Assembly (NCBI GenBank): GCA_012862575.1
Contig: BLSF01000027.1
Span: 310,001-374,000, forward strand
Reading direction: 5' to 3'
From: Parietichytrium sp. I65-24A
Lineage: Eukaryota > Sar > Bigyra > Thraustochytrida > Thraustochytriidae
DNA: 64,000 nucleotides
Shown: positions 1 through 64,000 of the stretch, in pieces
Layout of the letters: each line of letters starts with the position of its first letter
How positions within the stretch are numbered: position 1 is the stretch's first letter
The notes under the pieces: model-generated
The model's input: only the letters and a program-made list of their open reading frames with translations
Told to the model about the DNA's origin: nothing
The model's database searches: none
Program-made: the position numbers and the translations under genes

Positions 1-933
1 TCGCTAGCCTTGCAGCCGCCTACTGCACTTTGCTTGTTCCTCCACGACGGGCTGAGTGCGAGTGCGAGCTCGCGCGAGCAGCGTAGATAAGCCACTCTGA
101 CCCCCTTCAGCTGTCCATAAACTGTCCACTGTCAACTTTTCGACCGTCTCGCATTCGAGTTTTTTACCAGTAACCCGTTGATTCGGCCAGTACTACTACC
201 ATGACCTCTTTGTACTCCTTGCACGGTACCGGTACTCGGTACGTTTAGTTTAACGTGTCATGATTGGGTTTTGTCTTGACTACTATGAAGTGTTGGTTTC
301 TGAATTTGGTTTTGCTTTGCAGTGTTGATTGTTGTTGACTTTGGTTTTGACTTTGAAGTGTTGGTTTCTGTTTGCTTTCAGTGTTGGCCTTTGTTTTTCG
401 AGTTGTTTTTTTGCTTTTGCTTTTTGCAGTTTTGGTTTTGCCTTTGGCGATTGATGGACCTGACTGCTGTGTTGATCTTGACAATTTGTCAGTGCAAAGA
501 GAGAGCTGATACGTCCACATAGGATTCAGAGAAAAGTGGGGAACAGAAGAGCCCCGAAAGTGAACTCGCGTCTCCAAGTGCAGCGAAAATGAATTGCGAG
601 ATGTGTGTACATGGAGGCGTCTGTGCTCGGAGTTGGGAGGTCGAGATGTCGCGATACAGCATGATACAGCTCTTCCAAAAAAGATACCAACTTCAAGCTT
701 CCGGACGGAGAGTTGGCCGAGATCACTCAGCCAAAGTGACAATGTTGTAATTTATCTTTTGTTTTTGTAAAAGAAGACGACAGGGAAGGGCCGTGTTTTA
801 ACAGCTGCTTGAAGGTAAGACACGTGTAATAGAAAAGACATGGCTACCAGGACCTTTTCGAGGAATGGTTCCGCCATGCGCTCGTGGGGTGGGTTTAGTG
901 TTCAACACGATTTATAGACTTTGAATCCATGCT
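1..933. other. Intergenic, no supported gene
   Basis: No convincing coding sequence is seen. A T-rich stretch at about 255-455 on the + strand carries imperfect repeats of a GTGTTGGTTTCTG/TTTTGGTTTTG type. These leave a low-complexity Lys/Thr/Gln open frame on the - strand, which I do not regard as a gene. The right part would hold the 3' UTR of the flavodoxin-like gene. Confidence 0.5.
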
Positions 934-1801
934 TTAGTTGACGGTGCAGCAAGCTTTGGCTTTCTGCTTGTCGGAGGCAGCTGCGGACTCGGCAGCTGGA
1001 GACTCGCTCTTTGGCTCGGTCTTTGCAGCGCTTGCCTTAGTCTTGCTCTCGCGCTTTGGGCTCTTAGCTTTCTTGGAGGACTCTGGAGAATCAAACGAAC
1101 ACACACAGGAAATTGAAGATCAGTTAGTATCGATACGTTGAAGAAAAAAAGAAGTTGTTGGCGGGGACGGGGCTATTTTACTCACTATCGACAGCGTCAG
1201 CGCCTGCAACGAGCTTCTTGACTACCTTTGCGAAGACCTCTGCATGCTTGGTGCCCATGTTCATCTCGATCTCGCTTGGCATGCGGCTTCCGTCTGGTCC
1301 TGCGAGGGTTCCAGCTCCGTATGGGCCACCTCCGTGGACGCCATCCATGTCGAAGGCGAGAGGGGAAGCATATCCGAGTGGGACGAAGAGCATTCCGTGG
1401 TGGGTGAGCTGGGTGATCCAGGTGAGCGCAGTGGTCTCCTGTCCTCCGTTCTGGGTGGCGGTGGAGAAGAAGACTCCTGCTGGCTTGCCAGCAAGAGCCT
1501 GAGTCTGCCAGAGGGATCCGGTGGAGTCCCAGAAGCTCTTCATCTGCGCGCATGCCTGGCCGAACCTGGTTGGGATTCCAAACATGATACCGTCAACCTC
1601 GGTGAGGTCAGCTGCGGTGGCGATTGGGTAGTCAGCCTTTGCTGGAGCTCCCATCTTCTTGAGCACATCGCTTGGGAGGGTCTCTGGCACCTGGAAGACT
1701 CTCACCTCAATGCCGTTGGCCTCGAGCCCATCCTTAATGACCTCCACCATCTTGAGGATGTGGCCATACATGGAGTAGTAGACGATTGCGACGGAAGGCA
1801 T
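934..1801 (-). CDS. WrbA/Ycp4-type NAD(P)H:quinone oxidoreductase, two exons, Cys-Cys tail
   Basis: Flavodoxin-fold FMN enzyme of the WrbA family, which reduces quinones by two electrons using NAD(P)H. I read exons 1186-1801 and 934-1082, giving 254 aa; the intron has a GTGAGT donor and a CAG acceptor. The start is the ATG of MPSVAIVYYSMYGHI, the usual FMN phosphate-binding beginning; the frame is open further upstream but without an ATG. Other family motifs are GIPTRFG, FWDSTGSLW, STATQNGGQETT and HHGMLFVPLGY. Without splicing the frame ends just past the donor at DSE. With splicing it gains about 50 residues rich in Lys, Ser and Ala, ending C-C-T-V-N. Fungal Ycp4/Pst2-type proteins likewise have a basic linker and C-terminal cysteines for lipid anchoring, so attachment to a membrane is plausible but inferred. 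Identity is firm; the splice is well supported. Confidence 0.88.
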
Positions 1802-4370
1802 TTTGGTTGTTATTGTTGTTGCTGCTTCTTCAACTGCTTTGCTTTGAGTCTGCTGTTGCTTGTTCTTCTGCGTTTGGGATCTGCTTGACCCCCAACTCAA
1901 CTTTCACCTCGCCCAAAATGAAGCGTGCTAGTGGTGCTAGTAGCTGCGCCATGTCTTTCGCATGGCTCGGTAGCGCTGCGTAAACTCGGATCTAACACTT
2001 CGTGCTCCACCTCGAATGATTCGAAGCTTCAACAGCACTTTTCAAGTTTTCTCTGCATCCTCCTTTTCATTTCTTGCCTCTCTCAAATCTCTTTGGTGGC
2101 TTTTGCGCTCTCCTCTCTCCTCCTCTTCGATAACAAAGAAAGCGAAGCAATCAAACAGGCACACAAAGCACACCTCTCTCTCCGACATCATTCATCAGTG
2201 ACATTTACATCACCTTAAGCAGGGCTCTAATGCGCACCCACGATGAACGGATTCCGAAGCGAATTCGCCGGCGCTGCAAGTTTTTTAAGCGAGGACTATC
2301 CGAGCGGAGTCCTCACATTGTTATAACATCACGTAACCCAACCTGAGTGATTCTTTGACTGTGGATCCTCATCATAGATTCGCAGTATTTACTGACTGTG
2401 AACACACACACTCGTTCGGTATCACTGAGCAATCAATCGATCAACCAGATCAACCAAATGAAAGTATCACTCAAGTCGATTAAGATTTCAACTGCGAACT
2501 AACGTTCTTGTACGGGGGGGATGGAGAGCTGCTGCTGTCCTCGGCGAAGGCGACGATTCAGCAGTTGCCTGCATGTGTCCTATGTGCCCGCGTGGCGAAT
2601 TTGCTTCTCAAAGGCCGACTTGGGGTCGACTGCTTTGGTGTAGTGCAAGTACACTCACCTTAATTTGCCAACGCCAACGCCCGCCCATGCCCGCCCGTCA
2701 TCATCCGCCCGAGTCGTGCCACACTTTGCCTTCCTCGCCAGTCCTGGCGTCGATAATCCAGACTCGAGAATCCGCTTAGCGTGTACACTACAACTGCGCT
2801 ACAGCTCGCACAAACGGACGGCCTTTCCCAAGTTCTCCCTGCCATGTCATGAAAGTAATGCGGCGTGTGTTGACAGTTAAAGCTGCGAGCGCAACTCGAC
2901 ACGTCAAAGAAGTTTGCTTCTTCTTCTTCTTGTGCACAACAGGCTTTTGCAAAACGGTTAACAACATTGGCAATCGCGTCCTGCTGGTGAGAGTCCAGCT
3001 CGTGCCCGGGACATTCCCCGTCGGAACTCGGAGCACTCGATATAACTTGCCAACCAGGCGAAACATTCACGGTGAGAAGCAGCTTTCGCTATCTTTCGCT
3101 CAACCAACAGCAGAATGAGCGGAGCAACAGGAGCAACGGTAAACATCTCTAAACATTTCTAAACGCAAAAATCTCACCTTCGGAACGAGCATCCGGTCTT
3201 TCCGCGCCTCACTATGACCGGTTACAGCTGCATACTAGTTACAGCTGCTCACTGTCGTTCGCTTCCACTGCAACTAATACGTGGTTAGCAAGTCCCGCGA
3301 CCCGGCGTATGAGAGAGGTTCAAGTTGCTTTCGGGCAAAGGTGCTGCTCACAACGGCACACGAAGTTTTTGCTGCACCTCTCTTGACTCGCTGTGATTGA
3401 CAATTGACAGTATTGACAGTGAGTAGAGTCAGTAGCACTGGCTGTGAGTATGTACGTACAAAGTCTAGGCTAGCTAGCTAGCATCAAAGTCATCTTGTGT
3501 TGTCTGGTTCACCACCTTCACCACCCCACCTTCCGATAGGGTATGTTCACGCTGTACTCCGTGGCTTCACTTAGTCTCACACGCCAGGAGTAGCTCGCGG
3601 AACCCAATTGGTGCAGGGATTCGCGAGTCCAAAAAGTCCAATAAAGTTCATACAAGTTCATGCAGGTTCCAGGTGGTTCATGGTGGTTCCAAGCATGTGA
3701 GTTTGCATTGCCAAACGTGCCAAGCAAGCTCTGGGTGCCCATTGCTTTTCGTGGAGCCGAGCTGCAAGAGCTCTCGAACCACGGTCTCATTAGACATGGA
3801 TGGCATGGTCATGGGTTTGTGCAGCACGTCAGCCATTTCAAGGTTTGACCGAGCGATAAACTGACTTCTGTTGTTCGGAAGATCTCACTCATCGCGTTTC
3901 GGGAGATATTGACTGCGGGAGATCCCCTCTTGTGCTTGGACACACATTGACAGTCACTCGCCGTGTAGAGTCTTGTGGGAGTCAGTTGACCGAAAGACAG
4001 GTTGGATTGAGCGACCAGCCGGGGGAGGGCACGGTCAACAGTACCTGTACTGACTGTGACATACGCACAATACTCGCCTCACTGTCACGGGCACATTGTG
4101 GAGAATCAGTTTAAAAAAAAGGTAGGTTGGCGTCATGAGCATAGATGGCTCGACTTTGAGAACAAAAGAGTGGGCATAATTATAAGAATTCTTTGGAGAT
4201 TGTATACATTTTGATGTCTACAAGCACTTCCTCCACTCAACACAAAAAGTCAAGAAGATATCCTAACGTTCTCCAAGCGACGTTCCCTTTGCCAGCATGG
4301 TTTCGTTTTTGTCAAATGAAACTCATTCACGAGTTTCTTTCTAAACTCTGCTATGGGGGTTCCAGGACCA
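1802..4370. other. Intergenic, no supported gene
   Basis: About 2.6 kb lie between the starts of the flavodoxin gene and the 3' end of the GPCR gene, with only short open frames and no recognisable protein. The 1802-1900 part is probably the flavodoxin 5' UTR and promoter. The words TGACTGTGA (2393-2401, 4051-4059) and TTGACAGT (about 3410-3425) occur here and recur elsewhere in the window. A self-complementary GCTAGC cluster lies at 3468-3483. Confidence 0.5.
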
Positions 4371-6767
4371 TTAAGAGCTGGTCATGTTGGTTGAGTTGAC
4401 TTTTGTGGTTGCTGTGGCACTGGTATCTGAATACACCGAGGTGCGGCCGCTCTTCACGGCAATGATTTTGGGAACGAAGATGAGCATCAGAACGGTGATG
4501 TCGTTTAGGAAAACAACTGCGCTCCTGAGAAACATGTTGATGCTCGGGTTGTCTGCCACGATAATCAACACTGGGATTGCCAAAGCGAGGACCTGCAAGT
4601 TGCTAATCATCGCAACAGCCACATATTTTCCTTCGTTGAACGCGGTGTTGACGTGCCTGCACCTGTACGAAAGAACGTTTCCTGAAATAAGCAGGAAGAG
4701 GTGGAAGCCTCCCAACAGAACCAAAAAGAGTGTGGAAGCTTCAGATACGCACGCTCCGGTACTTTCCGTTGGGTTTCCATACTGGTCCCAACTGGAGATG
4801 CGACGAAGAAATCTAAGCGATAGGGATTCATCGTTTTGCATGGAACCGAGACCTTGCCACACACCGATTAGTAAAGCATCGATAAACATACACGCAAACA
4901 TAAGTGAAAAGAGTTGCCCGTTGGACACGCGAATCTTCTTCAGGCGTTTGTTGTTGAAGATGCGGTGGATGCGCCAAATCTTAGAGGCCAAGCTACTGTA
5001 AGTGATTGTAAATCCAATAGAATAGAGCCACACTGCAGCATTGCATCCCATAGTGCCACTGCTGTTCACCAAAGTTACATTGTTGGTATTGGAGACTTCG
5101 CCTTCGTCATCAAAGGTCATTGGCACGATTGAGCTCGAACTGAGCAAGACTCCGAGAGAGATGAAAGCAAGGAACTTGGTTTGGGAGGCTTGAACAACTG
5201 GGTTCTTTTGATTGAGAAGAGTCCATGCCGTGAATGAGAACGCTACAACTGCATTGATGGAAAACATTGCCATACAGATAGCTTTGATTCCAGAGCCAGC
5301 AAAGTTGAACTCCTGGGTCGGAGGGATCATGGAGAGCACCGTCTCTTTGGAGTTATTGTTGAAGGTAATCTCCTCCGTGTACGACCACTCTCCATTCACG
5401 GAGTCGTACTCTCCAATCGTAAGAAAAGAAGGTTCCCCGTCTTCAAAGAAAAGGTTGGAAATGAGACTGTTGGCGGTGGTGACGTCGCGATTTCCGATTT
5501 CGCTGAACGCGACCTTTCCGGTAAGACCTGTAAAGTCCGAGGTGTCCTTCCATGCCCAAAATTGATCTCCAAAATCTTCGGGGAGATCTTCAGTCGGATA
5601 GTTTTCGCAGGCAAACACTCCCACGGCTGCCACAGCGTCATACAAAAACGTTCCCACGTCCTTGACCTCTGTGCTTTGAGTCATACTTTGGTCGAGAACA
5701 CTCGCTTGCATGGGCCAATAGTCTGGAAAGTAGGTCGTGTTGAGGCTCTGCAAATCGAACGTTGTCCAATCGTTTTCAAACGCCACCCAGCTCTCCATAG
5801 CTTGAGACCCACCGGAAGAAATGATTCGAAGAGTTCCCGCAGCCGCTATTTTCCCTTCGTCAGACATGCTTGCTAGATCACTTGTCATGATACCGTCGGT
5901 AATCATCCAAGAAGTTCCGGTGCCTCCAATTCCCTCACTGAGAGCCTTCTCGATAAGGGTCGCGAAACCCTCGTTCACAAGGATGACCAGAAACACTTTC
6001 ACACCAGTCGAAGCCACCTCCTTGACGACCGTTTCCACCTGACTGGCGACAAGGGGAAAAGTATAGACCTTCTTCATTCCCAAGTTGTAGCAATGCTCCT
6101 CAATGGACGCTTTGTATGCCTGTCCGTAGCTGTCATTTTCGTACATGAGTGCTGCATACGAAAAGTTCTGGGACACCCAAAATTCGCACACCTTGTAAGC
6201 GATAGCATCATCGGATGGAATGGTTCTCATGAAGAAGGGGTAGTTGTCGGTGTCATCCAAAGCTGGGGAGGTGGCCCAGTAAGATATCTGCGGGATCGAG
6301 TAAACTCCGCTTATAAGTGAAGTTGGGATCGACGAGCCAGACGAATCAGAACCGAAAATCACATCCGGCATCTTTTCCTTGTTCATCATTTCCAACATAC
6401 TACGGATGGAGACGGAGGGAGAAGATCCTGAATCGTAAATGTCCACAGTGAATTTCTTATTGCAGGAGCCGAAGTTCCCAAAATTGGACACATACTTGCC
6501 GTTTCTGGCATTAAAGTCCTCCACAGCGAGCAGCCCAGCCGCAAGCAAAGCTTGCTCGTTTCCTCCAAACCACAGACAAGTATGCAGATCGTCCTTATCC
6601 TTATAGGCAAGCATGCCTTCGTCACACGTCAGTGCAGTCTTGCTCCGCGTTCCATCAGAGATGGGCATGAGGAAGCTCAAAAGAATGTCTATGTCATTGT
6701 TCGCTGTTGCCAAAGACGCCAAACTGCTCAGGGCCGAGAGCAGAAGAACAGCTTTTCCGCACCACAT
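4371..6767 (-). CDS. Class C (GABA-B/metabotropic-like) G-protein coupled receptor
   Basis: Intronless 798-aa receptor. The start is an ATG at 6767, immediately followed by a signal peptide (MWCGKAVLLLSALSSLASL); the longer frame to 6830 begins at TTG. Residues of about 25-470 form a periplasmic-binding-protein-like (ANF receptor) domain: a FGGNEQALLAAGLLAVEDFN segment, then VIFGSDSSGSSIPTSLISG and PQISYWATSPALDD, matching the ligand-site region of GABA-B and mGlu receptors. There is no Cys-rich linker, as in GABA-B receptors. Seven membrane spans follow at about 490-770, including KIWRIHRIFNNKRLKKI after TM3 and a final TVLMLIFVPKIIAVK typical of class C TM7. The cytoplasmic tail is only about 27 residues, Ser/Thr rich, with no coiled coil for heterodimer pairing. 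The ligand cannot be predicted. Several N-X-S/T sites lie in the ectodomain. Confidence 0.92.
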   Translation of the reverse strand: MWCGKAVLLLSALSSLASLATANNDIDILLSFLMPISDGTRSKTALTCDEGMLAYKDKDDLHTCLWFGGNEQALLAAGLLAVEDFNARNGKYVSNFGNFGSCNKKFTVDIYDSGSSPSVSIRSMLEMMNKEKMPDVIFGSDSSGSSIPTSLISGVYSIPQISYWATSPALDDTDNYPFFMRTIPSDDAIAYKVCEFWVSQNFSYAALMYENDSYGQAYKASIEEHCYNLGMKKVYTFPLVASQVETVVKEVASTGVKVFLVILVNEGFATLIEKALSEGIGGTGTSWMITDGIMTSDLASMSDEGKIAAAGTLRIISSGGSQAMESWVAFENDWTTFDLQSLNTTYFPDYWPMQASVLDQSMTQSTEVKDVGTFLYDAVAAVGVFACENYPTEDLPEDFGDQFWAWKDTSDFTGLTGKVAFSEIGNRDVTTANSLISNLFFEDGEPSFLTIGEYDSVNGEWSYTEEITFNNNSKETVLSMIPPTQEFNFAGSGIKAICMAMFSINAVVAFSFTAWTLLNQKNPVVQASQTKFLAFISLGVLLSSSSIVPMTFDDEGEVSNTNNVTLVNSSGTMGCNAAVWLYSIGFTITYSSLASKIWRIHRIFNNKRLKKIRVSNGQLFSLMFACMFIDALLIGVWQGLGSMQNDESLSLRFLRRISSWDQYGNPTESTGACVSEASTLFLVLLGGFHLFLLISGNVLSYRCRHVNTAFNEGKYVAVAMISNLQVLALAIPVLIIVADNPSINMFLRSAVVFLNDITVLMLIFVPKIIAVKSGRTSVYSDTSATATTKVNSTNMTSS

Positions 6768-9700
6768 TCTTCCTTGACGCAAGAGCTTCCGCGCAAAAGC
6801 CGTCGCGGAGCTGTGTGGGCTCTTGCTCAACTGCGACGGAGGAGATGGCGCTTCTCAGTGCTATTATTGGCGTGACTTCTTGCCTCTTGCCGCTGCTACC
6901 TTGACGGGCTCGGGTGCTTGCGCTCAACTCTTGACGGACTAGACCGGCTCGATCGCTGCAAACGCTGCGTGTTTTCACAACTGGGCAAGTAGAGTTGTAG
7001 AGTTTGGAGCTTGCAAATTTCCCACGTCCATCAGGCATCCCTAAGATGCTCAGGACGACAAAGACGGGAGAAACACACTTAGCGAGAAACCACTTCTACC
7101 GTGCACTCACAATCCATACTAGCACCCTTGCACGGGAGGCGAGAGGGACGAAAGACGCTGACGACAGCTCAGAAAACAAAAGTCTATCTCCGTCTATCTC
7201 CGTCTACTCCGTCAACTCCATCTCGCCAGTTCACAATTTACATCGGACGATTCTTTCTACGAGCTAGCCGTTTACAACAACAAAAGTCATCTACTGCTCA
7301 TGCTAACACCTTCAGGGCAAAAGGTGCTTTTCTTACTAACAGTGTTAAGGCATTAGTCAGTCTTCCACAAATTACAGTTTTAGAGTTGTAGTTAAAGAAC
7401 TTGTAGGTTTAGCTCTACTAGACAGTAGACATTTTCTTTTTTGGGGAAGTTTTTTTTGAGTCTTGAGAAGGTTGTGTGGAATGAATGATTTGCTTTCGAG
7501 AGCTCTCCTGGAAGCCCTCTCACATACACGAAGAAAACTTGGGTCAAGCGATGGTGATATTACCTGCACTGATTACTGCATTGCGTGCCCAAACTACGAG
7601 CCAACTTTAGTTATGTTTTTATAATTTACATATTGTGAGAAAAGGAAAAGGAAAGGTGAAAAGGGAAGGTGGCACAGAACTTTCGTTTAGAAGAATTTCA
7701 CTCAGGCTGCCAGCCAGTCACCTGACTGACTGTGAGCTCCAAATACGGAATCAGAGGGATTCGTCTGTTCTAGTTTTGTACAATTGGTTTTCTCCTTCAC
7801 AGCGCGATAAGTAAACTCATCCTTCGACTTCCATTAGGAGCAACGTACGAGGTGCGCGAATTATCTGACGCGCGTGTCTTTATCAGCGATTAACTTTGCA
7901 GATGGAACAACAATTGGAGGACAACGATGGACAGCAACTGCATGACCGAGGAGAAAGGCAGGGTTAGACAGACCACAAGGAATCGGAGGCAGTACCGGCA
8001 TTCCGTTTTGAGCGCTCAAGATAAGAAAATTTCGCTCCTGGCCGGTTGTTTCTCTTCTTCTCCGAGATGAGATGTGAATCAACAGTGGTACTGCGGCAAA
8101 GGCAACCGAAAGCAGCTAATAGCAGATGGCCGTTCTGCGATGGATCGGATTCGCTCCGTTCTGTCATCTTGTGTGTTGTCCATTGCGGATGCTTCCCTCG
8201 CAACCATGTGTTACGCTGTGAGTTTCTCCTGTGGCACCAAAAGTTTAAACGGAAAAGGAGGATGGTTCGACGTTCCACGGAGCCTTTATCAGAGGATAGA
8301 ATGCCTCTCTCGAGTACGTCTGTCTCTTCGGAGACATACCAGCAATCACTGTCACTCCCTTGGAGTGCGTGGGAGGAAAACAGCAGCATGTGACTCGTGA
8401 GAGCCAGACGTAGCGACACTGCCGCTCCTACTAACTCGGAAACATCTTTGGTGTCAAAAACCCAAAATTGCTTCGAGTGATCTTGTGAGAGTAGCGTTCG
8501 GCACACGGAAACACTCTGGAATGTCTACGATCGGCCATCCGCTAGACTCTTGAATCGAAATCTCACCGTGAATGGTACTGACGATGTGTCTGCTTCCTCC
8601 GAAAGTTGTGAAGGTTATGTCGTCTGCTGCACGGGATTCAGGATGAATGAGGGTCGCTTCAATTTGCCGAGGCAACTGTTCACCGCATTATAGCTGACAA
8701 CAGTTCGCGAGGCAACTGCATGCGCTCACTGTCGACCAAGAAGACCTCTCAACAAGACTTCGGCAGTTATGTGCTTGGTGTCTCCTGAGTGGTTTATTTT
8801 TAAAAAACTCACTGACCGCCTCTTCTCTCACATTTTCTTTCCTACGAGACAAAACGGAACGACGCCCTTGAACTGCACCTAGACAACTAACTCACCGTGA
8901 ACTGGCTGTCCCCCAGCTGCAAGCGCAGCAATGCAATGCAATTCAACGCAATGCAGCTAAAGTAGCATCATGTTAGAAACCGACGACACAGCCGGTACAA
9001 CCCTGCTGCATTCAGGAGACTCCGCCGAGCTACTGCGAGATAGTAACTACCACTAATACTCCTCCGAAATGACCGTTCACCGGTAACATGAGGGACAAAA
9101 GTTGCGGCTTCGTTGCGAAATGAGTGTTGCTACTAAATACGTCAAGAGCAAAACATGTTTGCGGAATCATCGACCCATGATGGCTGGGGCAGAGTGACGA
9201 GCAAAGTTTGCTCGATCTGGTAGGAAAGACCGAACGTATGAATTTTTAGCTTCTCACTCCCCAGAGCCGCATGGGCAAAGAACGGATGGGATGGTGCAAC
9301 GCTCAGGCATCATACGTGCTTTCAAGGATCAAGATGTGGTGTTTACCTTTCACTTTTAACACCATAAACCAGGACAGCCAGGTGGCGAAATAGTTGGGAT
9401 AAAACTCCATTTATCATTTTGAGTTTGGTGCTGGGCTTGGGTTGGTTCAAAAGAATAGTCACACCATTGTTCCATGAAAATGGATAAGATAAGGTAAGAT
9501 AATAAGAAGAAAAATAAAAATCAAAAAGTTTGAGCAATCGATGGTCAACGTCACTCACCTTCATACAAATGTATGAATTATGAAACGAGAAGAGTCCCGT
9601 GGACTGTGAGTTCGCAGAGCAAAGCGTTTTCGCGAATCCTTCTGATTTGCCCATGCGGGCTGTCTGCGCAGGGTTGTCGAGAATTTGGAGTGCCGTTGAG

Positions 9701-10368
9701 TCGAGTGAACTGTGAACACTTTTCGTGTTTCGGACATCGGACGGTGAGTGAACCCAGAAGTCTGTGCTGGATGGCGATTTCCATTAGGCTTCAAGACTCC
9801 TTGCGAGAACGTCTGGCAGCCTTTTCCATTTCCAGCCCTGAAACACCAGCGCACAAACCAGTGCCACTCACATGAAGGAACGCAGGCCCACTTCGGAAGA
9901 ACCGGACTCGACATTCGGTTCTCCCGCGGAGAACCAAAGTCTAACTGCCCACTTCAGGAACCCAACCTCCAGGAGTTCTTCGGTTCTTACGTTCTTAGGT
10001 TCTTGCTCCGAGAACCGGTGACAGTTAGGCTATCTCTATCGCACACACAATTCGATGAAACCACTGCTATAGCATTCCTTAGGCGCACCGCTAACGAACC
10101 ATGTAAATTCAAAAAGAACTTTGAAAGCAAAGCAAAACTTTAACTTTGGCAACTCTGCAACTTCGCGAGGACACATAAGCACAAGCTGAGCCCCTAACGC
10201 CACGTAGAGTAACGGCTATAAACAGTGTACGCGAGTACAGCGACCTTATCCGCCCCCATAGTCTTGCGCTACAAAACTAGCTCACCCGGAGACGGCGACT
10301 TTGATTTTGGGATTCCCGAGCGGCAGACCCCAAACGTGAAACGTGAAACGTGAAACGGGAAACGGTAA
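6768..10368. other. Intergenic, 3.6 kb, no supported gene
   Basis: Upstream of both the GPCR (-) and the kinesin (+), so it should hold two promoters. The - strand between about 8675 and 7861 carries three overlapping open frames in different phases, none with a recognisable domain. They could be a decayed gene or chance. Hairpins of GGTTCT/AGAACC lie at 9898-10018. An 8-nt repeat (ACGTGAAA) at 10334-10360 directly precedes the kinesin ATG. Confidence 0.45.
9917..9935. repeat. Perfect 7-bp inverted repeat GGTTCTC/GAGAACC
   Basis: GGTTCTC at 9917-9923 pairs with GAGAACC at 9929-9935 around a CCGCG loop. Further copies of GGTTCTT (9982-9988, 9998-10004) and AGAACC (9898-9903, 10011-10016) surround it. 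The cluster lies 350-470 bp upstream of the kinesin start and may be a regulatory element; its role is unknown. Confidence 0.5.
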
Positions 10369-13300
10369 ATGGGCGACGTTCGCGAGGAGGGCGCGGACAT
10401 GTCCTCGCAGACTGTGCAGACCGTGCAGAATGTGCAGTCTGTGCAGTCTGTTGAGTGCGTTCAGTCGGTGCGCGTGGCGGTGCACGTGCGTCCGGTGCTG
10501 GCGCATGAGGCTGCGGAAGGGTGCTGCGGGGCGCTGGAGGTGCACGAAGGCGCGGACGCAATCACGGTGCCGGCGGCGGAAAGGCGCATGTTCACGTTTG
10601 ACAGGGTGTTCGAGCAGGCGCCTGACGGGCCGAGCAGCGCGGGGAGGCTGTTCGAAGCGTGCGTGAGGCCGATGCTCGCCGGATGCTTCCAAGGGCTCAA
10701 TGCCACGGTCTTCGCGTACGGGCAGACAGGGTCGGGGAAGACATACACGATGAGCAGCGAGGCGGATAGTGTGATTCCAAGGGTAGCCAGCGAGATATTC
10801 AGGCTCAGGGACGAGGTGGTGGCGGCTCAGGCCGCGGAGGGGAAGGAGCATAAAGTCACAATGGCGGCGTCGTTCTTTGAGATCTACCGGGAGGAACTGT
10901 TCGATCTGCTTTGCCCTGCGGGGAACAGCTCGGCGCTGACGATTCGGGAGGACGCTTCGAAGAACCTTTTTGTTGCCGGACTCAAGGAGGTGCAAGTAGG
11001 CTCAGAAACGGAGCTGATGGCACAGCTCTCGGCAGGGTGCAAGAATCGTGCCACTGGGAGCACGCAGATGAATCGCACGTCAAGCAGGTCGCACGCAGTT
11101 TTCTCGATCATCATAAAGAACGAGGACATTGAAAGCGGGGTCATCCAGACTGCAAAATTCCATCTTGTCGATTTGGCTGGCTCCGAGCGAGCGAAGCGGA
11201 CGAAAGCAGAGGGTGACAGGCTGAAGGAGGGTATTGACATCAACAGGGGCCTCTTGGCACTCGGAAATGTCATCTCCGCGCTCAGCGAGGAAGCCAAGCG
11301 GGGCGGCGCGATTGGCCACGTGCCTTATCGTGACTCAAAGCTGACGAGGATCCTGCAGGACTCGCTCGGCGGGAACAGCAGAACACTTATGATCGCATGC
11401 GTGTCTCCGGCCGATATCAACTTTGAAGAAACCATGAACACGCTAAAGTACGCCAACAGAGCCAAGAATATCCAGAACAAGCCTATCACAAATAACGAGA
11501 CGGACGGCGCCGGGAACTCGCAACTTGTGGCACACTTGCGCAAGCAGATAGCCGGTTTACAAGAGGAGCTACGTGTGGCCAAACAGAGGCCTGGGCATGA
11601 TGAGAAGCCTGTAATTCAAGCCGTGTCGATGGTCGAGACAAGTAAGGCTTTCATGCGCTTGTCAGAGAGGAATATGGAGCTAGAACTCAAGTTGTCACAC
11701 ATAAGCGACCTGATGCGCGACATGGAAGCGAACGCGCCTTCCGTTGTTCAAGCATTGACGAAGCTGGTCGACGAGACCTCGCCTGCTGACAAGGAAGAAT
11801 CTAGTCCAACGCCTCACGAAGGGGCTGACCGTCAGTCAAGTGAAGAGTCGCCCGCGAAGGAATCTGGTGATCGCGAAGAGGACCTTGAGCAAGAGGAGCA
11901 AGAGCATTTTGCGAGACAGTTCGCACTTCAAAATGAGCTGCAGGCAGTCACCGATGAGCTTGAATCAAAACTGAGAACGATTCAGCAGATGGAGAGTTCG
12001 GAGGTTCAATTCTCCGACATGCGAGCAGCGTATGCCAAAACCGTGGAAGGGCTGTGTCAAGAAATGGCTCTCTTACAGCAAGAGCGCGATGACCTGGTGA
12101 AGAAACTCGAAACAGAAAAAAGCAGTAGCAACGGAGACCAAAAAAGTGAAAAAGAGCGCGTTTTGAAAATGAAACTTGAAGCACTGGCGGCTAAGCACCA
12201 AGTCCTGCAAAGAAAGCAGCAAGAGCAGGAAAAACTGTCGCGGATGCATGTTCGCGACGCGAAGGGACTAGATAAGCTCAAGGGAGAGATCGTTGGACTC
12301 AAACAGGCAAAGGTCAGGTTGATTCGGAAAATCAAGGACGAATCGGACCAGTTTCGAAAGTGGAAGAAGGGATTTGACCGCGAGATGAAGCAGATGAAAC
12401 GCCAAGAACAAAAGCAGAACTACAAGTACATGGTGCTGGAGAGGCGCCATGCAAAGCAACAGAACGTGCTCAAGCGAAAGCAGGAGGAGGCGTCTTTGGC
12501 ACAGCAAAAGTTGCGCGATCTTCTTGTCAAGCAAAAGGCTGCGGCAAAGCAGAACAGCGAGTGCGCACCTTTTTGGGCGTCACAATCGTCTTCGGGAGGT
12601 ACTAGTGGGACCAAACACGATTTCGAAACGGCTTTCAAAGCATGGGTGGAGGACCAGGTGCAATTTTCCTGCTCGGTGCGGGAGGCGCGACGGGCTCTCG
12701 AGCAAGAGCTTGAAAACAGGAAAGCTCTCGTGAAGGAAAAATCAAGCGCTTCTGATCCGGAACAGATTCAAGATCAGCTGAAAGAATCTTCGCGGAGAAT
12801 CCAAGAGCTTCAGGCAGCTGTGCACGAAGGACAAGAAGCAAACACACATAACTCGAAAACGTGGTCCAAGATTCGCTCGATTCACCAGTCCAAGCAGTGT
12901 CTCAAACTTTTGTACAAGGAGCTTGTCGCCTCCCGCTGTGACTTGAGTCAGGCGGAGCAAAACGTTGCGAAAGTGACCGAGGAGAACGACGACCTTCAGC
13001 GCATGTTTCTAGAGATGGAGCATGGCTACTTGGTACAGCGCGCAGAAATGGAGCAAGAGTTTCAGGAAAAACTAGTGATGGCGCTTAACTCCAAAACCAG
13101 CGACATTCCGGAGCAACTTGCTCAGCGAGTACAGGACATGGAGGAAGAGCGCGAGAGACTCGTACGTATGCTTCGCGAGGAGGTGCCAGTCTTAGTCGCC
13201 TCATCCTCGGCTGCAACGAAAAAGAAGAAGGCGGCAGCTGCAAAACTAGCTGCAGAGGCAGAGTATGAAAGCGATTACACCTCCTTTTCGGAGTCGGAAC

Positions 13301-14313
13301 AATCTGACGGATTGGAATCGTCCGATGACGACGACGAAGATTGGACGGAAGACAGCCCCGCGAAGCGGAGGTCTGCTCGGGCAGCAAAGGCTGGAAGTAA
13401 CCAGAGGAAGCAAAGTACCGGGGAATATAGCGTGAAATCAGCAGACCCAAGGGAAAGCGCTGGGCCCGATGACATGGATACCGCAGCGATCCGCGAGGCT
13501 GCAAGCGATCAGCTCCCTGCCGACCTCCTGGAGCGCGTAGACAAGTTCATTGTCAAAGAGCTCAAGGACGCTCTCTCCCACCTCAATCTGAGCGTTACTG
13601 GAAAGAAGGAGGTCCTGAAAGGACGCCTCATCTGCGGCTTGTTGGAGCGACAAAGGACGATGGAAACAGAAGATTCCGAAAGCCTTTTGCCAAACTCATT
13701 GCCTGGACGGCAGACCAAAAAGCCGGGCAACAAGGATACAGAGAAGGCGATGAAACTTGACGATTCAGGCGACAATTCATCTCCTTTACAAGTCGCGCAA
13801 GAGAAAGTGCCACACATCACGGAATCTCTGAAGAAGACGACCAAGCCGGTGGCAGTCAGCGCCTCAAGTGTCCCAACTTCGTCTAAACAACAAGACCCTA
13901 GAATGAATGACGACAAGGAGAAGACGAAGCCGGAACCCACGAAACTTCCTGAAGAAGGATCGCTTAGGAGGGAGAAGAAAGCTACAGAAACCAAGCAGGC
14001 TTCTGAGCTTGTACCCAAGAGCAAGTTGATGTCCAGGGGCAGCAGTCGAGACTTCAGCACCGAAAAGACTTCCCATGATAGCGCAAAGTCTTCTCGCGGA
14101 AATTACAGTAAGCCATGGCAAGTAAATGCCAAAGTGGAAGGTGCTGGTACTGATTTGGACCAGAAGATTCGCAGCAAGGGGAAGGAGAATGCACAAATGA
14201 TGGCCGCTCGTCTCGCGGAATGGCGTGCTGCCAAAAAGGCCAACTCTGGCCAGCAGTCCTCCGGTCAGGCTCGAAAAGTCTTAGCGCCTCTCAACAAAGC
14301 TTTGGAGAAGTAA
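10369..14313 (+). CDS. Kinesin-4 family chromokinesin with C-terminal SAP domain
   Basis: Intronless 1314-aa N-terminal motor kinesin. Motor signatures are the P-loop GQTGSGKT (118-125), switch I NRTSSRSH (235-242) and switch II DLAGSE (268-273); the motor ends near 375. The segments VSMVETSKAFMRLSERNMEL and KLKGEIVGLKQAKVRLIRKI, followed by long coiled coils (about 380-1000), match KIF4/kinesin-4 proteins, which bind chromosomes and the spindle midzone. An acidic Ser-rich stretch follows. Residues of about 1060-1092 read KELKDALSHLNLSVTGKKEV plus LKGRLICGLLERQ, a SAP helix-turn-helix for A/T-rich DNA. The last part is basic and disordered. Animal KIF4 has a Cys-rich DNA-binding tail at the comparable place; no Cys cluster is seen here. 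The N-terminus starts with a VQ repeat (T/N/S-VQ) encoded by 9-nt repeats at 10408-10450. The first 350 bp are very GC-rich. Confidence 0.93.
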   Translation: MGDVREEGADMSSQTVQTVQNVQSVQSVECVQSVRVAVHVRPVLAHEAAEGCCGALEVHEGADAITVPAAERRMFTFDRVFEQAPDGPSSAGRLFEACVRPMLAGCFQGLNATVFAYGQTGSGKTYTMSSEADSVIPRVASEIFRLRDEVVAAQAAEGKEHKVTMAASFFEIYREELFDLLCPAGNSSALTIREDASKNLFVAGLKEVQVGSETELMAQLSAGCKNRATGSTQMNRTSSRSHAVFSIIIKNEDIESGVIQTAKFHLVDLAGSERAKRTKAEGDRLKEGIDINRGLLALGNVISALSEEAKRGGAIGHVPYRDSKLTRILQDSLGGNSRTLMIACVSPADINFEETMNTLKYANRAKNIQNKPITNNETDGAGNSQLVAHLRKQIAGLQEELRVAKQRPGHDEKPVIQAVSMVETSKAFMRLSERNMELELKLSHISDLMRDMEANAPSVVQALTKLVDETSPADKEESSPTPHEGADRQSSEESPAKESGDREEDLEQEEQEHFARQFALQNELQAVTDELESKLRTIQQMESSEVQFSDMRAAYAKTVEGLCQEMALLQQERDDLVKKLETEKSSSNGDQKSEKERVLKMKLEALAAKHQVLQRKQQEQEKLSRMHVRDAKGLDKLKGEIVGLKQAKVRLIRKIKDESDQFRKWKKGFDREMKQMKRQEQKQNYKYMVLERRHAKQQNVLKRKQEEASLAQQKLRDLLVKQKAAAKQNSECAPFWASQSSSGGTSGTKHDFETAFKAWVEDQVQFSCSVREARRALEQELENRKALVKEKSSASDPEQIQDQLKESSRRIQELQAAVHEGQEANTHNSKTWSKIRSIHQSKQCLKLLYKELVASRCDLSQAEQNVAKVTEENDDLQRMFLEMEHGYLVQRAEMEQEFQEKLVMALNSKTSDIPEQLAQRVQDMEEERERLVRMLREEVPVLVASSSAATKKKKAAAAKLAAEAEYESDYTSFSESEQSDGLESSDDDDEDWTEDSPAKRRSARAAKAGSNQRKQSTGEYSVKSADPRESAGPDDMDTAAIREAASDQLPADLLERVDKFIVKELKDALSHLNLSVTGKKEVLKGRLICGLLERQRTMETEDSESLLPNSLPGRQTKKPGNKDTEKAMKLDDSGDNSSPLQVAQEKVPHITESLKKTTKPVAVSASSVPTSSKQQDPRMNDDKEKTKPEPTKLPEEGSLRREKKATETKQASELVPKSKLMSRGSSRDFSTEKTSHDSAKSSRGNYSKPWQVNAKVEGAGTDLDQKIRSKGKENAQMMAARLAEWRAAKKANSGQQSSGQARKVLAPLNKALEK

Positions 14314-14582
14314 AAGGTCACTGTTTTTTTAGTTCGTAGAGAAATTTCACCAATCTGTTCAGACCAATTTTTCTTCGCAAGGGATTCTACGAGTACGATG
14401 GATAGAAAAGAACACGGGATTTCCCTTTCTCGAGAGAGCCTATGGTTAACAAAGCGGGCTGTATTTTCTTTTTTCCAAAAATTGCTCCGAATAAATATGT
14501 TTTTTTTTTATTTTTAACAGTGATATGTATGCACTGAATTGTTGCATTAGCAAGCGATTGAAGACAATTGCATCGTGTGAGT

Positions 14583-16445
14583 TTAAATGAACCCGTCCTC
14601 ATCTTCTGTGCTTGTGAAGGTGCCAGAATACTCTGCCAGATACGGCCGAATCGCAGCCCACAGCTTGCCTGATTTAATCAGTTCGGTGACCGCGTCGATG
14701 TCCACATTCATAACTCTATCCTCGTCCCACTTGTTCGCAACTTCGCGCACTAGAGAATACATGACTTCCAGCGGCTCCGTGGTTTTTAGAGGACGATGGA
14801 ATTCGAGAGCTTGACAAGCTGCCAGGAGCTCAATAGCAAGCACCCTTTCAACATTCTCCACAACTTGAATAGCTTTGCGAGCAGACATACCACCCATACT
14901 AACGTGATCCTCCTTTGCGCCGCTCGTGGAAATAGAGTCTACACTTGCAGGATGGGCAAGGACTTTGTTTTCGCTCACCAACGCAGCAGCGCAGCAATGT
15001 GCAATCATGAATCCCGAGTTGAGTCCTCCTCCTGCGACTAAGAATGCAGGCAAGTGACTGAGCGATGGGTTGACGAGTCGCTCCAATCGGCGTTCGCTGA
15101 TGGAAGCAAGCTCAGACACTCCGATAGCTAGGTAGTCGAGGGCTTTTGCGGGGTACTCGGCGTGAAAGTTGCCTCCGGAGATGATTGTCCCGGAGCCATT
15201 GTTGTAGAAGGTGTCACTTGGGCGCTTGAAGCCAGCTGCGTTGTCCTTGTCCTTTAAACATTCCCGCAGGCGCCTAATTTCTGCCTTCGCACTCTCCAGG
15301 TCATCAGGTTCGTTGACGGTCTCTTCAACCTTGGGAAGTGGCGCAGAATCGTTTCGTGGCATGCGCTTTGGAGGCCAGACATGCACCGGCTCCCCATTGA
15401 CATCTTCTGTGATCTCCATGGACTCCGTAAAAACCATCGGGTTGTCTCCGCTGCTGTTGAGCTCGACTTCGAGCAACGATTGGACAAACGAAATGGTGTC
15501 AGCAGCAATCCCATGCACCTGAGGGATGCAGCGCAAAGAGTACGGATCCTGAACCCTGCCATGATATTTGTGGCTACAAAAGAGCTCGGAAGCCTGTCCG
15601 GGATGAAGAAGAGCGCGAAGGCGTGCTGCAACCTTGCCTTGGCCATGGTATGGGCGCCTCTCGTGGATACGAGGGTGGAACGCGTTCACGGTGCCTTTCA
15701 GGACTTCCAAACTGAGAGCAGCGATAACGTCGGCACAGCAAGCAATGTTTCGTGCGCGAAAGGTTGCTTCGCATCCAAGCGCGGTAATCATTTGTGTGCC
15801 GTTGATGAGCGCCAACCCTTCTTTTGCGCCCAAAGAAATTGGGGTCAGGTTGTGAGCTGCCAAGACCTGATCGGCTGGCTTCCGCTCCCAAGTTCTGCTC
15901 TCGGTGCCAAAATGAAAAAGGCTATCTTTAGTAGCGTAGAGCTCTTGAGGTGGCGACCACATGAGGCCCTCCCCGATCAGACCGAGTGCCAGGTGCGCAA
16001 GAGGCGCGAGGTCCCCTGATGCACCGACTGTTCCTTGGCAGGGGACAACGGATATGCAGCCTGCGTTGAACGCGTCCACCATTTGCATCAGAGTCTTGAG
16101 GGAGACGCCAGAGTTTCCGCGGCAAAGCACGTTGATACGTACTGCCAGCACCATGCGGGTGCGTTCGAATGTCAGAGGTTCTCCGACGCCAGAAGAATGC
16201 GATCTGATTAGATTCAACTGCAGCTTTTCCAGCTTGTCGTCATCGATGATGACATCCGAGAACAAACCAAAGCCGGTGTTGATGCCGTACGCCACCTGCC
16301 TCTTCTCGAGCATCTGATCCACCACATTTCTAGACTTCTCCACAGCTTGAATCGCCTTCTCCCCAATCTTCATCCTGCATCTTGGGTTTGCGAGCTTGAC
16401 GAGCTTGCAGACGTCCAAGCTATCTCCATCAATGACGACCTCCAT
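14583..16445 (-). CDS. HAL: Histidine ammonia-lyase with a ~76-residue insertion
   Basis: Converts L-histidine to urocanate and ammonia, the first step of histidine degradation, using the self-formed MIO cofactor. The start is the ATG at 16445 (620 aa); the frame is open to 16649 only with a TTG. The MIO triad Ala-Ser-Gly is at 142-144 in GTVGASGDLAPLAHLALGL, the same numbering as bacterial HutH, which supports this start. Other conserved stretches are GINTGFG, NLIRSHSSGVG, KEGLALINGTQMIT, DNPMVF (334-339), SGGNFHAEY (423 on), SERRLERLVNPSLS and EDHVSMGG. Between DNPMVF and SGGNFHAE the family has about seven residues, but here there are 83, including a charged helix (DDLESAKAEIRRLRECLKDK). 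No splice sites were found that would cleanly remove it. Tail-to-tail with the kinesin, 269 bp apart. Confidence 0.95.
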   Translation of the reverse strand: MEVVIDGDSLDVCKLVKLANPRCRMKIGEKAIQAVEKSRNVVDQMLEKRQVAYGINTGFGLFSDVIIDDDKLEKLQLNLIRSHSSGVGEPLTFERTRMVLAVRINVLCRGNSGVSLKTLMQMVDAFNAGCISVVPCQGTVGASGDLAPLAHLALGLIGEGLMWSPPQELYATKDSLFHFGTESRTWERKPADQVLAAHNLTPISLGAKEGLALINGTQMITALGCEATFRARNIACCADVIAALSLEVLKGTVNAFHPRIHERRPYHGQGKVAARLRALLHPGQASELFCSHKYHGRVQDPYSLRCIPQVHGIAADTISFVQSLLEVELNSSGDNPMVFTESMEITEDVNGEPVHVWPPKRMPRNDSAPLPKVEETVNEPDDLESAKAEIRRLRECLKDKDNAAGFKRPSDTFYNNGSGTIISGGNFHAEYPAKALDYLAIGVSELASISERRLERLVNPSLSHLPAFLVAGGGLNSGFMIAHCCAAALVSENKVLAHPASVDSISTSGAKEDHVSMGGMSARKAIQVVENVERVLAIELLAACQALEFHRPLKTTEPLEVMYSLVREVANKWDEDRVMNVDIDAVTELIKSGKLWAAIRPYLAEYSGTFTSTEDEDGFI

Positions 16446-18214
16446 TTCCTTCTTTTGCGCAATACAAACTTTCCGGCAAAGACGCGGAGGCACGGTTCGC
16501 TGTTTACTCCGTAGGTTGCAACCGTCACGGCTGCGTGTGGTCACGTCGGTCACTTCACGGACGCTCACGTTCGAGCTCTTTGAGTTAGTTTGGAGTCTGT
16601 GAGCCGGGCGCCGCGAGCGTGCTCCAAAACGATCCTGCTGTCTTGCCAAGTTGCGCTGCTTTGTTTTTCGTATCTTTTCTATCTTTTCCGACTTTGGCCG
16701 CTTTCTCTCAGAACTCAGAATTCAGATCCGCCTGACCTTTGTAGTGAGTGTCGCTTCCCTACCCGCACTCCGCACTCCCCGCAAAGGCCTACCATTTTGG
16801 ACTGACTGACTAATTGACAGTAAGTAACACACCTTCGAGGATCTATCTACTAGATCTGGTCCAATTTTGGTCCTGGAAGCGTGTTCATCGAATGGTCATG
16901 GCCAAGATTGGTTTGTTTGGCGCGGCTGGCTGGCTGCCAATGATAGATGAAAACACCATGCCATGTCATGCCACGTGCTGCCGAGCGTTGCCATTGTCGA
17001 TGGTGGCGGAGATGAAAACACCATCCCATGTGTTGCTATGTCGCGGTCGGTCGCCCCACAACCTGCACGAAGGATCCCGAGTGTCCCCTTACCGTCCTGA
17101 GCATTGTTGCTATTGTTGCCAATCCTCTGAGCTCTGCAGCAGCCTGCTTTGTTAAGCCTGTGTCTGCGGAAGAGTCGAATCCCGCGAATCCTGCGTGCTA
17201 GCAAGTACTCCCCGCCTTCAAGGTTGTAGGCTCCTCGAAATAGGTAGAGTGCTCACAGTCAGTCCCGGTATGTCTCTAATTTGAACTGACCATCTGCAGA
17301 CCAGACCAGACCAGTCAGATCCCCGGATAGATCCAGACAGTCGTGCAACACATGTCCAGAGGCGAAGATCCACTTGAACACTATCATTCTGTCTGACTTC
17401 CGATTTTGCAGTTGCGAATGCATACATGCGCTATGTTCCAAACGGTAAGTGCACTTGGCGTCCACACGAGACACGAAAAAGAACTCGGAGAAGAAAGACG
17501 CGAGCTGAATTTCCTCGTCGGTGGTTTGGTTCACCGCTCAGCGCTTAGTATATATGTATTGCCATCAGTCCATCCATCCTTCCACAATAGCTAGCTATGA
17601 ATAGGGGGGTATCTATGCGGCTGGCTCTACTAGCTAGGGATTGGAAAAACAGCGAAAATCTGCGACGACCAATTACGTTTCTGGTCGTGAGGAATTGCGT
17701 GGAATAGAATGCTTAGATCTGTCATGCTCTGACAGTGAGCAAGTTGCTCATTTCTGCATTTCGGACGACTACGCAAGCGCTAATGAGTACAGTTCAACTG
17801 CTTCAGATGACGTTTTAAAGGGCAAGTGCGCGGAATGGCAGCGTGGCGGGCCTCACGACATACTTGTGACATCGAGTTTTGCAGAGGCATGCTGGGACCG
17901 TCGGATGGATATGGATTTCCAAGGCAACGTCATTCGATGGAAAGGCTGAGGCGGCACTGTTTTCCCAGCGCCATAAATAGTGTTTGTTAAGAGAAAGAGT
18001 GAAAAGGAATGCAGCAAGATCATTGTGTTGGCCAAAGAAACCGAAAGCAATGCTGAGGTGAACGCACCCCCAAAAAAAGGTCTAGTTACAATAGTTGGAT
18101 GAAGAAGTGAGAGACAGGGAGACGGGTAGTGGTGACGTCAGATACTGTCTATCTGTGGATGCTGGGCGAGTCAGTCGATGGGTTTGTGTGTGTATCAGGA
18201 TTTCGTTTTGCAGA
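16446..18214. other. Intergenic with one weak spliced gene candidate
   Basis: Holds the HAL promoter and 5' UTR on the left and the 3' end of the MYB gene on the right. A possible two-exon gene at 17418-17949 is listed separately. TCACAGTCA occurs at 17253-17261. Otherwise only short, unrecognisable open frames are seen. Confidence 0.45.
17418..17949 (+). CDS. Possible small two-exon gene, unknown product
   Basis: Weak candidate. An ATG at 17418 opens nine codons that end exactly at a GTAAGT donor (exon 17418-17444). A CAG at 17650-17652 restores the same frame into an open stretch 17653-17949, giving 107 aa. The second exon has natural-looking composition (GIECLDLSCSDSEQVAHF; GNVIRWKG at the end) but no domain I recognise. 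The sequence before 17412 (TCCGATTTTGCAG) also looks like an acceptor, so the first exon may be internal and the true start upstream. The acceptor before 17653 has a poor pyrimidine tract. It could equally be non-coding. Confidence 0.28.
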
Positions 18215-20548
18215 TCAGGTCCGCTGCTCCCACATGTCCAAAAATTCGACCAATTCATCGTCAAAGTTTGCTGTTGTGTCGTGCATAAAGTTTGCCTCGA
18301 CTTGGCTCATCTGGTGCATCATTGAAGAAGCAGCAGGGTTTCTTCCTCGATGCGTCAGGTCAGGCTGGCCATGGGCACCCCCGAATTGGCCGGCATGGGG
18401 CTGCGGATGATGCACAGGACCGGCAGAGAGGCGGCGACCTGGGGCTTTAAGTAGATCGCTTTGGCCATTTGCAATATCGTCGTACGCAGCAAGGCCACCA
18501 CCATAGTATTGCTGGCTGCTGAGCCGCCTCGGTTGAGGGGCGCCTTTGGGTTGCATCGTCGGAGCAAAGCTTCTCTGAGACATGGGGTGATCCGGAGAGT
18601 ACTGGTCGAATGGAAGCTGGGAGTCTTCGTACCGGGATGGTGCCGGGAAGTGCTCCACCGGGTGGTGGAAGTGCTGGCCATGCATGCGGGGATCCTGAGA
18701 AGGGTAGTTTGGATTCCGGAAAGGGTAGCCGTTCGGAGGAATGTACGGTCTGTTGGATGGCTTTCCAGCTGGGACGCCGTTGTACATGGCGCTGTGGGCC
18801 GCGGCCGCGGCAGTACTGACAGCTGCAGCATGTGTTGCGTTGCTGTTATTCTTTGCTGCAGGCTTGCCTTTTAATGTTGCTGGCTTGCGGTCTTTTAAAG
18901 ACATATCAGCCTCGCTTGCTTTGGCCGCCGCGTTTGAAATAGATTTGCCTTTTTTGGAAGTTGAAGCGGCGAGAGCTTTTCCTGCGGACCTGCCCACGCT
19001 CCCAGTAATCTCGTTCGCGACGTTCCTCAGATTGGCGGGCTTGGTTCCGGTAATTACAGGGATCTGTGGGCCAGCACCTGCAAGCAATAGCTGTCTTGGA
19101 GAGCCTTCCGCTGGGAGTGCATTGGTTTGTCCACTCGACAGGTGGCGAAACCTTGTCTTGACAGCATTCTTTGTGCGCTTGGGCAAGCTTTTGGCAATGT
19201 CTTCCCATCTGCTACCAAGTTGTTCGTGCAGACGCAAAATTGTCTCGTCTTCTTCTGGCTCCCATTCGCGCTTCTTGGCTCGCATGATTGACTTGTATCT
19301 TGTTTTGACGGCATTCTCGGTCCGCCCTGGAAGCTTGAGCGCGATTTGAGCCCACTTGTTACCCATCGACTCCTGAGCCGTCATGAGAATCTCGTCCTCT
19401 TCGGTTTTCCAAGGGTTCTTGTTAATCTGTGGGTCAAGATTGTAGCACCACCGCTCCCTGCACTGCTTGGCGCTTCGTCCAGGGATGAGATTAGAGATGT
19501 CTCTCCAGCTCCTGTTTGACCCCTCGTGCAGAATTTGGAGTCTGGCGTCCTCCTCGTCGATCCAAGTGCCCTTCTTGTAGTATCCGCGATTGAGTTCCTC
19601 CCAGCGCGATTTGCACTTGTCCAAAGTCCAGCCTTCACATTGCTCCGCAACACTCTCCATCTTCAAGCCGCTGTCGACGAGCGCCTTGAGGTTGAGGTCT
19701 TCCTCCAGTGTCCATTCGTCAATCAGGGTGTTTTGCGAGCGTTTGGTGAGCAGCTGCGGCATGGTGTTCTGCTGCCTCGCTGCAGGTGTTGCGAGACGGG
19801 AATCATCAAAGTTTGTGTTTTCAAGCTTTGGTGCGCTGTGGCTGCGTCTATGTTTCGGGTTGTTTTCAAGTTTTATGGTGGACATTGAAGGAGGGGCGAA
19901 GTTGCCTGTTTTTGTTGGAGGGTGGTGAATAAAGCCCCGAGTCGGCTCAGGCGCTTGGCGATGGGGAGCAAACTCCTCAAAGTCGTCGAGCGGATCTGCG
20001 TCATCATACTTTATGACAGGATTCTGTGAGACACCCATGTCAACATCGACTTCTGAATGATAGAATTGAGATCTCGATCCAGACGACTGAGGGATGCTCA
20101 GCATGGAATCAAGGTAGCTGTCATTGGCAAACGAATTCGCGACTCCAGCGACCACGTTCGCAATGTCGTCGTCGTCGTCGTTCTTGCTAGATACGCTCAC
20201 GCGCCGGGATGCCAGGCGCTGGCTAATAAACGTAATATCATCTTCGTCCTCAATCTGCCGGCTTGAAGGGCGAGGAACTAATCTGCTGAGATCCTGATTG
20301 TTCATGCTCTTGGTGCGCTTCAGGTGCCCGGCGGCTGCTTCGTCAGTGGAGATGGGCTCTGACAGCTCCAGCAGCACGTCGTGCAGGTCCCCGTTCCCCA
20401 CCGAAAACCCGCTAACCGCGCGTTTGTGCGTCCCCCTTCCACGTCCAGCGCGTCTACCTCCTGAGTGTGTCTGAGACTCCACCATCTGATCTTCCACATG
20501 GAACGGCAGGTCCAGCTCCAGCGGCCCGAGCTCTTGCGACGCCATCAT
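18215..20548 (-). CDS. Four-repeat MYB DNA-binding protein
   Basis: Intronless 777-aa nuclear protein. Four MYB/SANT repeats lie in tandem, with first tryptophans at residues 279, 329, 380 and 429: R1 (WTLEEDLNLKALVDSGLKME) is divergent; R2 (GRSAKQCRERW) and R3 (GNKWAQIALKLPGRTENAVK) closely resemble c-MYB R2R3; R4 (GSRWEDIAKSLPKRTKNAVK) follows directly. R2-R4 keep the recognition-helix pattern, so sequence-specific DNA binding is very likely. The N-terminal 275 residues are acidic and Ser-rich with a basic segment (GGRRAGRGRGTHKRA). The C-terminal 300 residues are Pro/His/Gln rich and disordered, as in activators. Role is unknown; 3R and 4R MYBs often control the cell cycle, and SNAPC4 is a 4.5-repeat MYB, but no SNAPc features were recognised. 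Confidence 0.9.
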   Translation of the reverse strand: MMASQELGPLELDLPFHVEDQMVESQTHSGGRRAGRGRGTHKRAVSGFSVGNGDLHDVLLELSEPISTDEAAAGHLKRTKSMNNQDLSRLVPRPSSRQIEDEDDITFISQRLASRRVSVSSKNDDDDDIANVVAGVANSFANDSYLDSMLSIPQSSGSRSQFYHSEVDVDMGVSQNPVIKYDDADPLDDFEEFAPHRQAPEPTRGFIHHPPTKTGNFAPPSMSTIKLENNPKHRRSHSAPKLENTNFDDSRLATPAARQQNTMPQLLTKRSQNTLIDEWTLEEDLNLKALVDSGLKMESVAEQCEGWTLDKCKSRWEELNRGYYKKGTWIDEEDARLQILHEGSNRSWRDISNLIPGRSAKQCRERWCYNLDPQINKNPWKTEEDEILMTAQESMGNKWAQIALKLPGRTENAVKTRYKSIMRAKKREWEPEEDETILRLHEQLGSRWEDIAKSLPKRTKNAVKTRFRHLSSGQTNALPAEGSPRQLLLAGAGPQIPVITGTKPANLRNVANEITGSVGRSAGKALAASTSKKGKSISNAAAKASEADMSLKDRKPATLKGKPAAKNNSNATHAAAVSTAAAAAHSAMYNGVPAGKPSNRPYIPPNGYPFRNPNYPSQDPRMHGQHFHHPVEHFPAPSRYEDSQLPFDQYSPDHPMSQRSFAPTMQPKGAPQPRRLSSQQYYGGGLAAYDDIANGQSDLLKAPGRRLSAGPVHHPQPHAGQFGGAHGQPDLTHRGRNPAASSMMHQMSQVEANFMHDTTANFDDELVEFLDMWEQRT

Positions 20549-20939
20549 TCCGCTGATGCTTTCGCTCTCAATGCAATGCCACTTCCAGCCAGAATCCCTC
20601 GACAGCGAGATCTCTCAGTATGGATATCGTATTTCCCAAGCTCCCCGTTCTCAATATCTGCTCTCTACGCACGTCTCTGTGCCTAATCCGTCCACCTATC
20701 TGCCTCGCCTATTCTCGCCACCTGCGCGCTATCTCCACCTCGAACGCAAAGCTATATATACCCCAGAGCTCTCTTTTCCAAGGTTATGCAATAACTCCAA
20801 GAGACCGGACGTACCGTTTCGTCTCAGAAGCGACTACGTCAGGACTACCTCCCGAACTCTCTCCCTCTGCACTCTTCACTCTTCACTATGCGCCCCGCAA
20901 CGAACAAAAGGAATGCAGCTATTCTCCACACGCCCCGTT

Positions 20940-20943
20940 TACT

Positions 20944-20976
<33 letters not shown>
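20940..20976. repeat. (TC)n microsatellite
   Basis: A run of TC dinucleotides, nearly uninterrupted, followed by an (ACCA)n stretch at 21001-21020. The opposite purine-rich strand arrangement occurs 400 bp downstream. Confidence 0.8.
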
Positions 20977-20977
<1 letters not shown>

Positions 20978-21332
20978 GCACCGCCAATAAGTCAATCAAT
21001 CAACCAACCAACCAACCAACACAGCTGCGACCGTGGTTCTCTGTGCCTGGCCGGCTCTCCTGTCGCCTTCGCGTACGTCTGCGTGTCCCCGCGGACCGGG
21101 AGGAGGTTGAAGAAGGGAAGAGGGTACGCGCCTCCTTCGTTCTTCTCCTTTTGCAGCTCGCGACGTGTGCCTGTGCAGTGACTGACTGGGAGGAGGGTGG
21201 GGCTCCTAAGGGTGGGATAGTGCGTGGTAAGGCTCCGACTGGGAGGGAGAGGTGGGGGCCTAGGCGTGAGTAGCGGAAAGTGGTAGTATGCGAAGGTTAA
21301 TTGTGCTGTGAAAGTTGGTGAGTTGGATGAAA

Positions 21333-21785
21333 AACGAGAGCTGTGAGAGGGAGAGAGAAAGAGAGAGGGAGAGAGAGAGAGAGAGCGGGGGATGAGAGGG
21401 AGACGTGCCCACCCCCTCACGATGTCGGGAGTACCGGCGCGAAGTTGAGTGAGGGCATTGGGTTCAATTCAATGCAATTCGACTTGAAATGTTCAGATTT
21501 GGATCATTTCCTGCGCAGAAAAAGCAGAGGGGCAGACTTCGCAGCGCCTCAGATGTCCTCACAGCGAGCGGCGACTATTTTGAGAAGCCTCATTGAGCCA
21601 AACGCACTCAGAGTCTTCTATTCCTTCCTCTCTCTCTCTGTATCTCTCCCCTCTCGCGCTCTCAAAGTCAGAAGAAAAAAAGAGAAAGAAGAGAGAGCGA
21701 GTGGAAGGAGGGAGAGAGGGAGAGAGAGGGAGGAGAGAGGAGGGAGGGAAGGAGGGAAGGAGTGAGTGAGGGGAAGAGAGAGAGG
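21333..21785. repeat. GA-rich low-complexity tracts
   Basis: Two polypurine blocks, 21333-21385 and 21672-21785, made of GAGA, GGGA and GGAA words, separated by about 290 bp of ordinary sequence that contains a short TC run at 21629-21655. Confidence 0.75.
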
Positions 21786-23663
21786 CAATGGAAAGTGAAA
21801 AATAAAATAAAAGTCTCAAGTCGACCACTGAGAGGGAGCGAGTGAGAGGAGCAGCTACACAAATTACATCACATTCTTTAGATGTCAAAACTACACAGAC
21901 AACAACGTGCGTGCGCTTCGCTACGTGCTTGCAGATAGCTTATTCAATAGGACCTCTTCGATGCTACACTCTAGCTATCCCGTAGCCCCGTACTGGGGAG
22001 ACTAGTGCAGGCCTATCCATGATGGTAGCACTGCCGCTTTGTGAGCAGCAAGTCGCCGTCAATCGTTTGAGATTTCAGTGAAAGATGCAATGCGGAGCAC
22101 AAACCAATTCTCAATGAACGTATCAACAGTAAATTGTAGAGTGGTAACTCAAAAGTTGTGTTCTTCAAGTTTCGAGACAGGTACTCTGAGTACTGCGTAC
22201 TCAAGTAACTTGCTGAGTTGTCTTCCGCCGTCACAGTTCACGTGAGACATAAAAAAATTATCCAAATTCCAAAATTTGTCGAAATCGAACAATCCACAGC
22301 TAGCCCCAACGCTAGGAGGCGGAAGACTTTTATCCTCCGCCCTCTCAAACCTGCCAATAAGACCTGTTTGTAGCCCGAGGGATAGAAAGTCTAGGACTCG
22401 ATAGCGCGAATCTATCGGTGCGGGTATCCATAAATTCACAGTGCATTCGTGAGGGAAGAAGAACACCAAGTGCGCACCTGGCTCTCTCACAACCGAGGAG
22501 AGGAAGCAAAAAGTTCACATTGTAAGGTAGACCTACAGCGCTGCTGTAGTTCTCGACTCGTCTCCTCTCAAGGCTTCTCTGGCCCTTCCGCGCACCCTAC
22601 GCATAGTCTTAGTGGACCGCCCATGTATCCTCTCCCTCCCTCAGTAGGGTGGAAGTGGTGGAAACTTTAGTAGTCCAACACCATCCTACGTCATATATTA
22701 GCACGTCCTAACGATGATAGCGTATATATACAGTATGCCAATAAGCGTAGTTGGCATTCTCGTTTTCATTTTCATCTCTATTCTCTTTCATTTTTGCGCG
22801 CATTTTCAGAACAGAATATCTATTTGACTCAGTGACTCTACCGCACTCATTCGCGCTCTGCCTGAATGACTTCTTGTGAACTGGTACTATTACCCTACAG
22901 CTAAGTAATGTTGTACACGAAAACGCGTTTTTTCTTCAGCTCTTCCTCCTCTATTGAAGAGGTAGATCATGACTAGCGCCTGGCGTTCAGAAGGTGGGCC
23001 TATCTTGTAGATAACCCCGACAGTAGCACTCGCAGCTTGCGTACGGACTCCTGAAAGTGAACGGTGTGGCGTTTTACGTGTGTTGCTTCAGCCTCCTTGT
23101 GAGGGTGAAGGCAATTTTGTTTCAAATTTTCAAATTCGAATTCGGTGTGAGGGATTCTACTATGAGATTTGCCTAGTTCCCCTTACGCTGTTGTACCTGG
23201 TACCAAGAACTAAAACGCACTGCTGGTTTCCCTCCGTTTACTGCTTACTGATGGAAAGGAAGAAAGTAATCTTCCTCACATTTCCTCACATTTCCTCACA
23301 TTCACTATCATTCACTCATGACTCTTGTCCAAGGATGACACCAGGTCAGATCTGGTTATCACCACTTTGCACCTTACAAAAGAGTTTAAACCGTTTACAG
23401 CAGAGTGAAAGCTTCCATGCCACCTGACCAGGGGTGCCGAGAAAATGACTAAATTTGTCAATTTCATTCGACGGAAACGAGACCTCAACGAGAGCGCGAA
23501 ACAAAGGCCAGTTCCGGTTCCTGGTACTGAGTACACAGTACCGACCTGAGCACTGCTCCCGCCTCCTACCTGCGCCGCTCCTTCGCGCATACACGTCCGC
23601 ATCGAAAGACTATCGTGCAAGCTTGCGCGGCGGCGCGAGCGTTTTATTCCTCTCACGCTTTGC

Positions 23664-23707
23664 GCATATGCACATATGCGCATATGCATTTTGATATGTG
23701 CACATGC
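23664..23707. repeat. CATATG palindrome cluster
   Basis: Alternating GCGCATATGCACATATGCGC followed by CATATGC and ATGTGCACATGC. Several overlapping 6-20 bp palindromes of alternating purine-pyrimidine sequence could extrude as hairpins. Function is unknown. Confidence 0.6.
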
Positions 23708-24800
23708 ACTGAGCCGCCGATTTCAGAATAATTAATTCAGAATTCAAACTCCAGACTTGAGCCTTCAAAGAGCTTGGAAAGGAAATGGAAACGAACGCTC
23801 TTTTGTTTCGTTTGTTTCGTTCTGCTCTGAACTCTTGCAGCAAAGTGGCACAGCAGACATCAGCAGACTGAGCACTGCCACGTGTGGTCTGGCTGTCCGA
23901 AAGGGCTTCTAGTAGACCTGGAGTCGAGGGTCCACGTGCCTGCACGTACTAGTGTTCGGTGTGACATTACCGTAAATTATAAATGTCTGGATAGGCTCGC
24001 GATGAGCAATGTCGTTTTCTATGACGAGATGGTAAGCTAGCTAGTACTCCTCGCGCGAGGAAATTTCATCGCCAAGGAACTACTTGTCGTCTAATTGAAA
24101 GGGTACATATGTAGCCAGGTAGGAGGCTGTGAGAGTTTTCGTCGTTGGTATTGGAAGAAATGTAAAAAAAGCAACTCAGTATTTTTTCGGTGCTGGAATC
24201 GCTGAACACCACGTGCATACACTGCAGTTACAACATGTTTAAATTCCTCTCAGTGTCGTAGTGAGCTGCCAAGAATTTTAGTTTCTTTCAAACTTTTCTC
24301 GTCGCGACATGGGTCGAAATTTGACAAAGCCTACGATTTCCCCTTAATCCAGCCACTACCAGGAGTACACACCCCTCTTACAAGTACCTTAAAGAAGCGT
24401 ATGAAGCACAAAGGGAACAACATGTTGATCGTTTTATTCCTCGATTCTTTACGACGTGTCACACGTCACGAAGCATCCATCGTCACACAAGCGAGTAGTT
24501 CGCTGTCTTGGTACCTTCGTCACTCTGGCGTCCACGTGACTCGTTGTGCGCAGGTCGGGAGAAACGCACAGTCGGAGTAGCGAATCCACTAAGCAATTGG
24601 CTAATGGGGTGCTGAATTCATATTCCAACCAATTCACTGTCAATAAAATCAATCTTGTTCAACTTGTAAATTGTGCGAAAGCAAGAGAGAGCAAGAGAGA
24701 GCAAGAGTTGCGTTACGTGCAGAGCTTGTTCGCCAACGGAAAGCAAAGGAACTGCTCGCAGAAAGGCAGAAACGCAGAAAGGCAGAAAGTTATAAAGTCG

Positions 24801-24830
24801 CGAGTGAGTGAGTGAGTGAGTGAGTGAGTG
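24801..24830. repeat. (GTGA)n tandem repeat in 5' leader of OPLAH
   Basis: Seven copies of GTGA/GAGT end three bases before the ATG at 24834. Each copy resembles a GTGAGT splice donor, which could mislead gene predictors. Confidence 0.8.
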
Positions 24831-24833
24831 AAA

Positions 24834-27800
24834 ATGTCGTCCGGGAGAGTGCGCTTCAGCGTGGACAGGGGCGGGACGTTCACGGATGTGTACGCAGAGC
24901 AGGATGTCGGCGGAGGGAAAGTGCGGCGCAGGGTGCTAAAGCTGCTGTCGGAGGATCCCGCGAATTATAAGGATGCGCCGCGAGAGGGGATCAGAAGAGT
25001 CCTGGAGGAGTTCTTCGACCGTGCGCACCCGCGAGAAGAGCCGCTGGATACCAGCAACATTGCCTCCATAAGAATGGGCACCACGGTTGCGACAAATGCG
25101 CTCTTGGAGCGGAAAGGGGAGAGGTTCGCATTGCTGACTACGAACGGCATGCGCGATGTGTGGCACATTGGCAACCAGTCCCGACCTGACATCTTTGACC
25201 TCGCAATCACATGCCCAGAGACCTTGTACGACCGTGTTGTCGAAGTCGATGAACGCGTAGTCCTGGCTTCGCAGGACTCTCTGAAAGGCGGCGCAATCCC
25301 GTCCAACGCACCTGTCAAAGGTGCGGTTTCGGGTGAAAAGGTGATCATCGAGAAGGCACTGGACGAGAGCGCAGTGCGACGAGCCCTCGGTACCCTCAGA
25401 AGCGAACACGGCATTGACAGCATTGCCGTAGTCTTAATGCACGCAGCGATTTTCCCCGACCATGAGGCGCGAATCGGCGCGATCGCGAGGGAAATGGGGT
25501 TCAAGCAGGTGTCGCTCTCGCATGAAGTCATGCAAATGGTCAAGATCGTCCCAAGGGGGTACACTACGAGTGCCGACGCCTACCTCACTCCACACATCAA
25601 AAAGTATCTAGAGACCTTCGTCGGTGGCTTCGATTCGAAGCTTCTGGAGCGCGTCAAAATTTCCTTTATGCAATCGGATGGAGGGCTCACTCGCATTGAC
25701 CGCTTCTCAGGGCACAAGGCCATTCTTTCCGGGCCAGCCGGTGGCGTGGTTGGGTATGCCCTCACCACCAGACTCGCTGCTGACACCCCACTTGGCAACT
25801 CCTCCGAGCAAGTGGTGGGTTTTGACATGGGCGGTACGTCCACAGATGTCTCTCGGTTTTCGGGGCACTACGAGCACGTGTTTGAGACGACGACTGCGGG
25901 TGTCACCATCCAAGCGCCTCAGCTTGATATCAGCACCATTGCTGCAGGCGGCGGAAGTAAACTGAAATACGTGAACGGAATCTTACAGGTTGGGCCAGAG
26001 TCCGTCGGCGCACATCCTGGGCCGGTGTGCTACCGCAAAGGCGGTGAACTAGCCATCACAGACGCCAACGTTGTGCTAGGGAGGCTTATTCCGGACTATT
26101 TCCCGAAAATATTCGGTCCCAAGGAGAATGAGCCCCTGGATGCAGTGGCGAGCCTGGACGCATTCAAGGAGCTATCCAAGACGATTAATACTGAATCTTC
26201 AGTCGATAACAAGTCACCCGAAGAGATTGCTTTCGGGTTTGTCACCGTTGCGAACGAAGCAATGTGCCGCCCTATTCGTAACCTTACTCAAATGAAAGGG
26301 TTTGACCTTACCAAGCACACCCTGGCTTGCTTTGGCGGTGCCGGTGGCCAGCACGCATGTGCAATTGCACGCTCACTCGGAATGAAAAAGGTTTTCATTC
26401 ACCGTTACTCGGGAATTCTTTCCGCGTTCGGGATCGGTTTGGCCGACGTCGTGGAGGATCAACAAGAGCCATGCTCACTCGCGGTCTCTCGCGCTGGCAT
26501 CCCTGTGGGAGGCAAGGACCTCGCCATGGTGTACTCTTCCATGGACAAGCTGGAGTCGCAGGTTTCTAAAGTTCTGGAGGAGCAAGGGTTCAACAAACAG
26601 GATCTGCAATTCGAGTACTTTCTCAACATGAGGTACGAAGGTACCGACACGCCCTCCATGTCCCGTGCTCTCGTGCGCCACACCAAAATTCAAGACTTCT
26701 TGAAGACTTTTGAGGACGATTATCAACGAGAGTTCGGCTTTCAGCTGAAAGAGAGAAACGTCGTCATCGACGACATTCGCGTTCGAGCTTCTGGCCGAAG
26801 TGGCGCCCGTGAAGCGCAGGACCAAGAGCTCAAGCAGAACAAATCAGCTTCTGCCTCTCGCGCCAATGTCAAGCCACACGAAGTGCGAAGTGTATACTTT
26901 AAAGGCGGGTGGGTGAAAACCCCCGTGTATCAGCTAGCGGAACTCACCACAGCGCAGGCTAGGGTGGATGGGCCAGCAATTATCCTGGACCCAAACTCGA
27001 CGTTGGTGGTGGAGCCGCGTTGCGTAGCTTACGTCTCTTCCTTAGGCGATGTCACCATAGATGTGCTGGCGAAAGACGATGCCAGCGCAAAGATGGAGCT
27101 GGATACGAGCACTGCAGACCCTATTCAGCTGAGCCTGTTCTCGAACCGTTTCATGGGCATCGCAGAACAGATGGGAAGAACTCTGCAGCGAACCTCCGTG
27201 TCTGTAAACATCAAGGAGCGCCTCGACTTTTCGTGTGCTCTGTTTGGACCAGACGGCGGTCTCGTGGCGAACGCTCCGCATATCCCTGTTCATCTTGGCG
27301 CAATGCAGGAGGCTATTCGGTTCCAATACAAGTACTACACAGAGCAAGCAAGCGCAAAGGACAGGCTGAAGGAAGGCGACGTGTTAGTCTCAAATCACCC
27401 ACAGCTAGCCGGCGGCTCCCACCTTCCAGACATTACTGTGATTACGCCTTGCTTCGAAAACTCCAAACTTGTGTTCTGGGTTGCCAGCAGAGGCCATCAC
27501 GCTGATGTCGGGGGGATCACGCCAGGCTCGATGCCGCCGCACTCCAAGACATTAAAGGACGAGGGCGCAGCGATTATCACCTTCAAACTCGTCCGAGAAG
27601 GCCAATTTCAGGAGGACGGAATAACTAAAATCTTGCAAACAAAATCGAATCCGGATGATCCAAATTGCGAGGGAACGCGGACACTCGCGGACAATCTCTC
27701 TGACCTGCGTGCTCAAGTGGCCGCCAACAACCATGGCGTCCGGCTCGTCGGAAGTCTCATCAAGGAGTACAACCTGGAGTATGTCCAAGCATACATGCGC

Positions 27801-28715
27801 TTCATTCAAGAAAACGCAGAAGCCGCCGTGCGACTCATGCTCAAGGACTTTGTGAAGCGCAAGGGCCAGTCGACAGTGACAGCGGTGGACCACATGGATG
27901 ACGGTTCCATAATCAAAGTTCAGATCAAGGTAGACCCAGAAACTGGCTCAGCTGCCTTTGACTTCGAGGGCACCACCCCTCAAGTCTATGGGAATTGCAA
28001 TGCTCCTCCGGCAGTCACCTACTCGGCCATCATTTACTCTCTGCGATGCCTTGTGGGACAGGATATCCCACTTAACGAGGGCTGCCTCGCCCCTGTAACA
28101 ATCAGGATTCCACCAAACTCCTTACTCAACCCGTCTCCTGACAGTGCAGTGGTTGGAGGAAACGTGCTAACAAGCCAGCGTGTGGTCGACGTCATTCTCA
28201 AGGCGTTTGAAGCATGCGCTGCGTCACAAGGCTGCATGAACAATCTCACATTCGGAGATAGCTCATTCGGCTATTACGAGACCATTGCGGGCGGCGCAGG
28301 AGCTGGGCCATCGTGGGACGGCCGCTCCGGGGTGCACACGCACATGACGAACACCCGCATCACTGACCCAGAAATCTTTGAGCGGAGATACCCGGTCGTT
28401 CTCCGCAGATTCTCTCTCAGGGAGAATTCTGGAGGCAAAGGGCTGCATCCAGGTGGAGATGGAGTGATCCGCGAAATCGAATTTCTGCGCTCGGTCACCG
28501 TCAGCATCTTGTCTGAGCGCCGCGCTTTCTCGCCTTACGGGATGCACGGTGGCAAAGACGGCCAGACTGGTATGAATCTCCTGATTCGTAAAGGCGGACA
28601 AAAAATTGAAAACTTGGGCGGTCGCAACACAGTACCGTGTTCCCCAGGAGACCGCATCCGCATTCTCTCGCCGGGTGGCGGCGGTTTTGGAACCCCGCCT
28701 ACCTCGAGACTGTAA
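24834..28715 (+). CDS. OPLAH: 5-oxoprolinase (ATP-hydrolysing)
   Basis: Cytosolic enzyme of the gamma-glutamyl (glutathione) cycle that opens 5-oxo-L-proline to L-glutamate using ATP. The intronless 1293-aa protein is nearly the same length as animal OPLAH (about 1288) and is a fused HyuA-HyuB protein. The N-terminal half has [16 protein letters not shown], the phosphate-binding-like [18 protein letters not shown] and AAGGGSKL. The C-terminal half has [38 protein letters not shown] and [20 protein letters not shown], and it ends with SPGGGGFG. All conserved blocks are intact. The start is the ATG at 24834 because the two codons upstream are reached only from a GTG. Confidence 0.97.
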
Positions 28716-28858
28716 ACTCTTTCTCATTTGCTGAAATAATTCGTTTTCCGATGGTAGAAGCTCAAGATTCCTTGGTTTCTTCGTCGAATTTCAAATTCCA
28801 TAGGGATTTAAAAAATTACTAGCTAGTAGTGCTGCTGCATCTGTTCATTTGATAAACC

Positions 28859-29932
28859 TTACTCCCTCTTCGAATGCTCCTCCACCTGCGCACCTTCGTG
28901 CAACTCGGTCGGCTTTGGAGGACTTATTAATGCAATCAGAAACCACACTACGTTTAAGGATGCCATGCTCACGATAGCAAAGATGCTAAAGTACAAGCTC
29001 CAAATGCCTGGAATATGAGAAGACGGGTTGGCTGTCTGCTTCTCGATGAGCTCCAATATGTATATAACGCATGAGTACGACAAGGGCAGCCCGTATAGCA
29101 ACCTGCACGCTACAAACAGAACTCCAAATAGTTTGCCAGTCAAGTCGATTGCCCACTCACTCTGCGCGGGGAAAAAGAATTACATTAGAGCTCAGCCGAA
29201 TTACTTGCGAATCCTCTTCTTGCCAAGAGTGGCGCATAGACTTACTCCTTTCGCCAGGACAAGATACGTTCGAACGTATAACATTGGGGTGCTGATCTCA
29301 TACAGGAGAAACCGAGTGGTGTAGTACTGGAATAATGGCTTCTGCGCCAACCAGTACGCAGCGAAGCACACCATCGCGTGAAGAAGAAATTTCATGTCGA
29401 TCGGAGCGTGGTGCAACACAACGATGATGTCAAACAGAAAGAACCCGCAGGAATATGCGTGCAAGAAATTGGACAGGGCCGTACTTCCGCCACTGCGACA
29501 AAACAACAAGTTTAGCAAAACCAATAACCCTCCCTCGACTCGGTCTCGAAAAAAAAATCCACGCGCTTACATCTTATCGGCCTCCAAAGCAGCATTCTCC
29601 TCGCCGGTAATCACCAGCATCGCAAGGACGACAGCTCCTAGCGCATGGAGCGCTGCAATTGGCATATTGTACAGCCTGAAGCACTCGGCCTGCGACATGC
29701 TCTTGGCTAGCTTCGTCCTCTCCAGCACCAGCACCGAAAACGACTGCAAGAACACCCATGCTGTGAAGCATCCCTGCGGGCACCGCACCCCCACCCCAAT
29801 ACACGCACACAATCACTCCGCGGTCAGTCTCGCCAGGCTCACTCACATATCCACCACTTCCGTTGCCAGCCGCTTATCACTCACAAGAGTCAGCTCCATC
29901 TTGGTGCCCGTCGGCACATACAGCGGCCCCAT
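28859..29932 (-). CDS. TLC-domain (TMEM56/TLCD4-like) multipass membrane protein, four exons
   Basis: I read exons 29885-29932, 29571-29773, 29246-29492 and 28859-29161 (266 aa), with donors GTGAGT, GTAAGC and GTAAGT and phases that agree at each junction. A second GTGAGT at 29846 is out of phase with exon 2 and was not used. The core FLHAYSCGFFLFDIIVVLHH, LLHAMVCFAAYWLA and TTRFLLYEISTPMLYVRTYL is the TRAM/LAG1/CLN8 pattern of TLCD proteins, with membrane spans continuing to SLNVVWFLIALI and a short charged tail. Family members act in membrane lipid composition or sphingolipid metabolism. This copy has FLLHAM where many have MHH, so ceramide synthase activity should not be assumed. Exon 1 is short and the start could lie upstream. 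Confidence 0.8.
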
Positions 29933-31027
29933 CTTTCCCGACGTGAGCGCGGAGTCCCAAAGCCTCTTCGACACCTCTTCCTTCCTTCTCTCTTCAGAGT
30001 CGCAACCACCTCGAACTGTGGCACTGTGGCACTGAGTACTGACTGAGAGTACTGAGTACACTTTCACGCGGACCGTGGTCAGTTAATCTCGCGTGTACTA
30101 CACAGTGTGACACTATTCCATGTAACTGACTCTGGAGAGCTACTACATACATGGCAGTGCACTGGGAGGTGGTCACCGTACTCGTGCCGCTACCGGTACA
30201 ATATCTGAATTAACAAAGTAATTCTGAACTTATGCAAGTTCTGTTTAGTGAAAAAGAATCTGGTAAAGCAACCTCCGTTTGTGGTAGATTCGCAGTTTGT
30301 TCGCTTTCTTTCGCGCACTTTGTAGTTTGCATGATGAGCTGATGTGGAAGCCATTTGTGGGTATTCGAATGCGGCGTGAGCTCGGCGTGCAGCGAAAGGA
30401 CCTGGAAGGCTAGTTGTCGCTGCGTCTTGTCAGGGTTGAGCTGGTAGTACTGATGGTTGAAGCAAGTTTCACACTTTTCAAAACAGAAAGAGAAGATTGG
30501 ATTGCGCAATTTTGTGGCATTATTACTCATACCGGTACGGAAGATTGGGCAGACGAAGGTCAGGGATTGCAAGAGATGAGACGATTCACCCTACCTTCCA
30601 GTAGGGTTCGTTTGCGCTGCACTCGTGATCTCGTCCTGGAGACGATTGCTATTTGACTGCAATTTCACTGAACGGTTTCATCGTTCAACGACAAAAGAGA
30701 GAAAGAGCGAATTCCACTGCTCGATGAAGGAGCTTGGTTTGCCCTGTTCTCTTTGGATACGGATTACCAACGAAACAGTTGGAAAGAATGGCGATGAACG
30801 AGTCAGAAGTGAGCGTGAGAGCATCCTGGTCAACTCGAAGCTTCGGCGGCTCTATCTTCAGCGGTCGCTCACTTTAAGCAAGCACTTCGGGTAGCTGCGA
30901 GCGAAAATTCTCGCCTCTTTACTGTTCTGAAAAGAATTGCAGCAATCCTGCTCAACAAAAGCAAAGTGCCGAGGCCCACAAAACAACACAACAACAAAAA
31001 ACACGCGCTCCCGCGTCGGGATGTGAT
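29933..31027. other. Intergenic, no supported gene
   Basis: Promoter side of the TLC gene and the 3' side of the polycystin gene. Short palindromic words (AGTACTGAGTAC, about 30035-30060) are seen. Open frames here are short and unlike any family I know. Confidence 0.5.
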
Positions 31028-33752
31028 TCAGGGCTTAAATGAGCCACGAGTCGGCGGAGGCGTCGAATAGAGTTTTAGAGCACTTTTGACGGAAAACACT
31101 TCACGCAAAACTGCGAGCCAATGAGCACAGGTTCCTCTTGAGCTGTGCTGGTAGATAGCCGACATTGTGATTCCCTGGCCTGCGTTGCGCTTCTCAATAG
31201 CCAGCCTCTTCATGGTGTGTTCCTCCCACAGAGCGTCGATGCGCTTTGCGACGATTCTGTAGTCCGTGATGGCTTGCGTAAAGTGATGCATGAGAAACAC
31301 GAACACCATAGCTGAGAATACATAGCGAAATATGACCAAGTACAGAAATAGAATTACCATCGTGTACCACGCTCTGAATGGATGATTTGAAATAATGTCG
31401 TACAAGGTGTCACTAGCGATCTCAAGAACGTACGAAAGGCCCTCCGACAATGCGATGAATGTATTGCTGATGGTGCTAAAATGGAGTTCGTAAGCCCCTA
31501 ACATTTGCCACAGTATGACAACAAAAGCCAAAAACACCAATGCAAACACGCAAAGAAGAGTCAGGATTGATATGGTCCCACTTCGCAGTGTCCTGGCAAT
31601 GACAATGCCATTTGATGTGAAGGACAAGCAAAATAGAAGACGATAAAAGAGCACAAGTGCGAGAATACCTTGGAATAGTCGGAAGGTCCACATCTTCCCT
31701 GTCAGCGTTTGGAAAGTGTAGAACCGGTATTGGTTGAGGTTTGCCTCCGACATGAGCTCGTCAAAGTAAGTCTGCAGACTGACTTCCATAGCGACAACAA
31801 CGAAGCAAAGCACGACTATCAGAACGTCCATTGAGGTGCGCCTGTTGAGAAAGAACTCAGAAGGAGAGTCAATCACCATCAAGTAGTACCGCAGATGAAA
31901 ACCCAAGCGAATGATGATGAAAGCTACAAACACCAGCAGCATGATTTGACAGGCAAGAGCACCGTTGCTCGGGAACAACTCGGCAAAGTAAATCTCCGAG
32001 GGCGACCAACTGGCTATAAATTGTCCTCCAAGATCCTGCTCAATGACGTAAGTGCTTGCTCGGACAAATTGCTCGGCATGATTTTGCACGTTGTACTCGA
32101 TTATGATGGCGCTGGTTTGCGAGTCGATCCAGTCTTTGGTCTTCAACGACCCAACTTTATCATCCCACTCTTTGGCAAGAAGCTCTGAAGATTGGTTCTG
32201 CGCCATCCTAAAGCCCGAGCCAACATTGATTATGAAGCCTTCGTTCGGATATGTAGCCAGGGCCCCAAACGTGAAGGCCTGTTGATCCACAACAGTTTCC
32301 CTTTGAAGGGTCTCGAAAGGCGTGTACCTGAACCCTTCAGAGTATGCGACTCCCGGGCTCCCATAAGCATCGAGATTCGCATTTTCGTGGTTATAGTCCG
32401 AGTAGCATACGTCAAACAATTGCTCCACCTTTGGCGGAACTTCGCACGTCACGTTTGGGCGAACCCTTAGCTGCCGAATTCGAACCACACCTAGGAGTTC
32501 TGCCCGATCATCATCAATAAGCCACTTATGGGACCTCAGGAATGATCCCGGCGATGTCACCAATTGGGCCTTGAGGACCTCACCGAGCCAAGCGTAGACT
32601 TCCATAGATGTGGTCATCATGCTATACACCAGAACTACACTACTGTTGCCTTCATCACTATAGACTTGAAAAGGAATATTGGCCGCATCGAGAAATGCGT
32701 TGCTTTTCGGAACTGAAACGAGAATGAGAAAGTACCCAAAAAGGAAAAAGAGCGCCATGATTCCGTAGAACAGAATATCTCTCAATGTGTCCGCAGTTGA
32801 CGCCCGCGAAGATATACTGGTGTGACCCAAGCTCTGCTCCAATTCTGTAATTTGCTCCACAATCTTCTCCAGCTCCTCCCATTCGGGATCCCCACGCATA
32901 GCTTCTTCGCTTTCCCCCATGACAAAGGAATTGTGAAGGCCGTCTGTGGACATTTCTTCCTCCTTTGCCTCTTTATCTTTCATTTCAGCAGGGGTGCCAT
33001 CTTCGCTAAACCTCGACTCTTCAGAGTTTGCGTTCGCAACGTGCAGGAGAGTGATTGTCTGGGGCTCACTGCCGCTGCCTGCAGCAGCGTGGGCGTTGTA
33101 TATGTTTAAAAGCTTTGACTTTTCGCTCAGCAACATGCCATTGTAACTTGCTATGACAGAGTCTAATGGTAATGCCCACGAATTACAAGTCTCCACGAGA
33201 AGGTCGTGCACAGTTGCCGAGTGCGTGAACCGAGTCAAGCAAGTGCGCGCAGAATAGCTCGCCGCGCGTTCAGTTGAATTGACGTCGAGATCCGAGGCGA
33301 GGCGTTCAACCACTTTGAACTCTAGATGCGGAAGAGTCATCAGACTCCCCTGCCGACTGCTCTCGGATTCAGACTCGAGCTGCTCTGCAGCGCTCTGTAC
33401 AAGCTGCGCCACAAGCTTGTATACTGCAGCGCTATCGTCCGTGCCATCTTTTGAATTCCTGCCTCCCGTACGCTCGAGCGCCGCGAGTTCTTCATGAATT
33501 TTGCGCCGCTCTTCTCGGGCCGCCTCACGCTCCAAGTTGAGTCTTTCTAGCGTCGCTCTCTGGCGATAGAGCGTTCAATTTGGCATCACAAGCACACGCG
33601 AATGTCAGTCAGTCAACCTTAGTCCACCGTGTCAGCGTCGCAGCACACCAGTTGTGGCCGGCGCCCGTGCCAATACTTCCAAGACCAAGTCAGCGTGTGC
33701 AACTCACCTCCGCTTTAACTGCCGCCACGAGGGCGTCATTCCCGGCAGCCAT
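31028..33752 (-). CDS. Polycystin-2/TRPP-like cation channel, two exons
   Basis: 858-aa six-span channel of the PKD2 family. I read exon 1 as 33708-33752 (starting MAAGNDALVAAVKAE, donor GTGAGT) and exon 2 as 31028-33559 (acceptor CAG). The long frame itself starts only at TTG, so the first exon supplies the ATG in phase 0. The N-terminal 250 residues are charged, with a short coiled coil. TM1 is near 272-295 (FYGIMALFFLFGYFLILVSV). A large TOP/polycystin extracellular domain follows, with FRYTPFETL and WIDSQTSAIIIEYNVQN, matching the W-L-D..T.A..I.F..YN signature. S2-S6 lie within about 550-770, ending FRYVFSAMVFVFLMHHFTQA. The pore helix region NTFIALSEGLSYVLEI lacks the L-G-D filter of PKD2. 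No EF-hand is seen. Polycystins often act in cilia; that is possible here but inferred. Confidence 0.9.
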
Positions 33753-34612
33753 ACTTTCCCAGCGTACTTGGTCACCTGCTCTTGTGCATGTGACCGTTCG
33801 CACGGTCGAAAGCGCGCCTGGCTTTTGAGTTGGTCCTCGGGTACTCACAGTCAGTGCCAACTTCTCCAGTACCCACGCGACCACGTACCACTATTGGAAC
33901 TATTGGTCTTCTCTTCGCTTTGTCAGCTGACTATGTATGTGTTCACTCAAGTGACTGTTCTCTATCAAGCGAGGTAGAGTAAGAAATACGTTTGTCAATG
34001 GCCCAAACTGAGATTTATTTCAATTGATAGGACTGTTGATAGGAAACCATCTGCGGCGTAGTTAAGCAAATAATAACGCAAGTGAGTCACCAAGACTCAC
34101 GGAACTTGATCACCAATTGATACACAAGACAATTTGCTTCGTCTGCCCAAAGACAAGCCTCCCACGAGATGCACTTCGCAGACTACTCGCTGGCTCAACC
34201 AACACTCACGTTGGGAGCACCCAAACTCTCTCTGCACTCAAGTCTCTCAGGACGAGAACAAGACGCAACCACTTTCAACTTTGCTTTCTTGCTTGCTTTA
34301 GTTTGGGGATTGATCTACTTTGATATCGTGTTCGTGTTTGTTGGAGATTGTTATCAAAAAAATTTGGGCGTGCGAGAATGAAGCAAAATCTTGGACGTGA
34401 GAGTGAATGCCAGTGGCGGATTGGCTCGCCGCGGCTCAGCGACCGACTCGCCCATTATCGCGGTTCAGCGTTACGGCCACTGCCGCCTCAGCCAGCAAAT
34501 TTGTTGGGATGAAAAAATACATGGTCTGAAAAAATCGAAGTTTGGATGAATCTAGTGCCTAAAGCAGTGGAAAAGTTGGATACAGGTTTGAAATCGGTTC
34601 AGGGCGGGTCAA
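33753..34612. other. Intergenic, no supported gene
   Basis: Upstream of the polycystin gene and downstream of the NNF1 gene. Contains TCACAGTCA at 33845-33853. No coding signal. Confidence 0.5.
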
Positions 34613-35453
34613 TTATTGCACCGATGCGCAAGCTTGCTTGGTCGCTTCGACTGGGGCAAAAAGTTTGGTATAGCACTCCAAATTGTCGCGCACCGAGGTC
34701 TTTTGTGACCCAACCAGCTCTTGAAGACGAGTGTTTTCTGCTTGCAAAGAGCTGAGGCGCTGGTTCAACTCTTGCAACCTCTGTTCCTTGGCCTGTAAGA
34801 GCTTTTGCGCAACCTTTTTCTCTGCATCTACGGGGTCCCTCTTTTCACTAACACAGGTATTTCGTGAGTTGTTCTTTAATTTCTGGGAAACGATCGGTTC
34901 ATCGCCCAACTTACAGTTTGCATGTGCTTTGTAGTATTTCTTCTTCAACTCGAGGAGAGGCCTGATAGGTTCCGTCCAGAATACGCTCAAGCTGATTCAA
35001 TTTGTTGCCCATGTCACTTTCTTTGCAAATTTGTACAAACTCCTCCTGAAAAACCGCACAAGTTAGCCTTCCGCTCCAAAACAACCTCCTGCCCGGACGA
35101 GGACAGACATCAAAACTTACCTGAATGTTGTTTCGGACTTGTTTCAGAAAAAGTTTCTGATAAAGCCGCGATACTCGGTCAGCGGAAAAAGCTTTTGACG
35201 CCCCCTTTAACTCCTCAAAGCATTGCTCAATCTCCTCGTCGGGCGAGCTGCCAAGGATAGAGTTGACGCTCTTCTCCAAAACCTGCCCACGAAAACAAAA
35301 CACAGTCATCAGCCATCAGCCATCAGTTCGCCGACCCATCTCCACGAGCGCACAGCGCCTAGCGCTCAGAAGGCCACTCACGTCGATCATCCTCTCCATC
35401 CTCGCGCTTGAGAGTCCATCTTGCTCCAACTCCGAGCGGAAGTTCGCAAACAT
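34613..35453 (-). CDS. NNF1/PMF1-like kinetochore (MIS12/MIND complex) subunit, four exons
   Basis: Easily missed because no exon exceeds 240 nt. Exons are 35382-35453, 35121-35282, 34915-35045 and 34613-34847, with donors GTGAGT, GTAAGT and GTAAGT. The lengths sum to 600 nt, giving 199 aa (human PMF1 is about 205). The ATG at 35453 begins MFANFRSELEQDGLSSARME. The core RMIDVLEKSVNSILGSSPDE, then LYQKLFLKQVRNNIQ joined across an intron to EEFVQICKESDMGNKLNQLE, follows the NNF1 pattern of two helices, a conserved EEF.-IC-E.-L--KLN-LE block and a C-terminal coiled coil (AEKKVAQKLLQAKEQRLQEL). NNF1 pairs with MIS12 and links centromeres to microtubule-binding NDC80. Assignment rests on pattern memory, not on a search. 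Another open frame overlaps exon 1 but does not join exon 2 in phase. Confidence 0.75.
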
Positions 35454-36911
35454 CGCAGTTACACGGCTCCAAAATCTTGCTGCAGCGCTCAGGTTTCGTG
35501 GCCACTTCCGCAGCTGCCTGCGTCTCCGTCACTTGCTTCTCTGCCCGAAACGCACCTATAGTTGTGAAGCCCCTCTTAGCTCTTTTGTCTTTTCAACTTG
35601 CAACTTGCAACTTGAAAGCACTCTGTCTCGCACTTCTTCCATACTTTGATTGAAACTTTTTCCAACTCTTCCAACTCTTCCAAACTCTCCAACGACCAAA
35701 ACCAAACCTAAAATTCTAGTCAACCATGTCCAAAATCCCACATATGGAAATGCGTTCCGCACTTGGATCACGAGATAGGAACGTCATATAGGCGTCTAAT
35801 AGTGAACAAAAGAGAACTGAATTAAAGACTATGTATTTAATAGATTCGATGCTTAAACATGCGTTCCGCACACGGATCGTGCGATAGGAGTGGTTTAGAA
35901 GCTCATAATAGTGAGAATTTGAAATTGGAAATCTGTAGCTTTCTCTATCTTGCGCGTAGCACCCCTCTCGCTTCAGTAGACCATTACCTCGAAGTCATAG
36001 CGGGTGGCTAGCAAGCAACTCTTTGGGAGGGAGGAACAAATTTGGTTCAATTTTTTTTGCGGCTACTTACTCTTACCCGAGCAAGGTCTACCGCAACAAT
36101 TGCTACTACCCTGGGTTACCTGTTTGTATAATACAACCACATAAGAGGAGTGGGATACTCACTAAGCTTACCACACTCATGCAAACTACAGTAAGAAATG
36201 GATTGGGACTACACAACAGACTAAGGTCGGGTGTTTGTGCTAGTGCTGTGTTGAACGATCTGGTGGTGGTGCGTGGCTCCTGACTAGCGAGTCCTACCAA
36301 CCTCTACTCCCCAAGAATACATTTCTGGACCAAGTCCTACGCGCGCCACCTATCACATCGCGTAGATCGGCGCACCACCGCCTCCCGCCTATCCATCGCC
36401 TAGTCCGTCTTACCTGTCTTACCCGCAACCTATCCGCTGCCCCTCTCAAACCGGACAGGCAGCGCAACACCGGACCCAGCGGATCCAATTCGCTCTAGTC
36501 TACATAAATGCACCGGGTCCTGTGTGGCTGCGGGGTCGGGAGAATTACCGCTGCGGCGTGGTGCCGCAGTAACTTGTTGTAAAGCGAATGAATATTTGTG
36601 TCTGAAGATGTGTGAAGAGTGAGGAGGAGGAGAAGGGCACAAGTGATCACAAGTGGCACATCGTAGAAGCACACAAGTAGAACAAGTAGGACACCCAAGA
36701 GCAAAAGAGAGAAGCGCAAGAGAGAGCAAAGAGCAAAGAGCAAAGAGCAGAGACAGAGCAAGCGAGTGTTTGTGCAGTGCGAGTTGGAGAAGCAAGTGGA
36801 ATCGGCTGGGGAGAGCAAGGCTGCAATTGCATTTGCAACAGCGCAGTTCGAGTCTGCAGGTCCGGAGGTCCGAAGGTCCGGAGTGGTTCGTGAGACTGAG
36901 TTGAGGGAAGG
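35454..36911. other. Divergent promoter region NNF1/BCKDHB with a diverged duplication
   Basis: No gene is supported. Two related blocks begin TGCGTTCCGCAC at 35750 and 35860. GAGCAAA repeats at about 36722-36756 lie in what is probably the BCKDHB 5' UTR. The frames on the - strand that run into the BCKDHB exon are antisense shadows. Confidence 0.5.
35750..35925. repeat. Diverged direct duplication (two ~65-bp units)
   Basis: Unit 1 starts at 35750 and unit 2 at 35860. Both share TGCGTTCCGCAC, then GGATC, GATAGGA, and a later TAATAGTGA, with the spaces between roughly conserved. The shared order and spacing suggest an old tandem duplication or two copies of a small repeat family. Confidence 0.55.
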
Positions 36912-38225
36912 ATGATGCAGAGCCTTGCTACACGGCTGGGAGCGCGCGTGGCGCGGAATGGACTGAGGCCTGCGGCATCGAGGCAGTTTGCCTCGGTGGC
37001 TCAGCCAGAGCAGGTCGAGCAGCCGGCTGCGGAGGAGAGGATGAACATGTTCATGGCCATCAATGACGCCATGAAAGTCGCCCTCCAGACTGACGAGAGT
37101 GCTGTTGTATTTGGAGAGGATGTGGGCTTTGGCGGAGTTTTCCGATGCAGCACGAACCTCCGCGATGAGTTTGGACGGGACCGCGTCTTCAACACACCGC
37201 TCTGCGAGCAGGGTATTGTTGGATTTGGTGTTGGCTATGCCGCCATGGGCAAAACTGCCATCGCAGAGATTCAGTTTGCTGACTACATTTTTCCAGCCTT
37301 CGATCAGATTGTGTAAGTTTCGGTCGCGGCCGCGTCGAGAGGTGCATTGCAGTCGAAAAGCGCAGTTTCTGACATTCCATTTCTTTCGTTGTTCTCCTTT
37401 TGCGTTGCTGTTGTTGTTGTTGTGCATTCTGTCAATAGAAATGAGGCGTAAGTTGTGACACAGGCGTGCGTTCAGTTGCCTCGCAAGACGCAGAGATTTG
37501 TTCTGACCCTCTTTCTTTTCAATATGCGATGTCACAGTGCAAAGTACAGATACAGATCCGGCAACCAGTTCAACTGCGGTGGTCTCACAATCCGGTCACC
37601 ATATGGGGCAGTAGGCCACGGCGGGCACTACCACAGTCAGTCGCCAGAGGCGTACTTTACCCACACTCCTGGCCTCAAGGTCGTTATGCCGCGTGATCCG
37701 ATTCAGGCAAAGGGACTACTTCTTTCCTGCATTCGTGACCCAAACCCTTGCATCTTCTTCGAGCCAAAGCGGTTGTACCGCTCTAGCGTTGCTGATGTCC
37801 CTGTTGGAGATTACACAATTCCTCTCGGAAAGGCTGAGATTGTTCGTCCTGGAGCTGATGTCACAGTTGTTGGTTGGGGCGCTCAAATGAACGTCTTGAT
37901 GCATGCATGCGACATGGCAAAAGAGAAGATGGGCATCTCTTGCGAACTTATTGATCTCCGCACTGTCCTTCCATGGGATGTTGACACTGTGGTGAACTCT
38001 GTCAAGAAGACTGGACGTCTTGTTGTGTCCCACGAAGCCCCTAAAACATCTGGCTTTGCTGCAGAAGTGGCCGCGACTGTGCAAGACAAGGCTTTTCTGT
38101 TTTTGGAAGCTCCAATCCAACGCGTGTGTGGGTACGATACTCCGTTCCCTCTGATTTTTGAGAAGTTTTACGTTCCAGATCACCTCAAGAACTTTGAGGC
38201 AATCAAGAAGGTTCTCACCTTCTAA
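36912..38225 (+). CDS. BCKDHB: Branched-chain 2-oxoacid dehydrogenase E1 beta subunit, three exons incl. 9-nt microexon
   Basis: Mitochondrial, ThDP-dependent E1 component acting on Leu, Ile and Val 2-oxoacids. Exons are 36912-37312, 37439-37447 and 37538-38225 (365 aa). The middle exon is only nine bases (AAATGAGGC) and supplies N-E-A so that [13 protein letters not shown] reads as in all homologues. Its flanks are AATAG before and GTAAGT after. The N-terminus ([19 protein letters not shown]) is a typical presequence. [20 protein letters not shown] and [17 protein letters not shown] distinguish BCKDH from pyruvate dehydrogenase beta. The rest ([63 protein letters not shown]) is full length and intact. 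The E1 alpha and E2 genes are not in this window. Confidence 0.96.
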
Positions 38226-39320
38226 GTTCCCATTTAGATGGAACACCGTGCGTTCGCCTCAGGTCAATGAAGAGCGACACTGCTCTCTGCGAATCGCTTA
38301 GGGCAGCTCCAGCCGTGCAGTTTCCGGACGGTGCATGATGAATCGGGTAATGAAGCGTTTTTGTCGTGTCTCACTCAGTTACCTGTCATCGGCCTCAGGC
38401 GCGAACGTCCATCTCAAACCTTGCGTTGGAGTCAAAGCCATGCACCCCGCTGCTCGATCGCAAACCCTTTCGCCTGAAAACAAGAACATCCCATATTTTT
38501 TTTTTAAAGAAACCATCAAACCCGATAAATCCATTTGTGACGCCTTCTTCTCTGCGGTCGTCTTTAACGCTTCGCATACGCGCGTCGCCTGTCTTTCAAG
38601 ATCTATTAAGAGTTCTGAACTCACCGTCAATTTTGCAGCTACTAGACGTATCACACAGCAAACACTCTCACCTTCATTCAGTGTACTCGAGTACCATCAC
38701 GATATCGCGATGGTCGCCCAACGACTGTGAACCACCATGCTCTGTTGAATTTGTTTCAAGATTGACTGTGTTCACTGAATTGATTGTGACAATCTCGATC
38801 TCCATCTCAATCTCCAGTCAACTAATTGCATATAATTGCATACAATTGCACACATAGCACACATAGCACACAAGGAACAAGGAGCCGCTCACTGGCCATT
38901 TCGCCGCCTCTCTTAGCTCGCATCCACCATCAGCTCTAGTGATGCATTCAAGTTCGCAAGTTCCATACTTCCTGAACCGTCTCCTTCACAGTTCTTTCTC
39001 ACAGATCTCACAGAGGACATCAGAGGACCTAAGGACGTCAAACAAAGAGAGAGAGAGAGTAAGAAAGAAAGAAAGAAAGAAAGAAACCGAGGCAAGAAAT
39101 CCATTCGCGAGTCTCGCCAGCCCAGCACGTGGTCCCATCGTCCTCGCAGACCTCGCAGCCAGCAAGACATACATACATACACACATACAGACAGAGAGAG
39201 AGAGAGAGAGACAACCGTGCGGACACCTAGTCAAGTCAAAGTGTGCGGTCGAGAGCGAGGACAGCTTTGACAGCGCGTACAGCGGGGTGTCCCCGCGGCA
39301 GAGCGGGTGCATCCGCCGCC
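38226..39320. other. Intergenic, no supported gene
   Basis: 3' flank of BCKDHB and promoter of the GH38-like gene. Simple repeats (GAAA)n at 39064-39083, (ACAT)n at about 39169-39186 and (GA)n at 39193-39210 precede the next gene. No coding signal. Confidence 0.5.
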
Positions 39321-42300
39321 ATGCGCTGTTTGCGGTGGTCGTGGTGTTTGTGGCTGGCGCTGGCGAGCATCCCGTGGTCCGCGTTGGGCGGCAGGGTGTA
39401 CGCGGACGGCGGCAAGGACGAGGACGATGACGCCGCCACGCTGGTGGTGCACCTTGTTCCGCACTCGCAGGTGCCGCGCGGCGGGGACGGCGAGGACGCG
39501 TTGCTGGAACAGTGGGTGGGCCCGGCGCTGAGCAAGGTGGTGGAGCAGCTGGAGCACGACGTGAGCCGGCGGTTCGTGTGGTCGGAGACGGCGTTGTTCC
39601 GGCGCTGGTACGCGGGGCTGGGGCAGGCGGACAAGGCCCGCGTGCGTCGCGCGGTCAAGGATGGCCAGCTGGAGTTCGTGGGCGGCGGCGTGGGCGAGCA
39701 CGACGAGGCGGCGGCGACGGCGGAGGCTGTGCTGGACGAGCTGGCGCTGGGCCACGCGTGGCTGCGGCGGCACATGGGCGTGCGGCCGGTGGTGGCGTGG
39801 CAGGTGGCGGCGGCGGGACACAGCGACGCCACGCCGGCGCTGCTGGCGGCGCTCGGGTACGAGGCGCTGGTGATGGACAAGGTGCACTACAGGGTGCGGC
39901 AGCAGTTCAAGGCGGAGCGGCACCTCGAGTTCGTGTGGAGGGGCGCGGACCTGGGCGCGGGCATGGGGGCCAAGGGCAGCGACTCGTGGCAGGGCGGCGA
40001 CATATTCACGCATGTGCTGTACCAGGGGTTTGCGGCGCCGGAAGGGTTCGACTTTGAGAGCGGCAAGGGGGTGCGGCAGGTGACCAACGCGAAGAGGAGG
40101 GCGGACAGGCTTGTGCAGGGCCTCAGAGAGCGCGCGGCGAGCTACCGCACGCACCATCTGCTCGTACCGTTTGGCGACGAGCTGCGGTTTGTGGACGCGG
40201 ACAAGCAGTTCACTAATATGGAAAAGCTGATGCGGTATATCAACGAAAAGATGACGGACGTGAAGATCAGGTTCTCCACGGCCTCCGAGTACGTCAAGGC
40301 GGTGCGAGAAACGGCTGCTGTGACCGGGCTAGAGTTTCCGCGCTTTAGTGGCGACTTTTTTCCTTACGCGGACGGCAAAGACGGGTACTGGTCGGGTATG
40401 TTTTCAACGCGGCAGGCCCTCAAAGCTGCGTGCCGGGATGTTGAAGACCTCGTCCGCACTGCAGAAGTGTTCTTCGCTCTTGCGAGGGCCAAGGCAACGG
40501 CACTCGGCGACTCGCCGCCCATCAAGGCAATCACCAACGGCCATGTTGACGCCGATACAACCGTGCACCCCCCTGACTGGGGCAATGCCCTCTTTGAGCA
40601 GCTTCAAGTCGCTAGTTGGACATCTGCTCAGCTAAACCACATCCATGCCATAACTGGCGCGGCCAAGGTCCAGGTCGTGAATGAGTTCATTACAAAACTG
40701 CAAACTGCCCAAGCTGCAGCAAATGGTGTACTACAGACCTCTCTGGCGCAGCTCCTAACTAAACGCGAATCGGACTTCAAAGCTTCGGGGCCAAGGGTGC
40801 GGCCCAACCTCACCCCCCTCTCATTCAACCTTGCGGACGAGGTGCTGAGCGAGGACTCCACGGGGGGCTTGCACCATCCGATCATCGTCACGAATCCTGA
40901 CGGGGTGGAGAGAGTCAAGCCAGTGCACATTTACTTGGGCGAGGACTGGGGGGCGCTGAAATTTGTTCAAGTAGTGGATGCCGCCGGGAATCCAGTTCGG
41001 GCTCAGCTGCACCACCAATTATCTCTCGTGAGCAGCAGCACGGGGCGCGGAGCCGGGGGCGGCAAGCCGCGCAAGCGCAAAGCGAGCGGAGACGATTCGG
41101 TGGCGAGCGGGGCGCGTCCGTGGACGAGCAAGATATTTATGTCCTTCCTCGCGAAGGTTCCAGCACTTGGGTACTCGACATATTTCTGTTTTACCACTTC
41201 TGCTAGAGCGCGCATTCGTCAGTCGCACCTCTCCAACGCGGCGACACCAATAACGCAGTTGATGGTGAAAGTACGCAAGGACTCGGGCGCCACCAAGAGC
41301 TCTTTCGATCAACCGCAAAGTGACGATGATGATTATGGCGAAGGGGACGCTCCGAATCTGCTTCAGCAGCAGCAACAACAACAACAGCAGCAGCAGCAAT
41401 CCGTTAAAAGCAAGATCCGAGGGGCAGCTCAGGAAGCAGTTCAAGGCGGTTCTGCAGATGGCCTTGAGACGGTAGAGTCTTCCAACAAATTTGTGGAAAT
41501 AGAAAATGACTTTCTCTTGGTGTCCATCAACACTAAGACCGGACTGTTGCAGGCGATTACTGACAAGCGCACGAAGCGGAAAACTCTTCTTCGGCAGCAA
41601 TTCCTTACTTACCCAGGCCCGAAGAGCGGCCATTACATCTTCAACCCTGGCAAACCCGAGGCAATAGAGATGGGGTCAGGCGGGACAACAGTGGCTGTAC
41701 TCAAGGGGCCCCTCTTCGAGCAGGTACAGGTGTTGAGCTCGAACGGGATCGGGCAAACAATTCGCTTGTGGAAGGCGTCCAAGCCAGGCAGCAAAGTCCC
41801 CGATCTAGATAATGATCGCATCGTGGATGACATCCAAGCGCATTTGGAGGTAAATTATGCGGTGGCTCCGGAGGTTGATCGGGATACTGTCGTACGTTTC
41901 GACACTAATATGGATACCGATGGGGTCTTCTACACGGATAACATGCTTGGGCAGCTTATCAAGCGCTCTTCCCACACAGATGCGCCGCTCGCAAGTATTG
42001 TCTTCCCTGCAAGCTCTACTATAGCGCTCCGAGACACACAAGCCACGGAGGTGACACGGATGGGCCAATTACTGTCTGTGGTCTCAAAGACCCCTTTCGG
42101 GTGCTCAAGCCCTCTGAGCGAGAGCGGCGCTGGGGCTATAGAGATCATGCTTCATCGCAATCATGCCACTGACGATGGTCGAGGGGTGGGGGAAAGTCTC
42201 GGGGACTTTTCTGTCTCTATGGTGTCCACTCTTCTCGCCGTTGACACGCCTTCCGGTATGCTCGCAAGGCTTCCCCACCTTGTCAACCGAGTAAGAAGGC

Positions 42301-43487
42301 CCGGTACCCCATTTTTTGCAGTGGAAAGTGAGCAAGTCGCTCAAATCCTAGGTCGTGAAAATTGGGGATCCAGGTTCTACACGGAGCAGTCGTTCCTCTC
42401 AAAGCCTCTACCTGCCAATTTGTGGCTTCAGACGCTCAAAGCACAAGACAATTTTGGAGATGAAGTCTTGGTGCGATTGTACCGCCAAACGTATGGCAAG
42501 GGGGATTCAGGAAGCGAGACGCCTCAAATTGCGCTGAATAAGATGTTTGATCGAACGCACAAGCTTGTCTCGCAGCAGCAGTGCTCAGTTAGTGGTGGCC
42601 TTATGCTGCCTTCGAAGCCAGGATCCCCGTTCCGAACTTCAAGCTCAGCCTCAAGCCACACGTCATTTGCATACATTTCTCATCCTCTCGGATTCAGCGT
42701 GGTAAATAAAAATTCTGGAGAAGCCTCCAACGGCGAGCTCTCGGTTCCGTCTAATGGGTTTGCTGCCTCTTTAATCAACTTGATGTCTTTACAAGACAGT
42801 GAAATCCCGGTGAGTATGTACGCTGGCAGTGATGGTGAGGGGGTTGGCGATAGCACAAACCTGCAGGGGACGAGTGGAGGCGCAAGTGGCGGAGCAGTAG
42901 AGAGTGGCGCGATGGGTGCCGGATCATCAACTTCATCGTTGTCATCCTCTTCTTCCTCATCCGATTCTGCAAATGCTGGCGGCTCCCAGGGCGACGGACG
43001 TTCCAAAGCAGAGTTGGAGGCGTTGGCGGAGGACTACAGGAGTCAGATGGAAGTGATGCAAAGAAGAGTTGACAAGCACAAAGCACATATCGACCAGTTG
43101 CTTGCCGAGATCCAAAAGTTCGAGAGTGAAGGCAAGAAACATCTAAAAGATGCCACCGTAGAAGACCTGAAGACCGCCGAGCTGGACTTGGAGAGCTCAA
43201 AGTCCAAGCTGAGTGAGCTCCAATCAGATTTGGACGGTGTAGTCAAGCAAATTCAGAAGATCGATCACAATTATCACCCGGAGGCACTTGTGTTCCAAGA
43301 GGAGGTAAAGCTGCGCGAGTTCGAAGCAACTGTTCACGGCGCTGTCGCAGGAGCCGCGGCAATGCTGCTATTTGTAGTAGCAGGGAACTGGGTGTTTTCA
43401 GGTGGCCTTAAGCTCGTGCGAGGCTATGTCCCCATCTCGGTGAGCTGCGGTTCTGGTCCAGAGCTTCCTGTACATAAGACCAACTAG
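39321..43487 (+). CDS. GH38 alpha-mannosidase-family protein, probably catalytically inactive, with coiled coil and C-terminal membrane anchor
   Basis: 1388 aa, no intron. The ATG at 39321 has a strong context (GCCGCCATG) and begins a signal peptide (MRCLRWSWCLWLALASIPWS). Homology to lysosomal-type alpha-mannosidases runs through the body: RRFVWSETALFRRWYAGL, QLEFVGGGVGEHDEAA, FSGDFFPYADGKDGYWSGMF and the C-terminal beta domains. The catalytic sites are altered: HSH-D becomes H48-S-Q-V-P52, the W-Q-I-D-P-F-G-H-S nucleophile motif becomes WQVAAAGHS (160-168, Asp to Ala163), and H-H-D-A becomes H440-I-H-A. All zinc ligands and the nucleophile thus appear lost. Added features are a 12-Gln run (41364-41399), a Ser/Gly-rich linker, a coiled coil (about 1227-1320) and one membrane span near 1336-1363. 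It may be an ER/Golgi glycan-binding or scaffold protein; function unknown. The first 800 bp are extremely GC-rich. Confidence 0.85.
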   Translation: MRCLRWSWCLWLALASIPWSALGGRVYADGGKDEDDDAATLVVHLVPHSQVPRGGDGEDALLEQWVGPALSKVVEQLEHDVSRRFVWSETALFRRWYAGLGQADKARVRRAVKDGQLEFVGGGVGEHDEAAATAEAVLDELALGHAWLRRHMGVRPVVAWQVAAAGHSDATPALLAALGYEALVMDKVHYRVRQQFKAERHLEFVWRGADLGAGMGAKGSDSWQGGDIFTHVLYQGFAAPEGFDFESGKGVRQVTNAKRRADRLVQGLRERAASYRTHHLLVPFGDELRFVDADKQFTNMEKLMRYINEKMTDVKIRFSTASEYVKAVRETAAVTGLEFPRFSGDFFPYADGKDGYWSGMFSTRQALKAACRDVEDLVRTAEVFFALARAKATALGDSPPIKAITNGHVDADTTVHPPDWGNALFEQLQVASWTSAQLNHIHAITGAAKVQVVNEFITKLQTAQAAANGVLQTSLAQLLTKRESDFKASGPRVRPNLTPLSFNLADEVLSEDSTGGLHHPIIVTNPDGVERVKPVHIYLGEDWGALKFVQVVDAAGNPVRAQLHHQLSLVSSSTGRGAGGGKPRKRKASGDDSVASGARPWTSKIFMSFLAKVPALGYSTYFCFTTSARARIRQSHLSNAATPITQLMVKVRKDSGATKSSFDQPQSDDDDYGEGDAPNLLQQQQQQQQQQQQSVKSKIRGAAQEAVQGGSADGLETVESSNKFVEIENDFLLVSINTKTGLLQAITDKRTKRKTLLRQQFLTYPGPKSGHYIFNPGKPEAIEMGSGGTTVAVLKGPLFEQVQVLSSNGIGQTIRLWKASKPGSKVPDLDNDRIVDDIQAHLEVNYAVAPEVDRDTVVRFDTNMDTDGVFYTDNMLGQLIKRSSHTDAPLASIVFPASSTIALRDTQATEVTRMGQLLSVVSKTPFGCSSPLSESGAGAIEIMLHRNHATDDGRGVGESLGDFSVSMVSTLLAVDTPSGMLARLPHLVNRVRRPGTPFFAVESEQVAQILGRENWGSRFYTEQSFLSKPLPANLWLQTLKAQDNFGDEVLVRLYRQTYGKGDSGSETPQIALNKMFDRTHKLVSQQQCSVSGGLMLPSKPGSPFRTSSSASSHTSFAYISHPLGFSVVNKNSGEASNGELSVPSNGFAASLINLMSLQDSEIPVSMYAGSDGEGVGDSTNLQGTSGGASGGAVESGAMGAGSSTSSLSSSSSSSDSANAGGSQGDGRSKAELEALAEDYRSQMEVMQRRVDKHKAHIDQLLAEIQKFESEGKKHLKDATVEDLKTAELDLESSKSKLSELQSDLDGVVKQIQKIDHNYHPEALVFQEEVKLREFEATVHGAVAGAAAMLLFVVAGNWVFSGGLKLVRGYVPISVSCGSGPELPVHKTN

Positions 43488-44103
43488 TGCGGTTCCCCGT
43501 TTTTCGTTTTTTATTTTTCGTGGTCGGCAATGTTGGTTGCTATTTTTACAATACATTAAATTTTAAATCTGTTTGTCTCTCTCCCTGCTAGCTAGTAGAG
43601 AAACAGAGAGGAGAGAGATGATTGATAAGAAGTGAACATTTTTTATTGATTGACTGTGACATAAAGCTTCCTTTCGAACAATTTATGTCTCCTGACAGAA
43701 ATTGTAAGCATGCCACGAACCGTTCTGCCTAAAATGCAAGAAATGACGACATTCTTCCAGAATGAGAGTCACCTCAGCGTTACTTGCAAGAAGTCAGAGA
43801 AAAGGAAACAATACCATGCAAAATTTCTTCAGCCTGTCAGTCTAGTTGTTTGGCGATTGAGAAGTGGGGGGATAACATACAGAAGTAATTGCTACAGAGC
43901 ACAGGTGGCGCGAAGGGCGAGGGAAGATTTGATCTTTCGATCTCTTTTGGACTATCATGACGAGTGAAAAGAACGATCGACCCGTGATCGTTTGGCTCTC
44001 TGTCACAATCGTCTTTGAAAACATACAAACTATACCTGGGCACAGGGAACTGAAAAAGCCCCGAAACTATTGACAGTGATTGACTGACTGCTCACGAGAA
44101 GAG
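43488..44103. other. Intergenic between convergent genes
   Basis: Shared 3' flank of the GH38-like gene (+) and the WD-like gene (-). Contains AT-rich sequence, a run of GAGA at about 43605-43617 and TGACTGTGA at 43651-43659. No coding signal. Confidence 0.5.
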
Positions 44104-45558
44104 TCACTCGGATTCATATCCGGCACTAAGAGAAAAGAAGCGATTCTCGCAATCAGCTGCGATGATTGTGTCACCGCAGGGACTCAGACAGAACGCTTGA
44201 AATGGGGTAACGATGTTTGGCGATGCTGCTCCCCGCAGCGACGTAGGGAACTCGGCGACCGGGATCTGCGTGTCGACCGTCAGAGTGTTGCTGGAGCATG
44301 CGAATTCGCAAAACCGTGTCCCGTCACCGCTAAGAGTGTAAAATCGAGCGGTCTCATAGCACTCTGCGGGTGCGGCCACAAGCTTGCAACAGGACTCTTG
44401 TGAAGTAATGGCAGAGGCGCGGCTAGAGGCAAAGAAATCTGCAAGGACGCTACCCGTCTGCAGCGACCAGAGCTTGTGCACCTGCCTTGTACAGCCGCCA
44501 TCAACCGAAAAGTGCGACGTGAGCACTCCGCCGGGGAAGAGTGACATGATGGCATTTGGCGGGGGCTGCGACAGCCTTGGTGGGTTGTATGCTTGCGCAA
44601 ACTCGTTCCACGTGGCACCCGAGCCTCGCCCCACCTGCGCATCAAACCTGGCCACGACCTGCTCCGCCAGCCTCGCGTCCGGGTTGGGCATTCTCAAATC
44701 CGCCGCGAAAGCCGGTTCCGCTTCGCAACACACAAGCGCCATCGGGTGCGCCGCGTCTGCAATCGCCGCGCACGTGAGCCCCTTCGCGCCCGAGAGGACC
44801 TTCATCTGCCGCCGTTTATCCCGTAGATCCACTAGCACCAGTGTGTCCCCGCCGCGTACTCCCGCCAGCACCAGCATCCCGCTCGCGTCCATCAGTGGGT
44901 CCTCGTGCCTGTCCGCGCCCACCTGCAGCGCTTCCTGCGCGACCACCTGCAGCCCCGCTCCCTCGCGCACGGCCAGCGTCGCCATGTCCCCGCCGCGTAC
45001 ACCCGCCACCACGTCCGCGCACCCTCCTGCGCCCCCCGAAACCGTCCTCACCACGCGCGCTTCCCCGCGCACGTCCGCGCTCGCCACCACACCGTCCCCG
45101 CACTCACCGTGCCGCCGCGCCGCGCGCACAAGCGCTACGCGCGGGCCTGGCCCCGCGGCCAGCGCGTCCGCTGCTCCTGCTGCTCCTGCTGCGCGTACGT
45201 CGCGTACGCCGGGGACGCTGCGGGGACGGACGGAGCGCCATGCGCACGCGTGCGCGCACGTGCGCAGACGGCTCGCCACCGCCGCCTGCCCCGCGGCCAC
45301 ACGCTCGCGCCGCGCGTGCAGGGACACGCCCACGCCGCCGAACGCGGACACCGAGGACACCGAGGACACACCGGGGACACCCCTGCAGCTGCGGGGACCG
45401 CGAGGGTGCGCGCCCACGCCCACGCCCACGCCCGCGTTGTTGTTGTTGTTGTTGTTTTTATTGTTGTTGGCGTTTGGGACACCGAGGCGAGAGCGCCGCT
45501 GCGTGTGGCCCGGGGACACGCAGCGGCGCTTGGAAGGAAGCGAGGACCCCTCGAGCAT
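44104..45558 (-). CDS. WD/beta-propeller-like protein, unknown function
   Basis: 484 aa from the ATG at 45558; the frame extends to 45591 only with a GTG. Propeller-like blades include GGDTLVLVDLRDKRRQMKVL, then VHKLWSLQTGSVLADFFASS, ARFYTLSGDGTRFCEFAC and FCLSPCGDTIIAADCENRFF. Blades are weak and the family is not identified. The N-terminal quarter is low complexity: a poly-Asn run from (GTT)n at 45436-45457, alternating Val-Gly and Ala/Arg-rich sequence in DNA that is mostly G and C (44700-45450). The opposite strand is also open over most of this length but encodes only Pro/Arg/Ala-rich sequence, so the - strand is preferred. The first 200 codons are less certain than the rest. Confidence 0.68.
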   Translation of the reverse strand: MLEGSSLPSKRRCVSPGHTQRRSRLGVPNANNNKNNNNNNNAGVGVGVGAHPRGPRSCRGVPGVSSVSSVSAFGGVGVSLHARRERVAAGQAAVASRLRTCAHACAWRSVRPRSVPGVRDVRAAGAAGAADALAAGPGPRVALVRAARRHGECGDGVVASADVRGEARVVRTVSGGAGGCADVVAGVRGGDMATLAVREGAGLQVVAQEALQVGADRHEDPLMDASGMLVLAGVRGGDTLVLVDLRDKRRQMKVLSGAKGLTCAAIADAAHPMALVCCEAEPAFAADLRMPNPDARLAEQVVARFDAQVGRGSGATWNEFAQAYNPPRLSQPPPNAIMSLFPGGVLTSHFSVDGGCTRQVHKLWSLQTGSVLADFFASSRASAITSQESCCKLVAAPAECYETARFYTLSGDGTRFCEFACSSNTLTVDTQIPVAEFPTSLRGAASPNIVTPFQAFCLSPCGDTIIAADCENRFFSLSAGYESE

Positions 45559-45961
45559 GCTCAGAGGAACTCGAAAGTATGGCGCGTACACCCGCCGGTA
45601 TGTGTGCTGTGCTGTGCGGACTCTTCTTCTTTCTCTCCTAGTGTCCGTCTCCCTCTCTCTCTCTCTCTGTCTGGCTGTCTGTCTGCTCTCTGCTCGCGCT
45701 TTCTTCGCGTGTGTACTACGTACGCGGGTGTACGCGGTGGGGAATCACCGGGTTCTATTTGCTACCCGCAAAATAATATTTCTCACTTTTGTTCGTGTGT
45801 GTGTGTGTGTGTGTGAAAGAGAGAGAGAGGCAACTAAAAATTCAAAAACAAATTCCCTTCCTTTCTCAACATTCGAAATCACCAATTCAAAAGCGAACGA
45901 AATCCGTACCGGGATGTTTTTCGCCGCTTTCCGTCCATCATGATCTACCACTAAACCTAAA

Positions 45962-46050
45962 TCTCTACAATCTCTACAAATCTCTACAAATCTCTACAAA
46001 TCTCTACAAATCTCTACAAATCTCTACAAATCTCTACAAATCTCTACAAA
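45962..46050. repeat. 10-bp minisatellite TCTCTACAAA
   Basis: Eight perfect head-to-tail copies of TCTCTACAAA (45971-46050) preceded by one 9-bp variant. All copies are identical, which suggests recent expansion. Confidence 0.95.
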
Positions 46051-46560
46051 TCCCTGCATTCCCTGCATCACAGCGGCACCCAGCAACACAAAAGCGTTCC
46101 GCAAAGTGCGAACAGAAGCTGGTGCATAAATGTGCATAAGTGAACCATAGTGAAGCAACGAAGTGAGAGCATAAACAAACCCTATCGGAAGGTAGGGTGT
46201 GTAGGGTGAGCTGGTGCACTTTGTGATACTTTGTGAGCTGGACATTCTGGACAAGTGGGATCATGTGGAAATTTGTGGGAAGGCAGGAAGGAAGGAAGGA
46301 AGGCAGGAAGGAAGGAAGGTGGAGACAGCGGAGAGCGCCCGATGGGAGGGAGGCAGGCGTTATTCATAGCACATGTAGCCCCCACATTGCAGCTGGAGGA
46401 GTCCAAGCAGAAAATAGCGAGGAGGCGCGTGTTTGGTGCTGGCTGGTGAACTTGGAGACTTGGAAACTTGGAACTGGGACGCATCTTCGCGGATCTTTGT
46501 CTGTTTCTTTCTCCCTTTGTTTCTGTCAGGGGAGTTCTGTCTCATGGCGTGAGTGCGCCC

Positions 46561-46600
46561 GCTCGTTCGCTCGTTTGCTCGTTCGCTCGTTCGCTCGTTT
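46561..46600. repeat. CTCGTTCG-type tandem repeat
   Basis: About five copies of an 8-bp unit alternating CTCGTTCG and CTCGTTTG, ending some 35 bp before the membrane-protein ATG. It is probably 5' UTR. If translated from an upstream ATG it would give an Arg/Ser/Phe repeat. Confidence 0.75.
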
Positions 46601-46633
46601 GCTAGTTCGCACTATCGCTCGGTCCGTGGGGAA

Positions 46634-47245
46634 ATGGACAACGAGATATATATGATGCTGCGCTGCAGCTACGGCGTGGTGGAGCCGGTCGCGAGAGTGG
46701 TGCTCGTGCTTGTGTGGGAAGACGCGTTGCTGGGTTGGGCTGGGAGACTGGGTCTGATCGGAGAGAATGGTGGCGCTCTGAGGGGACTAGGCTGGAACGG
46801 GTTCGCTGTGGCGCTTGCAGTTGGCATAGTCCGTGCAGACAGTGCGGTCGCGGCGCTGTGGGCTTTGTTACGGCTGGGGGAGGTGGCAGACTGCTATGTA
46901 TGGGAATGGCAGCTCGCAAGAAGTTGCAAAAGTGTTCAAGATCTTGGCCATGCGGCATGGAGACCTGGGTTCTGGGTTCCAGCTCTCGCTGTGAAGATGC
47001 ACAGAGGGCTGAATGTGGCGCCAATCTGTCTATTGGTAATGTCCGTTCTAGAGCTGCATTGTGGCGGAGTTGGCATTCCCTTCTACCTGCTCCTTCCCCT
47101 GTTTATGGTCAACTTTGGTCGAAGCATAATGGACCAGCACCGCGTACCAAATGAAAGGTTGTTTTGGGCGTGGATGGTTTGTGTGTTTCTTGTGCGCACA
47201 GTATCTGTTCTTCCTGGATTTCCGCAACTTTTAAAAGGCCTGTAG
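46634..47245 (+). CDS. Putative multipass membrane protein, unknown
   Basis: 203 aa from the ATG at 46634 (GAAATGG context, beginning MDNEIYMMLRCSYGVVEPVA). The frame is open upstream to an ATG at 46553, but that part is encoded by a tandem repeat. I see perhaps five or six hydrophobic stretches, including PVARVVLVLVWEDALLGWAG, FAVALAVGIVRADSAVAALW, FWVPALAVKM, PICLLVMSVL, PFYLLLPLFMVNFG and LFWAWMVCVFLVRTVSVLPG. I do not recognise the family. Codon use and the absence of repeats argue for a real gene. It is tail-to-tail with eL8; its stop lies two bases from the end of the optional third eL8 exon. Confidence 0.6.
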   Translation: MDNEIYMMLRCSYGVVEPVARVVLVLVWEDALLGWAGRLGLIGENGGALRGLGWNGFAVALAVGIVRADSAVAALWALLRLGEVADCYVWEWQLARSCKSVQDLGHAAWRPGFWVPALAVKMHRGLNVAPICLLVMSVLELHCGGVGIPFYLLLPLFMVNFGRSIMDQHRVPNERLFWAWMVCVFLVRTVSVLPGFPQLLKGL

Positions 47246-47247
47246 AA

Positions 47248-47371
47248 TCAGAATCGCAAGTACTCTAGCTCTGTAAAATTTTGGTCAAGTTCTTTGCGCA
47301 TGGCCTTATCCAGGAGCAAGACTGCGGCCTTCAGCTTGGGGATTGAGTCTGCCTCCACATTCACTCTAGCT
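47248..47371 (-). other. Possible alternative third exon of eL8
   Basis: Preceded by a nearly perfect polypyrimidine tract and ACAG (47372-47386). Joined in phase to the GTAAGT donor at 47553, it gives an open 39-residue, helical-looking C-terminal extension (SIPKLKAAVLLLDKAMRKEL in its middle) ending at TGA. It could instead be 3' UTR. The exon start is part of a 17-bp direct repeat (ACTCTAGCTCTGTAAAA on + at 47262-47278 and 47363-47379). Confidence 0.4.
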
Positions 47372-47379
47372 CTGTAAAA
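47262..47379. repeat. 17-bp direct repeat, copies 101 bp apart
   Basis: ACTCTAGCTCTGTAAAA at 47262-47278 and again at 47363-47379. On the - strand each copy reads TTTTACAGAGCTAGAGT, that is, a splice-acceptor-like end plus the first exon bases, so the acceptor context is duplicated. The pair could be the footprint of a small insertion or an exon-end duplication. Confidence 0.8.
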
Positions 47380-47549
47380 AAAAAAAACGAAAAGACACTG
47401 AAACGAAACGAGAGTGTGTGTGTATGGCTCGATCGCACAAAAACACTTTCCATAAACAAAAGAAACAGCAAAGAAAAAAGAGAAAAGATGCAGGGATATG
47501 TGCTGAAAAGAAAATAGGTTCGACTTGTGCGACAGAAACTAAGACTCAC

Positions 47550-48487
47550 TTACACCATCATCTTCTTCTTCTTAGCTTCCTCAGCGGCAATAGCTGCTGC
47601 GCGTTTTGCAAGTCTGGCCTGGGTACGCATACCCATGATACCACCACCCCACTTTCTGTTTGCAGAGGTGTTGGAGTTGTACTGGGTGCGGCACAGATCC
47701 ACGAGCTGCTGGAGGCGTGGCTCGTGTTCCTTGGAGACCTCGGTGAGGGCAAGGCAGGTAGCACTGCGCTGGTGCACGAGAGCTCCGAGGCGTCCCTTGT
47801 TGTTGACAATGCAGTATGGGATATCTTGTTTGCGGCCTGTGTGCGGGGAGAGAAACAGAGAGTCAGATTTAACCATCACAAACAAACAAACAACGAAAAT
47901 GAATATTGAGGAAAGGATGTACTCGCACTGGTTGCCCGTCGAGACAACAAGTTCGCACTCAAACCCCCCGTCACCCAAAAATGAGCCAATCATAACTTAC
48001 ACAAAGCTGGCAACCACACCACAAGCTCGAGTGGAACGACATCAGCAGCGATCACCACAAGCTTGGCCTTCTTCTGCTCCACGAGGGTAGTGACATGGTG
48101 GAGTCCAAACTTGATGGTTGGTCCTGGCTTTGGGCTGGTAGCCTCACCTCCCTTTGCCTTCTGCTCAGCAAGTCCCTTGATACGGACAGACTTCTCCTTC
48201 TTGGTCTCTGGACGGTAAGAAGCTAACAGCTTGAAAAGCTCGGTGGCCTGGCCCTTATCCAAGGTTCTGCTGAACTGGTTGATTGAAGGAGGCACCTTCA
48301 AACGCTGCATGATAATCTTGCGCTGCCTCTGCACACGCACGTTGCGTGGCCATTTGACATACCTGCCAAGATCCACCTTTGGCTTGATCGACTGCCCGAT
48401 GCCAAAGTTCTTCGCCTCGCGAGCGAAGATTGGGTTCACCTTCTCCGCCTTCGCGGTGGTGCCCTTTGCGCCCTTCTTTACTGCCAT
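47550..48487 (-). CDS. RPL7A: 60S ribosomal protein eL8 (L7a), two exons
   Basis: Structural protein of the large cytosolic ribosomal subunit, L7Ae/L30e superfamily. Exons are 48001-48487 and 47550-47836 (257 aa); the donor is GTAAGT and the acceptor ACACAG. The ATG at 48487 begins [20 protein letters not shown]. Conserved stretches are [56 protein letters not shown] across the intron to [20 protein letters not shown], and [20 protein letters not shown]. The stop codon TAA (47550-47552) is embedded in GTGTAAGTGAGT, that is, in two overlapping splice donors. Using GTAAGT at 47553 and a TTTTTACAG acceptor at 47372 would bypass the stop and add 39 codons (exon 47248-47371). Using GTGAGT at 47549 would only place an intron after the stop. 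The plain two-exon form fits the usual family length. Confidence 0.95.
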
Positions 48488-49493
48488 CTTTGCCCGCGTT
48501 CGCAACTCTGCGTCCACAACCACGACCTTATCGAACACAGCCGACAACAATGCACAACCTCCTCCAACAACAACAACAACAACAAAACCAACTAAACACT
48601 CTTGCTTTTCTCCCCTCTCTCCACTAGTCCCCTCTCGCAAGACACTACGCCCACCTACCCTCTTCCTCCTCTGCTATCGGGACGCCTACTCTTCCGCTAC
48701 TCGCTCCCACTTAGCGCCGCCTCGCACCACTCACTTGCAGCCACTCACTTCCTAAAGCACGGTGCACGACCAAGTCCGCGGGCCTCACCCTCGGATCGCG
48801 CTCTGCTCCCCGCCTGGCCTCACAGCCACAGACCTCCCGGGGATCAACGAGCGCTTCCTCACAGCCCTACCCTAGAGAGCTCTTCTCTTGTTCATTTCCT
48901 CCCCCGCGGAACACCGAACTTGTTCACGATAACGGAGCCGTCCCTGTGCATACATGCACGTCTCCGTGACGGCCTCGGTAAAATGCCTCGTCAATTTGAC
49001 GTCGCTGTGACGCTACACGTCCAACATATGACTCAAGTCGAGCGCAGAACGGCCTTCGTTTAGCGTAACGGAGACTACCAGGTGTGACTGGGCAGCGGGA
49101 GGAAGCGGCCGACGAAGCTTCGCAGGGATCGCAGGGAAGACTCAAAGGAAGAGCTGTGAACGAATAGATACAAGTAGGTTCTCGAGTAGCGGTGGATAGT
49201 TGGATACATTGGCGGGTAAGCGCCGAGTAGCGTTCGAGAGAAGGAGAATGAGAAAGAGAAAGAGGGAAGCGAGAGCGAACTTGGCAGAAGTTGCGAGTGA
49301 GGATCGGCGAGTGTGAGCGAAATTTGTAAAAGAAAAAGGTGAGCTGCGTGGGTACCTCTGCGATTTTTGGAGAGACGGGCCGTGCGAGGTTGCTGGGTCG
49401 CGTGCTTGTTCGTGCGTGGGCAGAGAGGTTGGGACGAGATCGGTGTGGACTGACTGAGTTGGGCTGGTTTGTTGTGCAGAAAAGTTGGCCAAA
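48488..49493. promoter_or_regulatory. Divergent promoter region eL8 / proteasome alpha-5
   Basis: Two constitutive genes are transcribed away from this 1-kb segment. Near eL8 there are CAACAACAAC and CT-rich leader-like stretches. Near PSMA5 a GGTGAGCTGCG at about 49338 and TTGTTGTGCAG ending at 49479 could bound a 5' UTR intron. No other gene is supported. Confidence 0.45.
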
Positions 49494-50336
49494 ATGTTTG
49501 CGACCAGGTCGGAGTATGATCGCGGAGTGAACACATTCTCGCCGGAGGGGCGGTTGTTTCAGGTGGAGTATGCTCTTGAGGTGAGTTCTCGTGGGGTGTT
49601 TGTTTGTTGGTTGGTTAGTTGGGTGAGGTTTCAAAGACCGTTGATCGAACTGACGCCCGCGGTTGATATCGGCGACTCTGCTACTTTGCAGGCAATCAAG
49701 CTTGGCTCCACCTCGATTGGAGTGCGCACCAAGGAAGGCGTTATTCTGGCTGTCGAGAAACGCTTGCAGTCTCCGCTCGTGGAGGCTGATAGCGTGGAGA
49801 AGATCATGGAAGTGGACCATCACTGCGGCGCCGCAATGAGTGGGCTGGTGGCCGATGCGAGGACGCTGATCGACAAGGCCCGGATGGAGGCTCAGAACCA
49901 CTATTTCACGTTCAACGAGCCTATGCGCGTGGCCTCCATCGCACAGTCCATCTCTGATGTTGCTATTGGTTTCGGAAAAGGAGATGATGTCCCTTCCAGG
50001 CCTTTTGGAGTAGCTCTGCTGTTGGCTGGTGTGGATGAGGATGGCCCGCAGCTCTACAACACTGACCCCACCGGAACCTTTTCCAAGTGGGACGCTCGCG
50101 CAATCGGCTCCGGAAGCGAAGGAGCATCCAGCGCTTTGCAGGAGGAGTATAACGAGAACATGTCCCTCCAGGAAGGACTCAACCTCGCACTCAAAGTCCT
50201 GCGCCAGGTTATGGAGGCGAAGGTGGATGTGACAAATGTAGAAGTTGCTGTCGTGACCCCTGCTGACGGATACAAACTCTTGGACAAGGCAGACCTCCAA
50301 TCCATCATCAGCTCCCTCAACGCTTCTGTTATCTAA
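49494..50336 (+). CDS. PSMA5: 20S proteasome subunit alpha-5, two exons
   Basis: Alpha-ring subunit of the 20S proteasome core. Exons are 49494-49580 and 49692-50336 (243 aa; human alpha-5 has 241), with a GTGAGT donor and TTTGCAG acceptor, phase 0. The N-terminus [20 protein letters not shown] and FQVEYALE joined to [17 protein letters not shown] is the alpha-type signature. Subtype alpha-5 is shown by [58 protein letters not shown] and [20 protein letters not shown]. The ATG at 49494 was chosen because the longer frame starts at TTG. Confidence 0.97.
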
Positions 50337-51021
50337 AATCTCCCCTAGCAACTACCAAACTATATAGTTACAAACTTTTTTTTCCCGCTCTTTCGTGAAG
50401 AAACATCGACGTTCCATCAGAAAACAATAACGCAAATGCCGAGCCGGATCCTGGATCCTCTATTTCTTTTAATCGATCTGAATTCTGCATCTTAGATACT
50501 CTGTCATCTGTCAAAAGTCTACATAGCCTACAAACGTTCCTGAGGAACAAAGCGAACAAGGGAAAAAAACACTACCGCATTTGTACTATTTGTACTGCCC
50601 TAAACAGTGACCTGCACAAGGACTAATCATAGTGGTTCGCAGCGAAATCTTCTAGCTTGCACCTTCTAATCTTTCCAAAGTTGTAGAATTTATCCAACTC
50701 CTATCCACCCGCGTACCAACCAGGTAAGAGTGCGCAGATGAAGTGGGCGCGCTTGCTGGCACTGTCCGCGGCGTTGGAAGTGTTGGAAGTGTTGGAAGAG
50801 AGGGAAGAAGCGCGGAGAGCAAGGCTTGGCAGCGAAGAATAAGGCCATCAAAAGGGGAAAGAAGAAAAGAAATAAGTAGACGTTTTGGTATCACGATAGA
50901 TAGATCGATCGATCAATCGATCTGAAATCTAATATCTGATATCTGTATTGACTGATTGGACGTGCTGTGCTGATCCAGGGGAGTTTTTAATTTTTGCGGT
51001 TGTGGCTTCTCGCGAGGGAAG
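50337..51021. other. Intergenic, no supported gene
   Basis: 3' flank of PSMA5 and promoter of the SAP protein. Short GATC/GATA-rich palindromic stretch at about 50893-50925. No coding signal. Confidence 0.5.
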
Positions 51022-51687
51022 ATGGACTCTGATGTTAGTACGTGGAAGGTGGCGCAGCTGAAGGATGCGCTCAAGTCGCGCGGGCTTCCATGCAGTGGGA
51101 ACAAGAGCGAGTTGGTCGACAGGTTACAGAATGCCTTGGATGAAGAGTTGCTCAGCGAGGAGACAACGACCACTACCAGCGCGGCTCAGAGCGCGAATCC
51201 TGCTCCTGCGGCTGCTGCCCCAGCCGCTGCTGCTGCGCCTGTTGCATCGCCAAAGCCGCCTGCGGTAACCGAGGAGAAACCGGCTCCTGCCCCAGCAAGC
51301 GAGGCCACCTCATCGATTCTCGGAGTGGGGCCTGAAGACGAGAGCAGCAAGGCTGTGCCAAGCGCGTCCGCAGAAGAGATCAAAGCTGCTAGGGAACTGG
51401 AGGCACAGAAACGCGCTGCTCGCGCTGCAAGGTTCAACATCCCGCTCAAGAAGACCAGGGACGATTATGAGCGTGAAAGAGAGGAGCTGGAGGAAAAGAA
51501 GCGTCAGCGTGCGGAGAGGTTCGGAGTTATTGAAGGGAGCGCAGAGAAGAAGAAACTCGTAGACAGGGCAAAGAGGTTTGGCATCGTAGACCCAAACTTG
51601 GAGAAAGAGAAACTCAATCAGCGGGCAAAGCGTTTCGGCACGAACAACGCCAACAAGCAGAGAAATAAGAAACGATCCAGGAAATGA
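51022..51687 (+). CDS. SARNP: SARNP/CIP29/Tho1-like SAP-domain protein
   Basis: 221 aa, intronless. Residues 5-40 (VSTWKVAQLKDALKSRGLPC, then SGNKSELVDRLQNAL) form a SAP domain. An Ala/Pro-rich linker follows. The C-terminal third is a string of R-A-x-R-F-G/N repeats: RAARFNIPL, RAERFGVIE, RAKRFGIVD and RAKRFGTNN, the hallmark of SARNP/Tho1, which bind RNA and the DEAD-box protein UAP56/DDX39B in mRNA export. It ends in a basic tail (KQRNKKRSRK). Four RFG-type motifs would let it hold several helicase molecules, as known for Tho1/SARNP; here that is inferred. Confidence 0.88.
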   Translation: MDSDVSTWKVAQLKDALKSRGLPCSGNKSELVDRLQNALDEELLSEETTTTTSAAQSANPAPAAAAPAAAAAPVASPKPPAVTEEKPAPAPASEATSSILGVGPEDESSKAVPSASAEEIKAARELEAQKRAARAARFNIPLKKTRDDYEREREELEEKKRQRAERFGVIEGSAEKKKLVDRAKRFGIVDPNLEKEKLNQRAKRFGTNNANKQRNKKRSRK

Positions 51688-52751
51688 GCCTTCGTTCATG
51701 TATTTTCTTTCACCAACCCTATCCTAAATTAAAATTTGAATAGCTTTGATTTTGACTTTTGAATCCCCATTTAAACACGTCTCCTATATGGCTGCAGAGC
51801 TTTAGGCAAGTGTTTGATCGTGCTTAAACGTTCGCAGGTTCTGCATTTCTATGTTGCCAATACAGCATGTTATTGTAGTTATTGTGACGCGGACAAATTT
51901 CACCGATACGGTTTTTTCACACGAGAGAGAAGAACGAAACGAAACGCATCTACCGTGTCATGAGACCGCAATTTTCGCCCCGTGCTTGTCTCCCCCTTGG
52001 TGAAAGCATGCCCCTTCTCTGAGCTTCTCCACGAAGAGTTATCTTCTTGGCGTACTCCTTTCGACTGAGGAACGACAAAGCTTCTGAAAACCCGCACGAT
52101 GTGCACAGTGTGAATAGTCCGACTCCCATCCTTCAAATCATGAGTCTGTCTTGTCACAGCGCGAAACATCTGGCGGACTCTCCTTCTAAGCTCTATTAGA
52201 GAGGCGCTACTATCGGGGTGTTTCCTTTCGCATACATGGTCTTGCTCGATCAACATCAGTCGGCTTTTTCTCCTTTCAGCATCTCTTCGGGAGTTTCACC
52301 GACCGGTGTCTCTGATCCCTGGCATCAGAATAGTCGGTCGTCGATGATCAGTGCGTACCGGTACAGCATTAACACAGGTGCTACTATAATAGCTTCACAC
52401 CGGTAACATCCTCGTGCACACTGAAAGTCTCTGAACATCTATCTCCCTACTACACATACTACACCATCAATCAATTACTCTCACTCAATGGCCATACTCT
52501 TCAACCCGCTCAACCCGAAAAGAGCAGAGCAGAGCAAAGCAAAGCAAAGCAGAGCTGAGAGTACATACTGGCGGCTCGCCGTCGTCAGAGCAGACACAAA
52601 GCAAGTGAAGCTCGGAACGCAGTCCGTAGTGCGACTCACTGTCAGGGGTGGCGTTGGGCTGTGTTTTGCAACGTCCCAGTTGACCGGGGCTCAATGCTCA
52701 GGGCTTAGGCCACCAGCTTTCGGAACCTGGCTTCACGCGATTGGGGCGGCC
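51688..52751. other. Intergenic, no supported gene
   Basis: Contains a 118-codon ATG frame on the - strand (52256-51900) of charged but unrecognisable sequence, and an AGAGCAAAGC simple repeat at about 52515-52555. The frame of the next gene is open back to an ATG at 52488, which may be an alternative start. Confidence 0.4.
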
Positions 52752-53699
52752 ATGAAGAAGGACCGACAGGCGAAGGGCGGTGCGGCGGATGGCGACTATG
52801 CATCAGGGAATATCTTGAGCAGGTTTTTACAGGATTTGGCCAAGGATTTTGAGAAACTCGGCAGTGATCTCAGCGCGTGCTGCTCGCAGAGTAGAATCGT
52901 TGTCAACCCGCCCAAGACACAGGCTCCCGGGCAAATGCCACCCAGCAAGGGTGTCTTGAAGAAGAATAATCAGGAAGGCGAAGATGTGCGGCAGACGAAA
53001 AGGGAGAGTGGAGAACATGCACACAGCGAGCCGATGCAAAGGCAAGATGCTGACTACGCGTTTATGCGAGCACTGGAGTTGCAAGCCTTGGAAAACTCTG
53101 TCCGAAAGGCGGAGATGCGAAAGAAGCCTTCAGAGCTTAAGATTATTAGATACGACTCCACGGATGACGACCATTCAGTGCTTGGCTCGCCCGCGGAATC
53201 ACGGTCGTCCTTTTTTACGGAAAGTAATTTATCGCCCAAATCATCGGCGTCAAGAATAAAGAGCGCCTTTGTTAACCCACTGCGCATGAATTCAGAGGAG
53301 GACAGGCTTTTGGGCAGAATCGCTCAGGCAGAGAATGAGGGCCCACTTTCGTGTGCAAGGGCTTACGAAGCCCTCGCACTATATTATTATCAAAGCCAAG
53401 GGCGACCGTGGAAAGCCGCCGATTTCTTCTTGGAAGCCTGGCGCTCTTACAAGGCAAATGAAGATAGCAGCCTCGAGGCAGCCTTCCTCTCAACTGCAAT
53501 TAATGCTATGATTAAATCACGCCGAATTGACACTGCAATGCAGATGGCCGAGCGTCGCGCAGAGATCCTGCGCAGCTCCGATCCTGTAAGCGCAAACGAG
53601 GCGCGCAAGTGGGCATTAGACTTAAAGCGTCAGCTCGCCAGGTCCGGCCATGCAAAGGACCTTTTGGTTTCCCTCCGGGTTGACGTGGCGAGCCGCTAA
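52752..53699 (+). CDS. Unknown protein with C-terminal TPR-like helices
   Basis: 315 aa from the ATG at 52752 (GCGGCCATGA); the frame is open to another ATG at 52488, but that part crosses a simple repeat. An early helix (ILSRFLQDLAKDFEKLGSDL) and a disordered Lys/Glu/Ser-rich middle are followed by a helical repeat region from about residue 200: LGRIAQAENEGPLSCARAYE, ALALYYYQSQGRPWKAADFF, AAFLSTAINAMIKSRRIDTA and a final helix. The spacing (A-EAL--YY---G-PWKAADF--EAW) resembles TPR or an NSF-attachment-like helical pair. I do not recognise the family. Function unknown. Confidence 0.7.
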   Translation: MKKDRQAKGGAADGDYASGNILSRFLQDLAKDFEKLGSDLSACCSQSRIVVNPPKTQAPGQMPPSKGVLKKNNQEGEDVRQTKRESGEHAHSEPMQRQDADYAFMRALELQALENSVRKAEMRKKPSELKIIRYDSTDDDHSVLGSPAESRSSFFTESNLSPKSSASRIKSAFVNPLRMNSEEDRLLGRIAQAENEGPLSCARAYEALALYYYQSQGRPWKAADFFLEAWRSYKANEDSSLEAAFLSTAINAMIKSRRIDTAMQMAERRAEILRSSDPVSANEARKWALDLKRQLARSGHAKDLLVSLRVDVASR

Positions 53700-54841
53700 A
53701 TTATTGTATCATACGTTTTAACCGAATTCACAGTCTGTTCAATCAAGCTCTTTAAAAGCATGGTTTTGTCTAAAATTGGGGCTGCTTTTGCTAACTTTGG
53801 CTCCATTCTGCACGGCAGGTTCCTCCACCCAAAAAATCCCAAAACTGTCGAGATCGCACATAACTGATGTTCTCTGAGGCTCCTTTTGTTCATAATTGTT
53901 CCGTTATTCACTTAACCTTTTATATATACCGCAGCTAATGCAAGGATCCGTTGACTCAGACTGGACCTTATCCTTTTCGATATGCATCGGGTCTAATAAT
54001 CGCTCAAATTGGAACACTCATAGTGCGTTACTAGTCGTTATTTTAAAGGTAAAAAACTTCAATAATTATAGCACACAGTGCGATTTACCAAATGCATTAA
54101 AGCTTCCAAATTCTGGTGAGCCGTTTCCACTTTGACTTTGTTCAAGTCTATCAAACAGCAATTTGGAATGTCAGGAAGCTGGAGATTCAAACGAGTTGGG
54201 CATGCTAGGACTGCATTGGATTCACTCGTTTGAATTTGCAAAATCAAGATGAAGAAAGACTCTTCGGACTCATTGGTGCTCGCACTTTTCCTAAAGTTTA
54301 TGAAAGCCGTGATTGATGATTGAGCGGTGCTAATACTGTACTGCATATCGCAGAGGCTCAACGCCAAGGCGCCTGTCTACGCTATGCTGGTTTCGAAACT
54401 TCTTGGAAGACGCGCGAATCAACGAGATCAAAGGAGATCAACGCACTAATTCCTGAGGAAGGCTATGCGCTGCTCGTAGCCCGCTTCTTACCGCTATCTT
54501 TGCTCGTTGGCTCCGTGCCTGTGAAACACACTTTGACGATACTCAAGTCGGTACACTTTGTTTCAACGCTCCCAAAATTCTTTGCAGCCAACTCGAGCAG
54601 CATCAGAGGCACCAGCGCCAAGTCACTGCTCACTCGCGACGCGTCGCTAGGCCAGCGACACGAGCGTACATTGCCCCACCGACTGCGCGGATGTCACGGT
54701 TTGCTTAGGTTGTGGCACGATTCAAAGAGCTGCGGGCGGTGACGCGAGAACGGACCTCTGTGTGAGGCAACATAGTGAGAAGCATCGGAGAAACCCAGAG
54801 TAGAACACAGGTGCACCGACAGCCGCGAGCGGCAGGAGCAT
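53700..54841. other. Intergenic, no supported gene
   Basis: 3' flank of the helical protein and promoter of the Pro/Gly-rich gene. Only short, unrelated open frames are seen. Confidence 0.5.
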
Positions 54842-57788
54842 ATGTCGGCTCCACCCAGGGGCCCGCCGCCGGGAATGGCTCCTCCCGGGCGAGGCCCGCC
54901 AGGAGCACCTCCAGGAAGGGGCCCTCCAGGAATGCCTGGTAGGGGACCTCCGCCAGGAGGACCGCCTGGTGGACCTCCAGGAATGCCAGCCAGAGGGCCA
55001 CCAGGAATGCCAGCAAGAGGACCACCGGGAGGACCACCAGGTGGGCCACCAGGAATGCCAGCAAGAGGACCGCCGGGAGGACCACCAGGAATGCCAGCGA
55101 GGGGACCACCAGGAATGCCAGCCAGAGGACCACCCGGAGGACCACCAGGAATGCCAGCAAGAGGACCGCCTGGAGGTCCGCCAGGAATGCCAGCAAGAGG
55201 ACCGCCAGGAGGACCTCCAGGAATGCCAGCTAGAGGACCACCAGGAGGACCTCCTGGAGGACCTCCAGGAATGCCAGCTAGAGGACCACCAGGAGGACCT
55301 CCAGGAATGCCAGCTAGAGGACCACCGGGAGGACCGCCTGGAATGCCAGCCAGAGGGCCGCCAGGAGGTCCAGGATCACCAGTCAGCCCACCAGGGATGC
55401 CAGCTAGGGGGCCACCAGGAGGGCCACCCGGTGGTCCTCCAGGAATGCCTGCGAGAGGACCACCAGGGATGCCACCTAGGGGACCTCCAGGAGGTCCACC
55501 TGGTGGGCCACCAGGGATGCCTGCAAGAGGACCTCCAGGAGGACCCGGGTCTCCTGGAGGCCCTCCAGGAATGCCACCAGGTCGTGGACCACCTGGCGCA
55601 CCACCTGGTCGTGGACCGCCTGGGGGACCTCCAGGAGCTCCCCCAGCACGTGGGCCACCAGGAATGCCACCAGGAGGGCCACCAGCAAGAGGACCTCCAG
55701 GAGCACCTCCAGGTCGCGGACCACCAGGCATGCCACCAGGTGGACCCCCAGGAGCACCGCCAGCAAGAGGACCTCCAGGAGGACCTCCAGGAGCACCTCC
55801 TGGTCGCGGGCCACCAGGTGGACCTCCAGGAGCGCCACCAGGTCGTGGTCCTCCAGGAGCGCCACCAGGTCGTGGTCCTCCAGGAGCGCCACCAGGTCGT
55901 GGTCCTCCAGGAGCGCCACCAGGTCGTGGTCCTCCAGGAGCGCCACCAGGTCGGGGACCTCCAGGAGCACCACCAGGTCGGGGACCGCCAGGAATGCCAC
56001 CAGGAGGTCCACCAGGAGCACCACCTGCAAGAGGACCTCCAGGAGCGCCACCAGGTCGTGGACCGCCAGGAATGCCACCTGGCGGACCTCCGGGAGCACC
56101 TCCAGGTCGAGGACCGCCAGGAATGCCATCAGGAGGACCTCCAGGAGCACCGCCAGGTCGTGGGCCGCCAGGAATGCCCCCTGGTGGACCTCCTGGAGCC
56201 CCTCCAGCAAGAGGTCCACCAGGAATGCCAGGCCGGGGACCGCCAGGGATGCCACCAGGTGGGGCACCAGGTGGTCCGCCAGGGCGGCCCTCCAGGAATG
56301 CCACCAGGAGGACCACCGGGAATGCCTCCTCGTGGACCGCCCGGGGGGCCGCCTGGAGGCCCTCCAGGTATGATGGGTGGTCCGCCTCCAAGGCCTGGGT
56401 TCGGTGCTCCGCCACCGCCCGGAGGCATGCAGCCTCCGAGCTTGACGGCGGACGACAAACACGGCATTTTGACGGTGAAGGTGATGCGCGGTATTGACTT
56501 GAAGACTAGCGGATTCATGGGCAAGGCAGACCCATATGTAAAACTAACGCTCGGCGCCCAAGAAATGGTGACAAAGGTGCACAGCAACGGTGGCAAGAAG
56601 CCGGTTTGGGGCGATTCTTTTGACTTCAAGATTTTGAATGAAAAACAGCTTATTTTGTCGGTGCTCGACAAGGAAGCAGCTGGAAGCGACAAGCCCATCG
56701 GTTCGACAGATATTAGTATATTGGATTGGCTCACCAAGGGCTCCTTTGACGGTGATGTAGAGATATTCGATGCCAATAAGGGGCCAGCAGGACGAATCAC
56801 TTTGGCAGTCAAGTTTCAGAGGCCCACTTCATCTATGGTTCCTGCCCCGCCGCCGAAGGCGGCCGCACCAGGTGCGCCAAAAGCTGCAGCACAGGAGAAC
56901 CCTGCAGAAGAGCCTCGAGATCCGAATGGAGCATTCACAGACCAGGAGATCAAAGAAGCCTTTGAGGCATTTGATCTTGACCACAACCACTTTGTTGGTG
57001 CGGCGGAGATCCGCCATGTGTTGATTAATATCGGAGAGCAAGTCACAGACGAGGAGGTTGACGAGATGATTCGTATGGTTGATCACGACGGTGACGGTCA
57101 AGTGTGCTTTGACGAGTTTTACGAGATGATAACCAATAAAAGACCACCACCCGGATTGTACGACGGGCCTGGGGCTGGGAGTGGCGGAGGACCACCTCCA
57201 CCACCTGATGGGTCATCCACACGACCACAGGGCGGTGGCAATGCGGTCATTGCAGAGCGCAACGAACGCAAGCAGATTTTGGACAACTTTGCGAAAGAGA
57301 ATAGTATTAAGCCAGAGTCGATCAAGAAAGCATTCAAGCGCTTTCAGGCGATCGACAAGGACCAGAGCGGCATGATCGACTACACAGAGTTTTGTGAAAT
57401 CATGCAAGTGGATCCTTCTCCAAACGCTGAAAAAGTCTTCCAGAGCTTTGACCGCGACAAGGTGGGCCAGCTTGATGTGCGCGAATTCTTTATTGCTCTC
57501 AGTAACTTTACAGGAGCCGGAAAGGATGAGAAGCTCAAATTTGCATTCATGGTATTTGATGAGGACGGCAACGGCGTCATCACGAAGCAAGAGCTCACCA
57601 AGATCCTCAAAGCTAACCACATGGCTACGTCCGAGAAGGAGGTCGCAAGAAAAGCGGACACCATTATGGCACAGGCAGACAAGGACGGCGACGGTGTCAT
57701 CTCCTTTGATGAATTTGTCTCTATTAGCAAGCGCTTTCCCAACATCACGTTTCCTGCCTATGCCATGGGCGCACAAACCGCATCTTGA
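54842..57788 (+). CDS. Pro/Gly-repeat protein with C2 domain and six EF-hands; one-base frame break
   Basis: The ATG at 54842 opens about 480 codons of [21 protein letters not shown] repeats. This frame would end in nonsense after 56285. A one-base step within GGGCGGC (56282-56288) continues the same repeat in the frame used downstream, giving 981 residues in total (481 + 500). After the repeat, a C2 domain follows ([38 protein letters not shown]), then EF-hand loops [60 protein letters not shown] and [12 protein letters not shown]. The second, fifth and sixth are canonical; the first and fourth have altered ligand positions. The second set of four resembles calcineurin B. The whole looks like a calcium-dependent membrane-binding protein such as penta-EF or copine-like proteins, but this architecture is not one I know. 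The break may be an assembly error in the repeat. Confidence 0.78.
54860..56400. repeat. GC-rich degenerate tandem repeat coding Pro-Gly-rich sequence
   Basis: Built from GGACCACCAGGA/GGACCTCCAGGA-type 9-12 bp words with period multiples of three, so several frames on both strands lack stops. One near-identical block of 24-bp units (CCAGGTCGTGGTCCTCCAGG) is repeated four or more times at 55835-55960. Confidence 0.9.
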
Positions 57789-58479
57789 GAGGCATCTTGA
57801 CGAACATTATCTTTCCCCTTTTTCACTTTCCTTCTCTTCATCCCATATTTTACGCCTCACGACTCACTCTTTCAATCTTGCCTCAGCCCTCTCCTCAATC
57901 GACCGCAAATGCGGCGTCGTCAGCTTGGCCAATGCTTGACAGACACATTTCAAGCTCTTGCTAGTTAGTAGGAGAACCAAGCTCTCCACACGTGAACCAG
58001 AAGAGGCGCTTTCTTCTATCTTCTATCTTCTATCTTCCGTCTTCCTTTTCCATCTTCACCGTGCCTCTGGCACTCTCAGAGCCCTGTCTGTCCTCGATCG
58101 TTTGCATTCCGTGCATGTTATTCACGGTAAGTTATTGTCTGTTCCCTGTGTACCCTGTCAACCCTGTGATCCCTGCGCACGTTTTCTAAAATCCAACTTT
58201 CATGAACTCACTGTAGTGAATGAACATTGACTGTGAAGATCTGTGAAGAGATGTGAAGAGTGAATGTTCTGAAATGAATGAAATGAATGCAATGAGTGAA
58301 ATGCCAACAACGCACGTGATTCACACACGTCAACAGTAAGCGCAAGTCCATGTCCGTGCATCATCTCTTCAAGCCCAACTGCATGCATCGGCACAGGGGG
58401 CAGAGCGAACCGCGCGTTGGACAAGGGCACCAAAAGTCGGGAGAGTCGTGAGAGTCGTGAGAGTCGGGAGAGTCGGGAG
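57789..58479. other. Intergenic; possible spliced leader of METTL15
   Basis: Contains TTCTATC repeats at 58013-58035, GTAAGT at 58127-58132, TGACTGTGA at 58228-58236, AATGAATGAAATG repeats at 58272-58305 and a GAGAGTCGT array at 58440-58479. The GTAAGT and an ACAG ending at 58396 could bound a 5' intron; joining them leaves the methyltransferase frame open, but no upstream ATG was found in it. Confidence 0.45.
58440..58479. repeat. 9-bp tandem repeat GAGAGTCGT/G before METTL15
   Basis: Four copies of GAGAGTCG(T/G) and a partial fifth run straight into the ATG at 58480. In the methyltransferase frame they would read R-E-S repeats. Confidence 0.85.
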
Positions 58480-59352
58480 ATGGCGCACGTGAGCGTGCTG
58501 CGCTCCTCGGTGTGCGACGCTTTCAAGCGACTGCCGCGCGGGTCGCTGGTGGTGGACGGCACGCTGGGGCTGGGCGGGCACGCAGGCGCCCTGTGCGCAC
58601 AAGGGCTGCGCGTGCTGGGCGTGGACAAGGACGCGACGGCGCTCAGGCTGGCCCGCGAGAGGATGCCGGGGCTCGAGGGATGCGTGCAGGCAGACTTTGC
58701 GCAGCTCCGAGAGCTGCTGGGCGCAGGCGGGGAGTGGAGCAAGGTCGGGAAGGTTGATGGGGTTTTACTGGATCTCGGCGTGTCGTCAATGCAGCTGGAC
58801 GAGGCGCAGAGGGGGTTTAGCTTCAGGTCAAGCGGCCCGCTGGACATGCGGATGGACCCGCTAAACAATGCTCTCACGGCGAGAGAGGTTGTGAACGAAT
58901 GGCCGATCGACGCCGTAGGGGAGATTATCAGGAGGTTTGGCGAGGAGAAGAACTGGAGGAAGATCGTTGAGCGGATTGCCATGGCACGTAGAAAGCAATC
59001 AATCGAGACGACGATGGACCTTGTAAAGGTCTTGGCTCCAGTGCTAGACTGGAAGAATAAGAACGCCTCTCACCCGGCGACACGGACTTTTCAAGCTCTG
59101 CGCATCGCTGTGAATGGGGAATTGACTTCTCTTGGAACCTTTCTGGAGTTTGCCCCTGACATTCTCAATACCGGAGGTGTGCTAGCTATAATCAGTTTTC
59201 ACAGCTTGGAAGACAAGTTGGTGAAGGAGGCGTTTAGAAACTCGTCAAGCTTAGCCCCTGTAAGCAATAAGCCGATCTCCCCGTTGCCGGAGGAGATAGA
59301 GGCCAATCCCCGAGCCAGGAGTGCCAAACTTCGTGTCGCGACTCGTCTGTGA
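58480..59352 (+). CDS. METTL15: RsmH/METTL15-type rRNA N4-cytosine methyltransferase
   Basis: SAM-dependent enzyme that methylates N4 of a cytosine in small-subunit rRNA; in eukaryotes METTL15 acts on the mitochondrial ribosome. 290 aa from the ATG at 58480. Family motifs: HVSVL near the N-terminus, VVDGTLGLGGHAGAL (SAM site), VDKDATALRLARERM, GVLLDLGVSSMQLDEAQRGF, GPLDMRMDP, NEWPIDAVGEIIRRFGEEKN, HPATRTFQALRIAVNGEL and IISFHSLEDKLVKEAF. It ends soon after the last motif, as RsmH does. This ATG leaves no room for a mitochondrial presequence. The frame is open upstream through an RES repeat without an ATG, so a spliced upstream start is possible. The first 300 bp are very GC-rich. Confidence 0.93.
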   Translation: MAHVSVLRSSVCDAFKRLPRGSLVVDGTLGLGGHAGALCAQGLRVLGVDKDATALRLARERMPGLEGCVQADFAQLRELLGAGGEWSKVGKVDGVLLDLGVSSMQLDEAQRGFSFRSSGPLDMRMDPLNNALTAREVVNEWPIDAVGEIIRRFGEEKNWRKIVERIAMARRKQSIETTMDLVKVLAPVLDWKNKNASHPATRTFQALRIAVNGELTSLGTFLEFAPDILNTGGVLAIISFHSLEDKLVKEAFRNSSSLAPVSNKPISPLPEEIEANPRARSAKLRVATRL

Positions 59353-59750
59353 AAGAACATCAAGGACTATCGCCAGTGCCCCGGGAAGCGGCATGGGTCA
59401 TGCAGAGTCATGGACGGTTTGATTAGAGTGATAGACATGGCTTTTAGCGGCGGACTGGTGCATTGCTCTGCTGAGAGAGCTTTCGCATCTTGTTTTGCCC
59501 TCAACGTCTTCAAGTATTGCAATTTATGAGCCGAGTCGCAATTAGTGCGGAACTCCTGGCTTTCTTGGATTTCGACGCTGTTGTTTGTATACATCTTGTC
59601 AGAGTATTATCCACAATTGAAAATCGACTAAAGGAAAGAGTTTATGTTGTTAGATTCAGGAAATTTGGACCAGCGCCGCTGTGCACATCTCATTCGCAAC
59701 TGAAATTCGATTTTAAAAAACAAGAAAGAGTTTAAAATTATGTCAAGGCT
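59353..59750. other. Short intergenic between convergent genes
   Basis: Shared 3' flank of METTL15 (+) and the PSI protein (-). Nothing recognisable. Confidence 0.5.
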
Positions 59751-62490
59751 TTACTCGAGCCAAACACGTTCCTTCGTGCGTCGGTTCTCGAAATAGTCTA
59801 CATGGAGGTCCTGGCACTTTACCCACTTGTCCTCGCGAAGAATTGCGACAAACTCATCAAAGTTGTCAAATTCGTCAGGAGCAAACTCCCAGCGCAGAGG
59901 ATCTACTTTTCCACCTTTGCGCACTTTGACCTCTGAGGCATCTGTACAAACTTCATTAAGTTTGCCATTGTAGTAGTATTCGTTCCCGGTCAACTTTTTA
60001 CACAGAAAAGCACGTTCGTGAGGTGTTAGACTGGTCGAGAGAAGGTTGTTTATAAATACGCACTATTGCGAATATCTCACTTACTGGATCTATGTGCGGA
60101 GTCCACTCGTCACGTTTCATGACCTTCAGCTCCGTTTTTACCTTTGGCGACCGTCTTCCAGATAATCCGCTCGTCACTGTTCGGACAAACATTTGCAAAA
60201 CACCAGGGGAGCTCACCTGGTCAATGAGAACCCCGCTGTCTCGGGTACATTTGACAAAGCTCCCGCCTTGCGCAGACAATTCCATTGCAATATTTGGGTT
60301 GTTGGTATACAAGTGGATGATCTCGTCGCTCTTTTTTGCAGCAATAAGCGCTCTCACGAGATCATTTGTTTTCAACGCAGGGGCTGCGCCTTCTAGAGCA
60401 ATCTCACTGTGCATGGGGTTAGCGTTTGCAAAGTTTGAAGTGTTTACCCCAGTCATGCCCAAAGCAGGGCCAATATCCATCATACCTTCGCTCTCACGCC
60501 GCTTTTGAACCTTCCTTCTCCGATAAAAGACACAAAACCCAGCAGCGCAGCAGAGCAAGGCCAACAGTGAAAGCAATGGAACCAGCCACAATGCCAATGA
60601 TGAGGATCCAGCATCTCCATCTAGAGAACTTGAGCTTGTGGTTTCAGCGCCTTGGGTGATGGTGGGGCCAGCCGTTTGGCCAGTCCAACTCTCATCTATG
60701 ACCGGGGTCGGAGATTTCGTCGAATCGAGAGAGGTGTTGGTTGGTGCCTTCGTTGGGGACGTTGACGGAGCGTAAAAAATGGCCGTCGTGGGGCTCATAG
60801 ACGACGACGGCGACGCCGATGGCTGGAAGGTAGGCGCAGCTGTTAAAGTTGGCGCTCCGGTTGTTGGGGACGCTGACGGGCCCGAAGTGCGACAACTTTC
60901 GCCATCAAACACGAATCGCTCTGAGAGGGAATTATTTGCAGAGCAAAGGTAGCGAGAATACTGATTGCCCGAAGTACATCGTGCTTGGGAACGATCCCAT
61001 CCACAACCAGGGGCTGATATGCACATGTCGCAAGACTGATACACTTGACATTCCTCGCAGCAGGAGTCAGAGTCGAGATCTCTCCAGCCATCTTGGCACC
61101 CGTCTTTTGCGCCTATCGGCTCGCATCCATACCCGGGGCACCAGCCACACCCGGATGTGCTCGAACACTCCCCGCACGAGGTAATTGCCTTACAAAACCC
61201 AGGGCAGTCATATCCGCAAACATTGATTGAGCTTTCAATGGGTATATCCGTGAGCTCAATATCCTGCAAGAGGGGTTGAAAGTCCCCGAGAAGAATCTGC
61301 TTCAGATTGCGTCTAGAATGGACTTCAAGATCCAAGCAAAAGTCCGTTGATGGAAGCCGACCCAACACCATCCCGTCGGTTCTGAAGGCGTTCCAACGCC
61401 AGACAAACTTGCCCGCCCCGGTTGCTGAGCTCCACTCGGAGCAGTCCACACCAAATGCGATGTTCTTATCTGCCGCAAGGTTCTCTAGGGAGCAAGGGAG
61501 CGTGAATTCGGGCCTAGCTTCGTCGTCCATCTGCAGAATGCTCACATTTTGGCCTTCAAGTCCGATGCTCGATATCCTTAAATCTAGTTCTCCATCATTG
61601 CTGCCGTCTATGTTGTCGATCACAACGACCCAGTACCCTTTGTAATCAGTATCAACCAAGAAAAACATCTCCAAAGCATCGTCTTTGCCATAGCCTGTAT
61701 TGGAACTGGACTCCTGAGGGTAGCTGTACGCATAGAACAGCTCTCCGCCAGACACGGTTTTGCAAGTCCGCTGATCTTCGGTTTGCCCCTTACCCAGCTT
61801 GGCATACCAACCGCCTTGCGGAGGGATATACGAATCTGGCAAAGCTCCGCACACCCCGCCACCAGCCATTTTCGGGTGCCCCTCTGGCAGTGTCGTGATT
61901 GGTTCCAGTACCTTCTTCCTTATTCTGCTCTTTGAGTCCGTCCACCGAACCTCATAACAGAACCCATGTTCCGGTGTCTCATGAAAGCACACGGCAGCCA
62001 CCTCTTCTCCTACCGCATCGCACTCCTTCCGCCTCCACACCGGGACTCCTCCGCTCTTCCTCTCCGACACGACACATGCCCCTGACCCATCCTCGGAATC
62101 GTACGCAAACGCTGCCTTGGCCACTTCCACGTTCATCGCAGCTCCCTCCACCCGCAGCGTCCCGTCCTCTTCCACCGTCGCGTTCACCAGCACCGTCTCC
62201 GCGCCGTCCGCGTCGCGCTCCGCCAGCGTGTGCAGCGCCACCATCTCCGCCGTGGTCCGCGCGCCTGCCACACTGCCGCCATAGTACTCGCACCTGGACT
62301 TTGCCCCGCTCGCGCCGATGTCCGCGCCCGCCAATGCTTTGAAGCACCGACTTTCCGTGCAGTCCCCCCACAGCGTTTGCAGGCTGTCCCCGCCGCGGAC
62401 CAAGATCAGCAGCCACAACCACAGCCACAACCACGCCCCACACGAGGGCGAGGGAGAGGGAGAGGACGCCGCGACAGGTCCGCGGACCAT
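59751..62490 (-). CDS. Type I membrane protein with PSI-like Cys-rich repeats and WW-like cytoplasmic tail, two exons
   Basis: 882 aa; exons 60085-62490 and 59751-59993 (donor GTAAGT, acceptor AAAAAG). The ATG at 62490 precedes a signal peptide whose core is LWLWLWLLILV; the longer frame upstream is low complexity. The ectodomain of about 420 residues is unrecognised. It is followed by a Cys-rich region (about 424-520) with two PSI-like units, CGECSSTSGCGWCPGYGC and CDMCISAPGCGWDRSQARC. A Ser/Pro/Thr stalk (GAPTLTAAPTFQPSASP) of the kind common in stramenopile surface proteins leads to one membrane span (about 630-655, LALWLVPLLSLLALLCCAAG) and a basic stop-transfer RRRKVQKRR. Splicing joins DEWTPHIDP to LTGNEYYYN, recreating a WW-type motif although the second Trp is absent. 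Likely a surface receptor or adhesion protein. Confidence 0.85.
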
Positions 62491-63153
62491 TTCCGCCCGC
62501 CCGTGTCCGCGAGGACACACCTTCTTCGCCGGCGCACGGTAAGCTGGGTAAGTGGGACTGGGATTCCTGTGGGGATGTGTGTGTGTGTGTGGGAGGGAGG
62601 GTGTGTGCTGCCTGTCCTCTGCAGTGCGGGGACAGCAGGGACAGCAGGGACAGTGACTCGGGAGAAACGGTTGGAACGGTTCTTGAGTCGAGGCGGGTTC
62701 TTCAACGGAACCGGAGAAGAACCGGAAATAAAAGGGAGGGATTGAGGAGCGACCGGGTTCTTCTCTCTCTCTCTCTCTCTCTCTCTCTTTGTCTGTCTCT
62801 ATTTGTCTGTCTCTTATCAACTTGTTAGTGCTATTTTCTCTTTCCCTCACAGTAATTTGAGTTGAACAATCGATCCATTTTTTTGTGTTGAAAGGGCCTG
62901 TGAGAGAGGAAAACGTGGGTGTCTAAGAATGGCTACCGCGAACCTTACTCACGTCCGTTGGCGTAGCTGACAACTTGAAGGTCATAATGAATTATGTACT
63001 TTTTGGGACAGTTTTGAGTCCGGACTTTCAAGAGTCTAGGTTCCACCAAGGAGGAGTGTGTTTGTTCAAGTTGTTTCGTAGCGTAACGGTGCGCGAGGAC
63101 ACTTGCCGAAACGCTTTGAGGGGTCGAGAGTTTCCCGGGGAGAAAGGAGGAGA
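62491..63153. promoter_or_regulatory. Divergent promoter region PSI protein / DNAAF11
   Basis: Holds (TG)n at 62577-62591, a GGGACAGCA repeat at 62631-62650 and (TC)n at 62763-62788. No gene is supported; the frame that extends the PSI protein upstream is simple-sequence derived. Confidence 0.5.
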
Positions 63154-64000
63154 ATGGCGCGTCTGACGGCGGACTTGATCCGGAAAAAATCCGAGCACAA
63201 TGAGGGCACTATGGCCGAGCTGGAGGAGATCGCGCTGCACCAGCTTGAGATTGAAAAGATCGAAAACATCGGGACGTTGTGCAGGCGCTTGAAGATTTTG
63301 TACCTGCAGAATAACATTATTTCAAAGATCGAAAACCTGCAGCATCTGAAGGAGCTCGAATACCTGAATCTGGCGTTGAATAATATTGTCAAGATCGAGG
63401 GTCTCGAGTCGTGCGAGTTTCTGACCAAGCTTGATTTGACTGTCAATTTCATCTCGCTAGGAAACCTGGAGGCCAGTCTAAAGAATCTTTCCAACAACAA
63501 GCATTTACGGGAGCTGTATTTGACAGGAAACCCCTGCAGCGACTGGGAGGGATGCAAGGATGTGGTCATCCACTTGCTCCCTTGGCTGGAGAAGATAGAT
63601 GGGCACAGAATTACAAAATCGGAACAGATCCAAGCAGCTCAAAGGTATGAGAGCCGCCGAGCCGAATTGGAAACGCTGATAGAAGAAGAAACTGCAAAGC
63701 ATCTTGCTGCCAAGTGTAAAATAGAAGTCGTTGACGATGATGAGCATGCGCCTTACACTCCAGAGCTCCGAACAGAAATGTATCGCGAGATGGCAGAGGA
63801 GAAAGCCGAAAAAGAAGCCCGGGAGAAGGAGCGGCTTCCCAAGGAGCGAGACTTTGATCAAGAGCACGTTGACGCGATAGAAAAGGCACGCGCTCAACAA
63901 TTCTTCCCTGATGGACGCATCAGGCAGTGTAATGAGGCAGGCCTGGACTTTTCTTTCGACGAGGACGCCGCCAACTTTTATCTTTATGTGAAGCTGCCTC
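63154..64000 (+). CDS. DNAAF11: DNAAF11/LRRC6 (Tilb) dynein arm assembly factor, 5' part
   Basis: Cytoplasmic factor needed to preassemble axonemal dynein arms, so its presence implies motile cilia. The ATG at 63154 begins [18 protein letters not shown], and 282 codons are present before the window ends, without a stop. Leucine-rich repeats: [75 protein letters not shown] and [16 protein letters not shown], then an LRR cap ([13 protein letters not shown]). The charged helical linker is followed by a segment ([19 protein letters not shown]) that starts the CS/p23-like domain of LRRC6. The reading frame is intact. No intron is seen in this part. Confidence 0.94.

Follow-up and report, generated by a model that had tools for sequence, protein, structure and literature searches.

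A candidate membrane-anchored, non-catalytic relative of Golgi-type alpha-mannosidase in Parietichytrium sp. I65-24A

A gene with an intact frame in the analyzed window (a 64,000-nt stretch of contig BLSF01000027.1 of the thraustochytrid Parietichytrium sp. I65-24A) encodes a protein of 1388 amino acids. With moderate confidence, we interpret it as a pseudoenzyme related to Golgi-type alpha-mannosidase that has lost catalysis, is anchored in the membrane, and would use its GH38 module as a docking surface. At the sequence level, this interpretation is based on the conserved GH38 domains, the loss of the zinc site, nucleophile, and acid/base residue, the intact reading frame, and the presence of a stalk followed by a C-terminal membrane span. 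A docking role rather than an enzymatic one is most likely, since the zinc-holding and cutting residues are lost while the body of the enzyme is kept.

Gene structure and domain organization

The coding frame begins with an ATG at 39321 and continues, with no intron required, to a TAG ending at 43487 on the forward strand, as a single open frame whose coordinates, strand, and length were given correctly in the preliminary description of this DNA. Its main features are as follows, with residues of Drosophila Golgi mannosidase II (dGMII; PDB 1hty and others) used as the reference for the pocket.

39321..43487, + strand: open frame of the putatively non-catalytic GH38 protein, 1388 aa (Pfam GH38 N, middle, and C domains)
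39321..39389, + strand: probable signal peptide, residues 1-23, recognized by eye from an Arg, a Trp/Leu-rich core, and small residues (no hydropathy peak there)
39462..39476, + strand: HSQVP, residues 48-52; H90 and D92 of dGMII replaced by Q50 and P52 (alignment)
39525..40370, + strand: GH38 N-terminal (catalytic-fold) domain, residues 69-350 (PF01074, E=1.6e-52)
39798..39824, + strand: WQVAAAGHS, residues 160-168; D204 (zinc ligand and nucleophile) replaced by A163, F206 by A165 (alignment)
40173..40190, + strand: GDELRF, residues 285-290; acid/base D341 replaced by E287, D340 kept as D286 and the Golgi-type Arg343 as R289 (alignment)
40386..40754, + strand: alpha-mannosidase middle domain, residues 356-478 (PF09261, E=4.8e-9)
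40638..40649, + strand: HIHA, residues 440-443; zinc ligand H471 replaced by I441, D472 by H442 (alignment)
41364..41399, + strand: poly-Gln run of 12 Q, residues 682-693 (7 CAG and 5 CAA codons)
41499..42182, + strand: GH38 C-terminal domain, residues 727-954 (PF07748, E=3.5e-22); Y727 and R876 of dGMII kept as Y772 and R954
42828..42980, + strand: Ser/Gly-rich linker, about residues 1170-1220 (17 S and 12 G among 51 residues)
43005..43259, + strand: predicted coiled-coil-like helical stalk, residues 1229-1313 (single-sequence AlphaFold2 and best heptad window, the latter taken without a control)
43341..43397, + strand: C-terminal transmembrane span, residues 1341-1359 (hydropathy 1.97), followed by a 29-residue tail

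The stop-free frame containing the gene comprises 1418 codons, and in 30 random sequences of 64 kb with matching first-order composition no such frame exceeded 310; on the strength of these lengths and of the Pfam domains, origin as a random long frame was rejected. No stops are seen in the 1388-aa frame, versus approximately 7 in a simulation in which 5% of bases were randomly changed. Third-position GC amounts to 0.94-0.96 in codons 1-200 and to 0.54 in the last block. The GH38 N-terminal, middle, and C-terminal domains follow each other in order, scoring 179, 36.6, and 80.1 bits against curated Pfam cut-offs of 25, 31.1, and 25, respectively.

The poly-Gln run, Ser/Gly linker, coiled coil, and C-terminal span noticed previously are all present, the coiled coil as a modeled element. 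Its predicted helices (residues 1229-1277 and 1280-1313) have block pLDDT values of 72-84, with three blocks at 58-64, in an AlphaFold2 model whose mean pLDDT is 61.5 and pTM 0.40, and matches of the stalk to known families are weak (E of 0.066 and above, below cut-offs). The model of residues 36-500, built in the same single-sequence manner, has a mean pLDDT of 37.8, too low for use. Only two hydropathy peaks exceed 1.2, namely 1.97 at residues 1341-1359 and 1.21 at residues 956-974. The protein contains one N-glycosylation sequon and seven Cys, few for a large luminal protein.

Golgi alpha-mannosidase II is a type II membrane protein with an N-terminal anchor. The diatom Man II/GnT II is likewise described as type II in PMC12507850. 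In the 1388-aa protein, by contrast, the stalk and the only strong hydrophobic span lie at the C-terminal end.

Loss of the catalytic pocket

The preliminary description had named three altered motifs, and their places proved exact: aligned with GH38 structures, the four changed positions all fall in zinc-ligand columns, so that every zinc ligand of dGMII is replaced (H90 by Q50, D92 by P52, D204 by A163, and H471 by I441). The acid/base D341 corresponds to E287, and the pocket is further changed by the replacements W95 to G55, F206 to A165, R228 to K187, and D472 to H442, on all of which that description was silent. The nucleophile site A163-A164-A165 offers no substitute carboxylate. In the column of His273, a residue located between the holding and anchor sites, the protein has E241, in a gapped and uncertain part of the alignment. 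The protein resembles Golgi alpha-mannosidase II in its GH38 domains and in the retained equivalents of D340, R343, W415, H470, Y727, and R876, and differs from it in lacking the zinc ligands, nucleophile, acid/base, W95, F206, R228, and D472.

Residues identical to dGMII occupy 4 of 15 pocket positions in the 1388-aa protein, versus 11 in the paralog from contig 22 of the same genome and 13 in the jack bean enzyme, whereas identity elsewhere in the aligned N-terminal region is 128/380, 105/387, and 114/374, respectively. The pocket is therefore conserved no better than the rest in the 1388-aa protein (Fisher p of 0.78) and strongly so in the paralog (0.0004) and jack bean (2e-5); the pockets of the 1388-aa protein and the paralog differ with a p of 0.027. 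In leave-one-out comparisons, five of five catalytic columns were lost each time in the 1388-aa protein, versus none in each intact protein. Nevertheless, it keeps 53 of the 87 positions that do not vary among dGMII, the jack bean enzyme, and the paralog. With all zinc ligands and the acid/base gone and so many invariant positions kept, the earlier proposal of a non-catalytic protein is well supported by the alignments, and by its sequence the protein is a pseudoglycosidase, i.e., a glycosidase fold without the conserved catalytic residues. Glycan binding, scaffolding, and quality control, the roles suggested in the preliminary description, would be candidate functions. Simple mannose binding in the old pocket appears less likely, since the sugar-stacking W95, the hydroxyl-holding D472, and the pocket R228 are lost, although the equivalents of Y727, R876, H470, W415, and R343 are kept.

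Glycosidase folds that lack catalysis and are used for binding include YKL-39 (GH18), the klotho proteins (GH1), and CyRPA (GH33), as described in PMC7828330, all of them from GH families other than that of the 1388-aa protein. No GH38 pseudoenzyme was seen in the searched literature (titles and abstract openings). A GH38 module free of its zinc site provides a means to ask what the rest of the fold can bind.

Ancestry and genomic context

The best PDB match of the 1388-aa protein is dGMII (205-208 bits), with the D204A mutant (3bud) scoring 208.1 bits and the chains with wild-type motifs 205.0-205.9 bits. Outside the pocket, identity is likewise highest to dGMII among the sequences compared. 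The Golgi-type Arg343, a holding-site residue of Golgi mannosidase II according to PMC13204073, is kept as R289, and the other four sequences have Q or S in this position. Lysosomal alpha-mannosidases (bovine, 1o7d; jack bean, 6b9o; the contig 22 paralog) share the GH38 fold, and a Laman-like Pfam match of the 1388-aa protein (residues 607-622) stays below its cut-off (20.9 bits versus 27). Unlike the 1388-aa protein, they have intact zinc motifs, and tree tests reject grouping it with them (p-AU about 5e-5). The lysosomal-type stretches of the preliminary description were thus not borne out as especially lysosomal, being nearest to Golgi mannosidase II. A recent duplication of the lysosomal gene of this genome was also rejected, based on 24-27% identity and the tree tests.

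MAN2B2, the core-specific lysosomal alpha-mannosidase, was represented by a provisional sequence, which would share stretches such as FVWRG and IFTH with the 1388-aa protein and, unlike it, to have intact catalytic motifs. Grouping with dGMII gave the best tree (p-AU 0.886), followed by grouping with this MAN2B2 sequence (0.154), a value with which a MAN2B2-type origin is compatible. These trees were built from five or six sequences and have no outgroup, and their branches are long (that of the 1388-aa protein measures about 1.1 amino-acid changes per site), so that a place nearest to dGMII looks the same in them as a split outside the Golgi as well as the lysosomal group. Taken together, the sequence comparisons make it probable that the protein stems from the Golgi (mannosidase II) part of GH38.

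A second GH38 gene, the search for which had been suggested in the preliminary description, was found on contig 22; it is of the lysosomal type, has intact motifs, and is the only other GH38 gene found in the genome. Accordingly, the genome search found no intact Golgi mannosidase II. GnT-I-like and GH47 (class I mannosidase) genes are present in the genome, in which no separate GnT-II gene and no PfaA-type fatty-acid synthase above the family cut-off were found. As the 1388-aa protein is the only Golgi-side GH38 found, the cell would not use a canonical GH38 enzyme for the mannosidase II step. The change appears to have affected the sole gene of the Golgi type found, while GnT-I-like genes persist in the genome, a combination that predicts hybrid-type, not fully trimmed, N-glycans. 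No orthologs of the 1388-aa protein were found in the viral contigs, genome contigs, and plasmids searched, in prokaryote, virus, and plasmid collections that say little on protists. Queries were the protein and three alignments for viral contigs, two alignments for genome contigs, and the protein for plasmids, the automatically chosen patterns being few and short, and part of the alignment-based searches was confirmed with the paralog or dGMII rather than with the 1388-aa protein.

Possible role and alternative explanations

In the favored reading as a docking pseudoenzyme, the signal peptide would direct the protein into the secretory pathway, where it would adopt type I membrane topology, its GH38 module facing the lumen. 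The stalk may mediate oligomerization, and the zinc-free module could serve as a platform on which glycoprotein cargo or other glycan-processing enzymes dock. A more specific version, unlikely though conceivable, is that the sole Golgi-type mannosidase gene now encodes a lectin or cargo receptor that is anchored in the membrane and borne on a coiled-coil stalk. The lineage would then have given up mannosidase II trimming, and the scaffold, with its retained Arg343, would recognize the GnT-I product in its untrimmed state or the carriers of that product. A rival reading, to which we likewise assign a small probability, dispenses with glycan binding: the GH38 surface and stalk would keep GnT-I-like enzymes or class I mannosidases together in a Golgi complex. 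The coiled-coil-like stalk, the membrane span, and the presence of GnT-I-like and GH47 genes are consistent with such a partner protein; the weak family matches of the stalk argue against it.

The docking pseudoenzyme has also to be weighed against a relict in decay, in which loss of the mannosidase II to GnT-II branch made the enzyme needless and its active site eroded, aided by drift toward high GC in the 5' part of the gene. The missing separate GnT-II gene and the pocket conserved no more than the rest agree with decay, as does the high third-position GC of the first 200 codons, where the replacements of H by Q, D by P, W by G, D by A, and F by A raise or keep GC. However, GC falls where R228 became K (codon 187, itself one of the GC-rich codons) and where H471 became I, and it does not rise where D472 became H. 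These changes, the retained invariant positions, and the absence of stops in 1388 codons despite deep divergence, as compared with the simulation, make decay unlikely. Still more doubtful is a repurposed catalyst, in which H48, H167, D286, E287, H440, and H442, retained or shifted, would make up a new metal or acid site with remaining activity on a glycan. These residues do lie in or beside the motif columns, and the equivalents of Y727, R876, R343, and W415 are kept, but the four ligands, nucleophile, and stacking Trp were all lost together and the alanine triplet at the nucleophile site carries no carboxylate. Finally, the idea that faulty sequencing or assembly altered an otherwise ordinary alpha-mannosidase gene deserves almost no credence: the differences from dGMII at 11 of the 15 pocket positions lie in several separate places of an unbroken frame with good flanking alignment, and nothing was found in its favor.

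A DNA search of the genome for a second allele or copy yielded none beyond the one copy of the gene. The other genome matches listed for it are to the poly-Gln repeat only, and repeats of this kind are common across the genome.

Reading frame and active site

39321-43487, + strand: frame of the probable GH38 pseudoenzyme, 1388 residues, uninterrupted
31028-33340, - strand: polycystin-domain frame, 770 aa, by Pfam

The stop-free frame of the GH38 pseudoenzyme spans 1418 codons, against a maximum of 310 in random controls (30 sequences of 64 kb, first-order make-up as in the window). In the profile search, the N-terminal, middle, and C-terminal GH38 domains of Pfam all scored above curated cut-offs, whereas a short Laman-like match reached 20.9 of the 27 bits required. 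The 42.5 Mb genome yielded a single copy of the gene; the remaining DNA matches listed sit on its poly-Gln repeat.

The active site was compared with Drosophila Golgi mannosidase II (dGMII), whose numbering is used. Residue roles follow PMC13204073, apart from those of W415 and H470 and that of D204 as a zinc ligand, which are general background. Replacement of the zinc ligands, proposed in the preliminary description, was borne out in all four columns of the alignment (H90, D92, D204, and H471 correspond to Q50, P52, A163, and I441), and the acid/base D341 is replaced by E287. Further pocket changes are W95 to G55, F206 to A165, R228 to K187, and D472 to H442, whereas Y727 and R876 are retained as Y772 and R954 in the C-terminal domain. 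Together with the retained GH38 domains, the loss of the zinc ligands and the acid/base supports the proposed non-catalytic protein, as judged from sequence.

Among the 15 pocket positions that we listed, four are identical to dGMII (D340, R343, W415, and H470), compared with 11/15 in the paralogue (the other GH38 gene, on contig 22), 13/15 in jack bean, 8/11 in the bovine fragment, and 12/15 in a provisional piece of the human MAN2B2 sequence. At the other aligned positions the ranking turns around: identity to dGMII is highest in the GH38 pseudoenzyme (128/380), compared with 105/387 in the paralogue, 114/374 in jack bean, 72/260 in the bovine fragment, and 119/389 in the provisional MAN2B2 piece. 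By these counts the pocket of the GH38 pseudoenzyme is on a par in conservation with its remaining positions (Fisher, p 0.78), whereas the pocket stands out in the paralogue (p 0.0004) and in jack bean (p 2e-5); the direct comparison with the paralogue pocket, based on few positions, gives p 0.027. Of the 87 positions at which dGMII, jack bean, and the paralogue all agree, the GH38 pseudoenzyme retains 53. Across four leave-one-out sets it retains 55/82, 45/69, 56/93, and 53/87 and always loses all five catalytic columns (90, 92, 204, 341, and 471), whereas the intact protein left out retains 61 positions in every set, with all five of these columns preserved.

Ancestry and the second GH38 gene

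A second, intact GH38 gene, suggested as a check, is indeed present. It is the sole other one found in the genome (contig 22; intact motifs PHTHDD, WQIDPFGH, GFDF, and HHDG), and its coding sequence can be read in four exons separated by GT-AG introns. By its sequence it is of lysosomal type, matching jack bean over dGMII in both the last-exon frame (354 vs. 77 bits) and an N-terminal part of 350 residues (345 vs. 141 bits).

The lysosomal type first assigned to the GH38 pseudoenzyme is not supported. Among solved structures it is closest to dGMII chains (205-208 bits), with jack bean next (198.5-199.5 bits), and blastp with its N-terminal part ranks dGMII (195 bits) before jack bean (181), the provisional MAN2B2 piece (164), the paralogue (128), and the bovine fragment (115). 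Both tested topologies placing it among lysosomal types were rejected (p-AU about 5e-5; 404 columns, five sequences). With the MAN2B2 piece added (four topologies), p-AU was 0.886 for placement with dGMII, 0.154 with MAN2B2, 0.0235 for dGMII plus MAN2B2 with the GH38 pseudoenzyme apart, and 3e-5 with the lysosomal paralogue. Arg343, a Golgi-type holding residue, is present, whereas the other four sequences compared have S or Q. A non-lysosomal identity is thus well supported; a Golgi origin is likely and not proven, because the trees are small, with long branches and no outgroup, and include one sequence and nine dGMII residues that are provisional and one sequence a residue short.

Added parts, constraint, and possible role

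The C-terminal membrane span held up as a single strong hydrophobic span (residues 1341-1359) after a stretch predicted to be helical (1229-1313; single-sequence model). The proposed coiled coil agrees with this predicted helical stretch (block pLDDT 72-84, three blocks 58-64, whole-model mean 61.5) and with its best heptad window (42 residues, hydrophobic 0.83 at a/d vs. 0.10 elsewhere, without a control). An N-terminal signal peptide is likely, by eye. The product probably resides in the secretory pathway, anchored at its C-terminal end. The poly-Gln run (41364-41399) is probably not special, since this CAG/CAA repeat, of a common kind, matches more than 20 other genome places.

It is improbable that the gene is an eroding relict. 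Third-position GC falls from 0.94-0.96 at its 5' end to 0.54 in the last block, and GC-driven drift could have aided several changes within the first 200 codons, but R228 to K, also in that region, and the changes at 441-442 are unexplained by it. With 5% of sites changed at random, about 7 in-frame stops arise and none of 500 runs stays free of them, which makes an old gene without constraint unlikely. By quarters, third-position GC declines from 0.90 to 0.55 in 39321-43487, 0.90 to 0.58 in 58480-59352, 0.76 to 0.50 in 59998-62490 (- strand), and 0.75 to 0.58 in 10369-14313; among the 17 frames listed in the window, others are flat.

We infer that the GH38 pseudoenzyme may bind a glycan or protein ligand, because inactive glycosidases elsewhere serve as binding proteins, according to PMC7828330. 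Plain mannose binding in the old pocket is made less likely by the loss of W95, R228, and D472. That it merely holds glycan enzymes, binding no glycan itself, seems unlikely, if slightly less so than decay.

N-glycan pathway genes and other frames

The genome contains a UGGT domain and three GH47 loci, one closer to EDEM1 (210.6 bits) than to ER mannosidase I (about 163). Two loci carry GnT-I-family genes; at one of them a single frame of about 1102 aa encodes two tandem GnT-I-like (GT13) domains after an N-terminal hydrophobic stretch (763-3861 of L023, a stretch of contig 13). Two of the GnT-I-like domains were compared, and both score higher with GnT-I than with POMGNT1 (117.6 vs. 105.1 bits; 160.1 vs. 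115.8 for the first L023 domain). A separate GnT-II was not found in an exon-by-exon search, which a split gene could escape; the sole match (24.2 bits, 40 with neighbours, cut-off 27) lies within a GnT-I-like gene scoring 164.9 with the GnT-I model. This contrasts with the diatom P. tricornutum, where, according to PMC12507850, GnT-II is fused to a Man II domain that shares 49% identity with the Drosophila enzyme, like fusions being predicted in other diatoms. If no other enzyme performs the step, the GnT-I product would presumably stay untrimmed in this organism.

The 403-aa frame at 52488-53699 had no Pfam match at E 0.001. On contig 66 of the assembly, a 5583-aa frame (8562-22499) with repeated below-cut-off matches to the same PfaA profile stretches probably represents a giant gene resembling polyketide or fatty-acid synthases.
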